Shown here: one piece after another, positions 1 to 64,000 of the stretch
Numbering within the stretch: the stretch's first letter is position 1
How the letters are laid out: each line of letters begins with the position of its first letter
Source of the DNA: Halochromatium sp.
GTDB lineage: Bacteria > Pseudomonadota > Gammaproteobacteria > Chromatiales > Chromatiaceae
Length of the DNA: 64,000 nucleotides
Reading direction: 5' to 3'
Assembly: GCA_010912705.1 (NCBI GenBank)
Contig: POWB01000002.1
Coordinates: forward strand, 62,001 to 126,000
Notes under the pieces: model-generated
Told to the model about the DNA's origin: nothing
Database searches by the model: none
Seen by the model: the letters and a program-made list of their open reading frames with translations, nothing else
Program-made: the position numbers and the translations under genes

Positions 1-1
1 T

Positions 2-790
2 GAGCACAACGGCTTCCTGATCTATGCCGGCGGTGACGACGTACTCGCCCTACTGCCGTTGGAGGATGCGCTATGCTGCGCCACGGCGATTCGTGCAGCC
101 TATCTGGAAACCTTCAAAGACGCCTTTAAGACCCATCAGAGTCCGTCAACGATCTCTGCCGCGGTCACCTTTGCCCACGTCAAGATCCCGCTGACCCGGC
201 TGCTGCGCGACAGCCATTATCTACTCGATGACATCGCCAAGGATGCCACGGGGCGTGATGCGCTGGCGGTGCGGGTGGTCAAGCAAAGCGGCGAGGCGCT
301 GCAGTGGGCGCAGCCTTGGGAATGCGCTTGGAGCGCCCAGCAACCCGGTCGACTCGCCATCGAGCAGTTGGCCGAGCAATTTGCCGCCAATGAAGCCAAC
401 GGTGAGGCCGCGGATTACAGCAGCAAGTTCTTCTATCGCGTCCGCGAGCGGTTTCGTTTCCTCAATCCATCGGCGAAGACGCCGCGGGCTGAGGCCGTCT
501 TCAGCCAAGACGAAACCATCTCGCTACTGGCGGTGGATTATCTCGCCTCCGGGGGGAATCGCGAACGGGGGTTAACACTCCCACAAGCCGAACAGCTGAT
601 TCGGCCCTTGGTCACGCAGTGCTACCCGGTGCAACGTTGCCAGTCGGGGGAGTCCGAGCCGCCCGGCAGCCTTCTGCTCGAACAACCGAGTGCAGAAACG
701 GGAGTCCGGTTCTACCAACAACCTCGCCTCGAGGCCGATGGCGCCCTACTGGTGCGCTTCCTCGCGCAAAAAGGAGCTGAACGCGCATGA
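2..790 (+). CDS. cmr2: Cas10/Cmr2, large subunit of type III-B CRISPR complex (5' partial)
   Basis: The window opens inside this gene. The frame is open from base 2, so the N-terminal HD and first palm domains lie outside. The visible part begins with the second palm (cyclase) domain. A GGDD motif is encoded at 29-40, in the context IYAGGDDVLALLPL. In active Cas10 proteins this motif makes cyclic oligoadenylate when target RNA is bound. The remaining ~240 residues form the helical C-terminal D4-like region. The stop codon overlaps the cmr3 start as ATGA, so translation is probably coupled. The intact GGDD together with csx16 downstream suggests cOA signalling is used. The CARF effector, cmr1 and the HD domain cannot be judged from this window. 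Confidence 0.93.
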   Translation, partial: EHNGFLIYAGGDDVLALLPLEDALCCATAIRAAYLETFKDAFKTHQSPSTISAAVTFAHVKIPLTRLLRDSHYLLDDIAKDATGRDALAVRVVKQSGEALQWAQPWECAWSAQQPGRLAIEQLAEQFAANEANGEAADYSSKFFYRVRERFRFLNPSAKTPRAEAVFSQDETISLLAVDYLASGGNRERGLTLPQAEQLIRPLVTQCYPVQRCQSGESEPPGSLLLEQPSAETGVRFYQQPRLEADGALLVRFLAQKGAERA

Positions 791-1911
791 ACGAGACCCA
801 ACAGTGGCGGTTCGATCCGCTCGATACCTGGTTCTTCCGCGAGGCCCGCGGCTTTGAGACCAGTGGTCACAACGAGTTGAGCAGCCTGTTCCCGCCGCCG
901 GCACGCACCGTCGCCGGCGCCATTCGTACCCTGATCGGCGAGCAGCAGGGGGTCGACTGGTCGCGTTTTCGCGAGGCGCCTGAGTCCGCCGCCCTGCGCA
1001 CGTTAATCGGCGATGGTGACACTCTCGGACAACTCCAGCAGCGCGGTCCCTATCCGCTGTACAACGGCGAACGGCTCTATCCGGTGCCGTTGCACCTGCT
1101 CGGCAAGGACGACGCCTATCGCTTTCTCGAGCCCGGCGATCCCGTGAGCTGCGATCTTGGCCGGGTGCGCCTGCCGAGGATTCGCGAGCAGGCTGCCGGG
1201 CCACTGCCAGGCGCCAAGCCCCTAGAGGGACATTGGCTCGGGCGCGACGACCTGCAGCGGGTGCTCATCGGCGAGCCACCGCAACAGGTCATCAAAGCGA
1301 GTGATCTCTATCACGTGGAGCCGCGTCTGGGCATCGCCCGCGATAACCGACGTCGCACTGGCCAAGAGGGCCTGCTCTACCAGACCCGCCATCTGCGCCC
1401 GCGCCCCGGGCTGGCGATCGGTGTCGAGACCGCGGGATTACCGGCGGCGCAGTGCCCCAAACCGGGTGTGATCCGCTTTGGTGGTGAGGCTCGTCCGAAC
1501 GCGGTCAGTCTTTATGAGCAACCTCCGGCCCGGCTTGCGGCGCCTCCGGCCACGCATCAACGTCTTCTGCTGATGCTGCTGACCCATGCCGACTTTGGCG
1601 ACGCTAACCATGGCTGGCTTCCGTCTAGCTTCGAGCCCAGCGAGCAAAACGGCGCGCGCGTCTGGAAAGGCGCGATCAAAGGCATCTGCCTGACCTTGGA
1701 GTGCGCCGTGCTCGGCAAGGCCGTGCGCGAGGGCGGCTGGGATCTGGCCCGTCAGCGCCCGCGCCCGGTGCGCAGCCTGGTCCCCGCGGGCAGCCTCTAT
1801 TTCTGCACCCTCGAGGCTGATCCCGCCACGGCCATTCAAACCTTGCATGGCGCGCAAGTCGGCCAAGACCGTGAACTCGGTCGCGGTGAGCTGGCCGTCG
1901 GTCTTTGGTAG
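787..1911 (+). CDS. cmr3: Cmr3, RAMP protein of type III-B complex
   Basis: This 374-residue protein has the N-terminal pattern of Cmr3: WRFDPLDTWFFREARGF, then SSLFPPPARTVAGAIRT. Cmr3 is a Cas5-like RAMP that caps the crRNA 5' handle together with Cas10 in the Cmr complex. A second RAMP-type stretch near residue 290 (ARVWKGAIKGICLTLE) and a glycine-rich end are also present. The start overlaps the cmr2 stop and the length is normal for the family. Its position between cmr2 and cmr4 supports the call. Confidence 0.92.
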   Translation: MNETQQWRFDPLDTWFFREARGFETSGHNELSSLFPPPARTVAGAIRTLIGEQQGVDWSRFREAPESAALRTLIGDGDTLGQLQQRGPYPLYNGERLYPVPLHLLGKDDAYRFLEPGDPVSCDLGRVRLPRIREQAAGPLPGAKPLEGHWLGRDDLQRVLIGEPPQQVIKASDLYHVEPRLGIARDNRRRTGQEGLLYQTRHLRPRPGLAIGVETAGLPAAQCPKPGVIRFGGEARPNAVSLYEQPPARLAAPPATHQRLLLMLLTHADFGDANHGWLPSSFEPSEQNGARVWKGAIKGICLTLECAVLGKAVREGGWDLARQRPRPVRSLVPAGSLYFCTLEADPATAIQTLHGAQVGQDRELGRGELAVGLW

Positions 1912-1921
1912 CACGAACGAG

Positions 1922-2830
1922 ATGGACACTATGGAAACCACGAGTCAAACCGCCTTACTCGGTCTGCTGGCCGAAACCTCTATCCATGCCGGCGCTGGTC
2001 AAAGCGGCGGCGTGATCGACCTGCCGATCCAACGTGAGGCGCACACCGCCTGGCCGGTGATCTTCGGCTCCGCCGTCAAGGGTGCCCTGCGTGCCTTGGC
2101 TGAGGAGCGCATAGAGACAACAGCACCTTGGCTGACCAGCGTCTTTGGCCCTGACACTCACAACGCCTCCGACCATGCCGGCGCCCTGCTGGTCGGCGAT
2201 GCCCGGCTGCTGCTGCTACCGGTGCGCTCGTTGACCAGTCACTTCAAATGGGTGACTTGTCCGGCGCTGCTCAAGCGCTTTGCCGCCGATGCCGCGCGGC
2301 TTGGCCTCCCTTGCTTCGCGGTGGATGCGATTCCCAAGGTCGAGGGTCGGGACTTGGCGCTGTTACCCGAACCTGGCCCCGAGGCGCTCTATCTGGAGGA
2401 GTTTCGCCTGCGCACCGAGTCGGCGGATTTTGGGACCATCCTGCCCATCCTCGCTGGACTGATGGCCCGTCCTGATGCGCGGGACGCGCTGGGTAAGCAA
2501 CTGGCCTTGGTCGATGATGACCGCTTCAATCATTTAGCCCAGTTCGCTACTCCAGTCAATGCCCATGTCTGCATCGACAATCAGCGCAAGACGGTCAAGC
2601 CTGGCGCGCTCTGGTACGAGGAGACGCTGCCGCCTGACACTCTGCTCACGGTGGCGCTGCACGCCCAAGGAACACGTCAGCAGGGCCAGAAGCGCAGCGC
2701 CGCCGAGGTACTCGCTCATGTGACCCGCGATCTCCTTGGAGAGCGGCCTTATTTGCAGCTCGGGGGCAATGAGACCGTTGGCATGGGTTGGTGCAAGGTC
2801 AGCATGCAGGCTGCGGGGGTGGAAGGATGA
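1922..2830 (+). CDS. cmr4: Cmr4, backbone and RNA-cleaving RAMP subunit of type III-B complex
   Basis: A 302-residue Cas7-like RAMP. In the segment GGVIDLPIQREAHT, Asp33 (counted from this start) matches the aspartate that cuts target RNA at 6-nt intervals in Cmr4. It is followed by the RAMP signature IFGSAVKGALRALAEER. The C-terminus carries LQLGGNETVGMGWC, typical of the family. An in-frame ATG exists at 1847, but it lies well inside cmr3. The ATG at 1922, or the one at 1931, follows the cmr3 stop by about 10-20 nt and fits the family N-terminus better. The stop overlaps cmr5 as ATGA. Confidence 0.92.
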   Translation: MDTMETTSQTALLGLLAETSIHAGAGQSGGVIDLPIQREAHTAWPVIFGSAVKGALRALAEERIETTAPWLTSVFGPDTHNASDHAGALLVGDARLLLLPVRSLTSHFKWVTCPALLKRFAADAARLGLPCFAVDAIPKVEGRDLALLPEPGPEALYLEEFRLRTESADFGTILPILAGLMARPDARDALGKQLALVDDDRFNHLAQFATPVNAHVCIDNQRKTVKPGALWYEETLPPDTLLTVALHAQGTRQQGQKRSAAEVLAHVTRDLLGERPYLQLGGNETVGMGWCKVSMQAAGVEG

Positions 2831-3453
2831 GCAACGGCAGAGGCTCTAAGCGGAAACACAACAAGTCCGCCAAAAATGCGACAGCGAGCGCATCCACACA
2901 GACCGCACCGGTGACGATTCGGCGAGCTTCAACGGCCCCCACGGAGGAAGCCGCTGCACCTAGCTCCGCGTTGCATGCGCAAGCAAAGGCATCCGCATCG
3001 GCGCCCGCTCCAAAGTCCTGCTCACCAGCCTTTGCCACGCCAGAGCAGGCGCGCGCCCGCTTTGCCCTGGAGCGCATCCAGGCGCTGCGCGACGAATGGC
3101 AGGAGAAGCTCAAGGAGCAAAAGGAATTCAACAGCTACGCCAGTGCCATGCCATTCATGATCCGCGCGAACGGGCTGGGCCAGACGGCTGCGTTCTACCG
3201 CCGCAAGGGCACCGACCATGTGTACTTCCGCCTCTACGCACTGCTGGGTGCTTGGCTGAGCCAACCGCAACGCCCGTTCGAGGGCAAACCCGATCTGCTC
3301 GAGGCCATCACTCAGTGCGACCAAGAGACCTATCTGGTGGCACAGATCGAGGCCCTGCTGTTTCTGGACTGGGTCAAGAAGCTGGCCAGCGCCTTCCTGG
3401 CCCGTGAAGAGGATCAAACGGCGACCACCGCGGCGACGGAGGCCCAGCCATGA
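2827..3453 (+). CDS. cmr5: Cmr5, small subunit of type III-B complex, with long N-terminal extension
   Basis: This 208-residue protein is about 70 residues longer than usual Cmr5 proteins. Residues 1 to ~70 are low complexity, rich in Ala, Ser, Thr, Pro and Lys, and look disordered. From about residue 73 the normal helical Cmr5 fold follows, with PEQARARFALERIQALRDEW, SYASAMPFMIRANGLGQTAAF and the C-terminal VAQIEALLFLDWVKKLASAF. Cmr5 lines the Cas7 backbone along the target RNA. The start is fixed by the ATGA overlap with cmr4, and the stop overlaps cmr6. The function of the extension is unknown. Confidence 0.9.
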   Translation: MSNGRGSKRKHNKSAKNATASASTQTAPVTIRRASTAPTEEAAAPSSALHAQAKASASAPAPKSCSPAFATPEQARARFALERIQALRDEWQEKLKEQKEFNSYASAMPFMIRANGLGQTAAFYRRKGTDHVYFRLYALLGAWLSQPQRPFEGKPDLLEAITQCDQETYLVAQIEALLFLDWVKKLASAFLAREEDQTATTAATEAQP

Positions 3454-4697
3454 ACTTACCGCTCTATCGCGATCATCAGGCCCCGTCGACGCTGCCCGAG
3501 ACCGGCCATCGCGGACTCTGGTATGAGCGCTTTTTCGATCGCTATGACGTTGACTGGACCGTGCTCAAAGAGAAAAAGGACAGCAAAGGGAAACGCCTAC
3601 AGCGCGAAGGCAAGGCGAGTTGGGTCGAAGACAACGCCAAGCTCGCGGGTCAGGGCGATACCCTGGATCTGGCCGTCCAACGCCAGCTCGCACTGGCGAC
3701 AACACTCGGCGGACGCGGCGCCGTGTTCCAGGCCGACTGGCACTTCGCGACCGGACTCGGCCTGCCGCATCCGGTCGAGAATGGGTTCGCCTGGCATCCC
3801 ACCCTGGGCGTGCCCTATCTGGCTGGTAGCGCGGTCAAGGGCTTGGTGCGCGCCTGGGTCGAGGTCTGGGATGAGTCGCTCGGGGATGCCAACAGCAAGC
3901 CACGCCAACAGCGGCTCGAGCACTGGTTTGGCTTCGCCGATCAGCCCGTTTCCGTCGACGGCCAGGTGGGCGAACGCCGCGCCAGTCAGGCCGGCGCCTT
4001 TCTCTTCTTCGACGCCCTGCCGCTCAAACCGGTCTGTCTGCGTGCCGATGTGATGACCCCGCACTTGGGCAAATGGTATGAGCAAGGCGGCGAGATCGAG
4101 GACTGGCGTCATGAACCGGACAAGGTGCCAGCCGATTGGCACGCCCCGGTGCCGGTGCCCTTCTTAGTTGTCGACAAGCCATCGCTGTTATTCAGCATCG
4201 CACCGCGTTGTCCAGATTGTCCCAAGGAGGAGCTGGATGCCGTTTTCAAGGCACTGAAACAGGCGCTGCAGTGGCTGGGCGCGGGCGCCAAGACGGCGGT
4301 TGGTTATGGGCTGATGCAGGAGGATGAGAAGGCGACGAGCGACCTGTATCAGGATCAAGAGCGGCGCGAGCAGCAACACAAGCAAGCCGCTGAGGACAGG
4401 CGTCAAGAAGCCGAACGCCAGGCCCAGCGAGCAAACCTCGATCCCTTCGAGCGCGCCTTGCTCGAGTTGATCGACGCGCGGCCCAATCCGCAACAGAGCG
4501 AGATCGCTTATCTGATTGCTGAGGTCAAGAACGGCCGCTGGCAGGGACAGGAAAAACAGGATGTCGCGCGCTGGCTGCAGGCCCGGATGCAGACTACCAA
4601 GGGGCAATGGAAACCAGAATCCAAGGCGAAGAAACCAGAGAAGGATCGCGAACACCAAAACACCTTGCTGGTCATGCAATGGCTCAAGGATGGCTGA
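3450..4697 (+). CDS. cmr6: Cmr6, RAMP subunit of type III-B complex, with charged C-terminal extension
   Basis: A 415-residue Cmr6 with the motif HPVENGFAWHPTLGVPY, followed by the RAMP signature AGSAVKGLVRAWVE near residues 120-140 and GAGAKTAVGYGLM near residue 280. Cmr6 sits at the 3' end of the crRNA backbone. After residue ~290 a strongly charged, probably coiled-coil region begins (RREQQHKQAAEDRRQEAERQ). A small helical domain of ~100 residues follows that typical Cmr6 proteins (~250-300 residues) lack. The start overlaps the cmr5 stop. Confidence 0.9.
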   Translation: MNLPLYRDHQAPSTLPETGHRGLWYERFFDRYDVDWTVLKEKKDSKGKRLQREGKASWVEDNAKLAGQGDTLDLAVQRQLALATTLGGRGAVFQADWHFATGLGLPHPVENGFAWHPTLGVPYLAGSAVKGLVRAWVEVWDESLGDANSKPRQQRLEHWFGFADQPVSVDGQVGERRASQAGAFLFFDALPLKPVCLRADVMTPHLGKWYEQGGEIEDWRHEPDKVPADWHAPVPVPFLVVDKPSLLFSIAPRCPDCPKEELDAVFKALKQALQWLGAGAKTAVGYGLMQEDEKATSDLYQDQERREQQHKQAAEDRRQEAERQAQRANLDPFERALLELIDARPNPQQSEIAYLIAEVKNGRWQGQEKQDVARWLQARMQTTKGQWKPESKAKKPEKDREHQNTLLVMQWLKDG

Positions 4698-4731
4698 GGG
4701 TAAAGTTCGCACCCAGCCAGGGTACAAAACC

Positions 4732-5025
4732 ATGACCATCTACTTCGTCACCCGCCATCCTGGTGCCCGCGATTGGGCTGCAGAAGAGGGACTGACCGTA
4801 GAGTGCGTGCTCGCGCATCTTGACCCGGCGATCATCAGGCCAGGCGACCTGGTCATTGGATCGCTGCCGGTCAACCTCGCCGCCGAGGTCTGCGCGCGCG
4901 GCGGGCGCTACCTGCACCTCTCGTTGGATCTACCGCCCGAGCTGCGCGGACGCGAGCTCAGCGCCGAGCAGATGCGCGCCTGTGGCGCCTGCATTGAGGA
5001 GTACCAGGTGAGCCGACGATCCTGA
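4732..5025 (+). CDS. csx16: Csx16 family protein, type III accessory, predicted ring nuclease
   Basis: A 97-residue protein. It matches the Csx16 (VVA1548) pattern: N-terminal TIYFVTRHPGARDWA, central HLDPAIIRPGDLVIGSLPVN, then AAEVCARGGRYLHLSLDLP and RGRELSAEQMRACGA. Csx16 proteins occur only with type III systems. Comparative work on CARF-linked proteins proposed them as ring nucleases that destroy cyclic oligoadenylates and switch the response off. The ATG at 4732 gives the usual family N-terminus. An in-frame ATG at 4690 overlaps the end of cmr6 and would add 14 residues. It is last in the Cmr operon, with a 109-bp gap before cas8b. Confidence 0.85.
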   Translation: MTIYFVTRHPGARDWAAEEGLTVECVLAHLDPAIIRPGDLVIGSLPVNLAAEVCARGGRYLHLSLDLPPELRGRELSAEQMRACGACIEEYQVSRRS

Positions 5026-5033
5026 TTGGCAAA

Positions 5034-5049
5034 TTGGCAAGCTTGCGAA
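5034..5049. promoter_or_regulatory. Palindromic motif upstream of cas8b, possible operator
   Basis: The sequence TTGGCAAGCTTGCGAA contains the perfect 10-bp palindrome GCAAGCTTGC and ends 85 bp before the cas8b start. Its exact reverse complement lies at 11807-11822, 77 bp before cas1. It is preceded by another TTGGCAAA half-site at 5026-5033. A role as a regulator-binding site is inferred from placement only. Confidence 0.45.
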
Positions 5050-5134
5050 AGCAGCCAGAGGCGATGCTGTTCGGCATCATGGCATCAGGCTTTGCCAAGG
5101 GCAGCAGCACTCATAGCAAAGGATTCGATCACGC

Positions 5135-6919
5135 ATGTTCCAACGTCTCTATGAACTCAGCCAATGCCTACCCGAGCGGGAGTCCTGGGAGCGCCTGAAT
5201 GAAGGCATGCCTGACCAATACGATCGGGGACTGGCGCTCTGCTTCGACGCCGCTGGCCAGTGGTGCGGCGTGCGCACCTACAACGGCAACCAGGGTGTGT
5301 TCTATCGCTCGGGTCCACCGAATGGCACCGACTTCACACCTTGCTGCAAGCTGGCAGGCAATACCGCCAATCGCTTGGCAAGCACTATCGAAGCCTGCGC
5401 GCAAGCACCTGAGCTCAGTGCACAGCAACGCCAATGGCTGACTGACAGCCTCGCCAGCTTCCGCACCCGTCAGGCGGCCATCTGGGCCGAGGTCGAGCAG
5501 GCCCGTCAGAGTGCCGGTATCGACGACAAGACGCACCTTGGCTATGTCTACTGGGCTGATGCGCAGATGCAGCCGGTGCATGGCTGGCCTGAGATTCAGG
5601 CGCTGGTGGTCCGCCAAGTGGTGAAGACCTTCGCAAACAAGGGTGGTGTACGCGAAGGCGCGACCTGTGCCGTGTGCGGCGGCGATGAACGACGCGTCTA
5701 TGGCAACTACAGCGTGCTCGCCTGCTACAACCTGAACAATCGTGGCAGCATCGCTGGCGGTTTCCGCGCACAGCAAGCACATCGCAACCTTCCAGTTTGC
5801 GGTGATTGCGCGCTCGCCATTGCCAATAGCTTTACCTTTGCCGAGACGTACCTCAGCAGCAGCATGGCCGGGCAGACCTATCTGGTGTTGCCCTATAGCA
5901 ATGCGCCTGAGGTGCGCGAGGAACTTCGCCTACGCCTCGGACAGCGTCCGCAACGCTACAGCCTGGGTAAGGCCCGTGATCTGATCGCGGATGAATGGGC
6001 ACTGATGGACGAATTTGCTGACTCTGGCGATCAACTGGCCCTCGCCCTGGTCTTCTTCAAGCAGCAAAAGGCCGCTTGGCGTGTGCAAGCCGAGGTGCAG
6101 CAACTGCTGCCAAGCCGTTTGCATGCGCTGCAGGATGCAGCCAAGGCGATCGCGCGCGCCGAGGATCTGATCACGATCACTAAGAAACAGGAAGAACAAC
6201 CCGTTCAGATCGGCGCCGGCACCTTCAGGACCTTCTCCGGCGCTGGCGACAAGCCTAGCGAGGAAACCCTACGTGATTGGCTAGCCGCGCTCTTTGCCGG
6301 GCGTGCCATCGACCGCCGCCACTTTTTGCATGCCCTAGTCGCCAAGCTGATCGCGACCGGTCGTGCCAACCCCAGCTTTTTGCACTGGACCACCCGCCAG
6401 GCCTGGGGCCTATACCGCTATGCCAGCCAGGTCCGTCTGATCGTTTCCGCTCCCACGGAGGAACACCCCGCCATGTCCGACGTCATCCCCGAGAGCCCTT
6501 ATGGACGCTATGTGCGCGAGCACGCTGACTTCTTTCGTCGCCCCGAGCTGGTGGTCGCCTTCCTCACCGGCTGTTATGCCGCTACGGTAGCCTCTGTTCA
6601 ATACCAGGAGCGCAAAGCCCAGCCCTTCACCAAGAAATTCATCGGCCGTTTGCTGACCCGTCAACACCTGCAGCGGCTCTATCGCGAGGGGCACGGCAAG
6701 CTCGCCCAATACGGCAAGCTCGGCCTTGTCATCACCCGTCTCGATCCGGACCTGGCCAACGCCTGGGTCGCCTGCGCCGATGCGTGGGCGATCAGCGATG
6801 AAGAAGCCACCTTCGCCTTCACCATTGGCTACAGCCTGGCCTATCGGATCGGACAGTTGGACCGCGCCGCGCTCGCCGACGCTGAGGCTGAGGCTGAGGC
6901 TGAGGCCGATCAGGTCTGA
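5135..6919 (+). CDS. cas8b: Cas8b (Csh1/TM1802 type), large subunit of type I-B Cascade
   Basis: A 594-residue protein of the Csh1/TM1802 type. A zinc-ribbon-like Cys pair set is visible at C178-x2-C181 (CAVCGG) and C222-x2-C225 (CGDC), as in many Cas8b proteins. Its place directly before a Csh2-type cas7 also identifies it. Cas8b recognises the PAM and holds the non-target strand in the I-B complex. The C-terminus ends in an Ala/Glu tail made by four GAGGCT units (6881-6906), which may vary in length between strains. It is the first gene of the I-B operon, 109 bp after csx16, with an AAAGGA stretch about 11 nt before the ATG. Confidence 0.87.
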   Translation: MFQRLYELSQCLPERESWERLNEGMPDQYDRGLALCFDAAGQWCGVRTYNGNQGVFYRSGPPNGTDFTPCCKLAGNTANRLASTIEACAQAPELSAQQRQWLTDSLASFRTRQAAIWAEVEQARQSAGIDDKTHLGYVYWADAQMQPVHGWPEIQALVVRQVVKTFANKGGVREGATCAVCGGDERRVYGNYSVLACYNLNNRGSIAGGFRAQQAHRNLPVCGDCALAIANSFTFAETYLSSSMAGQTYLVLPYSNAPEVREELRLRLGQRPQRYSLGKARDLIADEWALMDEFADSGDQLALALVFFKQQKAAWRVQAEVQQLLPSRLHALQDAAKAIARAEDLITITKKQEEQPVQIGAGTFRTFSGAGDKPSEETLRDWLAALFAGRAIDRRHFLHALVAKLIATGRANPSFLHWTTRQAWGLYRYASQVRLIVSAPTEEHPAMSDVIPESPYGRYVREHADFFRRPELVVAFLTGCYAATVASVQYQERKAQPFTKKFIGRLLTRQHLQRLYREGHGKLAQYGKLGLVITRLDPDLANAWVACADAWAISDEEATFAFTIGYSLAYRIGQLDRAALADAEAEAEAEADQV

Positions 6920-6978
6920 CTGAACACCGAGCCATGGGCTCACCTGAACCTCTCCAACCTGTCAAGGAGACCGACACC

Positions 6979-7965
6979 ATGTCCGTCATCAGCCACCGCT
7001 ACGAGATCCTATTCCTCTACGAGACCAAGGACTGCAACCCAAACGGCGATCCCCTCGACGAGAATCGCCCACGCACCGATCCCGAGACCGGCGAGGCGAC
7101 CATCAGCGATGTGCGCATCAAGCGCACCGTGCGCGACTACCTCTTGAGCCTGGAGCCGGACGCCAAGCAGCGCCTCGACGCCGGGCGCGAGATATTGATC
7201 CGCGACACCCTCAAGCCAGATGGACATCTGGCCCAGGGCGAGGATCGCGCCGAGCAATTCCTCGATGCCGCAGCCAAGGGCAAGAAGGGCGAGGTCAAAC
7301 GCCAAGCGGTGCAGGAGGCGGTATTGTCGGCTTGCATCGATGCGCGCCTGTTCGGTGCCACCCTGCCGCTCGGCAAGACCAATCCCTCGTTGCAACTGAC
7401 CGGCCCGGTTCAGTTCGCGGCCTTCAATCGCTCCTTGCATCGCGTCAGCCCAATGCTGGTCCAGCAAACCGCCGCCTATGCCGGCAGTGCCTCGGCCAAT
7501 CAGAAATCCTTCGCCGAGCGCTGGCTGCTGCCTTATGCGTTGATCGCGGCCTATGGTGTCGTCAACGAGACCGCCGCGCACACCACTGGGCTGAGCGAGA
7601 CCGACCTCAAGTACCTGCTCGAAGGCCTCTGGCAGGGCACCGCCGCACTCAACACCCATTCCAAGCTCGGTCATGATCCGCTGTTGCTGGTGGTGGCCGA
7701 GTATCAGCCTGGCTATCGCCTCGGTGCGCTGACGCACCGCATCGCACTGGTCGACAAGTGCGGCGAGGACACGGCGCTGCGCTCGACCCGCGACTATAAG
7801 CTTGATGTCAGCGAGTTGCTGGCCGCCTGGCGCGACTATGCGCCCTTGAATGGGCTGCAAGTGCTCCAAGACCCGCGTCTGCAGTGCCAAGCGCAGGGGG
7901 AGCAAGCCCTGTTCACGGCGCTGGCCCAACAGGCCAACTTGCCGGTCAAGGCGCTCGATCTCTAG
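6979..7965 (+). CDS. cas7: Cas7 (Csh2), backbone subunit of type I-B Cascade
   Basis: A 328-residue protein with the clear Csh2 start HRYEILFLYETKDCNPNGDP, followed by DPETGEATISDVRIKRTVRD near residues 32-52 and VRLFG/GKTNPSLQLTGPVQF-type sequence near 125-145. Csh2 polymerises along the crRNA in type I-B complexes. The ATG at 6979 is preceded by AAGGAGA at 6964-6970. This is a better site than the in-frame ATG at 6934, which would add 15 unconserved residues. It lies 2 bp before cas5. Confidence 0.93.
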   Translation: MSVISHRYEILFLYETKDCNPNGDPLDENRPRTDPETGEATISDVRIKRTVRDYLLSLEPDAKQRLDAGREILIRDTLKPDGHLAQGEDRAEQFLDAAAKGKKGEVKRQAVQEAVLSACIDARLFGATLPLGKTNPSLQLTGPVQFAAFNRSLHRVSPMLVQQTAAYAGSASANQKSFAERWLLPYALIAAYGVVNETAAHTTGLSETDLKYLLEGLWQGTAALNTHSKLGHDPLLLVVAEYQPGYRLGALTHRIALVDKCGEDTALRSTRDYKLDVSELLAAWRDYAPLNGLQVLQDPRLQCQAQGEQALFTALAQQANLPVKALDL

Positions 7966-7967
7966 CC

Positions 7968-8708
7968 ATGCGCACCCTGAGCTTCGACATCCGCGGTGAC
8001 TTAGGGCTGTTCAAAAAGCCCTATTCGCCGATGAGCCCGGTGAGCTTTCCCTTGCCGCCACCACCGTCAGTGCTGGGGATGCTCGGCGCGGTACTGGGCT
8101 TGGGCAAGGAGGATTACCATCAAGCGCTCGGTTGGGAGCAGGTGCGGATTGCGGTTGGCTTGCGCGCTCCGGTGCGGGTCTTCCGCGCCGCGCTCAATCT
8201 CCTTCAGACCAAGGATGGCACCGATGGCTATTTTCGCCCGCGTGCCGGGCAGAACACCCATACCCAAGTGCCCTGCGAACTGCTGCGCGAGCCGAGCTTT
8301 CGGATTTATGTCGCCGGTCTACCGGATGCGCTCGCCGATGAGTTGGCCGACGTGCTTCGCGCCGGGCGCAGCGCCTACACCGTCACGCTTGGGTTGGCGA
8401 ATTGCCTGGCTGATCTGCGCTGGGTCGGTGACGACATCGCCGAGCCTGTCAAAGCGCGCGACCAACAGGGGCAAGATGGCAGCGTCTGGGAGGCCAGTAC
8501 CGCCGTGCCGCTCGCCCCTGGACTGCGCATACGCTACGAAGAGGCTCGCCGTTATCACCGCCTGCGCATCCCGGCCTGCATGGATGGGCAACGGGTGGTG
8601 CATCGCTATCAGGAAATCGTCCTCGCCGAAGACGGGCAGCCGATCCGCGGCCAGGGTGGAATGGGAGTGCTTTATGCCGTTGGCTCCGACTTCATTGCCT
8701 TTCTCTGA
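7968..8708 (+). CDS. cas5: Cas5 (type I-B), crRNA 5'-handle-binding subunit
   Basis: A 246-residue protein starting MRTLSFDIRGDLGLFKKPYS, then FPLPPPPSVLGMLGAVLGL, the glycine-rich N-terminal RAMP pattern of Cas5h/Cas5b. Cas5 binds the 5' handle of the crRNA and links Cas8b to the Cas7 backbone. The start is 2 bp after the cas7 stop. The 3' end overlaps the cas3 start by 35 bp in another frame. Confidence 0.92.
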   Translation: MRTLSFDIRGDLGLFKKPYSPMSPVSFPLPPPPSVLGMLGAVLGLGKEDYHQALGWEQVRIAVGLRAPVRVFRAALNLLQTKDGTDGYFRPRAGQNTHTQVPCELLREPSFRIYVAGLPDALADELADVLRAGRSAYTVTLGLANCLADLRWVGDDIAEPVKARDQQGQDGSVWEASTAVPLAPGLRIRYEEARRYHRLRIPACMDGQRVVHRYQEIVLAEDGQPIRGQGGMGVLYAVGSDFIAFL

Positions 8709-11055
8709 GACCTTTGCGCATCCTGGTGACCCCTTGCCGCTGCATCTGGAGCGGGTCGCACAGCGCGCTGCAGCGAGCATTGCGCCCAGCGCGCGCCCGG
8801 AGATTCGCGCCATCGCCTTGCTCGCCGGGCTGTTTCACGACCTAGGCAAGGCGACGCCTTGGTTCCAAGCCTACCTGTTACAGGGTGGTCGGCGCTCGGT
8901 GCTCACCCATCATGCCGAGCTTGGCGCGCTACTGCTGTGGTGGTATAGCGCCGCGTTGAACTGGCCTCTGTGGCAACGCCTAGCGGCCTTCATCGCCGTG
9001 CGCCGCCACCATGGGGCGCTGCGTTTTCAGGCATGGCCGGCGTTGTTTGAGCAGACCCGTGCTGAATGGCGTGACCCTGAGAGCCCGCTGCGCCGCCAAG
9101 TCGAGGCACTGGATCTCAACGGCATCCAGGTCTGGCTCAAGGCCGTGGCGGTCCAGCATCCGCAACTCGCGCTGAGGGATGTCCTAGAAGAACCGCTCAC
9201 CCTTGAACGGATCGATGCGCGTCTGCGCGATCGCCAAGCTGTTGGCTCCAAACTCAGCGTTACCTTTACCGAACTCGATGAAGCGCTGGCCATGCTCGCG
9301 GGATTCGGCGCCTTGCTCGCGGTCGATAAAACCGATGCGGCCCTGCAAGGCGCTCAGCTCATGCGGCAGACGCTGCCAGCGGATGCGGTGACGCGTTACA
9401 AAACGGGTGACTTCACGGCGCAACGCAGCACAGATCACCTCAATCAGCGCCGCGAGCAGATCGCCAACACCGTCACCCAAACCTGGCTCGATCATCTGGA
9501 TCAACCACTGCTGACGCTGACCGCGCCCACCGGTGCGGGCAAGACGCTCACCGTGCTGCATGCCGCACTGCAAGCACGCACCCGACTCGAAGCCCGCGAT
9601 GGCGTGGCCCCACGCATCATCTACTGCCTGCCATTCACCTCGGTCATCGACCAGAATCATGCCGTCTTCCAGGCCGTGCTCCGCGCCAATGCGCTCCCCG
9701 ACCGCGAGGATCGGTTGCTCAAACATCACCATTTAACCGATAGCCTGTTTCGTACCGAGACGGCCGAATACCAAGCCGATGGTGCTGGCCAATTGCTCAC
9801 CGAGACCTGGCAAAGCGAACTGGTGGTAACGACCTTTCATCAATTGCTGCACTCGCTGCTCAGCACGCGTAACGCCAATCTGAAGCGCGCCGGTCAGCTC
9901 ACCGGCGCTATCGTGCTGCTCGACGAGGTGCAGGCACTGCCGCTGCGGTATTGGGAAGCCCTACGCCAATTACTGGCGGCCGCGGCGCGAACGCTAGGTG
10001 CGCGCTTCGTGCTGCTCACCGCAACCCGTCCGCTCATCTTCCACCCAGGCGACGCGGTTGAACTGCTACCGGACCATGACGCCCATTTTCGCGCCATGAC
10101 CCGTACCCGGCTGCATGCACGGCATCGTGAACCACTTACGCTGGAGCGCTTTGCTGAGCGACTGATCGCAGAACTGCGCCAGAGCCATCCGCCCATGCTG
10201 ATCATTCTCAACCGTCGTCGCGCTGTGCGGCGCCTGTTTGAGGCACTGCATGAGGCGCTTCCGGAAAGACCCCTGGTCGCCTTGTCGACGGATCTCACCC
10301 CCTTGGATCGGCGCGCCCGCATCCGCCTCATCCGCCGTCTGTTACGCCAAGGTCAGCCCGTCATCGCCATCACCACGCAGTTGGTCGAGGCCGGTGTCGA
10401 CTTCAGCTTTCCGGTGGTCCATCGTGATTTGGCACCGCTTGATGCGCTCATCCAGGCCGCTGGTCGATGTAATCGTCACGGCGAAAGTAAAACAGAGCCA
10501 GGCGGGGTCTATCTGTGGCAGCTCCAAGACACCAAGCCCGATGGACAGACCGGCGAAGCACTCTGGCGACGGGTCTACGATGCGGCGTTGATTGAGGTGA
10601 CCGTGGAGACGCTTGGTAGCGCTGAGCACTGGGATGAGAGTGACTTTCTGGCGCTGACTCAAGATTACTTCAGCGGCTGCCGAGCGCGGCAAGATCAACA
10701 GCGCATCGATCAACAGCTCACGCAAGGGGATCTTACCGGGATGGAACAGGCCTTTCAGTTGATCGAGGAACAGCCCAAGGTGGCCCTATTTATCGCTCGC
10801 ACGCCGCTCGACCAGCGACTCTGGGCGCGTTACCAAGCACTGCGCGATGATCCGCAGCTGACGCCCGCTGAACAAGAACGCCAGTTTCGGATATTCAAAC
10901 GCGCCTTCTACGAGCGCGTGATTCAGGTGCATGCCCGCACTGCGCAAGGCTTAGAGCGCGACACCATTCACTGCCTTGACGCGGGTGAAGAGACCTATGA
11001 TCGCGCCGCTGGATTCCTCGCGCTGCCAGGAGAAGCGCCCACATGCATCCTCTAG
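8674..11055 (+). CDS. cas3: Cas3, HD nuclease-helicase of type I-B
   Basis: A 793-residue fused Cas3. The HD domain shows LFHDLGK (H55, D56), THHAELGA (H79, H80) and RRHHG. The helicase shows Walker A GAGKT at residues 287-291, the DEVQ box at 417-420, and motif VI QAAGRCNRHGE from residue 594. The protein unwinds and degrades DNA recruited by Cascade. All catalytic motifs look intact. The ATG at 8674 follows GGGAGTG and lies inside the end of cas5. The frame stays open further upstream, but that stretch is only the cas5 gene read in another frame. The 3' end overlaps cas6. Confidence 0.95.
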   Translation: MPLAPTSLPFSETFAHPGDPLPLHLERVAQRAAASIAPSARPEIRAIALLAGLFHDLGKATPWFQAYLLQGGRRSVLTHHAELGALLLWWYSAALNWPLWQRLAAFIAVRRHHGALRFQAWPALFEQTRAEWRDPESPLRRQVEALDLNGIQVWLKAVAVQHPQLALRDVLEEPLTLERIDARLRDRQAVGSKLSVTFTELDEALAMLAGFGALLAVDKTDAALQGAQLMRQTLPADAVTRYKTGDFTAQRSTDHLNQRREQIANTVTQTWLDHLDQPLLTLTAPTGAGKTLTVLHAALQARTRLEARDGVAPRIIYCLPFTSVIDQNHAVFQAVLRANALPDREDRLLKHHHLTDSLFRTETAEYQADGAGQLLTETWQSELVVTTFHQLLHSLLSTRNANLKRAGQLTGAIVLLDEVQALPLRYWEALRQLLAAAARTLGARFVLLTATRPLIFHPGDAVELLPDHDAHFRAMTRTRLHARHREPLTLERFAERLIAELRQSHPPMLIILNRRRAVRRLFEALHEALPERPLVALSTDLTPLDRRARIRLIRRLLRQGQPVIAITTQLVEAGVDFSFPVVHRDLAPLDALIQAAGRCNRHGESKTEPGGVYLWQLQDTKPDGQTGEALWRRVYDAALIEVTVETLGSAEHWDESDFLALTQDYFSGCRARQDQQRIDQQLTQGDLTGMEQAFQLIEEQPKVALFIARTPLDQRLWARYQALRDDPQLTPAEQERQFRIFKRAFYERVIQVHARTAQGLERDTIHCLDAGEETYDRAAGFLALPGEAPTCIL

Positions 11056-11723
11056 CCCAGATCCCCTTTGCCCAGGTCGAACTGACCTGGGATCGTACCC
11101 TGAACGGCAAGCCGTCTCAGCGCGCCCGCCAACTGCGCGGTGCCGTTGCCCATGCCTTTGCTGATGATCCGCTGTTCCACCAGCATGACCTGACCACGGG
11201 GAAGCCGCTCTATCGCTATCCCCGGGTGCACTATCGCTGGCAGGATGGACATGGGTTGATCGTCGGTTGGGGCGACGCTGCTCAACAGTTACTTGAGCGC
11301 CCCTGGCTCGATCTAACGCTGAGACTGGGCGAGGAATCGGTCGCCATTGAGGATGCGGCATTGACCTTGCGGCAAGGGCAGTTTGCGCTCAGCGAGCGGC
11401 TCGAGCGCTACCGCCTGCGCACCCCGGCGCTGTTGTTCAATCAGGAAAACTATGCACGCTATCAGCAGATGAGCGAGGATCTGCAGGACCGAGAGCGTAA
11501 TCGGCTGCTGGTCTCCAACCTACTGATCGCGTTGCGCGGGCTGGAGGTCCATGTTCCCGAGCGACTCTATGCTGGCTTCACTCAGTTCCAGTCCCAGCCC
11601 TGCCACTACAAGAATCAACCGCTCTTGGGCCTGACCGGAACCCTCCTCTGTAATGCGCACCTGCCCGACGGACTGGCGCTCGGGCATGCGGTCAGCCACG
11701 GATTTGGCTGGCTCACTCGCTAA
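11043..11723 (+). CDS. cas6: Cas6b-type CRISPR RNA endonuclease
   Basis: A 226-residue protein with the Cas6b N-terminal pattern (ARQLRGAVAHAF, then LYRYPRVHYRWQDGHGLIVGW) and a C-terminal glycine-rich end (LGHAVSHGFGWLT). Cas6 cuts the pre-crRNA within each repeat, leaving the 8-nt handle ATTGAAAC here. It is the only Cas6 in the window, so it probably feeds both the I-B and III-B complexes. It overlaps the end of cas3 by 13 bp. I could not assign a catalytic histidine with confidence. Confidence 0.82.
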   Translation: MHPLAQIPFAQVELTWDRTLNGKPSQRARQLRGAVAHAFADDPLFHQHDLTTGKPLYRYPRVHYRWQDGHGLIVGWGDAAQQLLERPWLDLTLRLGEESVAIEDAALTLRQGQFALSERLERYRLRTPALLFNQENYARYQQMSEDLQDRERNRLLVSNLLIALRGLEVHVPERLYAGFTQFQSQPCHYKNQPLLGLTGTLLCNAHLPDGLALGHAVSHGFGWLTR

Positions 11724-11760
11724 CCGTCCAACAGTTCTTTAACAATTCAGAGATCCGCGA

Positions 11761-11784
11761 TCCTCGCCCCGTTCGGGGCGAGGA
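11761..11784 (+). other. Perfect 10-bp hairpin in the cas6-cas1 gap
   Basis: TCCTCGCCCC pairs perfectly with GGGGCGAGGA around a GTTC loop. It lies 38 bp after the cas6 stop and 116 bp before cas1. There is no T-run after it on either strand, so a simple intrinsic terminator is not well supported. An attenuator or RNA-stabilising structure between interference and adaptation genes is possible. Confidence 0.5.
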
Positions 11785-11806
11785 GTTCGGTCTGCCGATA
11801 GGCCCG

Positions 11807-11822
11807 TTCGCAAGCTTGCCAA
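11807..11822. promoter_or_regulatory. Palindromic motif upstream of cas1, possible operator
   Basis: TTCGCAAGCTTGCCAA is the exact reverse complement of the motif at 5034-5049 and holds the same GCAAGCTTGC core. It ends 77 bp before the cas1 start. The two copies sit at almost the same distance from the first gene of the interference set and of the adaptation set. Confidence 0.45.
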
Positions 11823-11899
11823 CTCTGCCAAAGGCCTGGGCCTGTTGTGCAATCACTGCTTTCCCAGCATCCCAGCAAGCCACCCAGGCAGCACCCTCT

Positions 11900-12880
11900 A
11901 TGGACCTGATTCTCACCACCTTCGGTACCTATCTGCACCGCCGCGACGAGTTGTTCGTCGTCAAGGTCAAGGATGAGAAACAAGAAATCTCCTCGCGCAA
12001 GGTGCGCTCGATCTTGATCACCACGGGCGCCAGTCTATCGACCGATGCCATTGCCCTGGCGATCGAGAAGAACATTGATGTCGTCTTTCTCAATGCGGTC
12101 GGCGAACCCTATGGGCGTATCTGGCATGGTCGACCCGGCTCCACCATTGCCATCCGCCGTGAGCAGTTACGCCTTGCCGATACTGAGCAGGGGTTTAGGC
12201 TAGCCCTTGGCTGGATGACCCGAAAGCTCGATAACCAGATCGAGTTCTTGCGGTGCACGCGCAAGCGCCGCACCAAGCTCTCAGCCCCACTCACGGACGC
12301 GCTGCACAAACTCGAACAGCACCGTACCGACCTGAATGCCCTGACGGGTACGCTCGATGAGATCCGCGGGCACCTGATGGGCATCGAAGGACGTGCCGGG
12401 CGCACCTATTGGGAAACCCTGAGTCTCCTGATGCCCGAAACGTTCCGCTTCAGCGGTCGTTCCCGCAACCCAGCTCAGGATGAATTCAACTGCTTGCTCA
12501 ATTATGCCTATGGCGTGCTGTATAGCACCGTAGAGCGTGCCTGCATTCTTGCCGGACTTGATCCCTATGTCGGCTTTGTGCATACCGATCATTATCAGAA
12601 AAAATCCTTGGTCTTCGATCTGATCGAGTGCTATCGCATCTGGGCAGATGAGACCGTCGTCGGACTCTTTGCCGCGCGCAAGATCAAGCCATCGCAGTTC
12701 GACTGTCTGCAGAACGGCATGAAGCTCAACAAAGAAGGAAAAGCGGTCTTGATGGAAGCATTCGGAGCGTTTCTCGATGACACGATTCGCTATCGAAGCC
12801 GCAACATCAAACGCCGAGACAGCGTGCAGCTTGATTGCCATCAAATCGCCAACAGCTGGATCAAGAAGGAGGCATCATGA
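11900..12880 (+). CDS. cas1: Cas1, CRISPR integrase
   Basis: A 326-residue Cas1 of the I-B type. The N-terminal beta domain reads TTFGTYLHRRDELFVVKV. The catalytic helical domain holds the three expected metal ligands: Glu in GRTYWETL, His in VGFVHTDH and Asp in LVFDLIE. Cas1 inserts new spacers at the leader end. It follows a 176-bp gap containing a hairpin and a palindrome, so cas1-cas2-cas4 may have its own promoter. The stop overlaps cas2 as ATGA. Confidence 0.95.
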   Translation: MDLILTTFGTYLHRRDELFVVKVKDEKQEISSRKVRSILITTGASLSTDAIALAIEKNIDVVFLNAVGEPYGRIWHGRPGSTIAIRREQLRLADTEQGFRLALGWMTRKLDNQIEFLRCTRKRRTKLSAPLTDALHKLEQHRTDLNALTGTLDEIRGHLMGIEGRAGRTYWETLSLLMPETFRFSGRSRNPAQDEFNCLLNYAYGVLYSTVERACILAGLDPYVGFVHTDHYQKKSLVFDLIECYRIWADETVVGLFAARKIKPSQFDCLQNGMKLNKEGKAVLMEAFGAFLDDTIRYRSRNIKRRDSVQLDCHQIANSWIKKEAS

Positions 12881-13182
12881 AAACCACGGAAACCCTGGTC
12901 TGGGTCATCTACGATATTGTCAAAGATAGACCAAGGACCAAGATCGCGAAATGCTGTAAGAATGCGGGGTTGTATCGGGTGCAGAAATCCGTTTTTCTTG
13001 GCACCATTGCCCGCAACCGACTCGATGAACTGCGTCTGCAGATCGACGATCTGATGGACGAAGAGACTGATTCCGTCTATATCTTTCCGCTCTGCGAGCC
13101 GGATTTCCGCAAGGTGATTCTAATGGGGCAGGCGTTTGACAAGGACATGGTAACGGACGAAGTGCGAGCGCTTTTCCTATGA
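12877..13182 (+). CDS. cas2: Cas2, spacer-integration partner of Cas1
   Basis: A 101-residue ferredoxin-fold protein. The N-terminus has VWVIYDIVKDRPRTKIAK, with the conserved Asp after the first strand, then LYRVQKSVFLG. Cas2 dimers bridge Cas1 dimers in the integrase. The ATG at 12877 overlaps the cas1 stop and the family N-terminus starts here. An in-frame upstream ATG at 12835 is inside cas1. The stop overlaps the cas4 start. Confidence 0.95.
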   Translation: MKTTETLVWVIYDIVKDRPRTKIAKCCKNAGLYRVQKSVFLGTIARNRLDELRLQIDDLMDEETDSVYIFPLCEPDFRKVILMGQAFDKDMVTDEVRALFL

Positions 13183-13787
13183 TAGCCAGTGTGCAGGATA
13201 CAGAACACACGCCGATGCTAACGCCATCGGAGGTGCTCGAGCATATTTACTGCCCGCGCTTCACCTGGTACATGAATGTCCAGCATATTCCACAACATGA
13301 AGATACACGCTTCAAGGTATTAAAAGGTCGCGAGGTGCATCGGCGCAGGGCCACGGAGAATCGGGATTATCTGCGCAAGCGAATCGGTGCCGTGAAACGC
13401 GAGATCGAAGTCTACCTCGCCTCTCCCACGCTCAGGCTCCGGGGGATCGTCGATGAGGTCCTCTGGCTCAAGGATGGCACCATGGCACCGCTCGACTACA
13501 AATATACTGAGCCCCGTGAACAGGTCTTCAAGACCCACGAGACCCAAATCCTCATCTACGCGATGCTGATCGAGGCCATCTACCAGACGCCGGTAAGAAA
13601 AGGCTATCTCGCGTATGTTCGCACGGGTCAGCATCTGCAAGAAGTCGAGGTGACCGAATCAGCGAAAGCAACTGTTGTCGCTGTGGTCGATCAGATTTTT
13701 GCTATCCTAGACACTGGAAAACTTCCTTCCCGCGCACGCTCAGCACGCCGCTGTGAAGACTGTTGCTACAAAAATATTTGTGTATAA
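13179..13787 (+). CDS. cas4: Cas4, RecB-like exonuclease with Fe-S cluster
   Basis: A 202-residue Cas4. One cluster cysteine is in HIYCPRFTWY near residue 25, and the others are in the C-terminal CEDCCYKNIC. The RecB nuclease residues are seen in RGIVDEV, PLDYKYTE and ETQILIYAMLIE. Cas4 trims prespacers and checks the PAM before integration. It overlaps cas2 as ATGA and is the last gene before the leader. Cas4 after Cas2 differs from the common I-B order cas4-cas1-cas2. Confidence 0.94.
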   Translation: MIASVQDTEHTPMLTPSEVLEHIYCPRFTWYMNVQHIPQHEDTRFKVLKGREVHRRRATENRDYLRKRIGAVKREIEVYLASPTLRLRGIVDEVLWLKDGTMAPLDYKYTEPREQVFKTHETQILIYAMLIEAIYQTPVRKGYLAYVRTGQHLQEVEVTESAKATVVAVVDQIFAILDTGKLPSRARSARRCEDCCYKNICV

Positions 13788-13959
13788 CCTAGAAGAGATG
13801 ATAAGTGTATGACAAAAAATACATTTTAGGGTTTTTGTCGTTGCTGAGCAGCTGGCAAATATGGCAATGTTGGTGTTCCGAAGGGTCAAAACAGCACAAA
13901 ACAACCTCCTCCAGTATTTTGCAAGATACTGTTTATTTTGTAAATTTTGGTGCTGGGCG
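13788..13959 (+). promoter_or_regulatory. CRISPR leader with likely promoter
   Basis: This 172-bp stretch is AT-rich in an otherwise GC-rich region and codes for nothing recognisable. A possible promoter is TTGCAA (13919-13924), 16 bp, TAAATT (13941-13946), which would start transcription a few bases before the first repeat. A 20-bp near-perfect palindrome (13912-13931, one mismatched pair of ten) overlaps the -35 box. Its place next to cas4, and the degenerate repeat at the far end, both mark this as the leader end. Confidence 0.75.
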
Positions 13960-16900
13960 GTCCGCGACCTCAATCCACTACAACAAGGATTGAAACGTTT
14001 CGGCGGCGCGGCGCTCGTAGCGCTCGGCTTCCCGTCCGCGACCTCAATCCACTACAACAAGGATTGAAACTCTGCCAACTCATACAACCAGGCGCTCACG
14101 TCCGGTCGTCCGCGACCTCAATCCACTACAACAAGGATTGAAACAGATCGAAGTGCGCGCTTCGGGTGTGGACAGGAATACTGTCCGCGACCTCAATCCA
14201 CTACAACAAGGATTGAAACGCTCAAGCCGACGACGCATGAGGAAAGGGATCTCTGGTCCGCGACCTCAATCCACTACAACAAGGATTGAAACCCTTCTGT
14301 CGCACCAGCCTGGGAATCTCGTCGGGGTCCGCGACCTCAATCCACTACAACAAGGATTGAAACTATCTTGGAATCCTTGATATACGGCGCAGGTATAGTG
14401 TCCGCGACCTCAATCCACTACAACAAGGATTGAAACGCCCTGGGCTGCTTACGTATTGGGCTCCTGGTTCAAGGTCCGCGACCTCAATCCACTACAACAA
14501 GGATTGAAACTCGCAAGGCTGGGGCGGATTAATCGGATCGGGAACTTGTCCGCGACCTCAATCCACTACAACAAGGATTGAAACACGGAATCAGCTCAAG
14601 CGCCTTTGGCGCCTTGGCTGTCCGCGACCTCAATCCACTACAACAAGGATTGAAACGTCTTCAACCACCGGCGGGAGCCCCGCGCCTGTTACCGTCCGCG
14701 ACCTCAATCCACTACAACAAGGATTGAAACATGAAGCTGAGCAAGTCTGGCCGTCTGGCGTCAAGAGTCCGCGACCTCAATCCACTACAACAAGGATTGA
14801 AACTGCAAAAGCAACCGTAGACGACAGAACAGCACCAGCACGTCCGCGACCTCAATCCACTACAACAAGGATTGAAACCTGCTGCGACGATGGCAGCGTC
14901 GCCACCCGAAAAAGTCCGCGACCTCAATCCACTACAACAAGGATTGAAACTTTCCGGCCCCTGGACGCATCCCATACTCAAGCGCAGTCCGCGACCTCAA
15001 TCCACTACAACAAGGATTGAAACAACAGGCTCAGGCTGCCCTTAATGAGGGTTTTTCTTGTCCGCGACCTCAATCCACTACAACAAGGATTGAAACCACA
15101 CTAGACGAGGATCTGGGCAAGCCGGCGCAGCTCATCGATGGTCCGCGACCTCAATCCACTACAACAAGGATTGAAACCTTCGCAACGGAGCCCACCCACC
15201 AGCCCCGCAGAGGTCCGCGACCTCAATCCACTACAACAAGGATTGAAACCTGCCGCGACGATTGCTGCATCTCCACCGCTAAAGTGTCCGCGACCTCAAT
15301 CCACTACAACAAGGATTGAAACACCAAGGGGGCCAAGGCTGAAGATGCGGAACGCTTGTCCGCGACCTCAATCCACTACAACAAGGATTGAAACCTCGCT
15401 CGCGTTCGCTGTCGGTGAATATGTCGTCAAAGGTCCGCGACCTCAATCCACTACAACAAGGATTGAAACTGTCAAAGCAACGCGCGCGCTGGCTCGTCAA
15501 GGTCAGTCCGCGACCTCAATCCACTACAACAAGGATTGAAACAGCTGTGTCCGGCTATGTGATGCACGGTGCAGATTAGTCCGCGACCTCAATCCACTAC
15601 AACAAGGATTGAAACTTGGTATCAACAGACGCCAGCGCACCGCCGACCAGCAGTCCGCGACCTCAATCCACTACAACAAGGATTGAAACTCCAGCGCGTC
15701 GGACGCAAGTTCGGCAACGGCCGCATGTCCGCGACCTCAATCCACTACAACAAGGATTGAAACGCCTTGCGTCGCGAGACCCCCTGCGGTTGCCTGCTAT
15801 GGTCCGCGACCTCAATCCACTACAACAAGGATTGAAACCTGATCTGCTGGCTTGCATCGTCCATCTCCATGAGCGTCCGCGACCTCAATCCACTACAACA
15901 AGGATTGAAACCTCGAGTGCCAGCCGGCCAGCCTGATGAGCGCCATCGTCCGCGACCTCAATCCACTACAACAAGGATTGAAACATCTGTACTCTCAAAC
16001 GTGTCGTGAGCGTCGTATAGGTCCGCGACCTCAATCCACTACAACAAGGATTGAAACCCGAGCGCGCCGCTAATGGCGGTCGCCGCTTCGCTGGGTCCGC
16101 GACCTCAATCCACTACAACAAGGATTGAAACATGCTCAGCGTTAACTGCCCGGTCACGCCATCGACCGTGTCCGCGACCTCAATCCACTACAACAAGGAT
16201 TGAAACTTCATCGTGCGTTGGGTCGATGCTCGGCTCCGGGGTTGTCCGCGACCTCAATCCACTACAACAAGGATTGAAACATCCGCTCGACGCCAGCCCA
16301 GCCGCTCAACCTCCCGCGTCCGCGACCTCAATCCACTACAACAAGGATTGAAACTCCAAGTGCTCAGGCTCTTGCCCCAGCCACCCGATCGTCCGCGACC
16401 TCAATCCACTACAACAGGGATTGAAACCCTTAGCAAATTCACCGTCGACGACAGCCGACATGTGTCCGCGACCTCAATCCACTACAACAAGGATTGAAAC
16501 GTAACGGTGGCGAGATCGGCGGCCAGTTCGGTAGCGGGTCCGCGACCTCAATCCACTACAACAAGGATTGAAACATGTGGTGAGCACGACTGAGGTTGGG
16601 CGGCTAGCCGGTCCGCGACCTCAATCCACTACAACAAGGATTGAAACACCTCGAAGTGCCATCGGGCTGAGCCGCTCCGTTTGGCGTCCGCGACCTCAAT
16701 CCACTACAACAAGGATTGAAACGCGCATATCTCAAACGCTGGCGTATGGGGCTGGTTCGTCCGCGACCTCAATCCACTACAACAAGGATTGAAACCTGGA
16801 TAGCTTCGCATTTCGATCTCCTGGCTAGGTGTGTCCGCGACCTCAATCCACTACAACAAGGATTGAAACCAGATAAGCAAGATCCGACGACTTGGGCAAT

Positions 16901-19038
16901 AAAAGAGTCCGCGACCTCAATCCACTACAACAAGGATTGAAACTTTTCGGCACATTGAGCGCTGCAGCAACATCATTGAGTCCGCGACCTCAATCCACTA
17001 CAACAAGGATTGAAACCTGTGCTGCGCGTTGTGCCTCGTCTGCCGCTTGCTGTGTCCGCGACCTCAATCCACTACAACAAGGATTGAAACGTCGAGGGTC
17101 GATGCAGCCCTTGCAGAGGCTGGGTCTGTCCGCGACCTCAATCCACTACAACAAGGATTGAAACTCAGACTCGCACCATTGCCGACTTGTGGCAATGGTG
17201 TCCGCGACCTCAATCCACTACAACAAGGATTGAAACAACACGCCAGTGTAGTACGTCCGGGTGTTTGTGAAAGTCCGCGACCTCAATCCACTACAACAAG
17301 GATTGAAACCACGTGGGCACGATGTGGTCGTGCCATAGTCGCAATGTCCGCGACCTCAATCCACTACAACAAGGATTGAAACGAGCTGCGCTCGAAGAAC
17401 CAGTACCTGTAGCTGAGGAGTCCGCGACCTCAATCCACTACAACAAGGATTGAAACGTGCAGATGCAGGGGCCGTTCGACAACCTCAATCGGAGTCCGCG
17501 ACCTCAATCCACTACAACAAGGATTGAAACCGCTGTATGGCGAGTGGTGCTCGGAGGTGACGTCGAGGTCCGCGACCTCAATCCACTACAACAAGGATTG
17601 AAACGAAGTCCAGCCAGCCGGACCTTGACACTGTCGATCTGTCCGCGACCTCAATCCACTACAACAAGGATTGAAACCTGCTTGCCGTTGCCACGCGGAC
17701 GCCGACGCATTGAGGTCCGCGACCTCAATCCACTACAACAAGGATTGAAACATGGCCGCAATCTGCGCATCAACAAGCGCCCGCTGCGTCCGCGACCTCA
17801 ATCCACTACCTCGACTTTGGCCATTTTGCAGGCATCCAAAGGCGCTAACTGCCTGAAAAATCGTAAGGGCAAGAATTTAGAAGGGGTCAGCAAGCCAGGA
17901 CTCCAGAAGCAGACCCCTCGCTAAATCCTTTCCACAACACAAGCCACTGAAAGTAAAGGGTTTGCGAGCCGCAAAAAATGGCCAAAGTCGAGCACTACAA
18001 CAAGGATTGAAACTGTTCCTGCAGCTCTTCTCTTTTCCGGTGCTGCTTTGTCCGCGACCTCAATCCACTACAACAAGGATTGAAACACGAACCAGAACGT
18101 TGCACCGCGCCGGATTTCACGTCCGCGACCTCAATCCACTACAACAAGGATTGAAACATTAACAGGGTCTTTTACCCATGGACAGCAAACAAGTCCGCGA
18201 CCTCAATCCACTACAACAAGGATTGAAACACGCTCAGACAGCCCGGAAGCTATGAGCGCCTGATAGTCCGCGACCTCAATCCACTACAACAAGGATTGAA
18301 ACATGTAAAGCGTCAATCCTCGCGTCTTCTTCATCTGACGTCCGCGACCTCAATCCACTACAACAAGGATTGAAACCCAACTTGCGGGCCACCATGGCGC
18401 GTGGTTGATTCGGGTCCGCGACCTCAATCCACTACAACAAGGATTGAAACGGTCTACCCTCTCCCAGTTCAGCTTGAGCGCTTCGGATGGTCCGCGACCT
18501 CAATCCACTACAACAAGGATTGAAACCAACGAGCGCGGTTGAGACGACAACCGAGACACTGAGGTCCGCGACCTCAATCCACTACAACAAGGATTGAAAC
18601 TTAGCCTCTTGCGGGGGCGTGGTGGGTGTTAGATGGTCCGCGACCTCAATCCACTACAACAAGGATTGAAACTTGGCACAATAGGAAATCCGTCAACATG
18701 GGTGGTATGTCCGCGACCTCAATCCACTACAACAAGGATTGAAACTTCTCCAAGCAGGCTGGGTGGTTCTTGTCTGAGGGCGGTCCGCGACCTCAATTCA
18801 CTACAACAAGGATTGAAACGCGTTCTGGCGCTGCGGCTTGGTCACCTGATCGACGTCCGCGACCTCAATCCACTACAACAAGGATTGAAACGCAATTCGA
18901 CCGCGTGACCGATCCCGAGCTGAAAGCGTCCGCGACCTCAATCCACTACAACAAGGATTGAAACTGCACCATCAAGCGTGCACCCGCCTCTTCGACTTCT
19001 TGTCCGCGACCTCAATCCACTACAACAAGGATTGGAAC
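13960..19038 (+). CRISPR. CRISPR array, 67 repeats of 37 bp and 66 spacers
   Basis: The repeat begins GTCCGCGACC and ends GGATTGAAAC, 37 bp in all. I counted 67 repeat starts from 13960 to 19002. Spacers are 34-39 bp (mostly 36-37) except one of 44 bp at 15097-15140. Repeat arms TCAATCC (11-17) and GGATTGA (28-34) form a 7-bp stem with a 10-nt loop, and the 3' end matches the ATTGAAAC handle of Cas6-processed I-B/III-B repeats. Variants are repeat 34 (16391, A27G), repeat 53 (split by an insertion, 17788-18013), repeat 64 (18783, C16T) and the last repeat (19002, A34G). New spacers should enter at the left. No spacer was recognised by eye as matching genes in this window. Confidence 0.98.
17810..17992. 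mobile_element. 183-bp MITE-like element inserted in a CRISPR repeat
   Basis: The element interrupts repeat 53 after its 22nd base. Its ends are perfect 18-bp inverted repeats, CTCGACTTTGGCCATTTT and complement. CACTAC flanks it on both sides (17804-17809 and 17993-17998), and removing one copy restores the 37-bp repeat exactly, so this is a 6-bp target duplication. The inside has no meaningful ORF but has a further inverted pair AGGGGTC/GACCCCT. This is the structure of a non-autonomous transposable element. The mobilising transposase is not in the window. Confidence 0.9.
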
Positions 19039-19053
19039 AGAACACCGGGACCG

Positions 19054-19470
19054 TCACTGAAAATCGACCAATAGACCGGAGACCAACGCTTGCACTGCCT
19101 TGATGTGACCATGGTTCTGACGCAACGGATTCTGGAAGAGATGTCGACGCCGACCGATCACCTGCATCCAGGTCGGCTCTTGCTCGCGGCCAAGCACGAG
19201 CCCGCTGTAGTTCTTGGTCTCGATGACGAGGATGCCGTTGGGTGTCAGTGCCAGACGATCGATCTGGGTTAGCCCACCTAGCCCATTGGGCAGGATGATG
19301 TCGTTGGCGACATATCTGGTATAGCGCTTGAGCACACGCGCCACGGCGCGCTCGCCGAGCATGCCGCGTAGTTGCGGGCGGTAGGCTCGCAGCAGGGCAA
19401 CGAGGAGGATGACGGGAAACAGCCGCAGCAAGGGTGTGACGACGGCGTTGATGAGCGGGCTGTAGTCCAT
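19054..19470 (-). pseudogene. NERD-domain protein, C-terminally truncated at the array end
   Basis: 138 residues. Residues ~12-28 form a hydrophobic membrane segment, followed by GERAVARVLKRYTRYVANDI and the NERD core GGLTQIDRLALTPNGILVIETKNYSG, then a WMQVIGRRRHLFQNPLRQN-like stretch. NERD (nuclease-related domain) proteins normally continue after this with another ~50-80 residues, starting with a HSVVVFVG-like strand. Here the frame stops after VDFQ, 16 bp from the last CRISPR repeat. The start is sound, with AAGGAG upstream. The 3' part was probably lost when this end of the CRISPR locus formed. It may still make a short protein. Confidence 0.75.
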
Positions 19471-19592
19471 GATGACTCCTTGCCGATGTACCTGATCGCT
19501 GCTGCCAGGGTCAGAGGCTGAGCCTGAAGAAGCCTATCACGCCGGGCATGTTAGGCTTGTCACGCTTCATGAGCCGCCATCTTATGTTCCGT

Positions 19593-19770
19593 CTCGATTT
19601 TGGCCGTTTTGGCCGTTTTGGCCGTTTTGGCCGTTTTGGCCGTTTTGGCAGTCTCCCTGCGCGCTAACTGACTGAAAATCGTGCGAGGAAAAATTTAGAG
19701 AGGTTCTGCAAGACTGCACCCCAAAGGTAGAGCCCTCGCTAATTTTTCCTGCATCACAAGCCTTTGAAAT
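19593..19770. mobile_element. Diverged or partial copy of the array MITE
   Basis: It starts CTCGATTTTGGCC, one base different from the left end of the array element. It then shares GCGCTAACTG, CTGAAAATCG, AATTTAGA, CCCTCGCTAA and CACAAGCC in the same order and spacing. The left end carries five copies of TTTTGGCCG plus a partial one (19598-19650), which the array copy lacks. No matching right inverted repeat was found, so this copy is degraded or truncated. The end coordinate is where similarity fades. Confidence 0.7.
19598..19650. repeat. Tandem TTTTGGCCG 9-bp repeat, about 5.9 units
   Basis: Five perfect copies of TTTTGGCCG followed by TTTTGGCA lie at the left end of the second MITE-like copy. 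The unit is part of the element's terminal inverted repeat, so the tract probably grew by slippage or repeated end duplication. Confidence 0.9.
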
Positions 19771-19852
19771 GATATGTTTTTTAGGCGGGATTTGGAGAGA
19801 CTGATCTCCTCATCAAGTGCCTAGTGAGCGTTGGTACAGGGGGAAAGACTGC

Positions 19853-21310
19853 TCAGGCCTCACCACCAGCCCCAGTGCCACCCACCGTCAGTGCATCAAC
19901 CCGCAGCGTCGGCTGCCCAACCCCAACCGGTACACTTTGCCCATCCTTGCCACAGGTGCCAACGCCCTCGTCGAGCTTGAGGTCGTTACCAATCATGCTG
20001 ACGCGGGTGAGCACATCGGGGCCGTTGCCGATCAGGGTCGCGCCCTTGACCGGACGTCCGATCTTGCCGTTCTCGATCAGATAGGCCTCGCTGGCGGAGA
20101 AGGTGAACTTGCCGGAGGTGATGTCGACTTGGCCGCCACCAAAGTTGACCGCGTACAGCCCTTTCTCGACCGAGGCGATGATCTCGCCTGGATCATGGTT
20201 GCCGGCGAGCATGTAGGTGTTGGTCATGCGCGGCATCGGTAGGTGGGCATAGGATTCGCGGCGGCCGTTGCCGGTGGGTGCCATGCCCATCAGGCGGGCG
20301 TTGAGCCGATCTTGCATGTAGCCGACTAGCACGCCGTCCTCGATCAGGGTGGTGCATTGAGTTTGCGTGCCCTCGTCGTCGATGTTGAGTGAGCCGCGGC
20401 GGCCGGGCAGGGTGCCGTCGTCGACCACGGTGACGCCCTTGGCGGCGACGCGCTGGTTGAGCCGGCCGCTGAACGCCGAGGTGCCTTTGCGGTTGAAGTC
20501 GCCTTCGAGTCCGTGGCCGACCGCCTCATGTAGGAGTACGCCAGGCCAGCCGGCGCCGAGGACGACGGTCATGGTGCCGGCTGGGGCGGGGCCAGCTTCC
20601 AGGTTGACCAGGGCTTGGCGCACTGCCTCGCGGGCGAAGCCAAGCGCGCGGTCTTCGGCCAGCATCCAGCCCAGATCTAAGCGCGCGCCGCCGCCACTGT
20701 GGGCCTGCTCGCGGCGGCCGTTCTCCTCGACTACGGCGACGACGCTGAGGCGGATTAGCGGGCGCACATCAGCGCTGAGCCGGCCATCGTCGGCGACCAC
20801 CAGGATGGTGTCTTGCACGGCGACCAGGCTGGTCATCACCTCCTTCACGCGCGGGTCCATGCGACGCGCCTCGGCGTCGACCCGGTGCAGCAGATCGAGC
20901 TTGGCGGCATTGTCCAGGCTCTCGATCGGATCCATCGGCTCGTAAAGGCGCTGCCGAGCTGGCAGGTTGCTGCCGATGCTGACCGGCGCGGCACCGCCGC
21001 CACGGGCAATGGCACGAGCGGCATCGGCGGCCTTGGTCAGCGCCGCGAGCTCAAGTTCATCAGAGTAGGCAAAGCCGGTCTTCTCGCCACTGATGGCGCG
21101 CAGGCCGGCGCCTTGCTCGATGTTGAAGCTGCCGTCTTTGACGATGCCATCCTCGAGCATCCAGGATTGCAGGCGGCTGCTCTGAAAATAGACATCGGCG
21201 GCGTCGATCGATGGGCTGCGTAGTGCGCCGATGAGGCGATCGAGGTCGCTGTCGCCGAGGCCGAAGGGCGCGAGGATACTCTGGCGCGCAAGTTCAATGG
21301 AGTCGGTCAT
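19853..21310 (-). CDS. tldD: TldD metalloprotease
   Basis: A 485-residue TldD. The zinc motif [12 protein letters not shown] (HExxxH) is present near residue 260, followed by SLNIDDEGT and [10 protein letters not shown], typical of the family. TldD and TldE (PmbA) form a heterodimeric protease that degrades unfolded peptides and matures microcin-like peptides. PmbA is not in this window. It is the last gene of the minus-strand cluster rlmH-maf-rng-yhdP-nit-tldD, an order common in Gammaproteobacteria. Confidence 0.96.
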
Positions 21311-21431
21311 GAGAGTCTGGTGTTCAAATCGTTGCAGCGGTGGGCATTGCCCGATACCCGATGAGGTGGGAGGCAGAGCGCAATTTTTCCAGCGTGCCAG
21401 TCAATCGGTGCGCGATTGCTGTTGTTGGCGG

Positions 21432-22259
21432 TCAACGACACTTGAGGCGCCGATGTTCGAGCACTGGGAAGGTGCGGCGGATCGAGGTCTGGCGATCGCG
21501 ATCGAGTGCGCAGCAGATCTGGCCGACGCCGCGCTCGATTTGGGCGAGCACATTGCCCCAGGGATCAACGATCATGCTGTGGCCATAGGTTTCGCGGCCA
21601 CTCAGATGGTAGCCGCCCTGTGCGGCGGCGATCACGTAGGCGAGATTCTCGATGGCGCGCGCCCGGATCAGGGGCTCCCAATGCGCCTTGCCGGTGAGCG
21701 CGGTAAAGGCGGCTGGCACGGCGAGGATCTCGAGCCCGCTGTCGATCATCCGCCGCGCGGTCTCCGGGAAGCGTAGATCGTAGCAGACCAGGACACCGAG
21801 GCGGCCAAAGGGGGTGTCGACCACCGGACTCTGATCGCCGGGCTCGATGGTGGCTGATTCTTGATAGCGCTCGTCGGCGTCTGGCAGCACCACGTCGAAC
21901 AGGTGCATCTTGTCGTAGCGCGCCACCCGATCGCCCTGGGCGTTGTAGATCAGGGTCGCGGCGCGCACGCGCGCTGGATGATGGCCGCGCAAGGGGATGG
22001 TGCCACCGACGATCCAGAGGTCATAGCGCAGTGCCATCTGGGCTAGGAAGTCCTGCAGCGGGCCGCTGCCATCAGACTCCACCAAGGCGAGCAGATCGCG
22101 ATCCTGCTGGCCCATGAAGGCAAAGTTTTCGGGGAGCACAACCAGGCCGGCACCGGCCTTGGCGGCGAGACTGATGAGGCGCTCGGCTTCGATCAGATTG
22201 GCCGTTGCATTCGGGCCTGAGGCCATCTGCACGGCGGCGAGCTTGGAGGATTCGCTCAT
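21432..22259 (-). CDS. Carbon-nitrogen hydrolase, Nit-type (deaminated glutathione amidase-like)
   Basis: A 275-residue nitrilase-superfamily enzyme. The Glu-Lys-Cys triad is visible in LVVLPENFAF, RYDKMHLFDV and GVLVCYDLRFPE. The KMHLFDV segment and the neighbours yhdP and tldD match the bacterial Nit1 group, which hydrolyses deaminated glutathione as a metabolite-repair step. That substrate is inferred from the family, not shown here. It lies 121 bp from tldD and 66 bp from yhdP in the same direction, likely one operon. Confidence 0.9.
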   Translation of the reverse strand: MSESSKLAAVQMASGPNATANLIEAERLISLAAKAGAGLVVLPENFAFMGQQDRDLLALVESDGSGPLQDFLAQMALRYDLWIVGGTIPLRGHHPARVRAATLIYNAQGDRVARYDKMHLFDVVLPDADERYQESATIEPGDQSPVVDTPFGRLGVLVCYDLRFPETARRMIDSGLEILAVPAAFTALTGKAHWEPLIRARAIENLAYVIAAAQGGYHLSGRETYGHSMIVDPWGNVLAQIERGVGQICCALDRDRQTSIRRTFPVLEHRRLKCR

Positions 22260-22325
22260 GGACGCTCGTAATGGTTAAGGTTCTGTAACAATAGCACCAC
22301 TGCGGCATGGGTCGCGATTGGCATC

Positions 22326-25300
22326 TTATAGATCCTCCAGAAACGGGTTGCTCGGTTCGACGGCACCTGCAGCTGCGGCGTCTTTGCGCTCGGTCCCGGT
22401 GTCTCTGGGCTCATGGGCGTTGGCGTTGGCGCTGGCGCCAGCAGGCTCATTGGCGGGAGCCTCATCCACAAATAGATTGCCGACCGAGGGCGAGCCGCCG
22501 GTGTCGACGCGGCGGATGATCGGGTCACGCCAGGGGCCTGTGACCTGATAGGCGTAGCGTCCAAGCCGCTCAACGGCGCCATCGGTGACCTTGTCGGCAA
22601 GAAAGACCGCGGCGCCCACCACCGGGCCGCCCGCGACCGCACCAGCAAGCGCCAAGCCGACACCGATCTTGGGTGTGACCACAACCTCTTGGTCGAGCAT
22701 CCCGTCGACCAGATTGGTGCGGCCGGTGATGCGGATATTCGCCGGTGGGGCCTGCATCTCGAGGTTGCGGATGCTGGCCTCGCCACTGCCGATGGCGATC
22801 TCGCCGGTGATACGATCGAAGCTGAAGCCGTCGTCGAAGACGTCGCTGAAATCGAGGCTGAGCCGGCGGCCGAGCGCGGCGGTGTTGAGGATGCCGAGCA
22901 TGCGGCCAACGCCGGGCTCCATCTCGAGGAGGCGACCGGCGCCGATCTCGATCTGCATCGAGCCGCGCGCGCGCGCAAGAGAAAGCTGACCGGGGCCGCC
23001 GGGCCAGCTGAGATCGAGCTGCAGCGCGCCGGGTGCGCCGCTCAAGGCGCTGTAGAAGCCGCTCTCGCGCAGGAGTTCGCCAACCGCGTTGCTCTTGGCG
23101 TTGATCTGCAGCGATGAGGCAATGTAATCGGTGGCGTCGATCAGCCAGTCGCCGCTGCCGCTGGCGTCGACATGGGGGCCGAGCAAGGATAGGGTCGTAA
23201 AGCGCAGGCCGTTTGTCTGCGGCTGGCTCTGGATGCGCAGCTGACCGAGCAGGTCATCGCCATAGGCGAGCTGCTCAACCTCGAGGTCGAGACCACCGAA
23301 GCGGCGTGGGTCGACGCGTGCAGCGGTTGTGCTGTCGGCGCCGGATTGGCTGTGGGCCTCGGCCAAGGGCTCCAGATTCAGCTGCTCGAGCCGGATGCGT
23401 ATGGGCTGCCTGCCGTTGGTGTTGGCACCAGCGCTTGTGCCAGTGCTCATGGCGGGCAGATCGATCTGGCTAGCGCCGGTTTGTTGTGCGTTGAAGCCAA
23501 TGTTCCATGCGCCACTGGGCTCTGGGGTCAAGACCGCATCGAGCTTACTCAGCTGCAGGGCGCCGAGGCGCAGATCCTCAATCTGCAGTTGGATTGGGAG
23601 CAACTGCAGGCGAGCACTGGCATTGTTGCCTTGAAGGGCCTTGAGGTCCGCCTGACCAGCCCAGTCGAGCCAGGGACTTAGCGCCAAGCGCTCAAGCTTG
23701 CCGCCGATCTGGATGCTTCGCGCCGGCGGCAAGCTTGAGGGTTGGCCATTGAGATCGACCGCCAGGCGTTGCAGTTGGATCTCGCCGTTGGGCCTGCGAT
23801 CGACCTCGATCAAGCTGCCAAGCGTGCCGTAGTCGAGCGTCAGTCTGAGCGGCCATTGGTCTTGGAAGCGGCCACTCAGCTGGAGGCGACGTTGCGCCTG
23901 AGTCGGTTTGCCGATGGGGGCCGGGAGTGCAAGGTCGATCCCCTGCAGATCAGAGCTGAGGGCGAAATCGATCGGTGGTCGCTGTTGCGCTGCATCAGCG
24001 TTGCTGAGCGTTAGGCCGAGCCGCCAGTTGAGGTTGCCGCGAGCGAGGGACCAGAGGTTGCTTGGAAGGATTTCCGCGAGCTGATCAACGCCGGTGCGAC
24101 CACGCAGGCTGATCTCGGTGCGGGCGTCGTCGCCACCGCCATCACGGGTGTCGACCGCGATCTCGAGGGCCTGCTGCCCAAGGCGCGCGCGGATTCCTTG
24201 TGCGGTGATCTCGCTCGCATCAAAGCGCAGGCGACCAGTGATCTGGCTGAATTGGAGGTCGGTGCCGCGGATGCGGAGGCTGCGGTCTTCGTACGCTTGG
24301 TCGAGCCTGGTGTCGGGCGCGCCTGGGGCGCGGCTGGCATTGCGCGGCTGGCTGCCTTCGGTGTCGGCGCTGGTCTCGATGCTCGTCTCGATGCCGGTTT
24401 CTGATTGGGGCCTCCAGATGAGCTCGCCGGCATAGCGGAAGGGCAGGGCCTGGTTGAGTGGCACGCCTAGCTGCAGCCGGATGTCGCCGTCGCCGCTGAC
24501 CTCGACTGCAGAGGCGAGGCCACCGAGCTGATGCGCTAATGGCGAGGTCGCAAAGAGATGCATGCCGTCAGCCAGAGGGCCTGAGCCGCTGGCGTCGATC
24601 TCGAGGTAGGTCGGTTGCCAGAGGTTGGGCAGGCTGACCCGTCCGGCGTCGATGTGGCTGTTTAGGATCTCGGCGCTCGGCACATCGATCTCGAGGCTGC
24701 GGTTCTCGAAGCGCAGCGTTGCCGCGATCTGCTGCAGCAGCGGCCAGCGCAATGGTGGGCTGTTGTCGGCGTTGCTAAGTCCGGTCGCGAGGGCTGGCGA
24801 TGGCGCTGCGACGCCGTAGTCGAGCACGCCATCGACAGCGCGCAGCTCGAGGATGAACCGCCCCTGTTGGTCATCGAATGGGAACTGGTCGAGCGGTCCG
24901 CGTAGCAGCAGATCACCGGATTCGAGTCGGCCATCGAGGATGGCACGCTCTAGCCAGTCCTCGAGGCGATCATCCATGATCCCAACCGGTAGCCAAGACG
25001 GCAAGGCGTCGATCTCGCCGTTGCCTAGATGCGTGTGCAGGTCGATGAAAGGATTGACACCCGATGGATGCAGGCAAAGGCTGAGGCGGCTGAGGGTCTG
25101 CAGATGCTTGGTGTCGAGGCTGAGCGCCTGGGTCCAGAGGTGGATTGAGCCGGCTGGCATCATGCGCCATGCAAAATGGCCATCGAGCTGCGTGAACCGA
25201 TGTGGCCGTGCGAACAACGGCCGCAGATCGATCTGGACTGCGCTGCCGCTGACCTGGGCATAGCCGCCCCGCGGACCGAGATCAAGGCCGAGATTGAGAC

Positions 25301-26852
25301 CGGAGAAGGCTGGGATGCTGGGGCCTGTTGATGCGCTGGCCGATGCGCTGGCCGATGCGCTGGCCGATCTGCCGGTTGCAGTCTTGGCTTGAATGCCAGC
25401 GGAGGTTTCAGCAGGGGTGTTGGCTCGGGTGTCGGCGGGAATGTCAGCATCGAGGGTCAGGTTCTCGAGCTTTGCACTAAGGCGCCAGTCGTTGACGGCG
25501 GGCGCAATCTGTACTGCAAGATCGCGTACTCGTCCCTGTGGCTGCCTCCGACTGAGCGCGATAACCGGTTCGGGTAGATCGGGCATGGCCAGCGCGATCG
25601 CCTCAGCGACCGGTCCGATCTCGAACGCGCCGATCGCAGCAAAAAGCTTAGCTGAGGGCACCGGCGTTGGAGTAGATCTCGTTGATGGCGATGGCGATGG
25701 CGATGGCGATGGCGCATAACGATAGACAAGGCTTGCAGAGGTTGGCTTCGCAGCAGGTCTGCCGGGCAGCTGGAGATCGGCGAGGTCTAGTCGCCAGCCC
25801 TGCGCGCGCTGCTGCCAGCGCGCGAGTCCAGCTAGGTTGCCGAAGTGGGCCTGTTTACTAGACTCTGGCGCCTCGAGATTGAGCGCCTCAAAATTGAGCG
25901 CCTCAAGATTGAGCCCTTCGAGCTTGAAGTGCGTTAATCCGTTGATCAGCTGGCCCTGCTCGAGCTGGTTCCAGCTCTCGATGTGGAAACGGTTGGAGTT
26001 GAGTCTCACCGGGAGCGGCAGGAGTCTGTCCGCGATCATGCCGAGATCGCCGCCTGCAACACGCAGATAGAGACGACCGGACCAACGCTCGGGATGCTGG
26101 GCTTGGCCGTTGAGCTGGCCGAGGATCTCGAGCGCGCCTGCCGAGTTGCTTGCTGAGGGCGATGCGGCGACGCTGCCTTCACGCATTGCCCGCAAGCGCA
26201 GTGCATGGCTTTGACCCTGGTTTGCGAGCTCGGCAACCTTGATGAGCAGGGTTTGGGCGGCTGCCTTGGTCTGCTGATCACGCCAGATCAACCGGCTGTC
26301 GAGCAACCGGAAACGCCCTTCGCGGAGGAAGAAATCGAGCGCTTGGGTGTCGTTGCCCTGCATCGAATCCAAGCCCAGTATGCGAATTTGGCCATTCGCG
26401 TCGCGCAACACCTGAATCTCGGCACCGACGAGGCCGATCGCCTCGATCCGCGGTTGGCGAGCCCTGAGCGTGGCCAAGAGGTCAAGGTCAACGTCCAAGC
26501 GCTGCGCCGAGAGGAGCAGTTGGCTGGGCTTTGGGGGCGCATCTCCAGGCGATCCCTCGCTAGGGGGCACGTCAGTAGCAAGTGCGTCTGCGGATACCCT
26601 GTTTGTAGGCGTCAGCAGCTTGGCATCGGTAAAGCTCAACGCCGGCGTGAGCCCGCGTAGGCGGATCGAGAGCCTGTTGACCTCCACCTGCACCCCAAGG
26701 GTTTGGCTGATGTGCGCCACCAGTGTTTCCCGCAGCCCGTCTGCATGTGGCAACAGCAGCCTGACCACGACCGAGACCATGGCAACAGCAATGATGGTAG
26801 CGGCCACTGTGGCGACTGTGACTCGATAGAGCCGAAGTAAGGTTCGCGTCAT
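22326..26852 (-). CDS. yhdP: YhdP family AsmA-like envelope protein
   Basis: A 1508-residue protein with one N-terminal membrane helix (residues ~9-33), then a very long beta-rich periplasmic part and an AsmA-like C-terminal region (GSGDWLIDATDYIASSLQIN, SLDFSDVFDDGFSFDRITGE). YhdP-type proteins are bridge-like and move phospholipids between the inner and outer membranes. The protein is longer than E. coli YhdP (about 1270). Part of the excess is low-complexity linkers: an SPSPSPSPS run and an ASASASAS run coded by short DNA tandem repeats (25330-25366 and 25684-25715). It lies between rng and nit as in related genomes. Confidence 0.93.
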   Translation of the reverse strand: MTRTLLRLYRVTVATVAATIIAVAMVSVVVRLLLPHADGLRETLVAHISQTLGVQVEVNRLSIRLRGLTPALSFTDAKLLTPTNRVSADALATDVPPSEGSPGDAPPKPSQLLLSAQRLDVDLDLLATLRARQPRIEAIGLVGAEIQVLRDANGQIRILGLDSMQGNDTQALDFFLREGRFRLLDSRLIWRDQQTKAAAQTLLIKVAELANQGQSHALRLRAMREGSVAASPSASNSAGALEILGQLNGQAQHPERWSGRLYLRVAGGDLGMIADRLLPLPVRLNSNRFHIESWNQLEQGQLINGLTHFKLEGLNLEALNFEALNLEAPESSKQAHFGNLAGLARWQQRAQGWRLDLADLQLPGRPAAKPTSASLVYRYAPSPSPSPSPSTRSTPTPVPSAKLFAAIGAFEIGPVAEAIALAMPDLPEPVIALSRRQPQGRVRDLAVQIAPAVNDWRLSAKLENLTLDADIPADTRANTPAETSAGIQAKTATGRSASASASASASASTGPSIPAFSGLNLGLDLGPRGGYAQVSGSAVQIDLRPLFARPHRFTQLDGHFAWRMMPAGSIHLWTQALSLDTKHLQTLSRLSLCLHPSGVNPFIDLHTHLGNGEIDALPSWLPVGIMDDRLEDWLERAILDGRLESGDLLLRGPLDQFPFDDQQGRFILELRAVDGVLDYGVAAPSPALATGLSNADNSPPLRWPLLQQIAATLRFENRSLEIDVPSAEILNSHIDAGRVSLPNLWQPTYLEIDASGSGPLADGMHLFATSPLAHQLGGLASAVEVSGDGDIRLQLGVPLNQALPFRYAGELIWRPQSETGIETSIETSADTEGSQPRNASRAPGAPDTRLDQAYEDRSLRIRGTDLQFSQITGRLRFDASEITAQGIRARLGQQALEIAVDTRDGGGDDARTEISLRGRTGVDQLAEILPSNLWSLARGNLNWRLGLTLSNADAAQQRPPIDFALSSDLQGIDLALPAPIGKPTQAQRRLQLSGRFQDQWPLRLTLDYGTLGSLIEVDRRPNGEIQLQRLAVDLNGQPSSLPPARSIQIGGKLERLALSPWLDWAGQADLKALQGNNASARLQLLPIQLQIEDLRLGALQLSKLDAVLTPEPSGAWNIGFNAQQTGASQIDLPAMSTGTSAGANTNGRQPIRIRLEQLNLEPLAEAHSQSGADSTTAARVDPRRFGGLDLEVEQLAYGDDLLGQLRIQSQPQTNGLRFTTLSLLGPHVDASGSGDWLIDATDYIASSLQINAKSNAVGELLRESGFYSALSGAPGALQLDLSWPGGPGQLSLARARGSMQIEIGAGRLLEMEPGVGRMLGILNTAALGRRLSLDFSDVFDDGFSFDRITGEIAIGSGEASIRNLEMQAPPANIRITGRTNLVDGMLDQEVVVTPKIGVGLALAGAVAGGPVVGAAVFLADKVTDGAVERLGRYAYQVTGPWRDPIIRRVDTGGSPSVGNLFVDEAPANEPAGASANANAHEPRDTGTERKDAAAAGAVEPSNPFLEDL

Positions 26853-26978
26853 CGCGTTGGTGTTAAGCCGATGCCCACAGGGGGATCGAGTCCGGGCGTT
26901 GGCGCCGCAGCGACTGGGGCTGCGAGGCCAGGCCGTTCAGGATCGATCGCGGGCGCTGTCTGTGCTTCCTCCTCAGCC

Positions 26979-28433
26979 TTAGATCAGCACCACATCATAC
27001 TGCTCTTGGGTATAGAGCGATTCGGCCTGCAGCTTGATCGGCTTGCCGATGAACTCCTCGAGCTCGGCGAGATGGCCGGATTCCTCGTCTAGCAGCCGAT
27101 CGATGACCTCTTGCGAGGCCAGGACCAGCAATTGCTCGACCTCGAACTGGCGCGACTCACGCAGGATCTCGCGGAAGATCTCGTAGCAGGTGGTCTCAGC
27201 GGTCTTCAATGAGCCACGGCCATTGCAGCAGGGGCAAGGCTCGCAGAGGATGTGCTCAAGCGATTCGTGGGTGCGCTTGCGGGTCATCTCGACCAGCCCG
27301 AGTGCCGAGACCTCGGTGATATGGGTCTTGGCGTGGTCGCGCGCGAGGCACTTCTCGAGCGCACGTAAGACCTGGCGCTTGTGCTCCTCATCGGTCATGT
27401 CGATGAAGTCGATGATGATGATGCCGCCGAGGTTACGCAGCCGCAGCTGGCGGCAGATGGCCTGGGCCGCCTCCAGGTTGGTCTTAAAGATGGTCTCTTC
27501 GAGGTTGCGATGGCCGACGAAGGCGCCGGTATTGACATCGATGGTGGTCATCGCTTCGGTCTGATCGATGATCAGATGGCCACCCGACTTGAGCTGTACC
27601 TTGCGCTGCAGGGCCTTCTGGATCTCGTCCTCGACCCCGTAGAGATCGAACAGCGGTCGCTCGCCGCCGTAATATTCGATGCGATCGACGATCTCTGGAA
27701 TGTACTTGACTGCGAAGGGACGCGCCTTGTCGACGGTGGCGCGGGAGTCGATCCGCACGCGCTCCACTTCTGGCGTGACCAGGTCGCGGAGTGCGCGCAG
27801 CGCGAGTGGCAGGTCGTCGTGGATCAGGCCGATCTCGGAGGTACCATCGGCGCGCTCGCGGATGCCACTCCAGAGCTTGGCAAGAAAGGCCATATCGCGG
27901 CACAGATTCTCGTCGCTCACCGTCTCGGCGGCGGTGCGGGCGATGTAGCCGCCGGCCCCTTCGTGGGTGTCGACATAGGCCTGTAGGATCTCGCGCAGGC
28001 GCTTGCGCTCATCGTCGTCCTCGATCTTCTGCGAGACGCCGGTGTTGCCTAGCCGCGGCATGAAGACCAGATAACGTGACGCGATGGAGATATTGGTGGT
28101 CAGTCGCGCGCCCTTGCTGCCGAGCGGGTCTTTGACCACCTGCACCAGGATCGGGTCGCCCTCCTTGACGAGGTTGTTGATGTGGTCGCTGCGTACATCG
28201 CTGTCCGTCGACATGATGTCGGAGGCGTGTAAGAAAGCCGCTCGATCGAGGCCGATCTCGACAAAAGCGGCCTGCATGCCGGGCAGCACGCGGCAGATCC
28301 GCCCCCGGTAAATGTTCCCGACCAGCCCGCAGCGCTCGGCGCGCTCGATGATGATCTCCTGGACGACACCATTTTCGACCACCGCGACGCGCGTCTCCGG
28401 TGGCGTAATGTTGATGAGGATCTCTTCGCTCAT
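26979..28433 (-). CDS. rng: Ribonuclease G
   Basis: A 484-residue RNase E/G family member without the long RNase E C-terminal tail, hence RNase G. An S1 domain is near residues 38-128 (GNIYRGRICRVLPGMQAAFVE). Metal-binding catalytic residues are seen in TIDVNTG and IIIIDFIDM. The zinc-link CPCC is near residue 408. The enzyme processes 16S rRNA 5' ends and decays some mRNAs. It follows maf by ~96 bp. Confidence 0.96.
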   Translation of the reverse strand: MSEEILINITPPETRVAVVENGVVQEIIIERAERCGLVGNIYRGRICRVLPGMQAAFVEIGLDRAAFLHASDIMSTDSDVRSDHINNLVKEGDPILVQVVKDPLGSKGARLTTNISIASRYLVFMPRLGNTGVSQKIEDDDERKRLREILQAYVDTHEGAGGYIARTAAETVSDENLCRDMAFLAKLWSGIRERADGTSEIGLIHDDLPLALRALRDLVTPEVERVRIDSRATVDKARPFAVKYIPEIVDRIEYYGGERPLFDLYGVEDEIQKALQRKVQLKSGGHLIIDQTEAMTTIDVNTGAFVGHRNLEETIFKTNLEAAQAICRQLRLRNLGGIIIIDFIDMTDEEHKRQVLRALEKCLARDHAKTHITEVSALGLVEMTRKRTHESLEHILCEPCPCCNGRGSLKTAETTCYEIFREILRESRQFEVEQLLVLASQEVIDRLLDEESGHLAELEEFIGKPIKLQAESLYTQEQYDVVLI

Positions 28434-28529
28434 CGTCGGGCCGCAGTGGTTGCGGCAGTCTTGCTCAGTGGCATGGGTATCGGCCTCGTGGTTGTCGTCT
28501 TGTTAGTGAGTGAGTCTGAACGCCCCTGA

Positions 28530-29240
28530 TCAACGGCCGAGCGGGTCGATACCTTGCTCGCGCAACAGTGCCGCGGTCTCGAACAGCGGTAGGCCTACAA
28601 CATTGCTGTAGCTACCACGGATCTGCTCGACGAAGATTGCGCCGCGACCCTGGACGGCATAGGCCCCGGCCTTGTCCTTTGGCTCTCCAGTCTCCCAATA
28701 GGCCAGTGCCTCAGCCGCGGTGATGCTGCGCATCTGGACCTCGGTCGCGACCAGCACGGCTCGTTGTCCGGGGGCTGTGTCAGCGCCGATCGCTCCTGTT
28801 CCAGGTGCTGGCAATGATCCAGGCCCAGGCCTGAGCAGACAGACAGCGGTCAGCACCCGATGCCAGCCATTGGAGAGCAAGGCTAGCATCTGCAGGGCCG
28901 CTTCGGCATCTTTCGGCTTGCCAAGGATCTGTCCGCCAGCCACCACGGCGGTGTCAGCGGCGAGCAAGGGCAGGCGGACCGGTGTGCGCAATCCAGCCCA
29001 GCCAGCCTGCGCCTTGGCGCTTGCAATCCGAGCAACATAGGCCGCTGGCGATTCGCCCGGCGCGACTGTCTCGTCGGTGTCAGCGGCGATGACTTGCGGG
29101 CTGATACCAAGCTGCGCTAAGAGCTCGAGCCGACGCGGCGAGCGCGAGGCCAGATAGAGCTGTGGACCCCGGTTGGCCAGTGCCACCAGGCTGCTGGTGC
29201 TGCTCTCGCTGCTATTGCTGTCGTTGCTGTCGTTGATCAT
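28530..29240 (-). CDS. maf: Maf family nucleoside triphosphate pyrophosphatase
   Basis: A 236-residue protein with the Maf signature LYLASRSPRRLELLAQLGI, then AADTDETVAPGE, LAADTAVVAGGQILGKPKD and KDKAGAYAVQGRGA. Family members hydrolyse non-canonical or pyrimidine NTPs to monophosphates. The start used here overlaps the rlmH stop as ATGA. An earlier in-frame ATG at 29282 would lie inside rlmH. Residues 2-20 are a Ser/Asn-rich stretch (NDSNDSNSSESSTSS). An insertion of ~20 residues rich in Gly and Pro sits after VCLLRPG. Confidence 0.93.
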   Translation of the reverse strand: MINDSNDSNSSESSTSSLVALANRGPQLYLASRSPRRLELLAQLGISPQVIAADTDETVAPGESPAAYVARIASAKAQAGWAGLRTPVRLPLLAADTAVVAGGQILGKPKDAEAALQMLALLSNGWHRVLTAVCLLRPGPGSLPAPGTGAIGADTAPGQRAVLVATEVQMRSITAAEALAYWETGEPKDKAGAYAVQGRGAIFVEQIRGSYSNVVGLPLFETAALLREQGIDPLGR

Positions 29241-29761
29241 GTCGATCCGCGATGGTAAGGATGGCCCTGGAGGAGGGTCCATGCCCGGTAAAGCTGTTCG
29301 GCGAGGATGACACGCACCAGGGGATGCGGAAAGGTCAAGGGCGAGAGCGACCAGCGTTGCTCGGCGCGGGCGAGGCAGTCCTGAGAGAGGCCATCAGGTC
29401 CGCCCACCAGCAGTGCAAGGTCGCGACCGCTAGCCATCCATGTCGCAAGCTCAGCAGCGAGTGCCTCGGTGCTCCAGGCGCGTCCGCCCAGATCGAGGGC
29501 GATCGCCAAGGCTGCGCCCGGGGTTGCCTTCAGAAGCCGTTCGCCTTCCTCTGCCAGTAACCGGTCGCGCTCAGCGGCTGAGAGCTGTGCGCGTTGGCCG
29601 GCCTTGCTGCGGCCGCGACCGCGTCCTTTGCCGCGCGCCGCCGGCTCGATCTCGACCAGCGACAGGGCGCAGCTCGGTGGCAAGCGCTTGGCGTACTCGT
29701 TAAAGCCCTCGTTGACCCAGGTTGGCATGCGTCGGCCGATGCTGAGGAGTTGGATGCGCAT
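29237..29761 (-). CDS. rlmH: RlmH, 23S rRNA pseudouridine-1915 N3-methyltransferase
   Basis: A 174-residue SPOUT methyltransferase with N-terminal MRIQLLSIGRRMPTWV, the SAM-binding LALLVGGPDGLS, and C-terminal ILAEQLYRAWTLLQGHPYHR, the end typical of RlmH. It modifies helix 69 of 23S rRNA. An Arg/Gly/Lys-rich insert (GKGRGRGRSKAGQRAQLS) near residue 45 makes it longer than E. coli RlmH (155). It heads the minus-strand cluster, and maf overlaps its stop. Confidence 0.95.
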   Translation of the reverse strand: MRIQLLSIGRRMPTWVNEGFNEYAKRLPPSCALSLVEIEPAARGKGRGRGRSKAGQRAQLSAAERDRLLAEEGERLLKATPGAALAIALDLGGRAWSTEALAAELATWMASGRDLALLVGGPDGLSQDCLARAEQRWSLSPLTFPHPLVRVILAEQLYRAWTLLQGHPYHRGST

Positions 29762-29902
29762 CTCAGTTTGGTTTGCTGCTTGTCGCTAAATTCTGTTTGG
29801 ATCGCCGCAGTAAATCCCGATTAACTCTTGCGAAATTGCCTCAGGTAGGCGAGGATTATCACTGTTTTCGCTCACAATAGCTGAGGAGGTCATGGTCGCG
29901 TC

Positions 29903-31492
29903 ATGAGTAAGCCAATGGGGATCTATATCGACTCGTCGGTCGACCTGCCAATGACCAGCCTGGCTAGGGCGACTGGCGGCGTCAGAGGACGCTCGCGCAG
30001 AGGATGGGCGCGATCAGCACCTCGCTCGAACATGGCGCTGTGGACAGGGACCCTGTGGATATTAGCCTTGTTGACGCTCGCCATCCTCAGCGGTTGTGGT
30101 GGCGGCTCCAATCTGCGCGCCAACGATATCGCCAAGATTGACTACGATAGCAGTGGCCTGTTTCCGGTGCCGCAAGAGATCCAGCCAAACGTTGACTTTT
30201 GGCGCCATGTCTACGGGGTCTGGAGTCGTGGTCAGGTGGCCTTCCATGACGATGAATACATGGGCGTGATCTACGAGGTGAGCGCGCTGCCCGGGCCGAT
30301 CGAAGAGAGCTACACCAGTGAGCAGCGCGCTTGGGTCAAGGCACGCAAGGCCTGGTACCGCGATCAACTCAGCGCACTGGAGCGCAAGGTGCGGGAGCGG
30401 GCGCCGCTGACCTCAGTCGATAAGGCGCTGCTGGCCAAGATCGAGCAGGGTGCCGGCAAGGTGGCGGTCTATGGTGCTGCAGATCGACTACGCAGCCAGC
30501 GCGGCGTGCGCGAGCGCTTTAAACGCGGGCTGGAGATCAGCGGTCGCTATGATCCCTATTTCCGCCAGATCATGAGCGCCAAAGGCGTCCCTGAAGACCT
30601 GGCCTATCTGCCCCATGTGGAATCTTCGTTCCAGACCCATGCGCGCTCGAGCGTTGGTGCCGCTGGGATCTGGCAGTTCATGCCGGCAACCGGTCGCGAC
30701 TATGGCATGCAGGTAGACCGCACGATCGATGAGCGGCTCGATCCGATCACCTGTGCCGATGGCGCCGCCCGCTATCTGTCCGCGGCGCACCGTAAGCTTG
30801 GCAGCTGGCCGCTGGCGATTACCTCCTATAACCATGGCAAGGGCGGCGTGGCCAATGCCAAGGCCCAGTATGGCGACGACATTGGCAAGATCGTCAAGCA
30901 CTACAAAGGCCGCGCCTTTGGCTTTGCCTCACGTAACTTCTATGCGTCTTTTGTTGCCGCGCGTGAGGTTGCCGATCATCCTCAACGCTATTTCCCGGAA
31001 GGCGTACACTTTGATGCGCCTTGGCCGCATGAGCGGCTGGTCCTGCGCAGCTCGATGCCGGCCCATCATGTCGCCAATCACTATGGCGTTTCCACGGCAA
31101 GTTTGGCGCGCCTGAATCTACACTGGCGCGACCCCGCGGCAGAAGGGCGAGCGCAGCTGCCTGCCGGAAGCACTGTCTGGCTGCCAGCCGGTAGCATGCG
31201 GCGCGTGGCCGGGCATCCGCCGGCCTATCGCGATCGCATCAGCCTGCCCGCGACTGCGACCCTGGTGGCGCGCAACGAGCGCAGCTCAGCGAAGACCATG
31301 ACAGTCGCCAAGTCCACGCCCAAATCCACGCCTAAGTCCAGGCCCAAGTACCATGTCGTGAAACCACAGGAGACACTGTATCGAGTTGCCGTTAGCAATG
31401 GCATCTCGGTCGACAAGCTCCGCAAGCTCAATCAGCTTGGTCCAAATGAGAACAAGATCCGGGTTGGGCAGCGGTTGCGCGTGAGTGGCTGA
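29903..31492 (+). CDS. Membrane-bound lytic murein transglycosylase (MltD-like) with LysM
   Basis: An SLT domain follows residue ~220, with catalytic Glu in YLPHVESSFQTHA and then GAAGIWQFMPATGRDYGM. One LysM domain ends the protein (YHVVKPQETLYRVAVSNGIS). It cleaves peptidoglycan to 1,6-anhydromuramic products. A lipobox-like LAILSGC follows a membrane segment that begins at a second in-frame ATG (30032). From that start it would be a normal 486-residue lipoprotein. The first ATG has the better GAGGAGG site but adds 43 residues before the signal, so the start is uncertain. Confidence 0.88.
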   Translation: MSKPMGIYIDSSVDLPMTSLARATGGVRGRSRRGWARSAPRSNMALWTGTLWILALLTLAILSGCGGGSNLRANDIAKIDYDSSGLFPVPQEIQPNVDFWRHVYGVWSRGQVAFHDDEYMGVIYEVSALPGPIEESYTSEQRAWVKARKAWYRDQLSALERKVRERAPLTSVDKALLAKIEQGAGKVAVYGAADRLRSQRGVRERFKRGLEISGRYDPYFRQIMSAKGVPEDLAYLPHVESSFQTHARSSVGAAGIWQFMPATGRDYGMQVDRTIDERLDPITCADGAARYLSAAHRKLGSWPLAITSYNHGKGGVANAKAQYGDDIGKIVKHYKGRAFGFASRNFYASFVAAREVADHPQRYFPEGVHFDAPWPHERLVLRSSMPAHHVANHYGVSTASLARLNLHWRDPAAEGRAQLPAGSTVWLPAGSMRRVAGHPPAYRDRISLPATATLVARNERSSAKTMTVAKSTPKSTPKSRPKYHVVKPQETLYRVAVSNGISVDKLRKLNQLGPNENKIRVGQRLRVSG

Positions 31493-31537
31493 AAGATTCG
31501 CTCACCAGGGTCGATCGATGATCAGCGCTCGCTGTGC

Positions 31538-33619
31538 TCAGGGGCGCAGTTGGCGCGGTCGGAAACGGCGGACCTGCTGGCAGAGCTGTTGTGGCCGCTC
31601 GCTGCCTTTGCTAGGGCGGTAGCGGAGGTCGAGGTAGGTATCGACGATCGGGTCGATCGACGACTTGAGATCGGGACGGGCGCTTAGGATTCGCTGCCGA
31701 TAGTGCAGCGGCCCTTCGTGACGCGCTGGTCCCAGACCGATACCTGCGAGGCGGCGGCCGAAGCGTTGCCAGCAGCGTTGGACGGGATCTGAGGCTCGTG
31801 GCTGGCGAGCCAGTGCAAGCGCCCAGCCCAGCATCACCGCCGAGCCAGCGATGGTCATCAGCAGCGCAAGGCCATATTCACGCAGGGCGCCGAGACCGAA
31901 CTGATCCAGGAGCCGGAATTGATCGCGGCTGGAGAAGCCGAGCACCCAGTTCTTCCAGCCAGAGTCAAAGGCATCGGCGAGGAAGCGCGCTCCGCGCACC
32001 AGTCGGCCTATGGCGCTGGTCTCCTCGACTCGAAAGCGTGCTGGGGCTGAGCGGCCCAGTGTATCGACGCGCAGCTCGCGCTCGACGCGCGCGGGGTCGA
32101 TGGCTGCGGTCGGGTCGATACGGGTCCAGCCGCGCCCCTCGAGCCAGACCTCGGCCCAGGCATGGGCGTCGGATTGACGGATCAGGTAGTCGTCGCTGAG
32201 CGGGTTGTACTCGCCGCCAAGATAGCCAAGCAGGATGCGCGAGGGGATGCCGGCCAAGCGCATCAGCAGCACGAAGCTCGAGGCATAGTGCTCGCAGAAG
32301 CCGGCCTGGGTCTCGAACAGGAAGGCATCAGTGGGGTTTTCACCGAGCGCGGGCGGCAGCAGGGTGTAGCGAAAGGGGGGTTGACTGAAAAAGGTCAGCG
32401 CTTGCTGCACGACTTGCGCTGCGGTGTCAGATCTGGCCTGCCAGTCGGCGACTAGGGCCTGCGTCCGCGCGCTGATGTTCGGCGGTAATTGCAGTGCCGC
32501 TTGCTTATGGGCAGGCGAGAGTCGGCGCATCCGGTAGTCGATCACCGAGCTGGCGCGGTAAAGCCGCAGGTCCCTGACCGGCTCATCGGCGAGGAGCTGA
32601 AAATCGGGCGTGAGCCGGGAGCGCTCCGGTAGCTCCGTGGGCAGCTCGAGTGCAAACAGCCAATGTTGGTCGGTTGGCTCGAGCACGACGCTGTAGCTGA
32701 TGGGGTCGCTGAGGAGCTCGCGGACCGGCAGATGATCGACTGGTGGCTGGTTGGATGCCGTTGAGGCCAACGCTGGCTTGGGCGCGGCTGAGGATGCGTC
32801 GAGTGGTAGCCAGCGCTGACCATCGGTGCGCCAGAGCACTGGTCCGCGCCAGTAGAGGCTGTTGATGGAGAGACCTTGGGGAAGCGGCTGGGCCTGATCG
32901 AAACGCACTCGAAAGGCATCCTCGCCAGAGAGGATCAGCTCGGTGATCGAGCCCGGCTCGAGCCAGTCTTTGAGTCCAGTAACGGCACGCTCGTCGCCAA
33001 GCTGAAGATCCCAGAGCGGCGCGTCCAGACGCGGAAAGAGTACGAAGAGCACCAGTGCTAGCGGTGCAGCTTGGGCGGTCAGGATCAGTGCCAAGCGGCC
33101 AGCGGCGCGCCAGTCTGTTAGGCGTTGACCGGAACGCCCGGCGACACTGAGGTCAGCGAGCAAGGCAACCGCGCCGACCAGCATCAGCAGCATCCAGGCT
33201 GCGAGCCAGGGTGATTCGCCGAAGAGGAACTGGATCACCAGTAGGAAGCCGAAGGCGATGAGCAGAATCCGCAGATCGCGGCGCGTGCGGCTCTCCAGCC
33301 GTTTGAGCGCGATCATGGTCAAGAGCAGCGCGCTGCCGGCATTCTGGCCAACCAGCGAATGATACTGATCGAGCACGATCAAGCCGCCGAGCAGGGTCAG
33401 TGCAATCAAGACCCAGCGATTCGGCTGCAGGCCGGGCCAGCGAATGGCCGTGCCGCTGATCAGCACAAGGCCAATGATGAACAGGCTGACCTGCAGGCGC
33501 AGCACGAGCAGTAGGGGCGCGGCCCCAAGCCCGAGCAGGAGGGTTGCGGCTAGGCGCTGCCACTGATCTGGGGGCTGGTTGCGGTAGCGGTCTCGATGCC
33601 TCAGCTGTCGCCTGCTCAT
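31538..33619 (-). CDS. TgpA-like transglutaminase-domain membrane protein (DUF3488)
   Basis: A 693-residue protein. Several N-terminal membrane helices (about residues 20-200) are followed by a periplasmic transglutaminase-like domain. Its triad is visible as Cys in TQAGFCEHYASSF, His in DAHAWAEVW and Asp in RIDPTAAIDP. Another membrane helix lies near residue 570. The homologue in Pseudomonas aeruginosa (TgpA) is essential. The natural substrate is unknown. It overlaps the DUF58 gene by ATGA and forms an operon with moxR and DUF58, a conserved trio. Confidence 0.9.
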   Translation of the reverse strand: MSRRQLRHRDRYRNQPPDQWQRLAATLLLGLGAAPLLLVLRLQVSLFIIGLVLISGTAIRWPGLQPNRWVLIALTLLGGLIVLDQYHSLVGQNAGSALLLTMIALKRLESRTRRDLRILLIAFGFLLVIQFLFGESPWLAAWMLLMLVGAVALLADLSVAGRSGQRLTDWRAAGRLALILTAQAAPLALVLFVLFPRLDAPLWDLQLGDERAVTGLKDWLEPGSITELILSGEDAFRVRFDQAQPLPQGLSINSLYWRGPVLWRTDGQRWLPLDASSAAPKPALASTASNQPPVDHLPVRELLSDPISYSVVLEPTDQHWLFALELPTELPERSRLTPDFQLLADEPVRDLRLYRASSVIDYRMRRLSPAHKQAALQLPPNISARTQALVADWQARSDTAAQVVQQALTFFSQPPFRYTLLPPALGENPTDAFLFETQAGFCEHYASSFVLLMRLAGIPSRILLGYLGGEYNPLSDDYLIRQSDAHAWAEVWLEGRGWTRIDPTAAIDPARVERELRVDTLGRSAPARFRVEETSAIGRLVRGARFLADAFDSGWKNWVLGFSSRDQFRLLDQFGLGALREYGLALLMTIAGSAVMLGWALALARQPRASDPVQRCWQRFGRRLAGIGLGPARHEGPLHYRQRILSARPDLKSSIDPIVDTYLDLRYRPSKGSERPQQLCQQVRRFRPRQLRP

Positions 33620-34671
33620 ACTGCGCCTCCTGGGGGCCCTGAGCCAGCGCTAGCGACCAAGCCTAGACCGGAACCCTGAACGCCATCCCCCGGATAGCGG
33701 GCTAGGGCCTCCAAGCAACGGCGCTTGTGGCGCTCGCCTCTCTCGCTGGGGATCAGCTCAGTGCCGAGCTGCAGTCCATAACGTCGATTGCCGGCGTCGG
33801 CATCGAGCACCTGGCGCGTCAGTAGCGACAGCCGCTGCTCCAGGTCGCCGCGATGCTGACGCAGATCGAGCTGCACCTGGGCGGCTTGATCACCGCCGAA
33901 TTGCTTGGTCACCAGGCCGCGCTCGCGGGCCAGCACCTTCCAGTCGATCTGTCGTGGCGAGTCGCCGGCGCGATAGGCGCGTGAGCCGATGAAGTCATCG
34001 GCCCCTAGGTCTTGCGATGCGCGAGCGGCCTCCTTCGCCCGCTGCTCTGGCGCGATGGCTAGTCCTGGTGGTGGTGCCTGCGGCGCTGGACGTGGATAAA
34101 TCAGCACCTTTGCCGGGGTGCGCACCAGCGCCCAGGCGCGGAATAGGCCAAGTGGATAGCTGGTCTCGATCAGGAGCTCATCGAGTCGCATCAGCCCACG
34201 GTGCTGAGTGGTCAGGGAGAGGTCGATCTCAGTGTGGCTGCCGGCGGGGATCGCAGCGCAGTCACCGCCGCGCAGGCACAGCTCGCCATGCTGTCGGCCA
34301 GGCTGATTCCAGAGCTCGACTCGAAACCGGGCTGACTGGCCGCAGAAGGTCGGCTCGGCATCGGCACAGCGCACCGAGAGCCCGAGCAGGTTGTACCAGC
34401 AGTAGTGCATGCTCAGCAGCGCGATCCCGGCCATCAGAAAGGTTAGGAACAGCCCGAGGTTGTTCTGATAGTTGAGCGAGCCGAGCAGGGTGGCGAACAG
34501 CATGGCGCCAAAGGTGAGCCCGGTGCTGGTCGGCAGGATATAGATGCGCCGAGCGCTGATGCAGGCGACGCCTTGTTGATCGTGGGGGCTGCGGCGCATC
34601 AGTCCGTCGAGCCAGCGGTGGTAGCCAGATTCAGTCAGCATCTGCGCCCTGATCCCCTGCAGCAGCTTCAA
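33616..34671 (-). CDS. DUF58 domain membrane protein
   Basis: A 351-residue protein. Two adjacent membrane helices lie near residues 55-95, and the DUF58 core is GADDFIGSRAYRAGDSPRQI followed by DWKVLARERGL. The core resembles a von Willebrand A-like fold. DUF58 proteins commonly work with MoxR ATPases and transglutaminase-like proteins in envelope processes, but their exact role is unknown. It overlaps both neighbours by four bases. Confidence 0.9.
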   Translation of the reverse strand: MKLLQGIRAQMLTESGYHRWLDGLMRRSPHDQQGVACISARRIYILPTSTGLTFGAMLFATLLGSLNYQNNLGLFLTFLMAGIALLSMHYCWYNLLGLSVRCADAEPTFCGQSARFRVELWNQPGRQHGELCLRGGDCAAIPAGSHTEIDLSLTTQHRGLMRLDELLIETSYPLGLFRAWALVRTPAKVLIYPRPAPQAPPPGLAIAPEQRAKEAARASQDLGADDFIGSRAYRAGDSPRQIDWKVLARERGLVTKQFGGDQAAQVQLDLRQHRGDLEQRLSLLTRQVLDADAGNRRYGLQLGTELIPSERGERHKRRCLEALARYPGDGVQGSGLGLVASAGSGPPGGAV

Positions 34672-35657
34672 GGAATAGGGACGGCGTCGAGGATCTGCGC
34701 GGCGATGGCTGGGTCGGCGCGCGCTCCCTGCTCGGTGTCTTGCGCCAACCGGTGTGGGACCACCGCTGGCAGCACCTGCTGGACATCGTCTGGCGCGACA
34801 TAATCGCGCCCCTCGACCATGGCCCAGGCCCTGGCTGCGCGCAGCAGGCCGAGGCCAGCACGTGGTGAGAGTCCATGTCGGAAACGAGTGCTTGAGCGTG
34901 TGTAGTTGAGGATCTGCAGACAGTAGTCGATGATGGGCGGCGCTGCATGGATGCCATCAAGGCGTGCCTGGGACTGCATCAGCGTCTCGGCGTCGATCAG
35001 CGGTTGCAGCCCCGCCACCATGGCGCGTCGGTCCTCACCGGCGAGCAGGATACGCTCTTGCGCCTGCTCCGGATAGCCGAGCGCGATGCGCATCAGGAAG
35101 CGGTCGAGCTGCGACTCCGGCAGTGGAAAGGTGCCGATCTGGTGCGCCGGGTTCTGGGTGGCGATGACGAAGAAGGGTTGCGGCAGCGCCCTGGTCTCGC
35201 CGTCGGCGGTCACCTGACGCTCCTCCATGGCTTCGAGCAGGGCGCTCTGGGCCTTGGGCGTGGCGCGATTGATCTCATCGGCGAGTACCAGCTGCGCGAA
35301 CACCGGCCCGGGATGAAAGCGAAACTGCTCCGCGGCGCGGTCATAGACCGAGACCCCGAGCACATCGGCCGGCAGCATGTCGCTGGTGAATTGGATGCGC
35401 GCATACTGCAGACCAAGCAGGCGCGCGAGCAGATGCGCGAGCGTGGTCTTGCCAACCCCGGGCAGATCCTCGATCAGTAGATGGCCGCCAGCGAGCAGGC
35501 AGACAAAGGCCAGCTTGATCTCAAGGGTCTTGCCGAGGATCACCGAGCCGGCGGTCTCGATCAGCGGCGCGAAGGGGCTTGTGCGGGAGCTGCGATCCTT
35601 GCCTGTGGCGGGTTTGCCGCGATCAAGCTTGGTCACGAGGGTGTCTGCAAGGGTCAT
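34668..35657 (-). CDS. MoxR-family AAA+ ATPase
   Basis: A 329-residue AAA+ protein with Walker A LIEDLPGVGKTTLAH, Walker B LVLADEINRATPK, sensor 1 FFVIATQNPAHQIGTFPLPE and a C-terminal lid with SPRAGLGLLRAARAWAM. MoxR ATPases act as chaperones for metal insertion or assembly of partner proteins. It is first in the moxR-DUF58-tgpA operon, 166 bp from the divergent Uma2 gene. Confidence 0.94.
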   Translation of the reverse strand: MTLADTLVTKLDRGKPATGKDRSSRTSPFAPLIETAGSVILGKTLEIKLAFVCLLAGGHLLIEDLPGVGKTTLAHLLARLLGLQYARIQFTSDMLPADVLGVSVYDRAAEQFRFHPGPVFAQLVLADEINRATPKAQSALLEAMEERQVTADGETRALPQPFFVIATQNPAHQIGTFPLPESQLDRFLMRIALGYPEQAQERILLAGEDRRAMVAGLQPLIDAETLMQSQARLDGIHAAPPIIDYCLQILNYTRSSTRFRHGLSPRAGLGLLRAARAWAMVEGRDYVAPDDVQQVLPAVVPHRLAQDTEQGARADPAIAAQILDAVPIP

Positions 35658-35823
35658 AAGCTGGTTCCTGCGTTCATCGGCCCCTAAGTCTAGCCCCTGT
35701 GGGTGCCGCGAGAGGAAACCGCGATCCTGACTGCTAGCACTCGCGTTCGATCGCTTTCGTCAATGGCCTTTGTTATCGTCATCTCGCTGGATTGCTCAAG
35801 CGTACCGAGGAGGGGCTGAGACC

Positions 35824-36768
35824 ATGTCACACCACGCCATCGCCCAGACCGATCCGTCGTCGATCGGTCTCGACCCCGATCCGCCCGCGGGCACGCGCGT
35901 CAGCGAGGCCGATTATTGGGCCTATTACTACGAGCATGAAAACGGCTACGAATGGAACGACGGTTATCTGGAGGTTAAGCCGGTGTCCGATACCCTGACC
36001 ATCCGGGTCTATCAATGGCTGCTCCGGCTGCTGCAGTTCTATCTGGATACCCACGACAACGCCCAGTTGACCGCATTGGAGATGGGCTTTCGCCTGCGCC
36101 TGCCCGACAAGGTCGCGATCCGCAAACCGGACCTCGGCCTGGTGCTCGACAGCAACCCGATACCGCTTGCCGATCTGGATCGCTCCTACAAAGGCACCTT
36201 CGATCTCTGCGTCGAGGCGCTCTCCGACAGCACTCCAGCCGAGATTGCTCGAGACATGGAGCAGAAGCGGCGCGAATACGAGGCCGCCGGGGTGCGCGAA
36301 TATTATATCTTGCACCATGAGCCGCGCTGGCAGCGGTTCTATCGGCGCAACGCCTTCGGGCTGTACCAGCCGATCCTCGCCGATGCGGGGGTCTTGCGGT
36401 CCGAGGTGGTGCCGGGCCTGCGCTTTCGTCTCGAGGATCTGCAGCGTCAGCCGGGTCCAGAGGCGATGCTCGAGGATAGGGTCTATGCACCTTTTGTGTT
36501 GCCCCGGTGGCAGCAGGAGCGGCAGCTGTTGGAAGCCGAGCGCCAGGCGCGCCAACAGGCCGAGCAGGCGCTTGAGCAGTCAGATCAGGCACGCCAACAG
36601 GTTGAACTGCTTGCGCAGCGTGAGCGTGAGGAGAAAGAGGCGCTTCTGGCCGAGCTGGCCCGGCTGCGCGGTGCTTCCTTACCGCAACTGACTCGCCGAC
36701 GACCTAAGGGGCATGGCACTGGTACCACCCAGGCGGATGAATCGCGCGGGACGCGAGATTCACGTTAA
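35824..36768 (+). CDS. Uma2 family (DUF820) putative restriction-like endonuclease
   Basis: A 314-residue protein. The PD-(D/E)xK-like Uma2 domain spans about residues 20-200: NGYEWNDGYLEVKPVSDT, KPDLGLVLDS, FDLCVEALSDSTP, then DMEQKRREYEAAGVREYYI. The C-terminal ~70 residues form a charged Gln/Glu/Arg coiled coil (AERQARQQAEQALEQSDQA). Uma2 proteins are expanded in cyanobacteria and some purple sulfur bacteria, and their function is not established. The ATG at 35824 follows GAGGAGG. An in-frame upstream ATG at 35770 has no such site. Confidence 0.85.
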   Translation: MSHHAIAQTDPSSIGLDPDPPAGTRVSEADYWAYYYEHENGYEWNDGYLEVKPVSDTLTIRVYQWLLRLLQFYLDTHDNAQLTALEMGFRLRLPDKVAIRKPDLGLVLDSNPIPLADLDRSYKGTFDLCVEALSDSTPAEIARDMEQKRREYEAAGVREYYILHHEPRWQRFYRRNAFGLYQPILADAGVLRSEVVPGLRFRLEDLQRQPGPEAMLEDRVYAPFVLPRWQQERQLLEAERQARQQAEQALEQSDQARQQVELLAQREREEKEALLAELARLRGASLPQLTRRRPKGHGTGTTQADESRGTRDSR

Positions 36769-36799
36769 CATTCTGACATAAAAAGAGAAACACAAGGCC

Positions 36800-38773
36800 A
36801 TGTTGGCGGAACAAGCCTATGAGGTGATCGTCGTCGGCGGCGGTCACGCTGGCACCGAGGCGGCACTCGCGGCGGCCCGCGTTGGCGCGCGCACGCTGTT
36901 GCTGACCCATAACATCGAGACCATCGGCCAGATGAGCTGTAACCCGGCTATCGGCGGTATCGGCAAGGGCCATCTGGTGCGCGAGATCGATGCGCTCGGC
37001 GGCTTGATGGCGCGCGCAACTGACCGCGCCGGCATCCAGTTCCGGGTGCTGAACCAGCGCAAGGGGCCAGCGGTGCGGGCGACGCGGGCGCAGGCTGATC
37101 GAATGCTGTATCGGGCGGCGGTGCGCTTGGCGGTCGAGACCGCGCCGAATCTTGATCTATTTCAGCAGGCGGTCGATGATCTGCTGCTCGAGTCCGACGG
37201 CCAGGCGGAGCGCGTGGTCGGTGTGCGGACCCAGATGGGGCTCGAGTTTCGGGCGCGCGCGGTGGTGCTGACGGTCGGTACCTTCCTTGGCGGTAAGATC
37301 CATATCGGGCTCAGCAACTATCAGGGTGGTCGCGCCGGTGATCCGCCATCGAATGCGCTCGCCGCGCGCCTGCGTGCGTTGCCGTTTCGGGTTGAGCGGC
37401 TGAAGACCGGCACCCCGCCGCGGATCGCCGCGCGCAGCATCGACTATGCTCGGCTGGAAGCGCAGCCAGGCGATACACCGGTGCCGGTGTTCTCCTATCT
37501 CGGCAGCGCCGCTGAGCATCCGCGCCAGATCAGTTGCCACATCGCCCGGACGAGCGAGCGCACGCATGAGATCATCCGCGGTGGTCTGTCGCGCTCGCCA
37601 CTCTATTCGGGCTTGATCGAGGGGGTTGGCCCGCGCTACTGCCCCTCGATTGAGGACAAGATTGTGCGTTTTGCCGATAAGACCTCGCATCAGATCTTCG
37701 TCGAGCCGGAGGGACTGGAGAGCGGCGAGATCTACCCGAACGGCATCTCGACCAGCCTGCCGTTCGATGTGCAGCAGGCGCTGGTGCGATCGATCCCGGG
37801 CTTTGAGCAGGCGCATCTGACGCGGCCCGGCTATGCGATTGAGTACGACTTCTTCGATCCGCGCGATCTCTCGCCCGCGCTCGAGACGCATTTCGTGCCG
37901 GGGCTGTTCTTTGCCGGCCAGATCAACGGCACCACCGGTTACGAGGAGGCGGCGGCGCAGGGGTTGCTGGCCGGGCTGAATGCCGCGCGTCAGGTGCGCG
38001 GGCTCGAACCCTGGTCGCCGCGTCGTGACGAGGCCTATCTGGGCGTGCTGGTCGATGACCTGATCACCCGCGGCACCAATGAGCCCTACCGGATGTTCAC
38101 CAGTCGCGCCGAGTATCGTCTGATGTTGCGCGAGGATAATGCCGATCTGCGTCTGACCGAGATCGGGCGCCGGCTTGGGCTGGTGGATGAGGCGCGCTGG
38201 CAGCGTTTCGAGGCCAAGCGCGAGGCGATCGAGCGCGAGCAGCAGCGGCTGCGCGCCTGCTGGGTGCGGCCTGGCACGGCAGTGGCCGCGGAGCTTGAGC
38301 AGCGCACCGGTGAGCGAATCGCGCGTGAGGCGCGGGCGCTGGAGCTGCTGGCGCGGCCGGCGGTTGGCTATCGGGATCTGGTGGCTTGCGCGGAGATCGG
38401 TGATCCGCTCGGCGTCATGACGACGGCTGTTGCGATGCCGCTTGGCGCGTCCGGACAGGTCGCTCGACAGCAGGGCGTTGATTCCTCTGCATATCCTGAT
38501 GGCTCGGCCATTGCGGAACAGGTCGAGATCCAGGCGGCCTATGGTGGCTACCTCGCGCGTCAGCGCGATGAGGTGGAGCGCCAGCGCGGCCAAGAGGCGC
38601 GCTCGCTGCCGGGCGACTTTGATTATGAGCAGGTGCGCGGACTCTCCGCCGAGGTGTCGGAGAAGTTGCGGCGGGTGCGGCCGACCACGATCGGGCAGGC
38701 GGCGCGGATTCCAGGCGTGACCCCAGCGGCGGTGTCGCTGCTGCTCATCCATCTCAAGCGGCTGAGCGCCTGA
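36800..38773 (+). CDS. mnmG: MnmG (GidA), tRNA uridine-34 carboxymethylaminomethyl-modifying enzyme
   Basis: A 657-residue protein with the FAD-binding [20 protein letters not shown] at the N-terminus, [29 protein letters not shown] and [16 protein letters not shown]. With MnmE (not in this window) it adds the cmnm5 group at the wobble uridine. It is ~28 residues longer than the E. coli protein, mostly through an insert around [20 protein letters not shown] in the C-terminal helical part. It begins the conserved mnmG-rsmG-parA-parB block. Confidence 0.96.
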
Positions 38774-38856
38774 GCGAGCCGCGTATCCCTTACCCTATGT
38801 CAGCCCATCCGGTATCCACTATCCCCATGAGACCAGCTTCATGAGACTCGATTTAA

Positions 38857-39615
38857 GTGCCCGTTGATCCTTCAGCGCTGCGAGCCCAGCTCGATGCCGG
38901 GTTAGCGGCGATGCCGGCGGAGATCGGCCAAGCCCTTGATCCGACCGCTCGTGACCGGCTGATCCAATATCTGCGGCTGCTCGGGCGCTGGAATCAGGCC
39001 TATAACCTGACCGCGGTGCGCGATCCTAGGGAGCAAGTCAGCCGCCATCTGCTCGACAGCCTGGCCGTCCTGCCCTGGGTCAGGCGCGGCCCGGTGCTTG
39101 ATCTTGGCACTGGAGCCGGCCTACCCGGCATTCCATTGGCGCTGGCGCGGCCTGGGCTCAGGTTCACATTACTGGACAGCAATGGCAAAAAGACGCGCTT
39201 TGTGCGCCAGGCGGTGCTCGAGCTCGGGCTAGAGCAGGTCGAAGTGATCCAGATTCGGCTCGAGGCGTACCAGCCGGAGCGCAAATTCGCTACTATTGTT
39301 GCCCGCGCCCTGGCATCCCTGCAGGAGCTTTATCTTAGCGCGCTGGGCTTGGCCACTGACGATGGCCGTCTGCTGGCGCTCAAAGGTCGTCTGGCCAAGG
39401 AGGAGCTGGCGGCGCTGGTCGCCTGCCAATCAGCCGATCCTATGCTAGCTGACGCGGCGAGAGCGACCGGGGCGACCAGTGCGCCCGGTGCTCGGCTGAG
39501 CGAGCCCCGTATCCATCCCCTCGTTGTTCCTGGTGTTGACGGCGAGCGTACCCTGATTGAAGTCCCCCTCGGCGGCAGTATCCATGGCTACGACAAAAAC
39601 CATCGCCATCGCTAA
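38857..39615 (+). CDS. rsmG: RsmG (GidB), 16S rRNA guanine-527 N7-methyltransferase
   Basis: A 252-residue methyltransferase. WNQAYNLTAVRDP precedes the SAM-binding motif VLDLGTGAGLPGIPLALA, followed by LLDSNGKKTRFVRQAV. It methylates G527 of 16S rRNA, the site whose loss gives low-level streptomycin resistance. The start is GTG, because the ATG at 38840 upstream is followed at once by a stop codon. The C-terminal ~40 residues are unusually long, and the last 32 bases overlap the parA start. Confidence 0.93.
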   Translation: MPVDPSALRAQLDAGLAAMPAEIGQALDPTARDRLIQYLRLLGRWNQAYNLTAVRDPREQVSRHLLDSLAVLPWVRRGPVLDLGTGAGLPGIPLALARPGLRFTLLDSNGKKTRFVRQAVLELGLEQVEVIQIRLEAYQPERKFATIVARALASLQELYLSALGLATDDGRLLALKGRLAKEELAALVACQSADPMLADAARATGATSAPGARLSEPRIHPLVVPGVDGERTLIEVPLGGSIHGYDKNHRHR

Positions 39616-40378
39616 TCAAAAGGGCGGTGTCGGTAAGACAACAACGGCAGTGAATCTAACGGCCTCGCTTGCCGCGATGGGGCGGCGGGTGCTACTGGTC
39701 GATCTCGATCCACAGGGCAACGCCACCATGGGTGTGGGGGCTGATAAGAATGCGCTCGAGCGTACCGGTTGTGACCTCTTGATGGGCGAGGCCGGTTTCG
39801 CCGACGCTGTTGTGCGTCTAGATGCGCCAGCGCCTGGGTTCGATCTGCTGCCCTCAAATGGCGATATGACCGCGGCCGAGGTCGGGTTGATGCAGTCAGA
39901 AAAGCGCGAGCGCACTTTGGCAGATGCCCTGGCGAGCGTTGCTGATGCCTACGAGATCATCCTAATCGACTGTCCGCCTTCGCTGAACATGCTGACGGTC
40001 AATGCGCTGGTCGCGGCGGATGGGGTGCTGATCCCGATCCAATGTGAGTACTACGCGCTGGAAGGGCTCTCGGCCCTCTTGGATACGGTTGAGCAGATTC
40101 GGGGCAGCCGCAATCCCCGGCTGCGGATCGAGGGCATCCTCCGCACGATGCATGACCCGCGCAATAATCTTGCCAATCAGGTCTCAACCCAACTCGTGGC
40201 CCATTTCACCAATGAGGTCTATCGCACCATCATTCCGCGTAATGTGCGTCTTGCCGAGGCGCCCAGTCACGGCCTGCCGGCACTGCTTTACGATCGTGGC
40301 TCACGCGGCTCAGTGGCCTATCAGGCGCTGGCCAGCGAGGTCTTGCGCCGTCGCGAGCGTACGCCAAGTGCGGCTTAA
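39584..40378 (+). CDS. parA: ParA chromosome-partitioning ATPase
   Basis: A 264-residue Soj/ParA protein with the deviant Walker A IANQKGGVGKTTTAVNL near residues 8-24, VLLVDLDPQGNATMGVG, and Walker B IILIDCPPSLNMLTVNAL. It moves ParB-parS complexes during chromosome segregation. The ATG at 39584 gives the normal N-terminus and lies 32 bases inside the end of rsmG. A longer in-frame start at 39557 is unlikely. It is followed by parB. Confidence 0.95.
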   Translation: MATTKTIAIANQKGGVGKTTTAVNLTASLAAMGRRVLLVDLDPQGNATMGVGADKNALERTGCDLLMGEAGFADAVVRLDAPAPGFDLLPSNGDMTAAEVGLMQSEKRERTLADALASVADAYEIILIDCPPSLNMLTVNALVAADGVLIPIQCEYYALEGLSALLDTVEQIRGSRNPRLRIEGILRTMHDPRNNLANQVSTQLVAHFTNEVYRTIIPRNVRLAEAPSHGLPALLYDRGSRGSVAYQALASEVLRRRERTPSAA

Positions 40379-40420
40379 CCGGTCTGCCTATCGTACCCTT
40401 AGCCTGGAGCCTCAGTGTCG

Positions 40421-41344
40421 ATGACAGTAGCAAAAAAGAAGGGATTGGGCCGTGGGCTGGACGCATTGCTCGGCAGTGCGCGTGAGGCCAATGGGCAGCC
40501 GGAGGGCGACGCTGGGCAGGCGCCGGTTGGGACTGATGGACTGACGGCGCCCGTCCATGGGGAGCCGGTGCGCGAGCTGGCACTGGATCAGATCCAGCGT
40601 GGGCGCTATCAGCCGCGGCGTGATTTCGATGAGGAGCGTATGCGGGAGCTGGCCGACTCCATTGCGGCCCAAGGGGTGATTCAGCCGATTGTCGTGCGCC
40701 CGGTTGCATCCGGACTGTTCGAGATCGTCGCTGGGGAGCGCCGCTGGCGTGCGAGCCAGCAAGCGGGGCTTGCGCGCATCCCGGTCGTGGTACGTGAGGT
40801 GACCGAGCAAGCCGCATTGGCGATTGCGCTGATCGAGAATATCCAGCGCGATAATCTGCATCCGCTAGAAGAGGCGGGTGCACTGCGTCGGTTGCTCGAG
40901 GAGTTTGGTCTGAGTCACCTGCAGGTGGCCGAGGCGGTTGGTAAGTCGCGCAGCACGGTGACCAATCTGCTGCGGCTACTCGAGCTTGAGGATGCAGTCA
41001 AGGCACTCCTCGACGAGGGTCGTTTGGAGATGGGGCATGCCCGGGCTTTGCTGGGCCTGAGCGGTGAGCAGCAGGTCGCTGCTGCACGGCAGGTCGTGAT
41101 GCATGGGCTCTCGGTGCGCGACACGGAGCGTCTGATCCGCCGTTTGCAAACCGATGCCGATAGCCTCCCTAGCGAGCGGTCAGAGCGGGCTCCAGATCCA
41201 AACATCCAGCGTCTGGAGGATGATCTTGCTGAGCGTCTTGGGGCGCGAGTTGCGATCCAGCATGGCACCAAAGGAACCGGCCGTTTGGTGATCAAGTACA
41301 ACAGCCTGGACGAGCTGGATGGCATCCTGGCCCATATACAGTAG
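40421..41344 (+). CDS. parB: ParB chromosome-partitioning protein
   Basis: 307 residues. The N-terminus KKKGLGRGLDALLGS is the ParA-contact motif. The CTP-binding ParB/Srx part includes RYQPRRDFDEERMRELADSI and GERRWRASQQAGL, and a helix-turn-helix follows (LSHLQVAEAVGKSRSTVTNL). It binds parS sites. The ATG at 40421 or the GTG two codons earlier (40415) could start it, as GGAG at 40406-40409 serves either. No parS-like TGTTTCACGTGAAACA was noticed in the window. Confidence 0.94.
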   Translation: MTVAKKKGLGRGLDALLGSAREANGQPEGDAGQAPVGTDGLTAPVHGEPVRELALDQIQRGRYQPRRDFDEERMRELADSIAAQGVIQPIVVRPVASGLFEIVAGERRWRASQQAGLARIPVVVREVTEQAALAIALIENIQRDNLHPLEEAGALRRLLEEFGLSHLQVAEAVGKSRSTVTNLLRLLELEDAVKALLDEGRLEMGHARALLGLSGEQQVAAARQVVMHGLSVRDTERLIRRLQTDADSLPSERSERAPDPNIQRLEDDLAERLGARVAIQHGTKGTGRLVIKYNSLDELDGILAHIQ

Positions 41345-41530
41345 CCGCATCGGTCATCAACAATCTCTATGACTCCTATCGATTAGGGCTACTGTTGGTC
41401 TTGGCGCGCGCTCGTCGCGATGTTTCTTATATTTGATTTATATGGCTTTTTGTTGTCCTGTGGCGGTTCTGGGCGAGTTCTGGATCTGGTCTCTGCGGGA
41501 CGATGATGGTGGCATCCTCGTCTATTGGCA
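41345..41530. other. Gap between parB and the atp promoter
   Basis: This is 186 bp of relatively AT-rich non-coding sequence, and no gene or clear terminator was recognised. An AT-rich stretch (about 41420-41450, CTTATATTTGATTTATATGG) could act as an UP-like or bendable region before the atp promoter. Confidence 0.4.
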
Positions 41531-41560
41531 TTGACCGGTATATTCAACAGAACTTATACT
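41531..41560 (+). promoter_or_regulatory. Sigma-70 type promoter of the atp operon
   Basis: TTGACC at 41531-41536 and TATACT at 41555-41560 are separated by 18 bp, close to the TTGACA/TATAAT consensus. Transcription would start around 41567, only a few bases before the AGGAGGG ribosome-binding site at 41572-41578. No other promoter this strong was seen before atpA. Confidence 0.7.
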
Positions 41561-41624
41561 TCGCCAGCTTTAGGAGGGCGGCCGCATTTCAACACGAGCG
41601 GACAGTCTGAATGCTCCTGACCGG

Positions 41625-43144
<1,520 letters not shown>

Positions 43145-43204
43145 TCTCGTCTCGTCCCGGACGGACAGCAACGCTCACCGCGCGTCCCCCAACGAGGCAA
43201 TAGG

Positions 43205-43675
43205 ATGAACATCAATCTGACACTCATCAGCCAGATGATCGCATTCGCGGTTTTCGTGGCATTTTGTATGAAATACGTCTGGCCGCCGATCATGAAGGCG
43301 CTAGATGAACGGGCGACCAAGATCGCTGAAGGCCTAGCTGCTGCTGAACGTGGTCAGCAAGAGCAAGAGATCGGCCGGCAGAAGGCGCTAGAAGAGATGA
43401 AGGCGGCGAAGGCCAAGGCGGCTGACATCGTGGCTCAGGCTCAGAAGCGCTACAACGAGGTCATGGATGAGGCCAAGCGCGATGCTCAGGGAGAGGCCGA
43501 TCGGATCAAAACGGCGGCCCATGCCGAGATCGAGCAGGAGACTAACCGGGCGCGCGAAGAATTGCGTGAGCGGATGGCGGCACTGGCCGTGGCCGCTGCC
43601 GAGAAGGTCTTGGAAAAAGAGATCGATGCCAGTGCGCACAAGGCGCTGCTCGACTCCTTTGCGAAACAGCTTTAG
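43205..43675 (+). CDS. atpF: ATP synthase F0 subunit b
   Basis: 156 residues: one N-terminal membrane helix ([20 protein letters not shown]) and then a long charged helix ([20 protein letters not shown]) forming the peripheral stalk dimer. The length equals E. coli subunit b. It lies between atpE and atpH. Confidence 0.97.
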
Positions 43676-43684
43676 GACACGCCG

Positions 43685-44224
43685 ATGGCCGGAGACAGCA
43701 CAACCATCGCGCGACCCTACGCCGAGGCCGCCTTCGAGGTGGCCCGCGCCAGCAACAGCTTGGATGCCTGGTCTGATGCCCTGGCCAAACTGGCCGAGAT
43801 CATCGCTGACCCACAGGTCGCCTCGCAGATCGGGAATCCGAATCTCAGCGATCGCGAGCTGGTCGATCTGATCTTTGCGGTTGCCGGTGAAGGGTTGAGC
43901 GTCGAGGTCCAAAATCTGGTCCGTCTGCTCGCTGAGAATGAGCGCTTGACGGTCCTTCCTGATCTCGCTCGCCTCTATGAGGCCCGCAAAACCGCGATCC
44001 AGGGTGTTCGACACATCCAGGTCCGGAGCGCTTACGCATTGTCGGCTGCAGAGCAGAAGACCCTTCAGTCATCGCTGAAGAGCCATTTTGGCGCTGAGGT
44101 CGAGCTGACGGTCGAGGAGGATTCGACCCTGATCGGCGGTCTCGAGGTTCGCGCCGACGACGTCGTCATCGACGGCTCAGTGCGCGGCAGGCTGCAGCAG
44201 CTGGCTAACGAATTGCAATTCTGA
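43685..44224 (+). CDS. atpH: ATP synthase F1 subunit delta
   Basis: 179 residues with [14 protein letters not shown] near the N-terminus and [20 protein letters not shown] near the C-terminus, the family signature. It joins the F1 head to the b-subunit stalk. It follows atpF by 9 bp. Confidence 0.96.
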
Positions 44225-44237
44225 ACTGGACACCGCC

Positions 44238-45779
<1,542 letters not shown>

Positions 45780-45855
45780 GGCCGGGCTTGAGCCTCCTTG
45801 AGGGGCTCAGTGTTGGCTTCGCTCAACTCAGGCCCGCTTAGATACGGAGCACGCA

Positions 45856-46725
45856 ATGGCAGGCGCCAAAGAGATCCGCACCAAGATTTCGAGCATCAAG
45901 AGCACCCAGAAGATCACGGGTGCGATGGAGATGGTCGCGACCTCAAAGATGCGTAAGGCGCAAGAGCGTATGCATGCTTCGCGTCCTTATGCAGAGAAGA
46001 TGCTGCAGGTGATTCGCCATCTAGCCAAGGCATCACCCGAGTATCGACATAGCTTTATGGCCGAGGAGCGCGAGATCAAGCATGTTGGCTACATCGTCGT
46101 CTCCTCTGATCGCGGCCTCTGCGGCGGTCTGAACAGTAACCTGTTCCGGCGCCTGGTGGCCAACATCAAGGAGCAGAAGGCACAGGGGATCGAGCCTGTC
46201 TTTTGTACCATCGGTGGTAAGGCCCTCGGTTTCTTCCGCCGTTTCGGCGGCAAGGTTGAGGCGCAGGTCACCCAGCTTGGTGACAAGCCGCACATCGAGG
46301 ATCTCATCGGCACAGTGAAGGTCATGCTCAATGCCTTTGAGAATGGCGAGGTCGATGCGGTCTACGTGGTCTACAACGAATTCGTCAACACCATGACCCA
46401 GCAGCCCAGGATTCAGCAGCTGGTGCCTTTGCAAGCTGGCGACGAAGAGCGGCCGACAGGGCCGATCTGGGACTACATCTACGAGCCCGATGCGCGGCTG
46501 GTCTTAGACAATCTGCTGACCCGTTATATTGAGTCACTGGTCTATCAGGCGGTGGTCGAGAATGGCGCCTGCGAGCAGGCCGCGCGTCGCGTCGCGATGA
46601 AGGCCGCCTCCGACAACGCTGGCGATCTCATCAGTGAGCTACAGCTGGTCTACAACAAGGCGCGCCAGGCCGCGATCACGCAAGAATTGTCCGAGATCGT
46701 CAGCGGCGCCGCTGCCGTCGGCTAG
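45856..46725 (+). CDS. atpG: ATP synthase F1 subunit gamma
   Basis: 289 residues with the N-terminal helix [20 protein letters not shown], the middle [15 protein letters not shown], and the C-terminal helix [20 protein letters not shown]. It is the rotating central shaft. The gap after atpA (76 bp) contains no clear terminator. Confidence 0.98.
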
Positions 46726-46794
46726 TCTGCGCACCGCTCGCAGTCTGTCAGGGCGCGCTGCCTTTGGCCGCGACGGCAACCGACTTCAAGGTAA

Positions 46795-48216
<1,422 letters not shown>

Positions 48217-48245
48217 TCGCACAGCGATTGCGGAGGGCCTAAATC

Positions 48246-48668
48246 ATGGCAATGACTGTTCACGTCGACATCGTCAGCGCCGAGGGTGCGATCCACTCCG
48301 GGCTGGCGGCGATGCTCTACGCGCCGGGCGAGATGGGCGAGCTTGGTATCGCCGCTCGGCACGCCCCGTTGATCACTCGGCTCAAGCCGGGTGATGTGCG
48401 GGTCGAGGACGAGCACGGCAAGCAAGAGCATTTCTACGTCTCCGGTGGCATGCTCGAGGTCCAGCCCGATATTGTCACCGTGCTCGCTGATACGGCCATC
48501 CGCGCCGAGAATATCGACGAGGCCAAGGCGCTCGAGGCCAAGCGTCGTGCCGAGGACGCCCTCGCCGGCCAGACCGCGGAGTTTGAGTATGCGAAGGCGC
48601 AGGCCGAGCTGGCCGAGGCTATCGCTCAGCTGCGTGCGATCGAGAAGCTGCGCAAGATGAAGGGCTGA
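48246..48668 (+). CDS. atpC: ATP synthase F1 subunit epsilon
   Basis: 140 residues. An N-terminal beta sandwich (HVDIVSAEGAIHSGLAAML, GELGIAARHAPLITRLKPG) is followed by a C-terminal helical hairpin (ALEAKRRAEDALAGQTAEFE). It regulates rotation and inhibits hydrolysis. It is the last gene of the operon, before a terminator-like hairpin. Confidence 0.97.
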   Translation: MAMTVHVDIVSAEGAIHSGLAAMLYAPGEMGELGIAARHAPLITRLKPGDVRVEDEHGKQEHFYVSGGMLEVQPDIVTVLADTAIRAENIDEAKALEAKRRAEDALAGQTAEFEYAKAQAELAEAIAQLRAIEKLRKMKG

Positions 48669-48700
48669 TCTTTACGGCGACTAGGCTGAGCTTCTCGCAA

Positions 48701-48721
48701 ACCCCCGCCTCGAGCGGGGGT
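48701..48721 (+). terminator. Probable terminator hairpin after atpC
   Basis: ACCCCCGC pairs perfectly with GCGGGGGT around a CTCGA loop, 32 bp after the atpC stop. The following bases (GTTGCG) give only a weak U-tract, so termination may be partial. Confidence 0.6.
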
Positions 48722-48811
48722 GTTGCGTATAAGCGCCCCTTAAAACAAGGTTCTAGTAGGTTTGGCAAGGCTGCCCAACAGGTGAAGCAGTGATCAGTAG
48801 CAGCGTATTAA

Positions 48812-48841
48812 AATCTCTGCGTTAATCTGCGTAATCTGCGG
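48812..48841 (+). repeat. Short tandem repeat of the AATCTGCG motif before glmU
   Basis: Three imperfect copies of a ~10-bp unit containing TCTGCG(T)TAA lie 28 bp upstream of glmU. The function is unknown. The glmU ribosome-binding site (AGGA at 48859-48862) follows. Confidence 0.6.
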
Positions 48842-48868
48842 TTTAAATGTGCTTATTAGGATGAAACC

Positions 48869-50230
48869 ATGAAGCTCGGTGTCGTGATTCTCGCTGCGGG
48901 CAAGGGGACCCGGATGCGCTCTGCCTTACCAAAGGTGCTGCATCCGCTGGCTGGGCGGCCCCTCTTAGGCCATGTGCTGGACGCTGCAGCGGCCTTGGGT
49001 GCGGCCAAGATCTCTGTGGTCTATGGCCATGGTGGCGCCCAGGTCCCCAATGCCTTTCCGCAGGTGAAGGCGGATTGGGTCGAGCAGTCTGAGCGTCTCG
49101 GCACTGGACATGCCGTGCAGCAAGCGATGCCGGCGATGGCGTCGATGGATCGCGTGCTCATCCTCTACGGCGATGTGCCACTGATCGAGCCCGAGACCCT
49201 TAACCGGCTAGTTGACGATACCGCCGAGACCCATCTTGGCTTGCTGACCATGGCGCTTGATGACCCGACGGGCTATGGTCGCATCGTCCGCGACAAGAGC
49301 AACCGCGTGCTGCGCATCGTCGAGCAGAAAGACGCGAGCAGTGCCGAGCGGGCGATCACCGAGGTCAACACCGGTATTATCGTTGCCGATCGTGCTTGTC
49401 TCGGCGATTGGCTTGGGCGGATCGGTAACGACAACGTCCAGCGTGAATACTATCTGACTGATGTCATTGGGCTTGCCGTTGCTGATGGCGTCGCCGTGGC
49501 AACTACGGCACCTGAGACCTTAGAAGAGGTTGCCGGCATCAACGACCGCGCTCAGCTTGCCCAACTTGAGCGTCACTACCAACGCGGCTTGGCCGAAAAG
49601 CTGATGCTTGATGGGACGACCCTTGCTGATCCAACTCGGCTCGATGTGCGCGGCTCGCTGATCTGTGACCAGGATGTCTTTCTCGATGTCAACCTGATTT
49701 GCGAGGGTCGGGTGCGCATCGGCGCCAATTGTCGTATCGGCCCCAACTGTTACCTCAAAGATTGCACCCTTGGTGTGGGGGTTGAGGTCATGGCTAATTC
49801 GATCATCGATGGCGCCACGGTGGCCTCTGGTGCACGCATTGGCCCCTTCGCCCGCTTGCGTCCAGCCTCTGAGATCGGCGAGGATTGCCACATCGGTAAC
49901 TTCGTCGAGGTCAAGAAGTCGCGCATCGCCGCCGGCAGCAAGGTGAATCACCTGAGCTATATCGGTGATGCCGAGATTGGTGCTGGAGTCAACGTCGGCG
50001 CTGGCACCATCACGTGCAATTATGATGGTGCTAATAAGCATCTGACTCGGATCGGCGATGGCGCCTTCATTGGCTCGAATACGGCGCTGGTTGCACCCGT
50101 GACTGTCGGTGCAGGTGCGACCATCGGTGCTGGCTCGGTGATCAATCGAGAGGCTCCAGCCGAGCGACTCACCCTAACGCGGGCGCAGCAGACCACCATC
50201 GAGGGTTGGCAGCGGCCGACAAAGCGTTGA
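48869..50230 (+). CDS. glmU: GlmU, bifunctional GlcN-1-P acetyltransferase / GlcNAc-1-P uridyltransferase
   Basis: 453 residues. The N-terminal pyrophosphorylase domain has VVILAAGKGTRMRSALPKVL. The C-terminal left-handed beta-helix acetyltransferase domain carries hexapeptide repeats (for example IGANCRIGPNCYLKDC) and NVGAGTITCNYDG. It makes UDP-GlcNAc for peptidoglycan and LPS. It is followed by glmS, as in many Gammaproteobacteria. Confidence 0.97.
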   Translation: MKLGVVILAAGKGTRMRSALPKVLHPLAGRPLLGHVLDAAAALGAAKISVVYGHGGAQVPNAFPQVKADWVEQSERLGTGHAVQQAMPAMASMDRVLILYGDVPLIEPETLNRLVDDTAETHLGLLTMALDDPTGYGRIVRDKSNRVLRIVEQKDASSAERAITEVNTGIIVADRACLGDWLGRIGNDNVQREYYLTDVIGLAVADGVAVATTAPETLEEVAGINDRAQLAQLERHYQRGLAEKLMLDGTTLADPTRLDVRGSLICDQDVFLDVNLICEGRVRIGANCRIGPNCYLKDCTLGVGVEVMANSIIDGATVASGARIGPFARLRPASEIGEDCHIGNFVEVKKSRIAAGSKVNHLSYIGDAEIGAGVNVGAGTITCNYDGANKHLTRIGDGAFIGSNTALVAPVTVGAGATIGAGSVINREAPAERLTLTRAQQTTIEGWQRPTKR

Positions 50231-50304
50231 TCTTCATCGATGAGCGCCGCTGAGAGTCGATCGCAGGATCTCTGTCCATTGCCTCTGGTATCAGGAGCCT
50301 AGCC

Positions 50305-52275
50305 ATGTGTGGCATCGTTGGCGCTATCGCCCATCGTCCCGTCTCGCCAATCCTGCTCGAGGGTCTACGGCGCTTGGAGTATCGGGGCTATGACTCGGCC
50401 GGACTCGCGGTGATCCAGCCCGATGGTCAGATCGGCCGTCTACGCACCCTGGGTAAGGTCGCGGTGCTCAGCGCCGCGCTCGATGAGCACCCGCTTGCTG
50501 GTACGCTTGGCATCGCCCACACGCGCTGGGCGACGCATGGCGAGCCCTCCACCCAGAATGCCCATCCGCATGTGGCCCGTGAGCGTTGTGCCTTGGTGCA
50601 TAACGGCATCATTGAGAATCATGAGCAGTTACGCCGCGAGCAGACTGCAGCCGGGCATCGCTTTACCTCGCAGACCGATACCGAGGTGGTGGTGCATGCC
50701 ATCTATGATGCGCTCGAGGCCGGTCGTGACCTGATCGATGCCGTCCGCGAGACCATCGTGCGCCTGGCTGGGGCCTATGCGCTCGGTGTCATCGATACCC
50801 AATTCCCTGATCGCTTAGTCGCTGCGCGGCAAGGCAGTCCGCTGGTGATCGGTGTCGGTTTTCAGGAATACTTTATCGCCTCTGATGTCTTTGCGCTGTT
50901 GCCAGTGACCAACCGTTTCATCTTCCTTGAGGAAGGTGATGTAGCGGAGCTGCGGCGCGATCGGCTCAGCATCTGGAATGCCGAGGGCGAGCTCGTCGAG
51001 CGGCCGTTGCGGGAGTCTTCGGTCGCGGCGGACTCGGCCGAGCGTGGTCAGTATCGCCATTTCATGCAGAAGGAGATCTTCGAGCAGCCGCGGGCCGTTG
51101 CCGATACCCTAGAAGGGCGGCTCAGCAGCGACGCTGTGCTGCCCGAGGCCTTTGGGGTCGATGCCGAGCGCATCTTTGCCGAGGTCCAGGCGGTGACCAT
51201 CGTCGCCTGCGGTACCAGCTACCATGCTGGACTGGTGGCGCGCTATTGGATCGAATCCCTCGTCGGACTGCCCTGTAACGTGGAGGTCGCGAGCGAATAT
51301 CGCTATCGCAAACATGTCGTCCTGCAGGGCTCGCTCTTCGTCACCATCTCGCAATCGGGGGAGACTGCCGACACCTTGGCGGCCCTACGCATCGCTAAAG
51401 ACAGCGGCTATGCAACCACGTTGGCGATCTGCAACGTACCGGAGAGCAGTCTGGTGCGTGAATCGGATCTGGTGCTCTTGACCCGTGCCGGCCCCGAGAT
51501 TGGCGTGGCCTCGACCAAGGCCTTCACGACCCAGCTCGTCGCGCTGCTCTTGCTGACACTGACCTTGGCGCGCCTGCATCGGACAGCCCTGAGTGATCAG
51601 TGCGATGAGGCTGGGGTGACTCAAAAGCTTCCGGCAGGCGCAGGTGTAACAAGTGCAGGCGTAGCAAGTGAAACCCCAGGTGCAGGCGAAGGTGCAGGTG
51701 CAGGTGCAGGTGCAGGTGCAACGGCCTGGGGTGGTGCCGCCGGGCAGGTCGCCCTGTTGCGCTCGCTACCGGCCCAGCTCGAGTCTGTGTTGGCCCTGGA
51801 TGACAAGATCGCTGAATTGGCCGAGCAATTCGTCGAGAAACATCACTGCCTGTTCCTGGGGCGCGGTGAGGCCTACCCGATCGCGATGGAAGGTGCACTC
51901 AAGCTCAAGGAGATCTCCTACATCCACGCCGAGGCCTATCCGGCTGGTGAGCTCAAGCACGGGCCATTAGCCCTGATCGACGAGGACATGCCGGTCGTCG
52001 TAGTCGCACCAAACAACGCCCTGCTCGAGAAGCTCAAATCCAACCTCGAAGAGGTCCGCGCCCGTGGCGGTCAGCTCTTCGTCTTCGCCGATGACCAGAT
52101 TCCGTTCCAGCAAGACCCGGGGGTGACGATCATCCGCGTCCCCGAGACGGATGACCTGATCGATCCGCTGGTCTTCACTATCCCGCTGCAGCTCCTGGCC
52201 TATCATGTTGCCGTGCTCAAGGGTACCGACGTCGATCAGCCACGCAACCTGGCTAAATCGGTGACGGTGGAGTAG
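50305..52275 (+). CDS. glmS: GlmS, glutamine-fructose-6-phosphate aminotransferase, with repeat-coded insert
   Basis: 656 residues. The N-terminal glutaminase starts [11 protein letters not shown], with the nucleophile Cys next to the initiator Met. Two SIS domains follow, with [18 protein letters not shown] and [20 protein letters not shown], and the end is NLAKSVTVE. It makes GlcN-6-P, the step before GlmM and GlmU. The usual length is ~610. The extra ~46 residues are an Ala/Gly/Thr-rich linker around residues 433-480, between the SIS domains, partly coded by tandem GCAGGT units (51691-51720). The rest aligns well by eye, so the enzyme is probably active. Confidence 0.96.
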
Positions 52276-52470
52276 ACAAGTCCAAAACGGATCACGAAAT
52301 TCGTGTTTGGCCTCATTGTCGTTGGGAGTCAAAGCAAAAGCAGCGGTTCTCGCACCCAGTGCAAAATAACACTGGGGCTCAAGAATCGCTGCACGCGGTC
52401 AGTTAAGTGACGATGTTTCGCTTTCTCGGAATTGATTTGGAACAGGGCTATTCTGCCAGAGTTGTGGCGC

Positions 52471-55400
52471 CTACAATCGGGGTGACGCGTTCTGCGAATG
52501 GCTGCGTGTGGTTGATGCGGAGGCTGCTAGGGCAGAACAGGTTACTGGACCTGCTGTTGCGCTGAGTTGGCCTCCAATGGCAACACGAAAGCCGGGCTCA
52601 AAGCGGATACTCGGTGCGATCAGGGTGAGTTCAGCATCCCTGTTCACCGCTGCTGTTCCAGTCACCGTTATCGTCTGTTCAGAGCGCAGGTAATGGCTTC
52701 CGGTCTCGTAGACGTCGGAGATACGGCGGGCTTCGGTGCTACAGTCTTCCTGCTGCGGCGCAGATATCGGTGTGGGTATACCGTCGATGACCGCATTGCT
52801 GTCAAATGTTGCGCTGCGCGATGTCGCGGTCGCGGCTTCTGTCTGCAGGTTCAGCGAGAGACCATCAACCTCACGTCCGGATGCCAAGGTAAGCGCAAGC
52901 GTTCCAACAACCCCATTGGGCAGTGTTGTCTGATTGATCCCGTACACCAGGATGCGCATCCAGCCGGGCTCGACCAGGTTGAAGCGCGTCTGTTTGCCAA
53001 CACTAGCTGCCGCAGGGCCGGTTGTAACTGACATCTGTGCGACATGTTCGGGATCATAGTACAGATCGGCGACGGCAACGCTCGGCTCCTCGGACGAGGT
53101 AAGTGTCAGATCATAGGTCACTTGATTCGCATCGATACGCGGCTGTCCAAAATCGAGCCGCCCGATGGCTTGTGTCTGGGCTGAGGCACTTCGGTCTTCT
53201 ATCGCTTTTGACAATGCCGCTTCTGCGTATTCTGCGGATGCCGTAGCCGCGTCGTCGTCGGGAGCAACCTCAACATCGCCATTGATGTAGTGATTGACGA
53301 TGTCAGTAAGATCTCCGGGCGCCATTGTTGCATAGTCACTTTTGACGCAGATGGGCGGGGCTGTGGGATTAGCTAGGGCGTTGGTCACCGCCGATTGCAC
53401 CTCAAACAATTGCACCCGGCCGCTGCAATCGCAATCACCTAGCAGGCTATTGCAGCGTCGCTCGATTAAACGAGATCCGGGCAGACCAAAGATGATGTCA
53501 TCAAGATCGCCTTCAATGGTTGCTGGTGAAACCTTCTCCATGCGCACGGTTACTTGTTGTGAGGATAGTGGAGGGTCATCAGCAGCAGTGCCGATATTGA
53601 GGAGGTTAAAACTGAGAGTGGCCAATAAATTATTAGTCAAGCCAATATCGATCCGACTAGCAGGATTAGAACTGCCACCAGTGTCGTCCTGATAGACATA
53701 GATCTCTAGTCTGCCATCGCCATGATCAGTCACTTGCCGCTGGGCTTCTGGTAAGCCCGCGATGACAGAACCCGGTGCCCAAGTGATGCTGTCATATCCG
53801 ATTTCTTCGGGGTTATAGTACAGCTCAGTCTTGAAGGCGATGACGCCAGGCCCGGCCCGGTCTTTCAGCTTCAGCTGAAACTGAATTTGAGACGCTGCTG
53901 TAGGCGCTTCAGGATGAAGAGGTGCTAGATCTGTCTCTATCCATAATACGGGTTCTGTAGGGTCGCTACTGATGGTATCTAGGCGTGAGACGAAGGTATC
54001 GAGTCTGCCTACGTAAGCATTAAGTGTCGGGTTATTTCCGACTGGAAAATCATCGTCTTCAGCACTCTGGGTGTGACCAGCGAAGATAACAGAATTGGCG
54101 TTTGGACCGGACTGAATGGCAGTGATCTCGTCGGCCTTGATGCCGCCAAAATAGCTGGAAAAGCGAATAATCTGTCCGGAAGGGTCGAGACGAGTGATAA
54201 AGCCGTCACCTAAGCCAGCGTGGTAATGTTGATAGGAGTTCTGCACCGGGAAGGCGTTTGACTCTGTCCTGCCCGCCACATAGAGGTCACTGGTACCATT
54301 CGCTGCCGATGCATCGTCCAGCGTGAGCGCAAATGCCTGATCGCTACTTGCGGCGCCAAGGTAGGTTGAGAAATGGAAAAAGCGCCCTGAGCGGTCGACT
54401 TTGGCCAGCAAGCCCATCGGACTGCGGCTACCCTCAGGATACGTTGACTGTAGCGCATTCACCGTGGTCCAGTTGCTTGAACTGGTGTAGCCAGACACAA
54501 AGTAATGGCCGTCGCTATCCATCGTGAAATCAGTGAGGATGTCATCGTCCTCGCCGCCAAGGTAGGTATTGAAGATCAATTCGATGCCGCCGCGTGCGAT
54601 GCGTGCCAGGAAACCGTCTTCGTCGCCGCCCGCATCGGATTGCAATGGATTTTTAAGCGGAAAGTCAGCTTGACCATCTCGGTCTGTCGCTGGCGATTTA
54701 GTCTGGCCTGCAAAAAACAGGTCGCCCGTGTCCGACACAATCAGATGATCGATGCTATCGTCGTCTGAGCCACCGAAATAGGTGGCGTACCCAAGCGCGG
54801 TGCCATCGGGGGCGAAGCGGGCGATGAAACCATCGTCATCTCCGGCGTGCACTGCCTGGATTGGATTGCGCAATACGAGATCAGGTGCGCTGCTCACACC
54901 GGCGATGTAGATGTTGCTATTTTGATCGAGGCCAATGGCCTTGGCGCTGGTTTCTCCATTACCTCCAAAATAGCTTGAAAAGCCAGTAGCGTCGGTGATT
55001 AAGAGGCCACTCGAGTCGAGCTTAGTGACAAATGCATCAGAACGCCCGGTTAGCACGCCAAAGAGGGGATTGATTATTGGAAAATCGTTGGAGCTGGTTT
55101 TTCCGACGACGTAGATCTCATTGTTGTTGTTGCTATCAACGTCTAGGGCATTGATCTCATCATCGCTACTTCCACCAAGCAACACCACAAATTGTAGCGC
55201 GGTTCCATCTACATTTATCTTATAGACGAAACCATCTTTGCGCCCAGAGGTTGCAGGGTCCGATGTGGTGGGAAAGTCTGACGATGCAGTGGTGCCAACC
55301 ACAATGGTTGCTCCCGAACTGTCCACATAGAAGTCGCTGATGGTCTCGTCACTCGAGCCACCCACAAAGCTCGAATAGGTGAGCGTCGGATCAACAATGA

Positions 55401-56169
55401 GGGTACCTGTTGGATCGTAGGCGCCGATCTCAAAGCCATAGACGGGCGGGCTATCGGCGCTTGCCTGCTCAGCGAGCAGCTGAAATTGGCCGCTGACGGG
55501 CTCGCGCACGCCATCGTGCTCCTGATAGATGAACGGCGGCAGCTGGCGAAAGGTGCGGCCAGTCGGCAAGGTGGCGCTCAGGCTGCCATCGGACTCAATG
55601 CTCAGTGCTTGTGCGCCTTCAACAGCGATGCGAATCCGAGAGGGATCGGCGCCAGGATGGAGGATGAAGTCATACGCAAGCTGGTGATCCTGGGTGCGGA
55701 ATGCGAGATCGATATCCGGGTAGAGGGCAACATAACGTAGCCCTTCATAGGTTGGGATGTTGGTATGCCATTGCTCAGGCCCTTGGCCGCGATAATCGTG
55801 CACCAAGGTTGGGCGAGGGTCGCTGGGCTGTATCTCCACCGCGGTATTCGCGGCGAGTGGCCGTAGGCGCAGGGTTGTGGCTGTGTCAGTGTCGTTGAGA
55901 TGCAGTTCGATATGATCGGACTTGAAGAGCGCATCGACATCTGCAGCGCGCGTCAGATAGAGAAGATCTGGACGCCATTGGCCGACGTTCGGTACGAATT
56001 GCAGCGGTAGGGGCGTTGCGGGCGCTGTGGTGACCTCAGCGGTGGTTGGTGTGAGGCCTGTCGAGAGGGGGGCGACGGGATCGATGGCCGCGGTTGCGGT
56101 CGTTGCTACGACGATAATCTGGGCGACTAGGCCAACCAAGATATAGCGCATTGCCTGGGGGTTCAACAT
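52471..56169 (-). CDS. Large secreted SBBP-repeat protein with cohesin-like and dockerin-like parts
   Basis: 1232 residues. After a signal peptide (MRYILVGLVAQIIVVATTATAA) comes a domain with PLQFVPNVGQW, then about nine SBBP-type beta-propeller repeats, each with an FGGS-DDxI-like core and a xFPxxNP-like end. The C-terminal third holds two cohesin-like modules (ELYYNPEEIGYDS and ADLYYDPEHVAQM). Between them is a degenerate dockerin-like segment (CDCSGRVQLFEVQSAVTNAL). The end has a beta-rich LIAPSIRFEPGFRVAIGG module. The ATG at 56169 has AGGAG 8 bases upstream, while the earlier in-frame ATG at 56265 adds 32 unrelated residues. Export and surface binding are inferred. It sits between glmS and hemE against the surrounding plus-strand run. 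Confidence 0.82.
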   Translation of the reverse strand: MLNPQAMRYILVGLVAQIIVVATTATAAIDPVAPLSTGLTPTTAEVTTAPATPLPLQFVPNVGQWRPDLLYLTRAADVDALFKSDHIELHLNDTDTATTLRLRPLAANTAVEIQPSDPRPTLVHDYRGQGPEQWHTNIPTYEGLRYVALYPDIDLAFRTQDHQLAYDFILHPGADPSRIRIAVEGAQALSIESDGSLSATLPTGRTFRQLPPFIYQEHDGVREPVSGQFQLLAEQASADSPPVYGFEIGAYDPTGTLIVDPTLTYSSFVGGSSDETISDFYVDSSGATIVVGTTASSDFPTTSDPATSGRKDGFVYKINVDGTALQFVVLLGGSSDDEINALDVDSNNNNEIYVVGKTSSNDFPIINPLFGVLTGRSDAFVTKLDSSGLLITDATGFSSYFGGNGETSAKAIGLDQNSNIYIAGVSSAPDLVLRNPIQAVHAGDDDGFIARFAPDGTALGYATYFGGSDDDSIDHLIVSDTGDLFFAGQTKSPATDRDGQADFPLKNPLQSDAGGDEDGFLARIARGGIELIFNTYLGGEDDDILTDFTMDSDGHYFVSGYTSSSNWTTVNALQSTYPEGSRSPMGLLAKVDRSGRFFHFSTYLGAASSDQAFALTLDDASAANGTSDLYVAGRTESNAFPVQNSYQHYHAGLGDGFITRLDPSGQIIRFSSYFGGIKADEITAIQSGPNANSVIFAGHTQSAEDDDFPVGNNPTLNAYVGRLDTFVSRLDTISSDPTEPVLWIETDLAPLHPEAPTAASQIQFQLKLKDRAGPGVIAFKTELYYNPEEIGYDSITWAPGSVIAGLPEAQRQVTDHGDGRLEIYVYQDDTGGSSNPASRIDIGLTNNLLATLSFNLLNIGTAADDPPLSSQQVTVRMEKVSPATIEGDLDDIIFGLPGSRLIERRCNSLLGDCDCSGRVQLFEVQSAVTNALANPTAPPICVKSDYATMAPGDLTDIVNHYINGDVEVAPDDDAATASAEYAEAALSKAIEDRSASAQTQAIGRLDFGQPRIDANQVTYDLTLTSSEEPSVAVADLYYDPEHVAQMSVTTGPAAASVGKQTRFNLVEPGWMRILVYGINQTTLPNGVVGTLALTLASGREVDGLSLNLQTEAATATSRSATFDSNAVIDGIPTPISAPQQEDCSTEARRISDVYETGSHYLRSEQTITVTGTAAVNRDAELTLIAPSIRFEPGFRVAIGGQLSATAGPVTCSALAASASTTRSHSQNASPRL

Positions 56170-56342
56170 AAGGATTCTCCTAGGGATCGGCTCGCATGCC
56201 GAAAGATCCATGGACACCCTTGGAATTGTTGCACGGTAACGGCCGGTGTCAATGCCAATCGGCACCGCACTTTGTGCGCTGCGTCTCAGAAAGTGAAGCC
56301 GGATTGAGCATCATGGAATCCGGCTGATGATTAGTGAGGTGT

Positions 56343-57407
56343 TTAGGCGTGATACGGCCGGCTTTGCTCATGCACGGCCTTGACCATCGCCGCGGCATGG
56401 TCTGGGTTGACATCTGGATGGATGCCATGGCCTAGGTTGAAGACGTGTCCTGTGCCGCGGCCATAGCTGGCGAGCACGCGGCCAACCTCGCGCTCGATGC
56501 GCTCGGGTGAGGCGTAGAGGGTGCAGGGGTCGAGATTACCTTGCAGCGCAACCTTGTCGCGCACCAGCTTGCGCGCGTCGGCAAGATCCATGGTCCAATC
56601 GACGCCGAGCGCATCGCAACCGGTCTCGGCCATGCGGTCGAGCCATTGGCCAGCGCCCTTGGCGAAGAGCACGATCGGCACGCGCCGTCCCTCAGACTCG
56701 CGGGTCAGGCCTTCGACGATGCGCTCCATGTAGCGCAGCGAGAACTCGCGAAAATCCGATGGCGTGAGCACACCGCCCCAGGTGTCGAAGATCATCACCG
56801 CTTGGGCGCCGCGGGCGATCTGGGCGTTCAGGTAACTGGTGACCGAGTCAGCGACCTTGCCGAGCAGCTTGTGCATCAGGTTGGGCTGATCGAACATCAG
56901 CGCCTTGCTGTGGGCGAAATTCTTTGCGCTGGCCCCCTCGATCATGTAAGTGGCCAGGGTCCAGGGGGCACCAGAGAAACCGATCAAGGGCACGCGGCCT
57001 GCAAGCTCCTTGCGGATCAGCGCGACGGCGTCCATCACGTAGCGCAGCTCATCCTCCGGATCGGGCACGGCGATGGCCTCGATGTCGGCGGCGCTGCGCA
57101 CCGGGCGTGCGAATTGTGGACCTTCGCCCTCAGCGAACGAGAGGCCCAAGCCCATCGCGTCCGGTATCGTCAGGATGTCTGAGAACAGGATCGCGGCATC
57201 GAGCGGGAAGCGATCAAGCGGTTGGATGGTGACCTCGCAAGCCAGCTCCGGGGCGCGGCAAAGATCCATAAAGCTGCCGGCTTTAGCGCGGGTCTCGCGG
57301 TATTCGGGCAGATAGCGGCCGGCCTGGCGCATCATCCAAACCGGGGTGTAGTCGACGGGCTCGCGCAGCAGCGCACGCAGGAAGGTATCGTTCTTAAGCT
57401 CGGTCAC
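56343..57407 (-). CDS. hemE: HemE, uroporphyrinogen decarboxylase
   Basis: 354 residues with the signature [19 protein letters not shown] near the N-terminus and [13 protein letters not shown] in the middle. It converts uroporphyrinogen III to coproporphyrinogen III in heme and bacteriochlorophyll synthesis. The start is taken as the GTG at 57407, giving (M)TELKND as in E. coli HemE, with GGAA upstream. A TTG two codons earlier (57413) is the alternative. Confidence 0.96.
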
Positions 57408-57413
57408 AGGCAA

Positions 57414-57798
57414 GTTCCGGCAGCGGTGGTGAGTGGGTGTTGTTGTGCCGGCAGGATACTACGGCGGTTCGGATGCTGTCAGGGGTGGATGCGAGTGCTG
57501 GGCCAAGCCGCTCAAAAAGGGGCCAGGCTAATAAAAAGGGGCCAGGGTCATTTATGTCGATCAAACAGCAGGGCGCCACCGACGCTGTCACCGGCACTTG
57601 CTACGAATTGATGCTAGCTGGGGTCGGGCCGAACAGCGCCTGCCTGAAGTGCCTAGAGATTGGCTTTTTGCTCCAGCCGCTGCAAGCCCGTGTTCCGAGT
57701 ATTCTTGCGAAGAGGGCTAGGGATCGGGGCTGCACTGAGTCGTTCTCAGACAGTAGTTTGGATGCATTCAGGAGTGGATTAGCGTTTACAATGACGCC
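57414..57798. other. Gap between divergent hemE and uvrD
   Basis: This stretch of ~385 bp has no supported gene. It holds a 14-bp direct repeat, AAAAAGGGGCCAGG, at 57514-57527 and 57533-57546, whose second copy runs on into GTCATTTATG. It must contain the hemE and uvrD promoters, but no clear pair of boxes was identified. A long minus-strand reading frame that begins here is only the uvrD gene read backwards. Confidence 0.5.
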
Positions 57799-60027
57799 AT
57801 GGATGATATCTCTCATATTCTCGACCCCCTGAATCCGGCCCAACGCGAGGCCGTAACCGCCGATACCGGTAACCGTCTGGTGCTCGCCGGTGCTGGCTCC
57901 GGCAAGACCCGCGTGCTGGTGCATCGGATCGCCTGGCTGTTGCAGGTCCAAGACGTGCGGCCCTGGCGCATCCTGGCCGTTACCTTCACCAATAAGGCGG
58001 CGCGCGAGATGAAGGGCCGCATTGGGGAGATGCTCGGCGAGCCGATCGGCGGCATGTGGGTCGGCACCTTCCACGGGTTGGCGCACCGCTTTCTGCGTGC
58101 ACACTGGCAGGATGCTGAATTGCCGCAGCAGTTTCAGATCTTGGATTCGGATGATCAGTTCCGGCTGGTGAAGCGCATCCTGAAGGCGCTGGAGCTGGAT
58201 GAGGCGCGTTGGCCACCGCGCCAGGCACAGGGGTTCATTAACAACCAGAAGGATGAAGGCCGGCGCCCGCAGCAGATCGATGCCGCTGGCGATTTCTTCC
58301 TGGAGCAGATGCTGCGCATCTACCGCGCCTATCAGGAGGCCTGCGAGAAGGCCGGCAGCCTCGACTTTGCCGAGCTGCTGCTGCGCACGCATGAGCTGCT
58401 GCGCGAGCGCCCGGACATCCTGCATCATTACCGCGAGCGTTTCGCACACATCCTGGTCGACGAGTTTCAGGATACCAACGCGATCCAATACGCCTGGCTC
58501 CGATTACTGGCCGGCGATCGGGATAATCTCTTCTTGGTTGGCGATGACGATCAGTCGATCTACGGCTGGCGCGGTGCACGGGTTGAGAATATCCAGAGCT
58601 TCCAGCGCGATTATCCAAATACCGAGATCGTCAGGCTGGAGCAGAACTATCGCTCGACCAGCAACATCCTGAGCGCAGCCAACGCGCTGATTGCGAACAA
58701 CCCGAGCCGACTCGGCAAGAACCTCTGGACCGAGGACAGTGCCGGCGAGCCGATTCGGCGTTATGCGGCCTTCAATGAGATCGACGAGGCGCGTTTCGTG
58801 GTCGAGCGCATTCGACGTGCGAGCCAGGACGAGGGCATGGCGCGGAGCGACTGCGCCATCCTCTATCGCACCACGGCACAGTCGCGGCTGTTCGAGGAGG
58901 CGCTGATCCAAGCTGGACTCCCATACCGCGTCTATGGTGGCCAGCGCTTCTTTGAGCGCGCCGAGATCAAGGATGCCTTGGCCTATCTGCGTCTGATCGC
59001 AAACCCGAGCGATGAGACGGCCTTTGAGCGCATCGTCAATCTGCCGCCACGTTCGATTGGTCCACGTACGATCGATCTGCTGCGCACCCAGGCACGGGCA
59101 GATGGCAGCACGCTGTGGGAGGCAGCCCGCGCCGCGGTGAGCCGAGTGCTGCTGCCAGCGCGGGCAACCGGCGCGCTGCGCGGTTTCATCGAGCTGATCG
59201 AAGGGCTGGCAACGCGCGCTCAGGCTGAGCAGGAACTGCCAGATCTGGTGGCCGAGGTGCTGGAGGCCAGCGGTCTACCGGCGCATTTCGAGAAGAACAA
59301 AGATGGGCGTGGCATCGAGCGCTTGGAGAACCTAGAGCAGCTGGTCGAGGCGACCCGGCGTTTTGCTGCCGAGGCGCCGAACGACGAGGGCGATATTCTC
59401 GGCAGCTTCCTCGCCCATGCAGCGCTCGAGGCAGGAGATGCCCAGGCCGATGGTTTCGAGGACAGCGTGCAGCTGATGACCTTGCACAGCGCTAAGGGGC
59501 TTGAGTTTCCGCTGGTGTTCATCACCGGTGTCGAGGAGGGGTTATTTCCGCATAGCATGTCGATGTCTGATCCAAGCCGGCTCGAGGAAGAGCGCAGGCT
59601 CTGCTATGTCGGCATGACGCGCGCCAAGCGGCTGCTCTATCTGACCCATGCCGAGAGTCGCCGTTTACATGGGCGCGAGGATTACGCCATGCCGTCGCGC
59701 TTTCTGCGCGAGGTACCGGCCGAGCTGATCGAAGAGGTACGCGGTGGCGGGAGCTCGCGGCCGCGGGCTGGTCGGACTGGATCGGGTTTTGGGGCGATGG
59801 GCTTCGGGGCTGCGCGCTCTGGGGCCAGGTCCAAGGTCGCTGCTGCTGCTGTCGAGGCCGGCGGCGGATTCCATCTTGGTCAGCGTGTTCGGCATCCGAA
59901 GTTCGGTCCCGGCCTGGTCTTGAATGCCGAGGGGCATGGCAGCGGTGCCCGTATCCAGATCAATTTCGAGTCTGCTGGGGCCAAATGGCTGGTGCTCGAG
60001 TATGCGCGGCTGGAGCCGGCGGATTGA
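57799..60027 (+). CDS. uvrD: UvrD/Rep-type DNA helicase (helicase II)
   Basis: 742 residues, a superfamily 1A helicase. The motifs are LVLAGAGSGKTRVLVHR, AVTFTNKAAREMK, VDEFQDTN, VGDDDQSIYGWRGA, VRLEQNYRS, LMTLHSAKGLEF and YVGMTRAKRLLYL. The C-terminal ~110 residues have a Gly/Ala-rich linker and a final Tudor-like segment (FHLGQRVRHPKFGPGLVLNA), as in UvrD and PcrA. It acts in nucleotide-excision and mismatch repair. No good ribosome-binding site is visible before the ATG. Confidence 0.95.
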   Translation: MDDISHILDPLNPAQREAVTADTGNRLVLAGAGSGKTRVLVHRIAWLLQVQDVRPWRILAVTFTNKAAREMKGRIGEMLGEPIGGMWVGTFHGLAHRFLRAHWQDAELPQQFQILDSDDQFRLVKRILKALELDEARWPPRQAQGFINNQKDEGRRPQQIDAAGDFFLEQMLRIYRAYQEACEKAGSLDFAELLLRTHELLRERPDILHHYRERFAHILVDEFQDTNAIQYAWLRLLAGDRDNLFLVGDDDQSIYGWRGARVENIQSFQRDYPNTEIVRLEQNYRSTSNILSAANALIANNPSRLGKNLWTEDSAGEPIRRYAAFNEIDEARFVVERIRRASQDEGMARSDCAILYRTTAQSRLFEEALIQAGLPYRVYGGQRFFERAEIKDALAYLRLIANPSDETAFERIVNLPPRSIGPRTIDLLRTQARADGSTLWEAARAAVSRVLLPARATGALRGFIELIEGLATRAQAEQELPDLVAEVLEASGLPAHFEKNKDGRGIERLENLEQLVEATRRFAAEAPNDEGDILGSFLAHAALEAGDAQADGFEDSVQLMTLHSAKGLEFPLVFITGVEEGLFPHSMSMSDPSRLEEERRLCYVGMTRAKRLLYLTHAESRRLHGREDYAMPSRFLREVPAELIEEVRGGGSSRPRAGRTGSGFGAMGFGAARSGARSKVAAAAVEAGGGFHLGQRVRHPKFGPGLVLNAEGHGSGARIQINFESAGAKWLVLEYARLEPAD

Positions 60028-60196
60028 TTGCCTGTAGATTCGCATGGTCCATGGCGTCCAAGATCCTGAGCCTAGGGGGCGAGGGGGCTGTTGCGCTGAT
60101 GGTCAGCGATGCCTCGGCAACCAGATGTCGTTGCACCCTGGCCGTCTTCGAGACGAGCGTTACTCAATGCCTAAGACAACAAGAGGAATCTAGAAC

Positions 60197-61279
60197 ATGC
60201 AACGCAGAGCCTTCCTGACGAGTGCGGGAGCCGCTACGGTCGCCTTGGGCGCCGGTATCAGACCTGCCGCGGCCAAGGCCGAGCACACATGGAAGCTGGT
60301 CACCACCTGGCCGAAGAACTTCCCCGGCATGGGCACCGGCGCCAACAAGCTTGCCGAGCTGATTGGCCAGATGAGCGGCGGGCGCATTGAGGTCAAGGTC
60401 TATGGCGCTGGTGAGCTGGTGCCGGCGTTTGAGATCTTTGATGCCGTCTCACGCGGTACTGCCGAGATGGGCCATGGCGCGGCTTACTACTGGAAGGGGA
60501 AGAGCGAAGCGGCGCAGTTCTTTGCCAGTGTGCCCTTTGGCCTCACTGCCCAAGAGATGAATAGCTGGCTTTATTACGGCGGCGGCATGGAGCTTTGGCA
60601 AGAGCTCTACGCCGGCTTTAACCTGGTGCCGGCCGCAGCGGCGAACACGGGCGTGCAGATGGGCGGTTGGTTCAATAAAGAGATCAACTCGGTTGAGGAT
60701 CTCAAGGGCCTGAAGATGCGCATCCCCGGCCTGGGTGGTGAGGTGCTGCGGCGCGCCGGTGGCACCCCGGTTAGCTTGCCCGGCGGCGAGATCTTCACCT
60801 CGCTACAGTCCGGTAACATCGATGCGACCGAATGGGTTGGCCCTTACAACGATCTCGCCTTTGGCCTCTATAAGGCGGCCAAATATTACTACTATCCGGG
60901 CTGGCACGAGCCGGGCACGACGCTAGAATCCTTCATCAACAAGGAGGTCTTCGACAGCTTAGCGGACGATCTCCAAGCCATCGTGCTCAATGCCTGCAAG
61001 GTTGCGAATCTGGATCTGCTTGCTGAATACACTGCTCGCAATCCGACTGCACTGCAGACCCTGATCAGCGAGTATGGTGTGGAGCTGCGTCAGTATCCGG
61101 ATGATGTGCTGTTGGCGCTGCGCAAGCTCTCGAATGAGGTCGTTGCCGAGATCGCTGAGAAGGATGCGTTCTCGCGCAAGACCTATGCGTCTTATCAGAA
61201 GTTTCTTGCGGGCGCGAAGGAGTGGAGCGCGATCTCAGAGCTGGCCTATCTGCAGGCGCGCGATCAACTGACTGGATAG
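60197..61279 (+). CDS. TRAP transporter substrate-binding protein (DctP/TakP-like)
   Basis: 360 residues. A Tat-type signal (MQRRAFLTSAGAATVALGAG) is followed by the DctP fold: WKLVTTWPKNFPG, VKVYGAGELVPAFEIFDAVS, LKGLKMRIPGLGGEVL, NIDATEWVGPYND and KYYYYPGWHEPG. These last motifs are shared with TakP-like proteins that bind 2-oxo acids or similar organic acids. No DctQ or DctM membrane genes are next to it, so it is an orphan subunit here. AGAGGA lies before the ATG. Confidence 0.92.
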   Translation: MQRRAFLTSAGAATVALGAGIRPAAAKAEHTWKLVTTWPKNFPGMGTGANKLAELIGQMSGGRIEVKVYGAGELVPAFEIFDAVSRGTAEMGHGAAYYWKGKSEAAQFFASVPFGLTAQEMNSWLYYGGGMELWQELYAGFNLVPAAAANTGVQMGGWFNKEINSVEDLKGLKMRIPGLGGEVLRRAGGTPVSLPGGEIFTSLQSGNIDATEWVGPYNDLAFGLYKAAKYYYYPGWHEPGTTLESFINKEVFDSLADDLQAIVLNACKVANLDLLAEYTARNPTALQTLISEYGVELRQYPDDVLLALRKLSNEVVAEIAEKDAFSRKTYASYQKFLAGAKEWSAISELAYLQARDQLTG

Positions 61280-61328
61280 AGACTGGCGGGATGGCCGCTC
61301 TAGTCTGGCCGCGCGAGTCATACCGTTG

Positions 61329-62537
61329 ATGCGGCAAGGTCAGAGAGGCCATTTTGACTGGCCTCCGCCGCTGGCGCTCTATGTGCATATACCCTGGTGT
61401 GTGCGCAAATGTCCTTACTGCGATTTCAACTCGCATGCCATGTTGGGCGGGATTCCTGAGGTCGTCTATATCGATGCCTTGTTGAGCGATCTCGATACCG
61501 AGTGCCAACGGCTTGCTGCTGGACCCGCTCGGCCACTGATCTCGATCTTTATTGGTGGCGGAACGCCGAGCCTGTTTTCAGGGGCGGCCATTCGCCGGCT
61601 ACTGGATGGCGTGAGGGCGCGGTTTATCCTCTCTCCTGAGGCCGAGATCACGCTGGAGGCGAACCCGGGTACGGTTGATGAGGCACAGTTCGCGGGCTAT
61701 GCCGAGGCTGGAGTGAATCGGCTCTCGATCGGGGTGCAGTCGCTCTCGGCGGATGCGCTGGAGCGACTCGGGCGCATCCATACGCCGGACGATGCACGGA
61801 GGGCGGTCGCAGTGGCGCGCGCGGCTAGCATTACAAACATCAATCTAGACCTGATGTTCGCGCTGCCTGGGCAGGATTTGGAGAGGGCAGGCGACGATCT
61901 GGAACGATTGATTGCGCTCGAGCCAAGGCACCTATCCTATTATGAGCTGACCCTGGAGCCGAACACCGCGTTCTATCAGCAACCGCCGGCTTTGCCCAAT
62001 CCGGATCTGGCGGATGCGATCCAGCAGCAGGGGTTTGAGCTGCTGGCGGCAGCCGGGTTCGAGCGTTATGAGATCTCTGCCTTTGCGCAGCCCGGTTATC
62101 GCTGTCGCCACAACCTCAACTATTGGTGCTTCGGTGACTATCTTGGGGTCGGCGCTGGGGCGCACGGGAAGTTGAGCGTGGCGAGCTTGGGGACCGTCGA
62201 GCGTCGGACAAAGCGGCGTCATCCAGATGCCTATATCAAGGTCTGTCAGAACCGCTGTCTGAGCGCTAGCGACCCGACGAGCGCCGTGCGGAGCCTCTCA
62301 GAGCAGGATCTCATCGAGGAGTTTGCGTTGAATGCCTTTCGGCTGGTCGATGGTTTTACCAGTGCAGACTTCGAGCGCAGGACTGGTCTTAGCGCAAGGG
62401 TCCTCGAGCCCGGGCTGCGCGCCGCGTCCGAGCTTGATCTGGTGTCGCGGTTTGATACCGGAAGCCAGATCCTGATCCGTCCAACCGCGCGTGGTCTCGC
62501 CTTCTTGAATGATCTGGTCGCCTGCTTCTCGGTTTGA
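61329..62537 (+). CDS. hemW: HemW, radical SAM heme chaperone
   Basis: 402 residues. The radical SAM cluster motif is CVRKCPYCDFNSHAM (CxxxCxxC) near residue 27, followed by IFIGGGTPSLFS and a C-terminal HemW domain (DYLGVGAGAHGKLS, DLIEEFALNAFRLVDG). HemW proteins bind heme and insert it into respiratory enzymes. They were formerly annotated as oxygen-independent coproporphyrinogen oxidase. The ATG at 61329 is used. A TTG directly before it (61326) is in frame. Confidence 0.94.
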   Translation: MRQGQRGHFDWPPPLALYVHIPWCVRKCPYCDFNSHAMLGGIPEVVYIDALLSDLDTECQRLAAGPARPLISIFIGGGTPSLFSGAAIRRLLDGVRARFILSPEAEITLEANPGTVDEAQFAGYAEAGVNRLSIGVQSLSADALERLGRIHTPDDARRAVAVARAASITNINLDLMFALPGQDLERAGDDLERLIALEPRHLSYYELTLEPNTAFYQQPPALPNPDLADAIQQQGFELLAAAGFERYEISAFAQPGYRCRHNLNYWCFGDYLGVGAGAHGKLSVASLGTVERRTKRRHPDAYIKVCQNRCLSASDPTSAVRSLSEQDLIEEFALNAFRLVDGFTSADFERRTGLSARVLEPGLRAASELDLVSRFDTGSQILIRPTARGLAFLNDLVACFSV

Positions 62538-62547
62538 TCTAACGACA

Positions 62548-62575
62548 AAGGCCGAGCGATGGCTCGGCCTTCCTC
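62548..62575 (+). terminator. Intrinsic terminator after hemW
   Basis: AAGGCCGAGC pairs perfectly with GCTCGGCCTT around a GATG loop, followed by CCTCTT. It lies 10 bp after the hemW stop. The A-rich/T-rich flanks suggest it could also work for the opposite-strand heat-shock gene. Confidence 0.8.
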
Positions 62576-62650
62576 TTAAGTCACCGCTGGAGCTGACCCT
62601 GCAGGCTGATCACTTGGAGCAGCCGTGCATGGGGCAGGCAGCGACCAGGC

Positions 62651-63130
62651 TTAGGCAGCAGCGCGCACAGCCTCCTGAGTGCTGGTGCCTTCAATATAGC
62701 GTCCATTGTCACCGCGGATCTCGATCTTGCGCGGCTTCATGGCCTCTGGCACCTCACGCACCAGGTCGATGTGTAACAGCCCGTTCTCGAGCCTTGCATC
62801 GACCACCTTCACATAGTCGGCGAGCTGGAAGCGACGCTCGAAGCTGCGAGTGGCGATGCCGCGATAGAGGTAGCGCCGCGCGTCTTCTGCGTCATCCTGC
62901 TGGCGCGAGCCAGTGACTGTGAGCAGATTCTCCTTGGTTTCAAGACCAAGATCGCTCTCGGCGAAGCCCGCAACCGCCATGGTGATGCGGTACTTGTTCT
63001 CGTCCTCGACCTCGACGTTATAGGGCGGATAGCCGCCAGCCTCAGTGCGATAGGCGTTCTCGAGCGAGGGCGCCATCCGGTCGAAGCCGATCATGGAGCG
63101 GAACAGCGGTGAGAAGTCGATGGTTGTCAT
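62651..63130 (-). CDS. Small heat-shock protein (Hsp20/IbpA family)
   Basis: 159 residues. TIDFSPLFRSMIGFDRM starts it, close to the N-terminus of E. coli IbpA, and the alpha-crystallin domain follows (YPPYNVEVEDENKYRITMAV to LHIDLVREVPEA), with a C-terminal PRKIEI anchoring motif. It holds unfolding proteins for refolding by DnaK/ClpB. Of the two ATGs (63136 and 63130) the second is 8 bases from GGAGG and is preferred. A longer frame upstream overlaps the untranslated leader. The leader resembles a heat-sensing RNA (see 63137-63186). Confidence 0.94.
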   Translation of the reverse strand: MTTIDFSPLFRSMIGFDRMAPSLENAYRTEAGGYPPYNVEVEDENKYRITMAVAGFAESDLGLETKENLLTVTGSRQQDDAEDARRYLYRGIATRSFERRFQLADYVKVVDARLENGLLHIDLVREVPEAMKPRKIEIRGDNGRYIEGTSTQEAVRAAA

Positions 63131-63404
63131 CGTCATATCCTCCAAACGAGCAATATGGGTTTCAGGTGGCGTTCCGAAGAACCGCCGGTTGTTGCAGACG
63201 CCGAGTTGGCCGTCTGTGTTATGTAAAGTAGTGCATGGAAAAGCGGTTTGCAAGCCAACATGGACAAACTGTAATGTTTTCCCGAAACGCTCTTCTAAGT
63301 CACACTATTTACAGATAAATATTCCTATTTTACCCTTTTCCTGCGAACCCTCGGCAGCGGACTATACTGAAGTTAGCGTTGATAATTCTCTAGCGGAGGA
63401 CGGC
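63131..63404. other. Divergent intergenic region between hsp20 and the HoxF-like gene
   Basis: 274 bp. The left third is the hsp20 leader. The right part is AT-rich (63290-63340) and precedes GGAGGA at 63395-63400 and the plus-strand ATG. TATACT at 63363-63368 could be a -10 box for the right gene, but no matching -35 was found. Confidence 0.5.
63137..63186 (-). promoter_or_regulatory. ROSE-like RNA thermometer in the hsp20 leader
   Basis: On the minus strand the leader contains ATTGCTC (63154-63148), a short GTTTG loop and GAGGAT covering the ribosome-binding site. Pairing places a G opposite a G, flanked by U-A and C-G pairs. This is the UYGCU/AGGA arrangement that defines ROSE thermometers. 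Just upstream is a stable hairpin with a TTCG loop (63168-63186, one bulged base). ROSE elements are a known feature of small heat-shock genes in Proteobacteria. The assignment is by eye. Confidence 0.6.
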
Positions 63405-64000
63405 ATGCATCAGGTCATCCCGGGCGCTCCAGCAACTGGACTTGGACCGGCAGCTCCGAGCGATCGTCCTGATCCGGCCCCAGCGCGTATCGCCCAGGTC
63501 GTCGAGCGTTCGCTGGCCCGTCTCGGCCGCCGTCCAGAACAGGTGCTGCAGCATTTGATTGCATTGCAGCAGGCATTTTCGTTCGTCCCAGAAGCCGGCA
63601 TCAGGGCGCTGACCGAGCGCTTAGATGTGACTAGGGCCCAATGCCTGGCCGCAATCGACTTCTATGCCTTCCTACACCGGACGCCGCGTGGTCAGTACAA
63701 CATCCTGCTCAGCGATAACATCACCGACCGGATGTTGGGCAGCCAGCGGCTGATGCAACTGCTCTGCGAACGCCTTGGGGTCGACCCTGGCGTCCCGCGC
63801 GCTGATGGTCGCGTCAGCGTCGATGTCACCTCCTGCACCGGGATGTGTGACCAGGCTCCGGCCCTGTTGGTCAATGGTTTTGCGATCACGCGTCTCGACG
63901 AAGACCGCATGCGCCATATTGCCGCCCTGGTCGACACCCGCGTGCCGCTTCAACATTGGCCGCAAGACTATTTTGCGGTCTCCAATCATGTGCAGCGGTC
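63405..64000 (+). CDS. NAD-reducing hydrogenase diaphorase subunit HoxF-like (or NuoE-type subunit), 3' partial
   Basis: The first 198 residues are in the window. After a Pro/Ala-rich start the NuoE-like thioredoxin-fold domain follows: LQHLIALQQAFSFVPEAGI, AIDFYAFLHRTPRGQYNILL, then VDVTSCTGMCDQAPALLVNG and AALVDTRVPLQHWP. The TSCTGMCDQAPA segment matches HoxF-type proteins, where this domain is fused to the NADH-binding flavoprotein domain. Such proteins belong to soluble NAD-reducing [NiFe]-hydrogenases, and similar ones occur in NAD-dependent formate dehydrogenases. The window ends before the fusion can be seen. A good GGAGGA lies 4 bases before the ATG. Confidence 0.8.
   Translation, partial: MHQVIPGAPATGLGPAAPSDRPDPAPARIAQVVERSLARLGRRPEQVLQHLIALQQAFSFVPEAGIRALTERLDVTRAQCLAAIDFYAFLHRTPRGQYNILLSDNITDRMLGSQRLMQLLCERLGVDPGVPRADGRVSVDVTSCTGMCDQAPALLVNGFAITRLDEDRMRHIAALVDTRVPLQHWPQDYFAVSNHVQR

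Follow-up and report, generated by a model that had tools for sequence, protein, structure and literature searches.

The window, that is, the whole stretch of 64,000 nucleotides that was analysed, carries CRISPR-associated genes and a long CRISPR array, as shown in Table 1. A Cmr set of type III-B is located upstream of the type I-B cas genes, and cas8b, cas6b, cas1, cas2 and cas4 of the latter set adjoin the repeat-spacer array, which identifies the locus as a type I-B CRISPR-Cas system. The array was taken as read on the + strand because cas1, cas2 and cas4 lie upstream of it, the last repeat is degenerate and the repeats end in ATTGAAAC; this end, or a one-base variant of it, is found in each repeat of the array. 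In the genome to which the window belongs, 63 occurrences of a 28-base piece of the repeat were counted, all of them in the window array, which is the sole array with this repeat sequence in the assembly.

Table 1. Positions of the array, the cas genes, the insertion in repeat 53 and related features in the window.
Feature	Position	Strand	Remarks
Type III-B genes	59..4697	+	part of a Cas10, Cmr3, Cmr4, Cmr5, Cmr6
Type I-B genes	5135..13787	+	cas8b, cas7, cas5, cas3, cas6b, cas1, cas2, cas4
cas6b	11043..11723	+	likely pre-crRNA endonuclease; Pfam Cas6b_N and Cas6b_C; PADLOC Cas6b
CRISPR array	13960..19038	+	67 repeats of 37 bp (one split), 66 spacers
Spacer 48	17457..17493	+	34 of 37 bases match the portal gene of L184 (L184:12027-12063)
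Left half of repeat 53	17788..17809	+	bases 1-22; carries the 5' stem strand (bases 11-17)
Target duplication, left copy	17804..17809		CACTAC
MITE	17810..17992	+	183 bp, non-coding
Left terminal inverted repeat	17810..17827	+	18 bp, all shared with the left ends of the IS701-type elements in L013 and L050
Right terminal inverted repeat	17975..17992	-	18 bp
Right half of repeat 53	17993..18013	+	bases 17-37; carries the 3' stem strand and ATTGAAAC
Target duplication, right copy	17993..17998		CACTAC
Spacers 53-66 with intervening repeats	18014..19001	+	distal to the MITE
Degenerate relative of the MITE	19593..19790 (end approximate)	+	just past the array; missed in the first-pass annotation

The first-pass annotation had described a MITE-like insert in this array, and its account of the insertion agrees with the sequence. 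In repeat 53 of the 67, base 22 is followed by a 183-bp insert whose ends are inverted repeats of each other over 18 of 18 bp, and CACTAC is found on both sides. When the left half of the repeat is joined to the right half minus one CACTAC, the exact 37-bp consensus is restored, and 14 spacers, 53 to 66, were counted beyond the split repeat. As is characteristic of a MITE, the insert is short and without a transposase gene; its 183 bp hold at most 61 codons, and a 155-aa frame that enters it runs through CRISPR repeats.

Copies of the element and its likely partner

The host assembly that was searched comprises 4,188,196 bp in 43 contigs and is 89.8% complete. In this genome, eight places match the element at E <= 0.001, and three of these are full-length copies at 99-100%, the window copy being included in both counts. 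The two other full-length copies, C38:1163-1345 and C1:60968-61150, are mutually identical and are one base, at position 108, apart from the window copy. The remaining copies are those of C4 (81% alike) and C40 (78% alike), and partial ones in C6, C24 and C10. The insertion is thus not a matter of chance, because eight places in the genome match the element and the split repeat belongs to the sole array of its kind. Matches were found in 4 of the 55 genomes searched, namely the host's own, two of the same genus (G005 and G007) and one of another genus in the same family (G011), so that the proposed search for further copies in the host and in other Chromatiaceae was successful in both. In G011, a MITE-like left end (L041:1501-1558) is followed by an ISL3-type transposase element, apparently inserted into a MITE.

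Eight copies of 182-184 bp, with 70-74% full-length identity, stand among the matches listed from Thiorhodococcus mannitoliphagus, Thiocystis violacea and Lamprocystis. Their alignment scores are 189-212, compared with a maximum of 133 in 100 shuffled cores. The full-length likeness, together with scores above those of the shuffled cores, therefore indicates that these MITEs form one family in purple sulfur bacteria. In Desulfobacterales, Legionella, Marinifilum, Phycisphaerae and others, elements that share the ends reach scores of 48-125, no better than shuffled cores. The contig scan for the ends returned at least 114 stretches, and the distribution given here is a lower bound. The degenerate relative just past the array consists of a left end, a run of 9-bp TTTTGGCCG units and two core stretches (44 and 68 nt) that are 75% alike; its right end is not recognisable, and its full-length alignment score of 131 is within the range of the shuffled cores.

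The C38 copy lies inside a frame with a CN-hydrolase match, and the C1 copy (L003:1501-1683) sits at the end of an hsdM-like frame, which has an N6-methylase match and is followed by an hsdS-like frame. The C24 copy (L007:1500-1570) adjoins a methyltransferase-like frame, and further copies are near epimerase, glycosyltransferase and photolyase-related genes. The neighbours of a defence type are thus the CRISPR array, the end of the hsdM-like frame, the methyltransferase-like frame and the type I restriction genes of a prophage-like record described below; a preference for defence loci is not claimed, as this pattern was seen post hoc and without a background rate. No other CRISPR array hit by such an element was found in the fetched loci, which have flanks of a few kb and from which five loci overlapping the window were left out. 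One locus, L114, was flagged in this array scan, but its spacing is irregular.

Target duplications of 5-7 bp (CACTAC, TATATTA, CTACCTC, CTAATT and TTTGA) are found at 5 of the 7 complete MITEs examined in the host and same-genus genomes, the window copy included, and are absent at the copies of C40 and G005. In G029, which represents another genus of the same family, eight of the nine copies of a 1.5-kb insertion sequence (IS) stand between duplications of 5 or 6 bp. In the fetched loci, the ends could be paired in 39 ways, 16 of them with a duplication of at least 5 bp, and many of the others were poor second partners of one end. The overall tally drew on 17 of these 39 pairings (the 16 and L161), and its total of 29 of 33 with a duplication is therefore biased, whereas the counts of 5 of 7 complete MITEs and 8 of 9 G029 copies are free of that selection. 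Among a chosen set of 21 duplications of 5 bp, 12 fit NTNAN and 8 fit YTNAR. A sequence hot spot in the repeat was considered as the cause of the insertion and rejected; the YTNAR sites of the repeat are at bases 10 and 31, and the insertion used neither.

The likely partner of the MITE is an insertion sequence of the IS701 type (DDE_5) that shares its ends. The search for a transposase with the same ends, which the first-pass annotation had also proposed, led to IS701-type elements in L013, L050 and G029. The first of these, L013, lies in the host's own genome (C8:41388) and has the exact 18-bp end, which belongs to a decayed element about 1.2 kb long whose transposase is broken. Relatives of its C-terminal part were found at E <= 1e-10 in 9 of 55 genomes, the host included. 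With this C-terminal query, the host assembly gives one match at E <= 1e-10, which has an internal stop and pieces in different frames; an intact transposase of the partner family was not found in this assembly, at its completeness of 89.8%. Because the only host copy found is broken, an intact copy would have to have been lost or to lie in the missing part of the assembly. Open transposase frames of full length occur only outside the host assembly, with 452 aa in G005 (L047) and 471 aa in G029 (L055). Both proteins match PF13546 DDE_5 above the gathering score, and the NCBIfam model NF049999 for the IS701 family gives 303 and 311 bits for the two (curated cut-off 170). The nine IS copies of G029 are about 1.5 kb long, and both of their ends start with CTCGACTTTGGCCA. 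Of the same-genus elements, L050 is the one complete IS with both ends, and it has no duplication; L047 has a recognisable right end only.

The end of the MITE agrees with the left ends of the IS in L013 and L050 at 18 of 18 bases and with their right ends at 15 of 18; for the ends of the G029 IS, the agreement is 17 and 16 of 18. Nothing clearly alike was found past about 20 bp, and the likeness is confined to the ends. The partnership rests on the ends and the duplications, because the MITE and the IS share only these terminal 20 bp or so; for the same reason, the proposal that the MITE is a simple internal deletion of the IS is not supported. The IS701-type elements (NF049999, PF13546), as exemplified by ISGka1 and ISGka2, have a DDE_5 transposase, a length of about 1.5 kb and short, variable duplications; members of the family are said in PMC8024623 to make duplications of 4 or 5 bp, and ISGka1 and ISGka2 made 4-9 bp. 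Unlike such an IS, the window element is without a transposase and has only the ends in common with it. The further copies, the duplications and the transposase-bearing elements with the same ends bear out the identification of the insert as a MITE.

Folding of the split repeat and the expected output of the array

The stem of the repeat is formed by bases 11-17 with bases 28-34, and the insertion leaves each strand whole, one in each half. The first-pass annotation had suggested that this stem still closes around the insert, and the suggestion holds in silico. When the RNA from spacer 52 to spacer 53 was folded in isolation, with Cas6b, transcription and Rho outside the model, the stem pairs of the split repeat had probabilities of 0.92-0.99, close to the 0.93-1.0 of the restored repeat 53. 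With 40 shuffled inserts, the stem means had a median of 0.011 and a maximum of 0.97, and the 63 exact repeats in their own context gave a median of 0.98 and a minimum of 0.01. The pairs of the terminal inverted repeat of the MITE have a mean probability of 0.87, with single pairs down to 0.11. The closure of the stem is most likely attributed to the inverted ends of the element. The shuffled inserts keep the base composition and lose the inverted ends, and the control thus points to the importance of inverted ends and not to any special property of this MITE.

Taken together, these results are best explained as follows. A MITE with IS701-type ends very probably entered repeat 53, in its loop region, through a transposase acting in trans, with a 6-bp duplication, and the array is likely to tolerate it. 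The insertion with its duplication, the other copies and the same-end transposase elements of the host and related genomes are all directly visible in the sequences, and a transposase of the partner family would have moved the MITE. In the proposed process, the transposase is supplied to the non-autonomous element, which enters the loop region as six bases of the target are duplicated. Transcription of the array would then probably continue through the insert, and the repeat stem would close around the hairpin of the MITE. Such repeats are usually cut before ATTGAAAC. If Cas6b does so here, the unit of spacer 52 would be 262 nt long instead of about 73 nt, and the change would mainly concern the crRNA of this one spacer. 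Spacer 53 would retain repeat bases 17-37 ahead of it, and spacers 54-66 would retain whole repeats. If the split repeat is not cut by Cas6b, a fused unit of spacers 52 and 53 would result. The split repeat belongs to the leader-distal and presumably older portion of the array, in which a minor loss may be easily tolerated.

The insertion could instead cut the array functionally, with the transcript ending or being destroyed at the hairpin of about 200 nt and spacers 53-66 left as a silent memory, which we consider possible although somewhat unlikely. The insert and its flanks (17788-18013) do fold strongly, at -78.2 kcal/mol with a z of -6.0, and long structured RNA can attract RNases. However, a consensus scan of 17700-18120 found no terminator-like site on the + strand (one was found, on the - strand, against 0.8 expected). 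The same scan found no promoter-like site in this region, nor any promoter inside the MITE. The distal repeats are also without visible decay. Among the 66 unsplit repeats, variants are found at 16391, proximal to the insert, and at 18783 and the terminal 19002, which amounts to 2 of 14 distal against 1 of 52 proximal repeats, numbers that are too small to judge decay.

That the element has been domesticated in the array, and selected for altering crRNA 52 or for guarding the distal array from deletion by recombination between repeats, appears highly improbable. Its position in the hairpin loop, which leaves the repeat stem closable, would suit such a role. However, two near-identical copies stand elsewhere, in the CN-hydrolase frame of C38 and at the end of the N6-methylase frame of C1, and repeats make up about half of the array length (67 x 37 of 5079 bp), so that a hit in a repeat is expected in about one half of insertions into the array. 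A conserved RNA fold in the core of the MITE was likewise rejected, as an RNAalifold consensus of 15 copies has a covariation term of -0.6 and shows two-sided changes in 4 of 41 pairs, which is little sign of a selected fold. An artefact of assembly, in which reads of another MITE copy were placed in the array, might be considered since the genome holds several copies of the element and the array itself is repetitive; we regard it as barely credible. The insert does not look like an assembly chimera, because MITE-joined unrelated contigs would not yield an exact 6-bp duplication and an exactly restored repeat, and because the window copy differs at position 108 from both near-identical copies. 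An element of 183 bp is, moreover, short enough for long Illumina reads to span. The tolerated MITE insertion remains the preferred reading.

Known cases and a prophage-like record matched by spacer 48

As a genetic event, the insertion of a MITE is ordinary, and the view of the first-pass annotation that transposon hits inside CRISPR repeats are rarely documented does not stand against the published cases of IS6110 in a repeat and of a MITE in a spacer (PMC7708916, PMC5310062, PMC3119063). In Mycobacterium tuberculosis, the direct repeat that separates spacers 34 and 35 is split by IS6110, with 3 bp duplicated; of the IS6110 insertions in the CRISPR locus, this one is called the most frequent (PMC7708916), and the locus is called a hot spot for IS6110 (PMC5310062). 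The case resembles that of the window in that a CRISPR repeat, with spacers on either side, is broken by a transposable element that made a short duplication; however, IS6110 is an insertion sequence of 1355 bp and is tied to deletions there (PMC7708916, PMC5310062), whereas the window element is a MITE of 183 bp. The window array further differs in standing beside type I-B and III-B genes, and the ends of its MITE can pair, so that the repeat stem stays closed.

The MITE HqIRS37 of Haloquadratum walsbyi HBSQ001 also lies within a CRISPR array, but it is in a spacer, and the strain has no cas genes and only a remnant of that array (PMC3119063). In Sulfolobus solfataricus P2, as told in PMC3839810, an IS entered the matching spacer under plasmid challenge; this too is a transposon within a CRISPR array, but it is an IS, in a spacer, and arose under selection against the match. 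Insertions of IS and MITEs into cas genes have been surveyed (PMC10359306), and they resemble the present case in that transposons, including MITEs, hit CRISPR-Cas loci. There, cas genes are the targets, whereas the cas genes checked in the window have open frames and the repeat is what was hit. The words CRISPR and IS701 are absent from the text of a 2024 review of prokaryotic MITEs (PMC10969869). Neither this MITE family nor any MITE inside a CRISPR repeat was met in the literature searched, a body of work from which subscription journals are largely missing. So far as searched, the MITE family, its partner and a MITE-bearing, prophage-like record matched by spacer 48 are new. The results thereby add an IS701-type MITE family of purple sulfur bacteria with its likely partner and one copy inside that record.

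The exact 18-bp end of the MITE occurs in one contig of IMG/VR, L184, with a length of 68.5 kb. This contig has matches to an integrase, a primase, a DNA polymerase, type I restriction genes, a terminase and a P22-like portal, and is probably a prophage. Its MITE (L184:422-604) is 183 bp long, 67% identical to the window copy and 76% identical to the Thiorhodococcus copies; it is located about 1.5 kb from the nearest restriction gene and has no exact adjacent duplication. As shown in Table 1, spacer 48 of the window array matches the portal gene of the same contig. This match emerged from a screening of the spacers against the loci that had already been fetched and was thus an unplanned test; the other spacer hits in these loci were only 15-19 nt long. 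The 26-base core of the protospacer of spacer 48 is present in three IMG/VR contigs. The array gave no match to INPHARED phages at E <= 0.01, and no spacer targeting the MITE was found by blastn-short at E <= 0.05. These observations suggest that such phages may carry the MITE between hosts.

A further-reaching proposal combines the two sets of results. The loop of the repeat would be a safe harbour for palindromic mini-transposons, in which Cas6b still cuts the split repeat because the ends of the element pair with each other, and the array would continue to work with one crRNA that has a giant hairpin tail, while the MITE would move among purple sulfur bacteria on prophages of a lineage targeted by a spacer of the same array. 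We consider this proposal unlikely as a whole; if it is true, the immune memory was struck by the cargo of one of its own targets. The locus offers a natural experiment on the tolerance of Cas6b and of CRISPR transcription, with a loop insert of 183 nt for which the 52 preceding and the 14 following unsplit repeats can serve as internal controls.

Other features of the array concern its spacers. Spacers 13 (14879-14913) and 18 (15250-15285) are closely alike, as if they had been taken from one site in two related phages. Spacer 16 (15097-15140) has a length of 44 nt, and the remaining 65 spacers are 34-39 nt long. A near-perfect inverted repeat, ATTGAGGTCCGCGACCTCAAT, spans the junction of spacer 51 with the repeat that follows it (17709-17729).
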